IMG/VR virus record: IMGVR_UViG_3300020463_000096
Coordinates: 1-28,637 of that record
Length of the DNA: 28,637 nucleotides
Origin: a virus
Direction: 5' to 3' (one strand)
This document shows, one piece after another, positions 1 through 28,637 of the stretch (the stretch's first letter is position 1; every line of letters begins with the position of its first letter). The position numbers and the translations under genes were made by a program. The notes under the pieces are model-generated. The model made no database searches, was not told where the DNA came from, and saw only the letters and a list, made by a program, of their open reading frames with translations.

Positions 1-206
1 TCTGCTTGTTTTTTTAAATCTTCTCCTTCACCCTTTTTCTGTTGCTGTCTTAATTTATCAAAGTTGCTTTTACCATTTTTTTTCGTGGCTTGGTATAACG
101 TTCCAGCAGCACCAATACCAGTCATCAAAGCAGGTAGTAAAAACTTACTACCTGCTTTTAATCCTAAAGCAGCTACGTTTTCTTGGAATTGATTATATGT
201 TTTCAT
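1..206 (-). CDS. Small protein with capsid-targeting-like N terminus (3' end cut by window)
   Basis: The first 68 residues are visible and the rest lies beyond the window edge. The ATG shares its A with the TAA stop of the upstream 2494-aa virion gene (TAATG), so translation is probably coupled; I see no strong Shine-Dalgarno. The protein begins MKTYNQFQEN. T4 internal head proteins begin MKTYQEFIAE, the capsid-targeting peptide removed by the gp21 protease. A hydrophobic Gly/Ala/Leu stretch follows (about residues 21-42, possibly a membrane or amphipathic helix), then a Lys/Gln/Glu-rich tail. Being last in the visible late structural cluster fits a virion or head-internal role, but that is inference. 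It could also be an unrelated small phage protein that shares only this common start. Confidence 0.75.
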   Translation of the reverse strand, partial: MKTYNQFQENVAALGLKAGSKFLLPALMTGIGAAGTLYQATKKNGKSNFDKLRQQQKKGEGEDLKKQA

Positions 207-3200
207 TATGCTAATGCAATTGTTCTAAAGTCTTTTAGTCGAACAGGAACTGATTCATTTGTTGAAGTCATAACAATTTTAATAACAAATCCATTGAACT
301 CCTCTAAATCATCAGCTGTGAACTGATATTCGGAAAATTCATCAAATCCATTTGGTGCGACAAATGCATCTGGTCTACCATCATTCAATGAACTATCAAC
401 AACTTCATCACCAATACCATCACCAGTTGAATCAACGGTCAAGTTTTTATAACCAGGAAATGGTCTATAAGTTTGTGATACTTCACTGGAGTCAAAACTG
501 AATAAACGATAGAATACTCTGAAATCTGCTTCTGGTTCTCTACTTGCTGCAACGAGAACTTTTAATGATTTAGCAGGATTCTTCAACATTACTGGTTTTG
601 ATACAAATACAGAACCATGAGGATCATCTCTTTGAGATTTAACTCTCTCATCAGTTGCATAATTATTTTCACCAATAGGATTATTAATTTTATTTCTACC
701 TAAAATAAAGATTGAATTCTTAACATCTAATACAGGTGATAAATTAGAATCAGTTGATGACATATCAATATTTAAAGTTAGTGATTTATTTTTAGGTAAA
801 TTTTGCAGTCTTTCACTTTCATTCTTAACAGAGGCAACTAATCTTGGATTTGGGAAAAATGTAGTTTCATTTAAAGTTGTTGGATTAAAACCTTGATCTA
901 TGAAGGAAACTTCATTTCCACCAGCACTTGTTCCACTGATTGTTCTCACAAACGTATTAACATTAGTTGATTTGCCAGGTGTAATAACATTAAATTGTGG
1001 TGAAATTGAACTAAACTGATGATTTTGTGATATGTGAACATTCTTTCCACCAATCGCTTTTTCATTTGTAAAACATAATAATGCACCACCAGTTCTCTCA
1101 GGTGCTAAGTTTGCTACATCAACTTTTAAGAAATAATTATCAATATTGTCATCAAATGTAGCAGTATTAGTAGTATCAAATGTTGTATTAATACCAACAA
1201 GAGACACTCCACCTGCCTCGTATGTTTGAATATCTGATCCAACATCATGTGATACTGGTGTTGTACCAAATTGTCCTCTAACAATCGTCAACTTTCCAGT
1301 TCCAACTGTATATGATACAATTTCACTTCCTATCAAAGCAGAACCAATCGATGTAGTGATACCATTAAAATTAGTAAATGGTGTTACATCAGCAATTTCG
1401 ACAGATGTTGTATCTGCACTTAGTGCTGATGTTGTCTGTACCTTTACAGAATCAGGTTTTACATTTTTAACAACAACTTTATTATTTGCACCATGATGAG
1501 CATGATTATATTGAGTAACTTCTATTATATCACCTGTATGTGGTTCGCCATTAATTGTTGATGGGTTTGATGAATTTACTGTGGCAGTAGAACCTAACAC
1601 AGTTGGATTAACATTTGGAACATTATTAACTGTAAGATATCTTACAAGTTGACGATTAGCTATAAAGTGTTCTCCTTGAACATCAGTTAAGAATACAGAA
1701 TCAAAGGTAGAGTTAATTGCAATAATAGTAAATTTAAATCCAGCACCTGTGGTTACTTTATTACTTGTATTATCGACAGTTAACACATCGCCTACTTGAT
1801 ATCCTGCACCTGCTCCATTTATTATAACACTTGTAACTACTCCATTAGTTACTGTTGGGTTACATGTAAGACCACTTCCACTTCCAGTCAAAGAAATTGT
1901 TGGAACTGCAGTTGTACTACTAAATGAATATCCAGATCCACCTATAACTATCTCAGGAGAGGCAGCAGGGGCACCTTGTCCTTCAATAATACCTGTTATG
2001 GAAGCATCTTCTGGAATAATATTATTAGAAGAGTCTGCTTGTGATATTTTTTGACCAATCCCTAAATTAGTATCATTACATGCACTACCAGTTACACTAA
2101 CTTTGAGTTTTCTAGGTAATGTGCGTATTGGGTTATCAGGAAGTTTCTGAGTATTTAAATTACCAGCATTAATTGGTGTATTATAGAAAGTTGCAGTTCC
2201 AGAAGTTACGAATGATGCCTTGCGTAACTTGAAACATAAATCTTCGTATTGACTAGGTGTCCAAATTGTACCATTCTGAGATTTAAATAAACTACCACCA
2301 ATGTATTGTTTTGAAACAACTACATCTTCAACATCAGGCAATACAGTTGATTTAACTGTTTTTTCACCCATTCGAGCTACCCACATTTCATATAAATCAG
2401 ACGCTGGTGATAATACCACAATAGCATATTCTCGATTCGGTTCCAAATAAACAGGAGATGTGAATTTGATTGTAGTTGCAACTGATGCATCATCAGATAT
2501 GTTTACCTGACTTGGATTTAATGCTACTTGTGCATAATCCTGAACAAGGAATCTTGTAGGTGTGCCTAATTCTACATGCCTGAGTTCAATAAAAACTTTG
2601 GTATTAGGATCTTTTGAAGCAAAGAATAAATCAAAGGAAGTTAAAAATGCTCCTGTTTCATCAACTCTGAATGATTGAGCCAATGGGTCTCTATAAGGTG
2701 CCTCAAAGAACTCTGTATCAGATGATGAGTTTACATTAACAGATACATTTACCTCGTTCGGTCTCTGGGGAGGTGTAGGAGGGTTTCTAACACCGACAGT
2801 ATCTGTTGTTTGACTCAATATAGTTCCTGTGCCAGTGAATACCCCTGTGGCATCACTAGCGAGTGCTGTGGCACCAGGTAATTGAATTGTACCTTCGGCA
2901 GCTGCTGTTACTTTGAATGTTTTTGTACCAGATCTGAATAATATAGGTGGTTGAGGAACAGCGTTTGCATTTCTGAAGAAGAATGCTCCTATTAAGTCAC
3001 CCCAATTGTCCGATATAAGATCAACATTTGTGATTTTAGCAATAGCACCACTTGTCTCTCCAATTACTAACGCACCTTTTATAGCGTATCCAAAGTATTG
3101 TTCATCATTTGCCAATGCAGTAATATCAATATTCAATAATTTTGATGTTGCAGAATAACTTGTTGATGGTGCTGGTCTTGTTGCGTCAAATGGATCAACT

Positions 3201-6200
3201 GAATAATCCTCAACTAAAACTGAGGGTGAACCTAATCCTGCTCCAACATCAGGTCTTGAAGTATCACCAAACTTATGATTTGGTCTTTGTATTCTCACAT
3301 AACCTATCACTGGATCATCACCCAAAGTAACAAGTTCAATTCTTGCATTTTCAAAAACAGTAAATGAACCTGATACCATCTCTACTTCACTTAGTTTTGG
3401 AACAATATCTGGTGAAGCACTATCAAGATAATGAAAATGTCTTGTGGATGGTTTTAGACCACTTACATTGAAAGAAACATTTCTTGATCTCATGAATGGA
3501 TCAACTTGACTATCAACTTTGACACTTTCTACATAATCAAATTCTCTACTTGGTCCTTCAAGAGTATTTGTAAAACTTCTTTCAACTCTTTGTGTGGTCG
3601 TAATAGAAGTTGTTGTTGTTCTTTCTCTATGGTTTCCTTCAAAGTCATGTTGATCTGCAATTATTTCTCTATTAACAACATTAACACTTCTATCTCTCTC
3701 TGTTGTATTTGAAATTACATTCGCAGTTTCTACCCACCTAGCACCAGTTGATTCATTTCTAAAGTTATCAACATAGATTGTTCTTGTCCAATTATCTGAT
3801 GGAGGATCTAAAACAACTCCCCCTGCAAATGTTATAACGTTAAATGGATTGACATTTTCAACCCTTGTTGCCTGTGGTTGATCAATCCAATCAACTTCAC
3901 TGTAATCAAGAGTAATTAAATCACCTGTTTTCCTACAATTCGTATCAAGTAATTGTAAATTTGAGTTTAAATCAGCAGAGGCAAGATCAATATTAGGATT
4001 TAATGCAAGTTCTGCCTTTATAGACCAAAAATCAATCGCACTTATTAGTTCTCTATTTACGGTATCAACATCACATCTAGAACCTCCATCAGGACTGAAG
4101 TTTATAAAACTTCTATTTTTAAAATTATTAACTGCAAACCCAGTTTTAAAACGATTTAAACCGTTAGAATCTTTTACTTCAAGTGATTTAGTGTCTAATT
4201 CAAGAGCACTTAATGAAGTCATCTCCTCTAAATTTTCAATTCTCTTCTCTAATGCACCAATATCTCTCATTGTAAAACGACGATTATCAAACATCCTTAT
4301 TGTGGGTTCTTTAATAGGATCATATAAGTAAGGAGGTAATGTAATTTGAGCAATTTCCATTGCATTTCCAACCTCTGTGGGAGGAACGGGTACTTCAGAT
4401 GATTGACCTTTAATTAACTTTACTTGTTCAAACTCATTTATTACAAGTTTATCAATACGTGGAAGATAGAAACTATATCCAACAATTGAACTTTCATTTG
4501 GTGTAATAACAAAAGGATTGCTTTCTTCAAATTCACGACTACTAAATGCAAATGGTGATGCATTAGGATATTGAGATGTTGTACTAAATTCTTTGACTCT
4601 TGGTCTCAAATCTAAAATATCTGTTGCTCTCTCAAATCCTATAAATGGTATATCATTAGTATACCTATCAGAAGTAAATGAATTTACACTAAATAAATCA
4701 CCTTTGTTACCTGTTGGAACTTGATATTGATCAAATACAACCAATAATCGTTTTGAAGGTGTTGCAGATTTATCTTTTCTTACTATCCTAGAATAGTCTG
4801 ATATTTGCCTTGTATGACCTTTATTTAACAGATAATTATCAGTTCTATCTACATAATTTCCATTAACAATACTCTGTAAATTAGATGCGATTGAAGATTC
4901 TTTAAATGTTACTTTTTCACCAACAATAAATCTATTTGCATTCAGATAAACAAAATCAATATCAGATGAACTCCTTTCAACAATTTGTCCAATTGCTCTA
5001 CTTTCTTCACCAATTACTTTTTCACCAATAATAGATGCTGTATCTAAATTTAATCCTGAAACAAACTTTAATTTATCAAAAATTGGTTTAGAGAGTGTTT
5101 TTGATTCATATATTGCAACCACCTTGCATACATCAGGATTGTCAAGAGAAATTTCTTTATCTTCTATTCTTAATCCATAAGTTTTACTTTGAGTTAAATT
5201 GCCATTAGTGGATATACCAGCGGTTCTTGTAATTTCAAGTTGTTTACTTCTTACATAATTTTTGGATTTACTGGTAACTCCTAATTTCTTAAGTGTTACA
5301 TTAACTGAACAATTACCACTACCTTGTGTTAATCCTGTAAATTTAATTTCACCCCCATCATCTGTAACAGTAACTTTATCAGATGTTAAAGGTTCAACAG
5401 CACCATCAGTATATGTTATTGTATATTTTTCAGCATCAAATGGTTCAAAGAATGCACTTGTAATACCTGAACTTGGGTTTAAAGCCTCTGTCGATGAAAT
5501 AGTTAATTCATTGGTGCTTAATGATTGAGTTACTTGTGTTGAAATTATTAAATTTGAATTGGATGAATTTAAATTAGAAATATTTTGTCTAGGCAATCTA
5601 GTAAATAATCCTGCATCCCTAATATTTTGTATTAATGGAACTCTTACTCTAAATGCCCCAGTTGTTGTTCCTGATCCTACTGGTATAACAGTACCTTTGT
5701 TCACACCATTCACATCATTAATTTCCTTTAAGGTAAGTGTTGCACCATCAGGACTTATTACTGTTACACGATTAAATACTGGGTCAGTAAATGCACCATG
5801 ACTGTAAGATATAATTGAATTTGTTGTAATTCCAACTCTTCCTGCAAAATTCCGACCAGGAATAGTTGCACTATTAATGGTAGAATCTGATGAATCTGAT
5901 ACTACATTTAATTGATCTGATACTGCAAAACCTGGTAATATACGATCATAAAGAACTGAATCTGCTATAAAGTCAGAACCTAAACTGCTACCAGTGATAG
6001 AATCAGCGTCTTGATAAACAGACTTAATATCAAATACATTATACGCATTAACTTGGATTATAGCTGATTTAGCATCAGTTGTTTTTTCATTGTATATTAA
6101 TTTTTCTCCAACAATAAATGTACCTGTAGTTCCAGATACATTTAATTCACCCACACCACTTGTATTAGGACTCTCTGCTAAATATCCTATTGCACCACTT

Positions 6201-7690
6201 GATAATCCCCTTACTCTTGTTCCTTTTACTTGGGTTGTATCTATATTTGATACTTTAAGAGTTGTATATGTTTGAATATCATATAGATGTAAATCGAATT
6301 GTGTAGATGCACTACTATAAGATGCATCAGTCACGCCAAATGAATATACTCTTGCTTGACCTATCTTTGAACCAGTCCCTGATGTAGTACTAGAACCTCT
6401 TCTTTCATTATAAAGATCAACTATATTTGTGTTATTTCCACCCAAATTAATAAACGGTGTTCCAAATACATTATTTACTCTTAATAAACTACCCATACGG
6501 AAGGGTATTGAAGCACTATTTACGTCCTTTACATCTCTTGGTTTAGGAACATCTATTACTGTCGTGCCAGGTAGATAAACATCAAATCCTTTAACATAGG
6601 CTTTACCTGGTGATAATTTCACACACATAGTATCTTCTGATGGTTTATTACCCTGATCTGTTAATTGATTTTCAGTGTATAATCCATTTGATCGTATTTC
6701 ATCATTCAATGAATTTTGTAAATTTACACGGAATGGTTCAATAGCATAATTACCCGATTCATCAAATGTTCTTTTTGCAAGATATTTTTTAATCTCAGAA
6801 TATACAGATGTATTTTGTAATTTTTTATCTTCACCTTCTCTAATTCTGTATAATTCTACAAAACTAGTATCATTTGTATCATCTAATGATTTTTTAGTTA
6901 GTTTTACTGAAATTTTAAATCTATCTGCACCAGGTGCTGCAAAATTAGTAAAACCTTTCGCATTATCATATAATGAAGAATCATCATTCGCATTAATTAC
7001 TTCTTCAATTACTTCTAATCCAACTCTATATGATGGTTTAGGATTATATGGATCTAATATTATAAAAGAAGTTGGAACATCTACAAAAGCACCACGTAAA
7101 AAATATACACCTTCACTAATACCAAATCCTGAACCAGTCGCTGATGCACTTTCCAGAGATAGAGTTAATATAGATTCTCCAATGTTTATTGTAGTATTAC
7201 CATATGTTACACTTTCTTCAAGTATTAAAATTTCTCCATCAGGAAAAGCAATACTTTCACTCTCTGTTCCTGAACTATTATATTTTACAAATATCGTAGG
7301 TTCAACAACACCTTCATTTGGTGGCAATACATAATTTTTTATAGTTGCTACAATGCCTGAATTTTGTCCCCTAACTCTTGTACCTTTACCATTATTTTTG
7401 TTAATTATACTGTCTAAGTAAATTGAGACATCGATACCAAGATGAGATGGATTTATTTTACAAGAAAAGTAAGATTTGTCAACTTCAATGCCACCAGGTA
7501 TGACCATCGAACCTTCTTTGAAAATATGTTTTCCAAAATTTTCAACTTGATTTTGTAATATAGACTGTAAACCAGATAATTCTCTTGCTTGTACTGGTTT
7601 ACCAGGTTTGAAAAGAATTTTATAAAAATTTTTCGCCTTATCAAAGTCATCATAATAAGGACTTATATTTAAATTGGTCTTTTGTGGCAT
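206..7690 (-). CDS. Giant DUF4815-type virion structural protein, baseplate or tail associated (2494 aa)
   Basis: The N terminus (residues about 8-70; NISPYYDDFDKAKNFYKILF, QARELSGLQSILQNQVENFG, FKEGSMVIPGG) matches the DUF4815 pattern known from myovirus structural proteins. A short coiled coil with heptad-like Leu/Ile spacing lies near residues 1140-1170 (IGALEKRIENLEEMTSLSAL) and is followed by GLNRFKTGF; this pairing recurs in such proteins as I recall them and suggests an oligomeric stalk. Much of the rest is beta-rich Ser/Thr/Asn/Gly sequence. It includes a repeated KGTRVRG..SG element (K102 and K489), GE.(V/L)...(E)S elements, and a GSGY-type module near 1915-1990. The conserved-looking C terminus carries DFRVFYRL and ends in RLKDFRTIALA. 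The ATG follows the gp8 stop after one base. The gene sits where T4 has genes 9 and 10, but I see no sequence match to them, so no symbol is given. Host contact or fibre attachment is plausible but unproven. Confidence 0.9.
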   Translation of the reverse strand: MPQKTNLNISPYYDDFDKAKNFYKILFKPGKPVQARELSGLQSILQNQVENFGKHIFKEGSMVIPGGIEVDKSYFSCKINPSHLGIDVSIYLDSIINKNNGKGTRVRGQNSGIVATIKNYVLPPNEGVVEPTIFVKYNSSGTESESIAFPDGEILILEESVTYGNTTINIGESILTLSLESASATGSGFGISEGVYFLRGAFVDVPTSFIILDPYNPKPSYRVGLEVIEEVINANDDSSLYDNAKGFTNFAAPGADRFKISVKLTKKSLDDTNDTSFVELYRIREGEDKKLQNTSVYSEIKKYLAKRTFDESGNYAIEPFRVNLQNSLNDEIRSNGLYTENQLTDQGNKPSEDTMCVKLSPGKAYVKGFDVYLPGTTVIDVPKPRDVKDVNSASIPFRMGSLLRVNNVFGTPFINLGGNNTNIVDLYNERRGSSTTSGTGSKIGQARVYSFGVTDASYSSASTQFDLHLYDIQTYTTLKVSNIDTTQVKGTRVRGLSSGAIGYLAESPNTSGVGELNVSGTTGTFIVGEKLIYNEKTTDAKSAIIQVNAYNVFDIKSVYQDADSITGSSLGSDFIADSVLYDRILPGFAVSDQLNVVSDSSDSTINSATIPGRNFAGRVGITTNSIISYSHGAFTDPVFNRVTVISPDGATLTLKEINDVNGVNKGTVIPVGSGTTTGAFRVRVPLIQNIRDAGLFTRLPRQNISNLNSSNSNLIISTQVTQSLSTNELTISSTEALNPSSGITSAFFEPFDAEKYTITYTDGAVEPLTSDKVTVTDDGGEIKFTGLTQGSGNCSVNVTLKKLGVTSKSKNYVRSKQLEITRTAGISTNGNLTQSKTYGLRIEDKEISLDNPDVCKVVAIYESKTLSKPIFDKLKFVSGLNLDTASIIGEKVIGEESRAIGQIVERSSSDIDFVYLNANRFIVGEKVTFKESSIASNLQSIVNGNYVDRTDNYLLNKGHTRQISDYSRIVRKDKSATPSKRLLVVFDQYQVPTGNKGDLFSVNSFTSDRYTNDIPFIGFERATDILDLRPRVKEFSTTSQYPNASPFAFSSREFEESNPFVITPNESSIVGYSFYLPRIDKLVINEFEQVKLIKGQSSEVPVPPTEVGNAMEIAQITLPPYLYDPIKEPTIRMFDNRRFTMRDIGALEKRIENLEEMTSLSALELDTKSLEVKDSNGLNRFKTGFAVNNFKNRSFINFSPDGGSRCDVDTVNRELISAIDFWSIKAELALNPNIDLASADLNSNLQLLDTNCRKTGDLITLDYSEVDWIDQPQATRVENVNPFNVITFAGGVVLDPPSDNWTRTIYVDNFRNESTGARWVETANVISNTTERDRSVNVVNREIIADQHDFEGNHRERTTTTSITTTQRVERSFTNTLEGPSREFDYVESVKVDSQVDPFMRSRNVSFNVSGLKPSTRHFHYLDSASPDIVPKLSEVEMVSGSFTVFENARIELVTLGDDPVIGYVRIQRPNHKFGDTSRPDVGAGLGSPSVLVEDYSVDPFDATRPAPSTSYSATSKLLNIDITALANDEQYFGYAIKGALVIGETSGAIAKITNVDLISDNWGDLIGAFFFRNANAVPQPPILFRSGTKTFKVTAAAEGTIQLPGATALASDATGVFTGTGTILSQTTDTVGVRNPPTPPQRPNEVNVSVNVNSSSDTEFFEAPYRDPLAQSFRVDETGAFLTSFDLFFASKDPNTKVFIELRHVELGTPTRFLVQDYAQVALNPSQVNISDDASVATTIKFTSPVYLEPNREYAIVVLSPASDLYEMWVARMGEKTVKSTVLPDVEDVVVSKQYIGGSLFKSQNGTIWTPSQYEDLCFKLRKASFVTSGTATFYNTPINAGNLNTQKLPDNPIRTLPRKLKVSVTGSACNDTNLGIGQKISQADSSNNIIPEDASITGIIEGQGAPAASPEIVIGGSGYSFSSTTAVPTISLTGSGSGLTCNPTVTNGVVTSVIINGAGAGYQVGDVLTVDNTSNKVTTGAGFKFTIIAINSTFDSVFLTDVQGEHFIANRQLVRYLTVNNVPNVNPTVLGSTATVNSSNPSTINGEPHTGDIIEVTQYNHAHHGANNKVVVKNVKPDSVKVQTTSALSADTTSVEIADVTPFTNFNGITTSIGSALIGSEIVSYTVGTGKLTIVRGQFGTTPVSHDVGSDIQTYEAGGVSLVGINTTFDTTNTATFDDNIDNYFLKVDVANLAPERTGGALLCFTNEKAIGGKNVHISQNHQFSSISPQFNVITPGKSTNVNTFVRTISGTSAGGNEVSFIDQGFNPTTLNETTFFPNPRLVASVKNESERLQNLPKNKSLTLNIDMSSTDSNLSPVLDVKNSIFILGRNKINNPIGENNYATDERVKSQRDDPHGSVFVSKPVMLKNPAKSLKVLVAASREPEADFRVFYRLFSFDSSEVSQTYRPFPGYKNLTVDSTGDGIGDEVVDSSLNDGRPDAFVAPNGFDEFSEYQFTADDLEEFNGFVIKIVMTSTNESVPVRLKDFRTIALA

Positions 7691-7691
7691 T

Positions 7692-9305
7692 TTAGAACTC
7701 TAATACGATTTTTATGTCCTCTTTTTGTCGGAGACTTCTATTAATCTCAGGTCTATTATCCAAATAGATAATTTGTCCCGACCCTTTATTTATCTCCGAA
7801 TCAGATAACCCTCCTTGAAATCTAGTTCCTAAATTAATTAATTTAGCACCAGTTGGGTTAGTTGTGATACCTGAAAAATTAACTTGAATAGTACCAGAAA
7901 ATTGAGATGTTAAACCTTTTACAGAGTTTACAGTTGTTCCAGTCTCAAATTCAAAAATTTTTCCTCCTGTACCTACACCAACATAATCAGTGTGATCGTA
8001 GGTAACACCATTAAACTGCAATGATCGATCTCTGAAGTATTTAAGAACCCCAGTAGTCTCATCGTAAGAACTTACATATCCCTTTGCAACTTTTGCAGCA
8101 TTCGGAGGAATTGTAAGTATCTGATTTACTTCCTCACCGACTTTTGGTATCCCCGTTGATTGTCCAGTGTTAGGATCAAGTAAACTTTCTATTTTAATCG
8201 CTTGTAATGATGAAAAAGTATTATCTGTGTAAACAACATTACTATCAATCTTAGTAGGATTCTTAACTATACCTACCTGACCAAATGCAGTATCAGTAGG
8301 AAAATCCTTCGTAGAATCATCAAATCTTGCATAGATTAGAACTTTATCAGTTCCTAATTCTGTATAGATATCATCTCCATGTCCTCTTCTTGGTGGAATT
8401 ATAGGAACTAACTTTGCCTTAACAGTAGAATTTTGATTGCAATCATCTAAATCAACAATACCATATGTATATCCTCTGCCTCCTGCACTAACAGTAGCAT
8501 TTATTATTTTTCCACCATCAATATCAATCCTTGCTTTACCACCTGTACCATCACCTACTATATTCACCTCAAATGATCCATTAGTGTATTTCTGACCTGC
8601 GTTATCAATGTAGATGTGTTTTATTTGATTATTATTAATCTCTGAATTACCATTTTCACGAATAGATCTTATCTGTGCATCGGTGCTGGTTGACCAATTA
8701 TTTGGAACAGATATAAATTCTGTTGAATCAAACTTAATAGTATCACTTGGAGGGACTGTAAATAAGTACTTCCACAAATAACCATCACCACTGTTACCTG
8801 CTTTTGATGGTTCTGTGCCTTCAAAAGTAGGTTCATCCTGTGATACATTACCCAGAAGATTAGAACCATTAGAACCATTATCAATACAGATATAAACTTT
8901 TAACTCAGAGGTTACAACATAATAATTTGCATCATATAATCTATTTGCTTTGGTAATTGGACTTTGATTTTCAGCACTATAATCATCTCTATAAATTTCA
9001 TATCTAGATCCTTGAACCCACTCTACTCTCCTTATCAGTCTTCTTATATTGGCAGATGATACTTTTTTACCAAACATCATCGTATCACCCGTATGTCTCC
9101 TATATGAAAAACTATCGGTTGGTGCTGGTGTTTTTGTATCCCATAATTCATCTCTACCAAAAGTTTTTCCAATATTAGTGCCATCTACCCCAGAAGAATT
9201 AGATAATCCTAAAAATACATAATAAGAATTATTTGTATCCTGCACCGACTCTACAAAATTATTTGCATTTAAAATTCTGAACTGATCAGTAATAATAGCT
9301 GACAT
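7692..9305 (-). CDS. 8: Baseplate wedge protein gp8 (T4 gp8 homologue, enlarged)
   Basis: T4 gp8 is a 334-residue wedge component that binds gp7 and gp10; this version has 537 residues. T4 landmarks appear in order: FGRDELWD with PTDSF (residues 49-65; T4 FGRSEPW and PTDSV), GDGYLWKYLFTVPP (173-186; T4 GDGYVWEYLFEIPP), FGQVGIVKNP (341-350; T4 FRQISIITNP), and a C-terminal GQIIYLDNRPE (from 510; T4 GEMIYMENRPP) ending in an acidic, hydrophobic strand. The extra length lies mainly in two places. One is a GSGY-type beta module at about 232-300 (GQKYTNGSFEV, GGRGYTYG). The other is a segment at about 370-505 between the NP motif and the C-terminal strand. A 48-bp gap holding a TATAAATA late motif precedes the gene, and an AAGGA lies 13 nt before the ATG. 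The gp8 call is strong; the role of the extra modules is unknown. Confidence 0.93.
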   Translation of the reverse strand: MSAIITDQFRILNANNFVESVQDTNNSYYVFLGLSNSSGVDGTNIGKTFGRDELWDTKTPAPTDSFSYRRHTGDTMMFGKKVSSANIRRLIRRVEWVQGSRYEIYRDDYSAENQSPITKANRLYDANYYVVTSELKVYICIDNGSNGSNLLGNVSQDEPTFEGTEPSKAGNSGDGYLWKYLFTVPPSDTIKFDSTEFISVPNNWSTSTDAQIRSIRENGNSEINNNQIKHIYIDNAGQKYTNGSFEVNIVGDGTGGKARIDIDGGKIINATVSAGGRGYTYGIVDLDDCNQNSTVKAKLVPIIPPRRGHGDDIYTELGTDKVLIYARFDDSTKDFPTDTAFGQVGIVKNPTKIDSNVVYTDNTFSSLQAIKIESLLDPNTGQSTGIPKVGEEVNQILTIPPNAAKVAKGYVSSYDETTGVLKYFRDRSLQFNGVTYDHTDYVGVGTGGKIFEFETGTTVNSVKGLTSQFSGTIQVNFSGITTNPTGAKLINLGTRFQGGLSDSEINKGSGQIIYLDNRPEINRSLRQKEDIKIVLEF

Positions 9306-9333
9306 CTGTAACTGAGTATCCTTTCTTTCCTTC

Positions 9334-9341
9334 TATTTATA
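9334..9341 (-). promoter_or_regulatory. T4-type late promoter motif upstream of gene 8
   Basis: The minus strand reads TATAAATA, the T4 late-promoter octamer; related NATAAATA motifs are known in marine T4-like phages. It lies in the only sizeable gap inside the structural cluster, 28 nt before the gp8 ATG, and is followed by a purine-rich leader containing AAGGA. The position makes chance less likely, although octamers of this kind are common in such A+T-rich DNA. Confidence 0.65.
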
Positions 9342-9353
9342 GTGGTTTTTGCA

Positions 9354-12300
9354 TCAACTTAAAACTGCCCTGATTGAACCACTATTTCGATGACCTGTTT
9401 CGCCAGTGCCATCGTAACTTTTTCTTTGAATAGTTGGGAATGTAGAGAGACCAGCATCTACTGTTAATCCAGTTACTCCAATCGAAATAGGATTAGATGA
9501 ACGTTTCAATAAGATTGAAGATGAACCGACATCATTACCATATAATATACCCCAACTCAATTTACCTAATGAAATTGTTTCTCCAATATAATTTGTTTCA
9601 TAATATCCTACTTCATCAATACTATTAAACCAAGAATCAGTATTTGAATGTACATTACATGTGCAAATTCCTTTAGAACCATCAAATGTAATTTCATTAA
9701 CAATATAAACATTATCAAGGAATGTTGTTCCGATACCAACAACATGTGCATCATCAGGATTTACAGATGTTAATCCTTGCCCAACCGTTGTTTCTGTAAT
9801 TAATATAGGATAACCTTTTTTAAGTGAATTAATATCACTCACATTTTCATAACTTCCATCTTCTGCTCTTCTCACCGCATGGAAAGTAAATTTTAATGCA
9901 GGGTCATTAGTACCAGTTCTAGTCGTCGTTCCAATACCTGTTATGATTCCAGTGTATCCTTTGAAATTATCGATTCCTGTAATTTTTTCATACTTGAATG
10001 GAGGACTTTCAATAATTACTTGAGGTGGATTGCTTGAATCATATCCAAGACCTCCATCTGTTATCTGGTCAAAAGCAACTGAACCATTAGAAACTGTAAG
10101 CGTTGCTGTTGCTGTAGTTCCTATACCAACACCAATTCCTGAAGGTGGTGATGCTATTGTTACATTAACTACACCTTCATATCCAGAACCTGCATTTGTT
10201 ATAGTTAAAGAAGAAATAGATTGTTGTGTACCTATTCCAGAAACATTTGCTATTGCAGTTGCAGGAGTATGTATTTCACCTGATGTTACTAATGCATCAA
10301 CAGATTTATCACCAGTGCCATATTTTCTTTCCTCAATGAAGAATGATTCAGCATCATCAACAAAAATACTATTGTCATTTACTCCCATGCCAGAAGTTTC
10401 ATTAAAGTCACCAATTATCTTAGATGTAGGATAAATTTGAGGTTCTAATATAGATCTTGATTTAGGAACTAATGTACCATTAATTTGTAAATCTCGTTTT
10501 TGTTTTGTCCATCTAACTGGTTTTTCATTTATCTGATCGATTCCTAAACCCGTGTAGATATCAGTATCAACTAAATCAGTATTAAGAATTTCTTTTACAA
10601 TTCTCTCATTTTGTTGTGTTGTTGTTATACCAAGTAATTTATTACTCTTAAATACACGAAGACTATCACCAATTTCAATTGATTCTGCAACATTTTGAAT
10701 CTTAACATCTGTATTATCTTTACCCTTATAGAAGTAAATATCAACCTGATCATTATCATTTAAATTTAGACCTGTTTCTCCTTGAGGAGGTTCTTTGAAT
10801 ATAAATGTTGTTCCACCAAAGAATTGATATGATTCACCAGGTTTTTGTAAAACACCGTTGACAAATATAAGTAATACTGCATCTAAATCAATCAGTGAAG
10901 AACGATCTTGTGTTTTATCTACTTCAAAACTTAGCAATTCCCCATTAAAGAATAATGGGAATCTAACTCTTTTGCCATCTTGTAAAAACTTTATGTTATC
11001 AATTGCATCAATCTCACCAAATTGCCAAGAAGAAAATCTATCATTGAATATTTCTAAAACTTCTAATTCAAACTCTTGTATTGGTGCTGATAAATGAGCA
11101 GCAGTTACAAGACCAACAGGTTTAAATTTATCTCCTTTTTTAAATGAATACCCTTCTCTTGCTACTTCAAATTTACTTATTGTAAATAATGTTGAACCAA
11201 TTCCAACTGAGGTCGTTGCTCCACTAACAGCAACATTTAATAATAAATTAGCACCCGTTTCCTCAGTAGATCCAACACCTAATCTAGATATACCTACAAC
11301 TTCAAGATTTTCATATACAGGATCAGGTACAATTATTTGTGGATTTATATATCCAGAACCTGGATTTGCAATTGTAAATGCAAGTGATCCACCTACACCC
11401 ACTGTCGCTGTTACCTCAGCACCTGTACCACCTCCACCACCAGCACCAACATTAACAGTAATTGAATTAGTAGTGACTGAAGTGATTGTTAAAAAGACAT
11501 TATTTGCTGGATCTGTTGCACGAGGATATGGGTGATTGCTAAAATGATTGTCTTTATCACAAGTAAACACTAATGAATCAGTTGCAATTTTTATTTTATT
11601 ACTTGTAGTTAAACCATGCTCTGAAATAATTAATACTAATTCACCAGTTGATGATTCATATATTACATCGGTAGGTGTAAATGTTGAAGTGCTATTTTCA
11701 ACACTAATAGAATTGCTTGATGAACTTACAAATTTGTGTAAGAAATTAATATCAGTAACACCAATAGCAACGGTTCCACCACGATAACCTGATCCGAACG
11801 TTAAATCTTCAAAGAATTCAAATGCATGACCACCACCTTGATAAGTATGTGGTATTGTACTAGCACCTGCCTGTACTTCAAAACTTCTTTCAGATACAAT
11901 ACCAACGACAAATAAAGGTCTTTCATGATCTTGGAAAATAGTTGTTGTAACACCAACATATCCACCACCACCAATTGTTTTAACTGAATCAGTAGCAGCA
12001 GAAACAAATGTATGAACAGATTGATCAGCTGGATCTGATGCACCAACATTAACTTTAAATGTATTAACTGTTTTATTAGTAATTGTAAGATATTGATTAG
12101 CAGCAGGGTCTGTTGAACGAGGATAGCAGTGAGTAGAATTATTACCATCCTTTGCACATGTGAAACATATTGAACCTGTATCAAGAATAACAGCATCACC
12201 CACAACTAATCCATGATTAGGTATTGTGATTGTCAATACTCCAGTAACAGAATTATATGCTGCATTGGTTGGAGTTCCTACCACTGTTTTGGGACATTTA

Positions 12301-15300
12301 AATTCAAGATCTTTTAATTTAACAGTATTAGGACGATTAAGTGAAAATCCATGAACATTATTTGTTGTTACTGTAATAATACCTGATGTATTATCATATA
12401 CAGCAGTTTGAATACCTAACTTTACTCCTGATGATGTACCAATACCTACAATGCTTGTGATTGCACCATTCGTATCTGTAAACGGTTTTACTTTTGCCCC
12501 CAATAATGGTGCATATCCTAATCCTGGTGTTGAACCTAATGATACAATAAGACCACCTCTTGGTATTTGATTTTGATTAATATCCTGCTGAGAAACAAGG
12601 AATGTGCCATCATCCTTAGTAATTCCTGTAAACCTTATTGATGATATTCCAGCAGTTGTATCTGCTGTAATTCTATAATTGTTATTTGTAGAACTTGCTG
12701 TAAATGGTCTTTGGTATACACCATTAATGAATACAACACCATTTCCTACCTCAACACCAGCAGATGTATTTGCTCCTCCTACTTTTAAAGTATAGTTTGT
12801 TGTAAGTCCCGTAAAATTATCAGATATATCATCAAATAACATATTTGTTGTATAATTTTGTCTTGTAAATGTTCTTCCACTGAAGTTTGCTTTTACAAAA
12901 GGTATTTCAGTATCAGTTTTTCTTGATCGTGTATTTCCTTTTGGAGGACTAATAAAATGAACATTACTATCAATAATATTAAATGAACCTCTATGAATTC
13001 TCACAATATCACTAGCATTATGAGGTGTAGCACCAATTCCTAATGATCCTCTTTCAACTCTAACTGTTGGAACTGTTGATAATCCCTCTGATATGTTTTT
13101 CTGATCATCTATTTCTCCGCTTCCATCAGCTGTGCTTGAAAATCCAACTTCTCTTATCTTCATGAATTCTTCATTAATTTTCAATACATCAGATGTGGAT
13201 ATTGAACCAATTCCACTTAATGAAAATTGTGATGTACCTGCACCAATATTAACACTTAATGTATGTGTTAAGGATGTAAAGGTTATTGGTTGCTGTACAA
13301 CACCATCTAATCCAATCATAGTTTTAGATAATTTTTTAGTCATATTCAACTTATGACGATTACCAGAACCTACACCAGTGAAGGTTATCGCAATACCAGA
13401 TGTTATATCATCTTTTGTCGGGAATAATTGAAACTGGTTAATATCACCTAAAAGTTTTACAAAAACAGTTGAGGGTAAAATATCTGTTGTTAGACCAACA
13501 TTATTTACAGTTGAACCAATAGAAACTGGTGTGGCAGCAACACCTACAAAAGATGAACCAGGTGTATATTCTAGTTCCTCATTTGTATTAAAGAAATGAT
13601 TTGGTATTGTAAATATACCTGTTGATTTTTCTAGTCCAACACCATCAGGATCAAAAGTTTTGGTGTAAATTGGTGTTCCTTTATACTTTAATTCAAATTC
13701 TGTTTTATCAGCTCTTTTACCTTCTAAACCATCAAATGCAGATAATAATAGACTTTGAGTTACATTACCATAACTTAAAGGTAATGGATTGTTACTAAAA
13801 TCTTGTTCTGTGTAGAATACCTGATTGTATGCTTGAACTTTAACTTCATCTGTAAACTCTGGATCAGATTTAAACATTAAACTAATATTATCACCAAATA
13901 TTGTAGAGGTAAATGAACCAATTCCTGAAGTTGAACCTAATGAAACATATGGATATTGAACTACTAGAATATCATCAGCATCTCTAATCGCTGTAACTTG
14001 GTGTATTGCAGAAGTTTGTCCCGTAGATACTTTAACTAATGATTTAACTGAACTATCAAATGATTTAAGTCTAGCATATTCAATTAATCCAGTCCCTTCT
14101 TTAAACGTAGATTCAAGTCTTGCACTTCTTTCTGATTCTTCAGGTTGTCCCTGAGCTAAAAATCTATGAGTTCCAATACCAGCGGTTGTAGTTCCTAAAC
14201 CAACTATACTTGATTTTGTGTTTAAATTATTATTTCTGTCATTTTCAATTTGTAATTTAACTAAACCATTTTCCAATTTAGAAGTTATAATTCCAACTTT
14301 ATTTGTAGAAATTCCTATTACATCATCAGAATAAATTTGTGATAAAGATGTATTAACACCATCAAAATCAAGTAAAATTTCATTATAATTATATTCTTTT
14401 GTTACCGTATCTTGTACAAATATATTTGCTTGTAACCCATTGAATTCATCTTTATCAAACTCAAAAATTGATGTTGTGCTATTTGAATTGGCATCTACAT
14501 TAGCACTTACTAACTTGATGCTACCAATTACGTTTGTAGTAGTTCCTAATGTATCAACATCATAAAAGGTTTTTAATATTTTAATGTCATGATCTCTTGT
14601 AAATTGCTCAACAGGTTCAAATAATAGATTTACAATCTCAGTATCTGTCTGTTCAGTTTTAAAATCACCTAGTTTTAAATTACTATCAACACTATTTTCC
14701 CCTATTCCAGCGGTATCACTTGTTTTTTCAAGTAATATAACATCCTCCTCAGTGGTTAAAACAATTATTTCACTTACTTGAGTATCAAATGTATCTGGAT
14801 CTACTACTTGAATAAGATAATTTACAAATCTACCATCTATCTCATCAATAATACTATTATTTGCAGAAAAACCAACGCTTGAAAATCTACTACTAATATC
14901 ATCATGCATCAAAACTCGATTGGATATGCATTTATTGAAGTTAGTTAATTTTTTATTTGAAAATAGAAGTGATTTTGTTTTATTTGAGAGACTTTCATAA
15001 TCTGTTGTATAGTCAAAATTATTAATTGCATCTACTCGATTATCATCACTTACAAGATCTATAGTTAAATTTCTTATTGTTTCACGAGTATCTGCTATCC
15101 CAACTTTTACTTGACTTTGAATGAATGTATCTGCAAAGTTTTTTAATCCAGCAGGATGAAGAATACTGTTAACACTGTTAGAAAATTCATCCCAAGTTAT
15201 AGGACTTTTAATTGAGTATGATAAATTTTGAAAGTAATCGTTATTAGGTATTACCTGTATATCTTCATTTAATTTACCAATATTATCGATCCAACCATAT

Positions 15301-18300
15301 TCTTGACGATTTGAATAATCAATAGAGAAGAAACCTTGATCAGTTTTAAGATCAACTACCTCAGCTGAAACACCTGTTGTTTTACCTGTAATTCTATCAC
15401 CCTTTTTAATTACTTGCAATCCATCTAATTTTATGTAATCATCTCTCGATTCAACAATTGATAAACTTGAATTTTCATTGTTTAAAAGTATTTTTTCATT
15501 TAATTGAAAAGCACCTCTATTCTGAACTGGTTTTAAGTCTGGATATATTTCTTTATTAATTATTGATGCAAATCCAGATTGGAATGACTTAGCAATTCCT
15601 GGATTTGTAGTTACACCTGCAACACTATATTTTACGATTGTTTGAGCACCAGATATATACTCCTCGACTGTAAAGAATGAGAAATTATGATCAGATGAAT
15701 TAAATCCATCTCCCTCTATCTGACCACTTGATGGTATATTTTCTTGATCAAATACTGTCGTTAAACCTTCTTCACCAACTCTTTGTACACCTTCAACAAA
15801 TATTTCATCACCAACTTTAAATGGTTCAGGATCCCCAAACCCATTAAATGGGGTTTGCATGAAACAAACAACTAAACCTTGTGAATCAACAGACATTGAG
15901 TTGATACCAATTCCGTTTGAATTATTAATTGCAAATATTTGATGTGGTACAGAATCTAAACCATGAATAGGTGCTATTAATTGAACAGATGCAATTGTTT
16001 GGTTTGGAGATGAAGGTAACAATGTAGAATCATCTATAATTTCTTTTGTAATTGAATTTACAAGAATTAAATCTGGTGGTGTGGTATAATCAGAACCACC
16101 ATTAACAATTTCAATACCAGAAATAGTGTCTAAATTATCAATATTTAAAATTTGAGGTACAAAAACTTCTGGTTGAAGTGTCTTATCAGATGAATATTCA
16201 TAACCTATATCCAATATTCTTGTTTTATTAATTTTACCTATATTTTTAGATTCAATTACTAAATTAGCATTTATACCCTCTTCTGATAAAACCTTATTAA
16301 ATTCAGGTAATTTTTTATAATTAAATCCTTTTGAAATAATTTTTAATTTTTTAATACCACCTTTTACATTTTTTGATTTTGTTGAGTATTCAATTTTTTC
16401 GCAATCTGTATCCTGATACTCTAAAAATTCAGGTAATTTTGGTGAGAAATTAAATGTCTCTGATGTAACTCCAGATATCTTATATTGACCATTGTAAATA
16501 CTATCAACAAAAACAATTTCAGAATAATTTTTTACATCATTATCTGCTGTGCTAATAAATCCACCCTTAGTAAGACCATAGTATAATACTGGTGGTGTGG
16601 AAACACTTGGTTGTAATGTTAAAAAGGCACCTTCAATATCATTTTCATCTGTTCCTAAACCAACAGTACCCGCTACACCAACATTAAATATCGATGAATC
16701 TTGAGAACTTAAAAATTCATTACTGCCATTTTGGTAAAATATTTTAAAATCAAATCCAGCAAGAGTTGTTGTTGATAATCCAAACTTAATTTTTGAATTT
16801 TTATAGACCTTAATTTGAGGGTTTATTGGGGATATATTCTGTTCATTTCCTCCTGTATTAGGATCTATATCAATTAATTTTATTGGATTTGCAAATAAAT
16901 CATTGTGTGTCTCTGCTAATTGGAAATATTTGCTATTAATTTTATTTACAAAGTAAGAACCCGTTCCTAAACCAGCACTTCCTTCATAAAATACCTTATC
17001 ACCAGTAGCAAACCCATGAGTTTCTATACCGATTCTATTTGTCTCTACATTTGAACTTGTAAATTTAATTGGATTAATTAATAATTTATCAAATTGAGAA
17101 TTATAATTTACTTCAACAGGAACTGTTGTTCCTATTCCAACTGTTAAGTTGGGCACAACATTAATATTAACAATATCACCATTTTGTAAATTATGTGTTG
17201 TTGTTTCAGCAGCTGCAACTTTTGTTGTTAAAGTGCTTACAATTTTTTCAACGGTGCCAGTTACTTGTTCATATTGTGATGAAATATTATAAAGAAAAGT
17301 TGATAATCCTACAACAGAACTACCATTAGAATTAAAATATAATCCTTCACTAGTATTCCCAACACTAACTGTTGAAAGACCAATGTAATTTTCACTCTTT
17401 TTAATAACAAACAATTCTATTTCAGTATCAAATGTACCAAATGGTATTGCAAAATTATTAGTTGTATCATTAGGATCATCAGTGGTAGCCACATCTATTT
17501 GTCTGTTTGGAACAGGTGGAACCGTAAATAACACTTTTTGTCCAGTTTTAAATGGATGATTTGGTAGATATATTTGTCTATTCGGTATTGAAACCTCTTT
17601 AATAGTTTCACCAATAACATAATTAGTGCTTATTCCGACTCCATCTGTACCAACTCCAATCGATTGAAGTGTGTTAAAATATACTATATCATTGACTTGT
17701 GAATTAAATGATGGTGTTTTTACTGGAATAGTAATTGTATTGTTTAGTAAATCAACATTTGAACCAAATGTATGCCCTATTCCATTAATACGTCTTAATG
17801 AACGAATTATTTTTTGATCATCATAAAAATTTAATACTTCAATTATTTCATCATCTAAGGCATTTCCAGAACCAACTCTAATACTACTACCTACTGAAAT
17901 ATTTTTTGGCAATTGGTTAACAAAAATATCTTCAATAGCACTAGTTAATCCAACAACACTCATACTTTTTGCCAAAGCAACACGAGAAGTAGTAACACCT
18001 ACCTTAAATGAATCTGTCAAATTTTGTATTGATGTACTTAAACCAGAAACAAATACAAAATCTTGGTCATTTAGTTCAATAAACGGTTTGTAATTACCAA
18101 TTACTGCATCTTGATTCAATCTTGTAAATACTACATCCTCAAATCTATCCAATGTAGTTACAATACTGGAGACTCCTAAACCAATTATTTCACTAACCTC
18201 GGCTCTAAAACCCTGACCATTCGTATCTGTCTCATCAAAGGAAGTAAGATCACCAACTTTGTAATTAGAACCAGTATTTAATATTTTAATATCATCAATT

Positions 18301-21300
18301 TCACCCTTTGTAACTGATATTACTTCTGCTGTTTGTAAAGAATTTTCATTTGATTCGATTAAGAAATCATTATCTGCAAATTTCTCTCCAACATTATATG
18401 GATAGGTATTTCTTTTTAAATTTGAATTATTAAAATCAAAATCATGATCTAATGTTAAATTGTCTTGAATCAAAGGTGATCTAAAAGTTCTTCCTATAAA
18501 GTAAGGATATGTACCAATAATTTTATCATTATTATCTAATTCAACAGTGGTAAAATAAGCATATATTCCGTTAGGAAATTCTGGTGTTTTACAAAATCTT
18601 CCATTGTGAATATCTAAATCACCTGATTTATCAAAGATAAAATCACTAACAAAGAAACCACCATCAAATCCAACAGGTCTATTTTTAACTTTACTTGTAT
18701 CTTTAACATAGGAAGATTTTAAAAGTTTTAATTCTGAATTAATATTATCTGGGTTAGAGTATCCAGATGGACCATAAATTGGATTACCGTCATATGCCCA
18801 ACCTATAATTGGAGAATGATTTTGTGGTGAGTTATTTACTAATTCAAAATTATCATCTTCTAAATTTTGTAATAATGTTTCATCACAACTTAAAACGTTA
18901 AAACTTAAAAAATCTTTCCTTGGTATTAATGTTGAATGACCCTCTCTGATATACTCATTTAATTTCAAACTTCTTATAGAAGAATTAAATGTACCATTTA
19001 TTCCTCTTGATACAACATCTGCGGTTGTAGTTGCTTCATCGTACCCTATACCAGTACTAATTATAATTACATCTGTTAACTTACCATCGGTTATAACAGG
19101 TCTTACAATCGCTCCTGCACCCTCACCAGAGGACATAATTCTTATCTCTGGAATAGAATTATATTCCATCCCCTGATCTAATATTTGTACATCAATTATT
19201 TTGCCATTTTGAATTATTGGTTTTACGCCACCCAATCTACCATTTAGTATATCAACTTTTGGATTAGATATATTATTTACTATTGTTGAACCATAATCTG
19301 TGCCCTCCTCATATAGATAAGCACCAATGAATGATCCAGTAATTATGGGAGTAGTATTAAATGTTCCATTTACATTACCATTATAGACAACTTCTATATC
19401 AACTTTGGCATCTGGATATTTAAAAGTTTGATATCCAGTTCCAGTTGAATTTAATCCAACAAATTTTCTTCTATCAAAATCTACTCTTGAAGTACCACCT
19501 ATTCCTGCATCTGCTAATCTAAATGAATTATCATCTACTTTAATAACATAGTAAGAAGATGTGATATCTAATCCCTCAATTGCTTTTGGTATTGTAGAAC
19601 CAATACCAACTGCTGGTGAATAATTTACTATATCGCCATTTTTAAATCCATGACTAGTAAAATTAACAGTATCAAAGGAGGTTGATATACCACTTGGTTT
19701 TACAAATAATTTACGATGTTGGTATCCACTACCAGAATTAATTACATTAATACTTGTTATAGTGTTTTTTGACTCTGTTCTAAAATAATGAGTACCTGTT
19801 GCAGAAGAATCTGTCGCTAATCCAACTGTATTAATTCCAGCAATACCAGTTAATGCGTCATTTTTTTTATTAAAAATTCTGATGGTTGTTGGATTAACAA
19901 CTCGACAAAAATATGGATCTGAATTTGCTAATGCTCCTTTAATTTCATTTAATGCATCATAAGGATCACCAATACCAAGAGAACTATTGCCATTATTTTG
20001 ATAATAAATTACCTGACCATTTTCTAATTTATGTTCTGTATTAAATGTGATAGTTTCATTTTCAATATCTACACCACCACCAAATTTAAAATCTCTGGCA
20101 ACAAAATATATCTCTCTAAATCTTGCTCCAACACTTGCTTCTAATTCACATCCATTACCATTTAATCCAGTTAGTGATATACTTTTTACAGATTTGATAT
20201 CGAATTCTTGTGGATCAATTAAAACTTCTTTGACTGAACCACTTAAAATTGGTTCAAGTAATGCACTTGTAGCAGCACCAACAGTGTGAGCAACACCTGG
20301 TTCAACAACTAACTTAGGTGGATTAATTATATCATACTGCTCACCACTGTTTAATAAATTTACTGAGGATAAGTTTCCATAACTAACAAAATCTTCTGAT
20401 AAAGGAGATCTTATCTCAACACCATTTTTTAATATTCCAATATCATTAATAGTTTCATCATTTGTAGATATATCAATTAAATTTTGTGATAAAGGAAATT
20501 TCCTCAAAATTTTATTCGCACTTATCTTTTTACCATGATGCCTCAATAAAGTGAATGTATGTAAGTCTTTTGTTGAAATACCTAAACCAACTTGTATCGT
20601 ACTAGCAGTTCCGATCTGACCTCTTGAATTGTAAAGGGCTATTTTTGTTATATTTGAATTAACTGGTGCTGGTTGTGGGTCAACATAATAAACTCTACTA
20701 TCTTCTAAACCTATTGGTATTTCACCGAGAGTTTCATTACTGTTTGAAAGTGGATCCTTGATTGAGTTATAAACAACAGCATCTCCCTGTTTAAATTTTA
20801 TATCCCTATTTTCACTAAAATTAAATTGTATGATACTATATAATCCAGTTATGGGATCTTTACTACTTTCATCAAATGAAAAATCTTCCGTAGTATCTGC
20901 AATTCCAACAAGTGTTTCTTTTATAATATCCTCAGTTATGTCAAAATCTGGGAGTGAATTAGAAGCAACATAACCAAAATTATCACCATCAACATATAAG
21001 TTTAATATATTTGAAATAATTTTTTCATTTCCTTCTTTTATCTCTACATTTGTGCTTATTGTTTTATCGATTACTCTACGAATATCATACAACCCTGATG
21101 GAGTAGATGTATATGATAAGTTAGTAGCTAAAAATTGATTTGAATTTTGTATAATATCAACATTAAACGAACCAAGAATATTTTGACTATTTCTATTTAA
21201 AATATTAAATTTGTCACCCTTTTTAAGAGAAGATTTATCAATTGATGTATTTAAGGTTATAGTTGATCCAGATATCTCTATAACTTGAAATCTTGAACTA

Positions 21301-22652
21301 GTATTATAAACCCATGAATTAGCAAATTTTTGTTTATAAGATTTTCCATCATTTAATATTTTCTGACCAAGATTTTTTACTATTATATTTTCACCCTCAT
21401 TAATCAGATTTACGTCATCATCTAATACTAATTCATTTAAAACACCTGTTATTCTTAATTCAATTTTTTTCGATAAATCACCATTTTCATAACCAAAAAT
21501 ATTATCACTTGATTGAATATTATCAGTAATTTGGATTGGTTCATTAATACCTGTACATCCAAAGAATTGATTTACAGATTTAGATGTATAGTTAATTGTA
21601 TTATTGCCACTGATTAATATTCCTGTCTTAGCAAATCCGACTGTCGAATCAACAGATATAATACTATCAGTTGTAGATACATCTGATAAAACTTTTGAAT
21701 TTGGATTAACTTTAAATATTCCCTGTATTAAATCTCTATCACTATAACCTACAAATAAAGATATACGATATAATGATTTTCCTTCTTTGGTTAATATTTC
21801 AACTTGAGATACTGATGCATTTGTTTCAAGATCATCACTTTTATAAATTGTCTGTCCAATTAATTTTTGTGGGTCTGCATCTGGTGTAATTAGATCGGCA
21901 ATTATTACTTCTCTTCTTATAAATTCTGCACCAGATGGTTTGATTAAAAATTTTTCAAGGTCAAGTATTGTAGAATCAACACCATATAATACTTTGAATA
22001 ATATTTTAATTGATTCTTCTATACCTTTTGATTGATAAAAAGAACGTGCAAATTTAACAAAATTACCAACATCTAAGTCAGATGTAAATTGTGAATCTTC
22101 AAAACCAGGCAAAAATGTTTTCTTTAATTTTTTGTAAAATTCTTGTATGAATAATACAGATAGGTTTTGAACATCACTTCCATCTACATGATCATTTGCT
22201 GTTGTTTCTTCAAAAGTTATTCTCTCTTTATTAACATCAATTAAAGATGATGATACACCAACATTATATCCAGTAATTCCACTAAATCCACGCAAACAAC
22301 CTGTAAATGATGTGGTTGTAATGCCAGTATAAGAAATTATCTCATCGTCAATTTTAAGTAATCCATACTCATCAGGAAACCCTTTTGTACTTGTGACATT
22401 GATTGTTGTATGTGTAGACGCAACACCAGCAGAAACATTTGTCTTTCCTGTAACAACTTCTGGTACAAGGTTATCACTTTTTAAATATTGGTCTAAATTA
22501 CTGATTAAATCAGTTGGACCTCCTTGAAATTCCTGAGAGATATAATATTGTTTTAAAAATTCAACAGCAAAAGGAAAATCACTTGTCACAAACTCTGGTA
22601 AGTGATTTTCAATAATTGTATTAACTTTTATTCTTTTGTCAAATTGTGACAT
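9354..22652 (-). CDS. 7: Giant gp7-like baseplate wedge protein (4432 aa) with interrupted gp7 core
   Basis: T4 gp7 (1032 aa) links gp6, gp8 and gp10 in the baseplate wedge. Here the first ~330 residues resemble a late part of T4 gp7: LPEFVTSDF, then SKGIEESIKILFKVLYG (around 208-224; T4 TKGIEASYKFLFKVLYN), LIGQTIY (264-270; T4 LVGQTIY) and a strand around L308. The next T4 landmark (KIKSNLPSSRW ... FVHPVGF) appears only at 2475-2501 (SIKSPITWDEF ... ILHPAGL). About 2100 residues are therefore inserted, and about 1900 follow. The T4 N-terminal two-thirds is not apparent. Inserted and appended parts include a YHYH-type domain (1279-1391), several GSGY modules, three NGV.Q.P-like elements (near 3116, 3310 and 3932) and a duplicated Cys/His module (C3499, C3698). 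The gene lies between gp6 and gp8, as gene 7 does in T4. Its GAGAGG ribosome site is 9 nt before the ATG, and three bases separate it from the gp6 stop. Confidence 0.88.
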   Translation of the reverse strand: MSQFDKRIKVNTIIENHLPEFVTSDFPFAVEFLKQYYISQEFQGGPTDLISNLDQYLKSDNLVPEVVTGKTNVSAGVASTHTTINVTSTKGFPDEYGLLKIDDEIISYTGITTTSFTGCLRGFSGITGYNVGVSSSLIDVNKERITFEETTANDHVDGSDVQNLSVLFIQEFYKKLKKTFLPGFEDSQFTSDLDVGNFVKFARSFYQSKGIEESIKILFKVLYGVDSTILDLEKFLIKPSGAEFIRREVIIADLITPDADPQKLIGQTIYKSDDLETNASVSQVEILTKEGKSLYRISLFVGYSDRDLIQGIFKVNPNSKVLSDVSTTDSIISVDSTVGFAKTGILISGNNTINYTSKSVNQFFGCTGINEPIQITDNIQSSDNIFGYENGDLSKKIELRITGVLNELVLDDDVNLINEGENIIVKNLGQKILNDGKSYKQKFANSWVYNTSSRFQVIEISGSTITLNTSIDKSSLKKGDKFNILNRNSQNILGSFNVDIIQNSNQFLATNLSYTSTPSGLYDIRRVIDKTISTNVEIKEGNEKIISNILNLYVDGDNFGYVASNSLPDFDITEDIIKETLVGIADTTEDFSFDESSKDPITGLYSIIQFNFSENRDIKFKQGDAVVYNSIKDPLSNSNETLGEIPIGLEDSRVYYVDPQPAPVNSNITKIALYNSRGQIGTASTIQVGLGISTKDLHTFTLLRHHGKKISANKILRKFPLSQNLIDISTNDETINDIGILKNGVEIRSPLSEDFVSYGNLSSVNLLNSGEQYDIINPPKLVVEPGVAHTVGAATSALLEPILSGSVKEVLIDPQEFDIKSVKSISLTGLNGNGCELEASVGARFREIYFVARDFKFGGGVDIENETITFNTEHKLENGQVIYYQNNGNSSLGIGDPYDALNEIKGALANSDPYFCRVVNPTTIRIFNKKNDALTGIAGINTVGLATDSSATGTHYFRTESKNTITSINVINSGSGYQHRKLFVKPSGISTSFDTVNFTSHGFKNGDIVNYSPAVGIGSTIPKAIEGLDITSSYYVIKVDDNSFRLADAGIGGTSRVDFDRRKFVGLNSTGTGYQTFKYPDAKVDIEVVYNGNVNGTFNTTPIITGSFIGAYLYEEGTDYGSTIVNNISNPKVDILNGRLGGVKPIIQNGKIIDVQILDQGMEYNSIPEIRIMSSGEGAGAIVRPVITDGKLTDVIIISTGIGYDEATTTADVVSRGINGTFNSSIRSLKLNEYIREGHSTLIPRKDFLSFNVLSCDETLLQNLEDDNFELVNNSPQNHSPIIGWAYDGNPIYGPSGYSNPDNINSELKLLKSSYVKDTSKVKNRPVGFDGGFFVSDFIFDKSGDLDIHNGRFCKTPEFPNGIYAYFTTVELDNNDKIIGTYPYFIGRTFRSPLIQDNLTLDHDFDFNNSNLKRNTYPYNVGEKFADNDFLIESNENSLQTAEVISVTKGEIDDIKILNTGSNYKVGDLTSFDETDTNGQGFRAEVSEIIGLGVSSIVTTLDRFEDVVFTRLNQDAVIGNYKPFIELNDQDFVFVSGLSTSIQNLTDSFKVGVTTSRVALAKSMSVVGLTSAIEDIFVNQLPKNISVGSSIRVGSGNALDDEIIEVLNFYDDQKIIRSLRRINGIGHTFGSNVDLLNNTITIPVKTPSFNSQVNDIVYFNTLQSIGVGTDGVGISTNYVIGETIKEVSIPNRQIYLPNHPFKTGQKVLFTVPPVPNRQIDVATTDDPNDTTNNFAIPFGTFDTEIELFVIKKSENYIGLSTVSVGNTSEGLYFNSNGSSVVGLSTFLYNISSQYEQVTGTVEKIVSTLTTKVAAAETTTHNLQNGDIVNINVVPNLTVGIGTTVPVEVNYNSQFDKLLINPIKFTSSNVETNRIGIETHGFATGDKVFYEGSAGLGTGSYFVNKINSKYFQLAETHNDLFANPIKLIDIDPNTGGNEQNISPINPQIKVYKNSKIKFGLSTTTLAGFDFKIFYQNGSNEFLSSQDSSIFNVGVAGTVGLGTDENDIEGAFLTLQPSVSTPPVLYYGLTKGGFISTADNDVKNYSEIVFVDSIYNGQYKISGVTSETFNFSPKLPEFLEYQDTDCEKIEYSTKSKNVKGGIKKLKIISKGFNYKKLPEFNKVLSEEGINANLVIESKNIGKINKTRILDIGYEYSSDKTLQPEVFVPQILNIDNLDTISGIEIVNGGSDYTTPPDLILVNSITKEIIDDSTLLPSSPNQTIASVQLIAPIHGLDSVPHQIFAINNSNGIGINSMSVDSQGLVVCFMQTPFNGFGDPEPFKVGDEIFVEGVQRVGEEGLTTVFDQENIPSSGQIEGDGFNSSDHNFSFFTVEEYISGAQTIVKYSVAGVTTNPGIAKSFQSGFASIINKEIYPDLKPVQNRGAFQLNEKILLNNENSSLSIVESRDDYIKLDGLQVIKKGDRITGKTTGVSAEVVDLKTDQGFFSIDYSNRQEYGWIDNIGKLNEDIQVIPNNDYFQNLSYSIKSPITWDEFSNSVNSILHPAGLKNFADTFIQSQVKVGIADTRETIRNLTIDLVSDDNRVDAINNFDYTTDYESLSNKTKSLLFSNKKLTNFNKCISNRVLMHDDISSRFSSVGFSANNSIIDEIDGRFVNYLIQVVDPDTFDTQVSEIIVLTTEEDVILLEKTSDTAGIGENSVDSNLKLGDFKTEQTDTEIVNLLFEPVEQFTRDHDIKILKTFYDVDTLGTTTNVIGSIKLVSANVDANSNSTTSIFEFDKDEFNGLQANIFVQDTVTKEYNYNEILLDFDGVNTSLSQIYSDDVIGISTNKVGIITSKLENGLVKLQIENDRNNNLNTKSSIVGLGTTTAGIGTHRFLAQGQPEESERSARLESTFKEGTGLIEYARLKSFDSSVKSLVKVSTGQTSAIHQVTAIRDADDILVVQYPYVSLGSTSGIGSFTSTIFGDNISLMFKSDPEFTDEVKVQAYNQVFYTEQDFSNNPLPLSYGNVTQSLLLSAFDGLEGKRADKTEFELKYKGTPIYTKTFDPDGVGLEKSTGIFTIPNHFFNTNEELEYTPGSSFVGVAATPVSIGSTVNNVGLTTDILPSTVFVKLLGDINQFQLFPTKDDITSGIAITFTGVGSGNRHKLNMTKKLSKTMIGLDGVVQQPITFTSLTHTLSVNIGAGTSQFSLSGIGSISTSDVLKINEEFMKIREVGFSSTADGSGEIDDQKNISEGLSTVPTVRVERGSLGIGATPHNASDIVRIHRGSFNIIDSNVHFISPPKGNTRSRKTDTEIPFVKANFSGRTFTRQNYTTNMLFDDISDNFTGLTTNYTLKVGGANTSAGVEVGNGVVFINGVYQRPFTASSTNNNYRITADTTAGISSIRFTGITKDDGTFLVSQQDINQNQIPRGGLIVSLGSTPGLGYAPLLGAKVKPFTDTNGAITSIVGIGTSSGVKLGIQTAVYDNTSGIITVTTNNVHGFSLNRPNTVKLKDLEFKCPKTVVGTPTNAAYNSVTGVLTITIPNHGLVVGDAVILDTGSICFTCAKDGNNSTHCYPRSTDPAANQYLTITNKTVNTFKVNVGASDPADQSVHTFVSAATDSVKTIGGGGYVGVTTTIFQDHERPLFVVGIVSERSFEVQAGASTIPHTYQGGGHAFEFFEDLTFGSGYRGGTVAIGVTDINFLHKFVSSSSNSISVENSTSTFTPTDVIYESSTGELVLIISEHGLTTSNKIKIATDSLVFTCDKDNHFSNHPYPRATDPANNVFLTITSVTTNSITVNVGAGGGGGTGAEVTATVGVGGSLAFTIANPGSGYINPQIIVPDPVYENLEVVGISRLGVGSTEETGANLLLNVAVSGATTSVGIGSTLFTISKFEVAREGYSFKKGDKFKPVGLVTAAHLSAPIQEFELEVLEIFNDRFSSWQFGEIDAIDNIKFLQDGKRVRFPLFFNGELLSFEVDKTQDRSSLIDLDAVLLIFVNGVLQKPGESYQFFGGTTFIFKEPPQGETGLNLNDNDQVDIYFYKGKDNTDVKIQNVAESIEIGDSLRVFKSNKLLGITTTQQNERIVKEILNTDLVDTDIYTGLGIDQINEKPVRWTKQKRDLQINGTLVPKSRSILEPQIYPTSKIIGDFNETSGMGVNDNSIFVDDAESFFIEERKYGTGDKSVDALVTSGEIHTPATAIANVSGIGTQQSISSLTITNAGSGYEGVVNVTIASPPSGIGVGIGTTATATLTVSNGSVAFDQITDGGLGYDSSNPPQVIIESPPFKYEKITGIDNFKGYTGIITGIGTTTRTGTNDPALKFTFHAVRRAEDGSYENVSDINSLKKGYPILITETTVGQGLTSVNPDDAHVVGIGTTFLDNVYIVNEITFDGSKGICTCNVHSNTDSWFNSIDEVGYYETNYIGETISLGKLSWGILYGNDVGSSSILLKRSSNPISIGVTGLTVDAGLSTFPTIQRKSYDGTGETGHRNSGSIRAVLS
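11400..12275 (-). repeat. Duplicated Cys/His module inside the gp7-like gene
   Basis: Two copies of one module lie 597 bp (199 residues) apart. Copy 1 (about 11990-12275) carries HGLVVGDAV, then FTCAKDGNNSTHCYPRSTDP and YLTIT...VNVGA. Copy 2 (about 11400-11665) carries HGLTTSNKI, then FTCDKDNHFSNHPYPRATDP and FLTIT...VNVGA. DNA identity persists around the YPR..DPA codons, where + strand tctgttg(c/a)acgaggata occurs in both, which suggests a fairly recent duplication. The conserved Cys, Asp and His could bind metal, but this is not shown. Boundaries are approximate. Confidence 0.85.
18480..18818 (-). other. YHYH-type domain segment within the gp7-like protein
   Basis: Residues about 1279-1391 contain GWAYDGNPIYGPSGY, then DLDIHNGRFC, FPNGIYAYFTT and YPYFIGRTF. 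These match the family called YHYH (an Asp-Gly-x-Pro-Ile-Tyr-Gly-Pro core, then an NGR block, an x-P-x-G-x-Y-A-Y block and a final Y-F-x-G). The family is known in secreted and phage proteins and its function is not established. The domain lies inside the segment that interrupts the gp7 core. Confidence 0.75.
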
Positions 22653-22655
22653 AAA

Positions 22656-24650
22656 TTATTGCCTCTCTAAAACACCATTTGAATAACTTGAAGTGAAGTA
22701 ATCTCTTGTAAATACAACACCTGAAACATCCTCTCCTGATGCAATAACGTCTTTCAACATATTTATCGAACTATTTGAAACGTCTAAACTTACAAATAAA
22801 TCTTTCAATCCAACTACATCATTTGATTCTGGGAATGCCTGTATCTCAATTATATTATTTTGTGCGATAGTAGAGGTAATATTAATTGTATTCAAAATTA
22901 TCTCACCCTTTCTATAATCAACAGAACCTGCTGCTTTGCGAAGAACATTCACGTTATTTTTTTCATCTCTTGTTACAACACTAATTGTACCCTTCATACT
23001 TCCATCAAGTTTACCAGATACGTCTTTATTGGGTATGTCTGTCAAATATGCAGTTGAAGTGCTTCCAGAAATTGTAAATCCAGTGCTCTTAATATTAAAA
23101 CCAGCAGGATTAATATGGAATTTATTTCCAAAACATAACTCATATTGAGCAAATTGATTTAGAAGTGCTTTTAAATCTCTTCTTATGATAACTTTGGTAA
23201 TATTTGATGTAATAGCATCATTAACTCTATCAATTAATTGATTTACCTTACTATACTTAAATCTTCCTCCAAATCGATTCATCTCAACATTATTGGCATA
23301 GTTTTGTAATGCATTTATAATATCTGATCTTAAATTAATTGATGAACCAACTTTTACAGGGTCATAGTATACCTTTGAATCAATTTCTACATATAATATT
23401 TTTAAATCGACTATTTCAGAATTAATACCTGCTATTGCATAACTTTTTAATTTATTTTTAATTTGTGATTTATCAAAATCAGAGACAAAAGTACCATTTT
23501 TTGGTTTAATACTAATTTGTACGGTTCCAAATTGTGGAGGATTTAACTCCTCACCTCCGATTACTGAAACAGAGTCAGTTCTTGGATAAATTTCATTAAT
23601 GATTGCCTCATAATCTCTTGGTGTAACTGCTCTATATTGTGCTGAGTAAAGTCTTGGTGCAAAATACTTAATAGAAGACACATCTTCAACTTCTGACCCA
23701 TTGGAGGCGTTTGAAATAGTTGTAACCGTAACCGTATCTGATGGTGTTAAAAAAGATCCATCATCTTTTGAAAATGTTCCTTGAAAATCAAAATTATTTG
23801 GTCCGTTTCCATCTTTTCCATCAGTAACAATATAAGTTGCAAGAATTGTTGATCCATTATCTAATTTTTTACCAAAAAATCCATCACCGAACAAAATTTC
23901 TATTTTTTCATCCTGAACTTCTTGTGCAAGATAAATTTCTGAATTTTTATCTAATTTTAGTATATTATCAACTCGTGAATACTTTCGACCAATTGTAACT
24001 TGGTTTGGATCTGCAACATAAACATTCATTGTTGATGCATCGATGCCTGGACTATCAATAATAAATCTTTGGTCTATTGATGTATTAACTCTATATGTAC
24101 GTGTTAGATATGTTCCTTCATAAATTGATATTTCATCACTAAATTGAGCAAAAGAGTGGTTTATAGGGTTTCCATTTACATCTAGAAAAGGATTTCCATC
24201 ATTATCAACACCTCGACTTACAATTTTAGTTGATGTAATATTTTCGGGGATTGAAAATCTAAAAGTGGTATTTTCAACACTACCAACACAAATAAGACCA
24301 GATCTTAATGTTAAAATTCTTGGTGTTGCATCTGAGGTTTCTCCAAGATCGACATCATTTATTTTTATTCTTGCGATTGCTGCTCTTTTTGACCGTGGAA
24401 CATAACCAATGTTTCTTGCAAGTGAAACAACGTTCTCACGTATTTTTGCAGAATCTAAAAATGATTCATTTGCAACTAAATTTGCATTAAATGCATTAAT
24501 ATAGGTATTATATGCTAAGGTATCAATTAAAACAGAAAAATTAGAACCTTCAAAATCAAAATCTTTGAAATTTGAGTTTGAGCGAAGAAAATCTTTAATT
24601 TGTGCTTTGATATCTTCAAAGTCTAAACTAGTGTATTGTGTGAAGGGCAT
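22656..24650 (-). CDS. 6: Baseplate wedge protein gp6 (T4 gp6 / baseplate J-like)
   Basis: gp6 forms the iris-like inner ring of the T4 baseplate by dimerising between neighbouring wedges. The length, 664 residues, is almost that of T4 gp6 (660). The N terminus (YTSLDFEDIKAQIKDFLRSN, then FSVLIDTLAYNTYINAFNAN and a block with ENVVSLARNIGYVPRSKRAA) is typical of gp6/J-like wedge proteins. A central J-like segment has AVTPRDYEAIINEIYPRTDS, followed by QFGTVQISIKPKNG. Position supports the call: it lies directly downstream of gp25, with one base between the gp25 stop and this ATG, and directly upstream of the gp7-like giant. Only a weak ribosome site is visible, so coupling to gp25 translation is likely. 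Unlike its neighbours, it shows no added repeat modules. Confidence 0.95.
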   Translation of the reverse strand: MPFTQYTSLDFEDIKAQIKDFLRSNSNFKDFDFEGSNFSVLIDTLAYNTYINAFNANLVANESFLDSAKIRENVVSLARNIGYVPRSKRAAIARIKINDVDLGETSDATPRILTLRSGLICVGSVENTTFRFSIPENITSTKIVSRGVDNDGNPFLDVNGNPINHSFAQFSDEISIYEGTYLTRTYRVNTSIDQRFIIDSPGIDASTMNVYVADPNQVTIGRKYSRVDNILKLDKNSEIYLAQEVQDEKIEILFGDGFFGKKLDNGSTILATYIVTDGKDGNGPNNFDFQGTFSKDDGSFLTPSDTVTVTTISNASNGSEVEDVSSIKYFAPRLYSAQYRAVTPRDYEAIINEIYPRTDSVSVIGGEELNPPQFGTVQISIKPKNGTFVSDFDKSQIKNKLKSYAIAGINSEIVDLKILYVEIDSKVYYDPVKVGSSINLRSDIINALQNYANNVEMNRFGGRFKYSKVNQLIDRVNDAITSNITKVIIRRDLKALLNQFAQYELCFGNKFHINPAGFNIKSTGFTISGSTSTAYLTDIPNKDVSGKLDGSMKGTISVVTRDEKNNVNVLRKAAGSVDYRKGEIILNTINITSTIAQNNIIEIQAFPESNDVVGLKDLFVSLDVSNSSINMLKDVIASGEDVSGVVFTRDYFTSSYSNGVLERQ

Positions 24651-24651
24651 A

Positions 24652-25053
24652 TTATCTTGTTGGTTCTAATATGAAAGTGAAGGATTGAGTTGGAACATCT
24701 AACCCAACAATATCAAAAAGCACTCTTATCTCTATTTCATTTAAATCTGGTCTTCCAGTTACCTCGACACCGACATTTGCTACTCTTGGTTCAAAATTAT
24801 TAATGGTTTCTCTGATTTGGTCTTCAATTACGTAAACTGTCGTTCTTGAAAAATTTTCAAACAAAGAATCACGTACATCTGTACCTATCACAGGGTTAAA
24901 AAACCGTTCAGTCGGAATAGTTTCTACTAAATTTCTCACAGATCTGGCAATTGCACGTTGATTTATGAGAACAGGTAAGTCTTTTGTTACTGGATGAGGT
25001 AAAAAAGACAAACTTATATCCTTAAATGGTATTGAAGTGCGTTGAATCGCCAT
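24652..25053 (-). CDS. 25: Baseplate wedge protein gp25 (gpW/gp25 family)
   Basis: T4 gp25 (132 aa) is a wedge protein that contacts gp6 and the sheath and helps trigger sheath polymerisation. This protein has 133 residues. It carries the family hallmark Glu-Pro-Arg (EPR, residues 88-90, in NNFEPRV), preceded by the expected helical region (AIARSVRNLVETIPTERFF ... GTDVRDSLFENF). It ends in beta strands as the family does. It is the first gene of the late baseplate operon. A TATAAATA late motif lies 18 nt before its ATG, giving a very short leader with only a weak purine-rich site. One base separates its stop from gp6. Confidence 0.96.
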   Translation of the reverse strand: MAIQRTSIPFKDISLSFLPHPVTKDLPVLINQRAIARSVRNLVETIPTERFFNPVIGTDVRDSLFENFSRTTVYVIEDQIRETINNFEPRVANVGVEVTGRPDLNEIEIRVLFDIVGLDVPTQSFTFILEPTR

Positions 25054-25071
25054 TATTAGTACTTTTAGATT

Positions 25072-25079
25072 TATTTATA
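25072..25079 (-). promoter_or_regulatory. T4-type late promoter motif upstream of gene 25
   Basis: The minus strand reads TATAAATA, the exact T4 late-promoter octamer. It sits in the 31-bp gap between the 38-aa ORF and gp25, so it is well placed to drive gp25, gp6 and the gp7-like giant. No sigma70-type -35 hexamer is seen at the right distance, as expected for a late promoter that depends on a phage sigma factor and clamp. Confidence 0.75.
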
Positions 25080-25084
25080 CCCCA

Positions 25085-25201
25085 TCAAGGAGTATATTCG
25101 TATCCATACTTCTGTAAATATTCTTCAAATAACTCATCGGGAACTTTTCCCTCCCAATATTCCTTCTCAGTGTACTCTTTTCTAGTCTCTGATGATTCCA
25201 T
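25085..25201 (-). CDS. Small acidic hypothetical protein (38 aa)
   Basis: A 38-residue ORF rich in Glu and Tyr (MESSETRKEYTEKEYWEGK ... ELFEEYLQKYGYEY), with no family that I recognise. Its ATG lies inside the last codons of the upstream 151-aa gene (20-bp overlap, different frame). An AGAGGA sits 6 nt before it, one of the better ribosome sites in the window; that site is the main reason to believe the gene. It ends just before the gp25 late promoter, so it is the last gene of the accessory cluster. It could instead be a chance ORF at a gene end. Confidence 0.6.
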   Translation of the reverse strand: MESSETRKEYTEKEYWEGKVPDELFEEYLQKYGYEYTP

Positions 25202-25637
25202 AGTCGTCCTCTAATACTTCTTTTAGGTAGTTTTCGTCCCAATAATCATAATAATCGGTTTTTGCAAGATTTTTCCTTGATTGAGTCAGTTCTTTTCGTA
25301 ATTGACAAAGGACTAAGTTATATTTTCCGTTACTTGTTTGGATTCCTTGGATATATGTCTTTGTTTTTCCATGATCTGCGATGAATTTGTAGTCAGGATA
25401 GTTACGATTATAGTCATCAACAGCATCATACAGAAATTCTGCTTCAAGATTGTCTTCAACTATGTAAATTATAACCTCAAACTTGGGATCTGGCACTATT
25501 CGATGTAATTTTTCTTCTTGAATACTAAAATTAGCACCTAATGCAAAGGGACAGATACTAAAATTACCCAATTCTGGTCTTTTAATGGATAATTGACCAA
25601 TCCAATGTAAAATATACCTACTTTTCCTTTCGTTCAT
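25182..25637 (-). CDS. Conserved phage hypothetical protein (151 aa)
   Basis: I do not recognise a domain. The protein starts MNERKSRYILHWIGQLSIKR, has a hydrophobic strand FEVIIYIVED in the middle and KYNLVLCQLRKEL towards the end, and finishes with a Tyr/Asp/Glu-rich tail. I recall similar proteins of unknown function next to baseplate genes in marine T4-like phages, which is memory and not a search. The ATG at 25637 is chosen because it overlaps the upstream gene by only 20 bp. An in-frame GTG at 25670 would add 11 residues and raise the overlap to 53 bp. No convincing Shine-Dalgarno precedes either start, so reinitiation after the upstream gene is likely. Confidence 0.8.
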   Translation of the reverse strand: MNERKSRYILHWIGQLSIKRPELGNFSICPFALGANFSIQEEKLHRIVPDPKFEVIIYIVEDNLEAEFLYDAVDDYNRNYPDYKFIADHGKTKTYIQGIQTSNGKYNLVLCQLRKELTQSRKNLAKTDYYDYWDENYLKEVLEDDYGIIRD

Positions 25638-26274
25638 CGGGTGTTGTCCAAAAATAATCGTCACAATCACCTAATCGACCCCAATTTACATCATTCTCAA
25701 CCTCAAAGGTACAAGTTGACACCTTAAAATCAGGTGTTTTCACTGGATCGGGTGTCATTGAGGTGTCATATATCCGACAACGGTTGTTTGGATAGAGACA
25801 ATACTGCCCATTTCGTAATTCAATTAAATTAAATGACTTATGTTCATCAGGCATCTCACTTGTCGAGGCATCAATCTGATCAAAATCACCATGATAGTTG
25901 TCCAAAGTACAAATGTACTGTCCTTTTTGATTTCCAAAGTGCCTTGTACGACACTCCCACTCCATTGGTGCAACAAATTGCTTGACAACGACTGTGAAAT
26001 CATAGTCCATACAGTTCCAAAACTGTAAATTTACCAAATCCATGTCAGGATCGGGTATTTTAGGTGTCGAGAGAAACGCAGAAATAGGTAATTTATCATA
26101 CATTGCCCCATATTCGGGTAAATAGGTCTCAAAATAGAAAGCACGACCTTGTATTGACTTGGCACATACCCAGATTCCTTCAATAAACTCTCCATGCCCT
26201 GTTTGAAAGTCAGTTAAATACTCTTTTCGCACCCAGACTTTTCGAGTTGGAAGATTCGCAATTAGTTTTGCCAT
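25618..26274 (-). CDS. Conserved phage hypothetical protein (218 aa)
   Basis: A 218-residue protein with no motif that gives a function. It is rich in aromatic residues and Cys (RAFYFETYLPEYGAMYDKLP, NLQFWNCMDYDF, a Cys/Asn/Asp-rich tail) and looks globular, with no signal peptide or membrane segment. Proteins with a similar start (LIANLPTR.VWVRKEYL) occur, from memory, in other marine T4-like phages near baseplate genes, without known function. The ATG overlaps the end of the GNAT-like gene by 13 bp. AAGGA lies 9 nt upstream of it, a good ribosome site. A role in assembly of the downstream wedge genes is conceivable only from its position. Confidence 0.85.
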   Translation of the reverse strand: MAKLIANLPTRKVWVRKEYLTDFQTGHGEFIEGIWVCAKSIQGRAFYFETYLPEYGAMYDKLPISAFLSTPKIPDPDMDLVNLQFWNCMDYDFTVVVKQFVAPMEWECRTRHFGNQKGQYICTLDNYHGDFDQIDASTSEMPDEHKSFNLIELRNGQYCLYPNNRCRIYDTSMTPDPVKTPDFKVSTCTFEVENDVNWGRLGDCDDYFWTTPDERKEK

Positions 26275-26711
26275 CCTTTCCAGTCCTTAAAGAAATTTGA
26301 AACCTCATAACCATCATATTTTTCCATATATTTAACTGACTCTCCCAAATAGTAGTAATCATATCCAAGTTTCTTATAGTAGGCAAACTCATGCTTATTG
26401 GCAACATGCCCCATCATTAACTTTGGATTCTCATAATCCCATGCAAACTGATCGCCCCAGACACTATTTAAACTATCAAAACGATAGGCAAGAGTAAAGG
26501 CAACTAACTTATTCTGATCATAATAACCTAAGACATCACAATGATGCGTTTCAAACTCTTCTTTAAAGATTGGAACGACATCATCAAACTTTTTATATTC
26601 AACATACTTTCGATAGATTTCAAGGCACTCCTTATAATAAGAACTATCAAGCATACGAAAGTTCTCATATTCTTGATAGTTTGTATCCTTCAATCGAATT
26701 CGACAATACAT
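26262..26711 (-). CDS. GNAT-fold-like acyl or aminoacyl transferase candidate (149 aa)
   Basis: The pattern suggests the C-terminal half of a GNAT fold. A strand pair includes CDVLGYYDQNKLVAFTLAYR (59-77). It is followed by FAYYKKLGYDYYYLGESVKY (109-128) and a Trp-rich end. The LGYDYYYLG...KYMEKY arrangement recalls the end of aminoacyl-tRNA-protein transferases and related GNAT proteins, where a lysine-bearing helix precedes a YLG strand. No classical acetyl-CoA P-loop (Q/R-x-x-G-x-G/A) is evident, so enzymatic activity is uncertain. The ATG shares its A with the stop of the 48-aa gene (TAATG) and has AAGGA 5 nt upstream. The fold is inferred by eye; a hypothetical protein of another fold is possible. 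Confidence 0.8.
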   Translation of the reverse strand: MYCRIRLKDTNYQEYENFRMLDSSYYKECLEIYRKYVEYKKFDDVVPIFKEEFETHHCDVLGYYDQNKLVAFTLAYRFDSLNSVWGDQFAWDYENPKLMMGHVANKHEFAYYKKLGYDYYYLGESVKYMEKYDGYEVSNFFKDWKGWQN

Positions 26712-26857
26712 TAGTGTCCTTGTCCTCTGTATCTTTTACGAGCCGAGTTACGAGAGGTCGCTGAATATTTAGAATGCTTTCCTCTTCCTTGACGAGACTT
26801 CTTCGGTTTTGCCTCTGTATCATAACCAGATCCTAATAGTCCTGCTTTTCTTGCCAT
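26711..26857 (-). CDS. Very basic small protein (48 aa)
   Basis: A 48-residue protein with many Lys and Arg residues, especially after residue 17 (KPKKSRQGRGKHSKYSAT, then ARKRYRGQGH). The N terminus MARKAGLLGSGYD is mildly hydrophobic. The composition fits binding to nucleic acid or to an acidic partner, but no domain is recognised; I recall similar short proteins in marine T4-like phages, function unknown. It has the strongest ribosome site seen in the window, AAGGAGG 8 nt before the ATG. The ATG directly follows the stop of the 53-aa gene, and its own stop overlaps the next ATG (TAATG). Confidence 0.85.
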   Translation of the reverse strand: MARKAGLLGSGYDTEAKPKKSRQGRGKHSKYSATSRNSARKRYRGQGH

Positions 26858-27019
26858 TTAATTTTCCTCCTTTATAGGTTCGTAAGTAATGTCTTTTTCA
26901 ATTTTTTCACCAGTCACATATTGCTCTACTGCGTAATCTTCAAGTCGCTCCATTAACTCTGATTCTGAAACATTCCAGAAAACAATCTTTCCTTTACGAA
27001 GTATGTTGTATCGTGTCAT
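26858..27019 (-). CDS. Small acidic hypothetical protein (53 aa)
   Basis: A 53-residue ORF starting MTRYNILRKGKIVFWNVSES, then a Glu-rich helix-like part and a C terminus with YEPIKEEN. I do not recognise a function; short proteins with a similar MTRYNIL start are familiar from marine T4-like phages. Its ATG overlaps the stop of the 22-aa gene by 4 bp (ATGA), and the next ATG follows its stop directly. No independent ribosome site is visible, so it is probably translated by coupling. The lock-step spacing on both sides is the main evidence that it is real. Confidence 0.8.
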   Translation of the reverse strand: MTRYNILRKGKIVFWNVSESELMERLEDYAVEQYVTGEKIEKDITYEPIKEEN

Positions 27020-27084
27020 TTACGTAATAACTGAATTAATGTGAACAGTGCTAATACAACTGCAATGAGTACGATACCAAACAT
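27016..27084 (-). CDS. 22-aa single-transmembrane microprotein
   Basis: A 22-residue ORF, almost entirely hydrophobic (MFGIVLIAVVLALF, then TLIQLL) with a terminal Arg-Lys. That is the layout of a one-pass membrane peptide with a positive cytoplasmic end. Its ATG shares its A with the stop of the glycosyltransferase gene (TAATG), its TGA overlaps the next ATG (ATGA), and AAGGA lies 7 nt upstream of its start. This combination of coupling, ribosome site and composition makes a chance ORF unlikely. No function is known to me; an inner-membrane effector or a purely coupling peptide are both possible. Confidence 0.7.
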   Translation of the reverse strand: MFGIVLIAVVLALFTLIQLLRK

Positions 27085-27950
27085 TAGATTATCCTTGTCT
27101 TTTCATGACCAACACGAATTCGTGGGTCACACCAAATCTCAAAACCTGCTTCCTTTGCATCCAGACAGAATGATACGTCCTCACCGCACATATCTTGAAC
27201 TTCTCCTGACTCAAATACCTGCATCTTTGGAGCAAACCAAGGATATGGTAATCCTTCACTCTCAAAGACTCCATTCTTAATGAGTAACCAACCAAAACCA
27301 GTATAGTCGACAGTAAAGGCTTTCTTTCTCTTACTGATACTTTCAATGGTTTCGTGATTCATTACACCACCATTGGTACGAAAATCATCTTCATCTAACC
27401 AGTGAGCAACGGAAGTTGTCTTTCCATCTTCTGTACAATACCAACCTGCAACGATTTCTCTCTCTTTCTTTGGGTCAACGTTTAACTTAAATCCTGTCTG
27501 CTCAACATCCTCTCCCTTTTCATTCTTCACGACTTGCTTGACTTCTTCTTTCGTAACAGCTTCTGCAGGAATCGCATTCAGTACTAACTGATAGAACTTC
27601 TCTGTGTTGAATACAATATCTGAGTCAATCCAGAGCTGATAATCATACTTGAGTTTACCATCCCAAGGTAACTGATTCGGTCCTCTTAATACGTTAGCTC
27701 CAAGACATTTGCATCTGGCAAAGTTTACCATTGATGAATAATCCTGTGATATCTGAATTGCTGCTCCTGCCTGTACTAAATCAAATGATAAAGATACAAA
27801 AGACTTCAGAAAATTATAACTGACTCCTCGACCTGGTAAACAAAATACAATTGTCTTTCCTCTTATCAACTGCCTTGCTAAATTATAGTCCCATTCAGGT
27901 GCTTTCTTTGCTACAGGGGACTTTGCTTTGACTGTAAATCCTTTCGCCAT
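27084..27950 (-). CDS. GT-A type glycosyltransferase (288 aa)
   Basis: The protein has the marks of a GT-A (GT2-like) sugar transferase. An N-terminal strand and loop GKTIVFCLPGRGVSYNFLKS (31-50) is followed by a DxD metal/nucleotide-sugar motif in LWIDSDIVF (Asp109, Asp111). Near the end, GEDVSFCLDAKEAGFEIWCD (256-275) and VGHEK (280-284) match the catalytic-acid and final-His blocks of this family. Lysine/glutamate-rich sequence (about 128-166) between the DxD and the middle block looks like a surface insertion. Donor and acceptor are unknown: it could modify a virion protein, phage DNA or the host surface. It is preceded by its own promoter region and starts without a clear ribosome site after a short leader. 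Its stop overlaps the 22-aa gene. Confidence 0.88.
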   Translation of the reverse strand: MAKGFTVKAKSPVAKKAPEWDYNLARQLIRGKTIVFCLPGRGVSYNFLKSFVSLSFDLVQAGAAIQISQDYSSMVNFARCKCLGANVLRGPNQLPWDGKLKYDYQLWIDSDIVFNTEKFYQLVLNAIPAEAVTKEEVKQVVKNEKGEDVEQTGFKLNVDPKKEREIVAGWYCTEDGKTTSVAHWLDEDDFRTNGGVMNHETIESISKRKKAFTVDYTGFGWLLIKNGVFESEGLPYPWFAPKMQVFESGEVQDMCGEDVSFCLDAKEAGFEIWCDPRIRVGHEKTRII

Positions 27951-27965
27951 AATGTGTTGTAATTA

Positions 27966-27973
27966 CATTTATA
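27966..27973 (-). promoter_or_regulatory. Late-promoter-like octamer upstream of the glycosyltransferase gene
   Basis: The minus strand reads TATAAATG, one base from the T4 late octamer, 15 nt before the ATG. The distance resembles that upstream of gp25 (18 nt). It overlaps the last base of a sigma70-type -10 element, so the same start region may serve both early and late transcription. With one mismatch in A+T-rich DNA it could be chance. Confidence 0.4.
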
Positions 27974-28001
27974 TCATACATCAATTTATACAACTTGTCA
28001 A
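27973..28001 (-). promoter_or_regulatory. Sigma70-type promoter for the glycosyltransferase gene
   Basis: The minus strand has TTGACA (27996-28001), a 17-bp spacer and TATGAT (27973-27978). This is a perfect -35, ideal spacing and five of six matches at -10. Transcription should start near 27966, giving a leader of about 15 nt. The -35 overlaps the stop codon of the upstream AbrB-like gene. Such host-type promoters usually serve early genes in T4-like phages. Confidence 0.8.
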
Positions 28002-28177
28002 TCAGTAATTTCCTGTATATGAATCCCACTGTCGTCAACGTGCCATACTAATTGTGTATCTTCATACCAATCAAATTCATTGACCACCCATTCTGGTACC
28101 GTGATCTTAAATTCATTTGTGACTGGATCTGTATTCAATGATACTTTAGAATCTTCGTACTTCTTCATAAGGGTCAT
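27998..28177 (-). CDS. Small AbrB/MazE-like protein (59 aa)
   Basis: The central part (EFKITVPEWVVNEFDWYEDT, then QLVWHVDDSGIHIQEI) follows the SpoVT/AbrB swapped-hairpin pattern: a strand with a (I/V)P turn, a short helix, an acidic turn, and a strand pair around an Asp/Gly. That fold is used by transition-state regulators and MazE-type antitoxins; no toxin gene is visible nearby. The predicted sigma70 promoter would start transcription near 28186, exactly at an in-frame GTG (three residues more), so the ATG at 28177 is preferred. A further ATG at 28168 is also possible. No strong ribosome site helps decide. It may regulate phage or host promoters, but DNA binding is only inferred and the match is by eye. 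Confidence 0.75.
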   Translation of the reverse strand: MTLMKKYEDSKVSLNTDPVTNEFKITVPEWVVNEFDWYEDTQLVWHVDDSGIHIQEITD

Positions 28178-28192
28178 ATTTTTCACTTTTCC

Positions 28193-28221
28193 AGTATATA
28201 GTACTTATGTATTTTTACCAA
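28193..28221 (-). promoter_or_regulatory. Sigma70-type promoter for the AbrB-like gene
   Basis: The minus strand has TTGGTA (28216-28221; four of six to TTGACA), a 17-bp spacer and TATACT (28193-28198; five of six to TATAAT). It lies just upstream of the AbrB-like gene and resembles the layout upstream of the glycosyltransferase. The expected start, about 28186, would give a very short leader. Confidence 0.6.
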
Positions 28222-28412
28222 TATCACTTTGTTCTGTCTGCGACCCTGTGTGGGCATTTTTACATACGAAAAAAAATCTGTGCCCCCTGTGTAAATCAAA
28301 GTGCGTTTTCGATAGGGAGGTCGATCTGGGTCGTTTATAGCTTAATGGTACCTTGCGGTTTTCTAACGCAAGGGCGGTTAACCGTAACACTGCTCCTCAC
28401 GTACGAACAGGG
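28222..28412. other. Non-coding gap with stem-loops and a short repeat
   Basis: No convincing gene is seen on either strand in this stretch between the 58-aa gene and the AbrB-like promoter. It holds CCCTGTGT twice (28244-28251 and 28285-28292), a run of eight or more A residues on the + strand near 28270, the strong hairpin listed separately, and the palindrome CGGTTAACCG (28375-28384). It looks less A+T-rich than the structural genes. It may be an untranslated leader or a relic of an RNA gene. Confidence 0.6.
28351..28373. other. Perfect 7-bp hairpin with 9-nt loop
   Basis: On the + strand CCTTGCG and CGCAAGG pair perfectly around the loop GTTTTCTAA. No T-run follows on either strand, so it is not a typical intrinsic terminator. 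The loop contains TTCTAA, like the anticodon loop of tRNA-Arg(UCU), and TAGCTTAATGGTA just before it resembles a D-arm. No T-arm or matching acceptor stem could be found, so a tRNA is not called. Confidence 0.6.
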
Positions 28413-28423
28413 TTAGTCCCTGT
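28407..28423. other. Hairpin spanning the stop codon of the 58-aa gene
   Basis: ACAGGG and CCCTGT form a perfect 6-bp stem around a 5-nt loop that contains the TAA stop of the minus-strand gene. No T-run follows downstream on the minus strand, so it may slow or protect transcripts but is not a standard terminator. Confidence 0.5.
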
Positions 28424-28589
28424 CGCTGTAACTGCCTTCGGTGAACCTTGCACCGTTCAGAGCATACCAACAGACTTCAGCATATCCAAAGTCTTGGGCA
28501 AGGTCATAGCATAAGGGGTATGCGTCGTCCAGTGTTCTGACTGGTTCTTTAATCTCTGTGTCAGGGACTTCAACGAAATATGTAATCAT
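28413..28589 (-). CDS. Small hypothetical protein (58 aa)
   Basis: A 58-residue acidic ORF (MITYFVEVPDTEIKEPVRTL, then DDAYPLCYDLAQDFGYAEVC and a short polar tail). The middle TLDDAY.L.YDLA..FGYAEV looks like a compact helix-strand unit. I recall comparable tiny proteins in marine T4-like phages but know no function. No Shine-Dalgarno is seen before the ATG. A perfect TATAAT lies about 30 nt upstream, close to the window edge. Its stop codon lies in the loop of a 6-bp hairpin. Protein-like composition and the promoter support it. Confidence 0.7.
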   Translation of the reverse strand: MITYFVEVPDTEIKEPVRTLDDAYPLCYDLAQDFGYAEVCWYALNGARFTEGSYSDRD

Positions 28590-28619
28590 AATTAAAAGGG
28601 GTGTAAAACTTATATACTT

Positions 28620-28625
28620 ATTATA
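28620..28625 (-). promoter_or_regulatory. Probable -10 element for the 58-aa gene (-35 outside window)
   Basis: The minus strand reads TATAAT, a perfect -10 hexamer, 30 nt before the ATG of the 58-aa gene. A -35 at 17-bp spacing would fall just beyond the window edge, so the promoter cannot be confirmed. Confidence 0.4.
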
Positions 28626-28637
28626 AAGGATATGTTC

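Follow-up and report, generated by a model that had tools for sequence, protein, structure and literature searches.

A gp7 orthologue with its core split by a giant insertion in a Kyanoviridae cyanophage

T4 has six copies of gp7, each of 119 kDa by the account in PMC3004832. One gp7 and two gp6 copies make up the conserved core of the wedge. The gp7 orthologue of Vibrio phage XM1, gp17, totals 242 residues, with the tail spikes attached at an internal loop (80-106) and at the C-terminus (201-242) (PMC10457771, in the part available). Since gp17 is that short, we argue that the N-terminal ~640 residues of T4 gp7 do not define the wider family. In a table of the DLP6 paper, the percentages for gp7 in comparisons with other phages of the T4 superfamily are in single or low double digits (PMC5349666, in an excerpt that lacks the column heads). 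Sullivan 2010 places gp7 in the non-cyanophage core (PMC3037559), and a 2020 paper states, in the passage concerned, that cyano- and pelagiphages lack gp7 and have VrlC in its place (PMC7029224). GenBank nevertheless labels a giant protein as gp7 or baseplate wedge initiator in P-SSM2, P-HM1, S-RIM8 and S-SRM01, and other records label the giant as a fibre, structural or hypothetical protein. We found no account of a split gp7 core in the open-licence literature and no baseplate structure of a marine Kyanoviridae phage in the literature searched.

The window analysed here, a virus record, is 28,637 bases long and has a structural gene cluster on the minus strand, and every window feature given below lies on that strand (-). 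A 4432-aa ORF (9354-22652), with an ATG start and no internal stops, matches phrog_2885 'baseplate wedge subunit' over residues 4-4411 and PF23786 (Baseplate_wedge) at residues 192-228, the latter under the family cut-off. It is flanked on one side by the baseplate wedge genes gp6 (22656-24650, 664 aa; phrog_219, PF21379) and gp25 (24652-25053, 133 aa; phrog_261, PF04965), and on the other by the wedge gene gp8 (7692-9305, 537 aa; PF09215, phrog_438) and a VrlC-like protein with DUF4815 (206-7690, 2494 aa; PF16075, phrog_358). The gene order is 25-6-X-8, where X is the 4432-aa ORF in the place that gp7 has in the T4 order 6-7-8. P-SSM2, P-HM1 and S-SRM01 have the same 25-6-X-8 order. The order does vary: in S-RIM8 the giant is followed by a gene labelled gp9 and a hypothetical gene before gp8, and in syn9 a gp10-like gene comes directly after the giant gp7. 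The window gp8 is 62.4% identical to that of P-SSM2, and residues 5-344 of the ORF are 69.7% identical to the giant of the single-cell virus AG-345-E02; these two near named relatives are both Salacisavirus, Kyanoviridae. We identify the ORF as gp7, the baseplate wedge initiator, of a P-SSM2-related cyanophage in the Kyanoviridae. A nucleotide search of its gene against the phage collection gave no match, and a single-sequence PDB search with the whole ORF gave only chance matches to ribosomal proteins. We considered an assembly chimera and rejected it, since other contigs have the same plan, for example L175 (4319 aa) and L218 (4435 aa).

Some neighbouring genes deserve a word of their own. 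Genes at the VrlC place are labelled VrlC in P-HM1, VriC in S-SRM01 and hypothetical in P-SSM2. In S-CREM2 the gene at that place, gp124, comes right after gp8 (L240:9777-17783, 8007 nt) and is labelled hypothetical; the portion of the virion-proteome table in PMC10665884 that was available makes no mention of it. Elsewhere in the window, a 218-aa ORF (25618-26274) matches PHROG 3704 'ferredoxin' (1.8e-105) with no Pfam family above cut-off, and a 149-aa ORF (26262-26711) has a weak match, E 0.0028 and under cut-off, to PF04377, the C-terminal domain of arginyl-tRNA-protein transferase.

The published view that cyanophages and pelagiphages have no gp7, which appears in them to be substituted by VrlC (DUF4815; PMC7029224, in the passage available), is contradicted, and we give it next to no credence, because gp7 HMMs match the ORF between gp6 and gp8 and not VrlC: HTVC008M gp055 is matched by s1 (iE 4e-25) and s2 (iE 1.3e-19), as are P-SSM2 gp7 and S-CREM2 gp122, the VrlC ORF of HTVC008M has no gp7 HMM match at domain E 0.1, and Stenotrophomonas phage Ps15 has both VrlC and a compact gp7.

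The preliminary description of this stretch claimed that landmarks adjacent in T4 gp7 are pulled apart in this ORF. With the T4 gp7 sequence taken from the T4 genome record for comparison, KGIE at 209, IGQTIY at 265 and LHPAG at 2498 are where they were said to be; IKSPITW starts at 2481, not at 2475. We distinguish three core segments. The first, s0 (22455-22652, residues 1-66), is a predicted N-terminal helical hairpin recognised by its HMM and modelled as helices with pLDDT 41-62. The second, s1 (21708-22160, residues 165-315), holds the KGIEESIKILFKVLYG motif (208-224) and the start of the beta-barrel, and BLASTP and profile alignment place it on T4 gp7 724-813. The third, s2 (15063-15317, residues 2446-2530), runs from NDYFQNLSYSIKS to LHPAG and is recognised by HMM and profiles. 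The homology of s1, the first of the two segments that flank the insertion, is evident from pairwise BLASTP, where residues 205-270 align with T4 gp7 734-787 at E=2e-5. The core segment KG[IST]E...LF..L[YF] is present in the window ORF (hhalign prob 97), and a profile of window residues 1-700 finds gp7 as its only PDB match at E<=0.1 (E=0.0017). The compact profile A2 finds gp7 in the PDB at E=7.6e-10.

The second flanking segment, s2, needs more argument. In pairwise BLASTP residues 2481-2519 align with T4 866-904 at 20 bits and E 3.9, which is chance level, and a giant-only s2 profile is weak against T4-type gp7 (prob 18-46). Both results favour a reading in which gp7 ends at residue 315, the second landmark is a coincidence, and everything after residue 315 is an unrelated structural protein fused to it. 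We think this very improbable, and we reject it on several grounds. Searching with the second segment by tblastn located two compact gp7s, in Ps15 (503 aa) and Ochrobactrum phage OC (631 aa), both in the same gp6-gp7-gp8 order; s2 matches the OC and Ps15 proteins at E 4.7e-8 and 1.4e-7 in pairwise BLAST, and at 3e-4 and 2e-3 in the whole phage collection. OC gp7 92-311 aligns in one piece to T4 733-923, and OC 61-114 and 232-279 match window 170-226 and 2466-2513. When 97 overlapping 90-aa tiles of a 17-giant alignment were compared with a 10-sequence T4-type gp7 profile, the five best were 181-270, 136-225, 2431-2520, 2476-2565 and 226-315. Three of these cover the first segment and two the second, each aligning colinearly with T4; for the tiles of the second segment the probability goes no higher than 18%, against 3% for the best tile outside the two regions. 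A1, a second-segment profile of 8 sequences, two of them compact gp7s, scores 47.8 (prob 81.7) against the T4-type profile at T4 gp7 810-903, and the maximum among 200 column shuffles of A1 is 23.7. Against all PDB sequences its top match is the gp7 of a KP1-type phage (E=3.2e-4, chain residues 848-922), with the T4 gp7 chain second (E=0.047). A1 is also the evidence that the IKS...HPxG segment after the barrel is present in the window ORF. Finally, the order of the two segments is the same wherever both occur (178/178 among the matches listed). We accept the second segment as gp7 because the tile test, the PDB profile search and the column shuffles support it. Two Pseudomonas phage records also match this segment in the tblastn search of the phage collection.

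The profile comparison with gp7 that was proposed at the outset therefore comes out in favour of gp7, which both segments' profiles find first among PDB chains. Gene place, BLASTP, profiles and conserved segment order together support both parts of the original claim, orthology to gp7 and a very large insertion that splits its core. The absence of the T4 N-terminal part was also correctly noticed: no counterpart was found for the first ~640 T4 residues, and A2 aligns from T4 643. The s0 HMM is common to the giants and the compact gp7s. Comparing giant s0 with T4 alone, window residues 14-33 land on T4 649-668 at a score that is not significant. The length claimed for the part after the core, about 1900 residues, agrees with our count of 1902 (4432-2530).

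The plan of this protein can be followed through other phages. We took 221 loci from viral contigs using single proteins as queries; two of the four locus lists are the best 80 of 125 confirmed stretches and the best 80 of at least 591, and the sample leans towards the queries because the best matches come first. The three HMMs were run on 1241 ORFs of 230 loci and the window. Among the matches listed, 223 ORFs have s1, 189 have s2 and 178 have both, with s1 before s2 in every one of the 178, a count that is not one of independent cases, since the seed phages and the window are among them and some contigs occur in duplicate. At three further loci with gp7 giants, outside the 178, s1 and s2 lie in different ORFs (L219, L109, L132); sequencing errors and real splits are both possible there. 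The s1-s2 spacing, again among the matches listed, falls into classes of 21-31, 84-184, 262-371 and then 2035-2634 residues. The most compact gp7s are in the first class and the cyanophage giants in the last, and the window has 2132. Ten T4-type gp7s have spacings of 87-105, although the same HMMs catch only part of the T4-type core. Two named phages lie between the classes, HTVC008M gp055 with 467 and S-CREM2 gp122 with 1624. Divided at a spacing of 1000, the listed matches comprise 90 giants and 88 shorter forms, numbers that carry the same seeds, window and duplicate contigs and so are not independent either. In a core tree of 101 of 189 rows, left after redundancy filtering, the giants are basal among the non-T4 rows and three changes are needed, in a short search in which several long branches meet. 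The insertion plan is common to related cyanophages, and shorter insertions occur at the same place in other phages. In the window the core is reduced to the part corresponding to T4 ~640-920, and about 2,030-2,130 residues interrupt it.

One of these genes carries a different label. HTVC008M gp055 (L243:11436-14486; NC_020484 33435-36485) is annotated 'head closure Hc2', yet its place is between gp6 and gp8 and it carries s0, s1 and s2. In the same genome, none of four other genes bearing the label baseplate wedge initiator is matched by the gp7 core HMMs at domain E 0.1.

By the profile alignments, the predicted breakpoint lies in or just after the gp7 beta-barrel, at T4 ~814-865. A model of window residues 1-700 (pLDDT 71.3, pTM 0.45; core helices pLDDT 41-70) has only 2 PDB matches at E<=0.001 by Foldseek, both gp7s, with T4 gp7 at E 1.4e-4 for the whole model. 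In VIA, model residues 244-414 match the T4 gp7 barrel 761-853 with Z 8.4 and rmsd 3.4 over 87 residues, just above the VIA caution level of Z 8. The higher-ranked VIA rows for this model concern other parts, 66-165, 316-384 and 316-528. Residues 316-384 (21501-21707) would form a further small beta domain, either within the barrel or following it, that matches 9n71_A (Z 9.5, 69 residues). Residues 385-414 (21411-21500) supply strands that VIA places in the T4 gp7 barrel; this is ambiguous, and they are an alternative end of the first half. In this model the barrel match is complete by residue 414 and needs nothing from the second half. The large insertion may thus start at about 320 or at about 415, and the window model does not decide between them because it is a model without the second half.

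A natural intermediate offers a view of both halves at once. The gp7 at L038:3625-5217 has 531 aa and a 271-residue spacing, and its model (pLDDT 76.7, pTM 0.53) has only 3 PDB matches at E<=0.001 by Foldseek, all of them gp7s; the whole model matches no other solved structure at E 0.001. Its small-barrel match, 136-451, extends from before to after the insertion, over 69 residues with rmsd 2.8 A and Z 5.5, which is under the caution level of 8. Residues 1-458 match T4 gp7 639-852 with Z 10.8 over 152 residues, but the rmsd is 23 A because parts are shifted, and it is for this reason that we quote the barrel match beside it; both ranges are the first and last aligned residues only. The HPAG helix has pLDDT 48-72 and lies beyond the aligned range. 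We find the model suggestive of a single barrel built from both sides of the insertion. The L038 insertion itself (model residues ~206-300 and 350-450) has pLDDT mostly >90.

The added material falls into three parts. At site A, between the core helices, residues 67-164 (22161-22454) appear to form a small beta domain: model 66-165 matches phage GP4 8jov_1 (Z 10.1, rmsd 1.9, 75 residues) and the JBD30 baseplate 8rk3_b (Z 9.6). Compact and intermediate gp7s that have s0 show a site A spacing of -5 to 3 (among the matches listed); most giants have about 90-100 residues there, and syn9 and S-RIM8 have about 600. The giant insertion proper is residues 415-2440 (15333-21410). It had been called beta-rich, and it is predicted to be so in the modelled part, residues 415-700. 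Inside it is a YHYH domain (18537-18836, residues 1273-1372; PF14240, E=2.3e-24, 86.9 bits against a cut-off of 25, profile positions 87-184 of 193). By a search based on the window, and among the matches listed, YHYH is found in 90/90 giants and 0/88 shorter gp7s. Homologous blocks of the insertion run largely in the same order in the window and in the distant giants P-HM1, syn9 and S-RIM8, with some off-diagonal repeat matches. The C-terminal extension, residues 2531-4432 (9357-15062), is not colinear between the window and distant giants, and we regard it as separable because it is absent in S-CREM2 gp7, which ends 8 residues past the second segment. GxGY occurs per 1000 aa at 2.14 in giant insertions, 1.92 in giant C-terminal extensions and 5.69 in shorter-form insertions, and at 0-0.07 in cores and in the tails of short forms.

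An enzyme role for the window YHYH domain is doubtful. According to the part available of PMC7824862, YHYH domains are predicted metal-dependent hydrolases whose metal site consists of three histidines and an aspartate. In residues 1265-1400 the only histidines are H1279, kept in 113/118 rows, and H1349, whose conservation is under 95%; the first profile position covered by the Pfam match is 87. With two histidines in that stretch, one of them poorly conserved, we doubt catalysis. The stretch that seems to correspond to what we take to be the name-giving YHYH motif reads YAYF in the window gp7.

Proteome data bear on whether such proteins reach the virion whole. S-CREM2 ORF122, which we identify as gp7 by HMM, has 1937 aa and is in the virion proteome with 91 unique peptides and 27.2% coverage, by the table in PMC10665884 as available. 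S-SZBM1_208, labelled 'baseplate wedge initiator', has 6619 aa, 724 kDa and a virion proteome coverage of 13.5% (PMC9146016, in a table excerpt that lacks the column heads). We count it as a related giant gp7 on its label, its size and its gene number beside a wedge subunit; S-SZBM1 205 (615 aa) bears the same label in that source. These data are relevant to the possibility that the insertion is made and then removed or cut, intein-like or by a protease, so that the virion holds a near-normal gp7. The tables as available give counts and coverage rather than peptide positions, which leaves room for processing, as does the hydrolase prediction for YHYH in one paper (PMC7824862, in part). However, the coverage of S-CREM2 gp7 far exceeds a few hundred core residues, 13.5% of the S-SZBM1 protein is likewise covered, the three Pfam matches at E<=0.1 in the window ORF include no intein and no other protease family, and the insertion sequence is conserved among giants. 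We consider processing of this kind quite improbable.

Our preferred explanation is that the window ORF is a gp7 orthologue whose core is split by an insertion, that its two halves would come together again and join two gp6 copies in the usual (gp6)2-gp7 wedge core, and that the insertion would in consequence loop out as a large beta-rich arm. We are quite confident of this explanation as a whole. Each gp7 would give one arm, six per baseplate, placed where other contractile phages hang their host-binding parts, with the YHYH domain and the repeat units as surface modules. By analogy with XM1, the insertion and the C-terminal extension would form large outer arms at the baseplate periphery, and if T4 stoichiometry holds there would be six chains of about 490 kDa by our own arithmetic. 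The insertion most likely serves as a scaffold at the outside of the baseplate, in contact with receptor-binding parts or carrying them, and host contact, or carrying such parts, would be the likeliest use of the arm. The strongest challenge is that the insertion is a passive spacer, lineage-specific padding with no role in host contact. Its repeat-rich character (2.14 GxGY units per 1000 aa, compared with 0 for the core) fits this, and so does a YHYH match with only two histidines where three are described (PMC7824862, in the part available). Padding sits less easily with largely colinear homologous blocks that persist between distant giants (the window against P-HM1, syn9 and S-RIM8), or with YHYH in every one of the 90 giants among the matches listed. 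We think it unlikely, though a reading to be taken seriously. More speculatively, the gp7 barrel of T4-like phages could be a single insertion site at which a lineage grew (or lost) a megadalton-scale covalent outer baseplate. Its six arms, on chains of ~490 kDa each, would take over from spikes encoded by separate genes as the layer with which marine cyanophages first touch the host. We offer this idea tentatively and at present lean against it.

The preliminary description also suggested that the insertion might replace peripheral T4 baseplate proteins. This is not supported, because two compact-gp7 phages, Ps15 and OC, lack the same ones: neither shows gp9/10 or gp11. Among the seven genomes searched, gp53 is in 7/7 and gp11 is in T4 alone (1/7), with none in the 6 non-T4 genomes, Ps15 and OC included. 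The gp9/10 domain is in 3/7, namely T4, syn9 and S-RIM8, and the last two have the largest gp7s of the non-T4 genomes searched.

T4-like cyanophages are widespread marine viruses, and knowing where the wedge core lies within a 4,000-6,000-aa protein tells cryo-EM groups what to dock. This work contradicts a published claim that gp7 is absent and corrects the label of an HTVC008M gene. Since natural insertions into one core are graded, with spacings from 21 to 2634, how far a nanomachine tolerates such growth and what use it makes of it become testable.

Compared with T4 gp7 (the wedge initiator, 1032 aa; PDB 5IV5, 5HX2), the window protein has the same place between gp6 and gp8, the same core motifs in the same order and a fold match. 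It differs in that its core is split by ~2,100 residues, ~1,900 are added after the core, and the N-terminal ~640 residues of T4 gp7 are not found in it, the alignments starting near T4 640. P-SSM2 gp7 (5195 aa) and the AG-345-E02 protein (4990 aa) have the same plan, with spacings of 2145 and 2155 and about 50% identity over residues 5 to ~3735, but a longer C-terminal extension than the window's. The gp7s of Ps15 and OC are like the window's in having a reduced core without the T4 N-terminal part and with both segments; they differ in spacing (173 and 22), in the residues after the core (51 and 335) and in having no YHYH. S-CREM2 gp122 (1937 aa) and HTVC008M gp055 (1016 aa) share the insertion site of the window gp7; gp122 has YHYH matches of its own, as the window does, but no C-terminal extension. 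In XM1 gp17 an internal loop and the C-terminus likewise leave the core and hold host-contact parts, but that loop is 27 residues that bind separate spikes (PMC10457771, in the part available), whereas the window has a giant covalent insertion.
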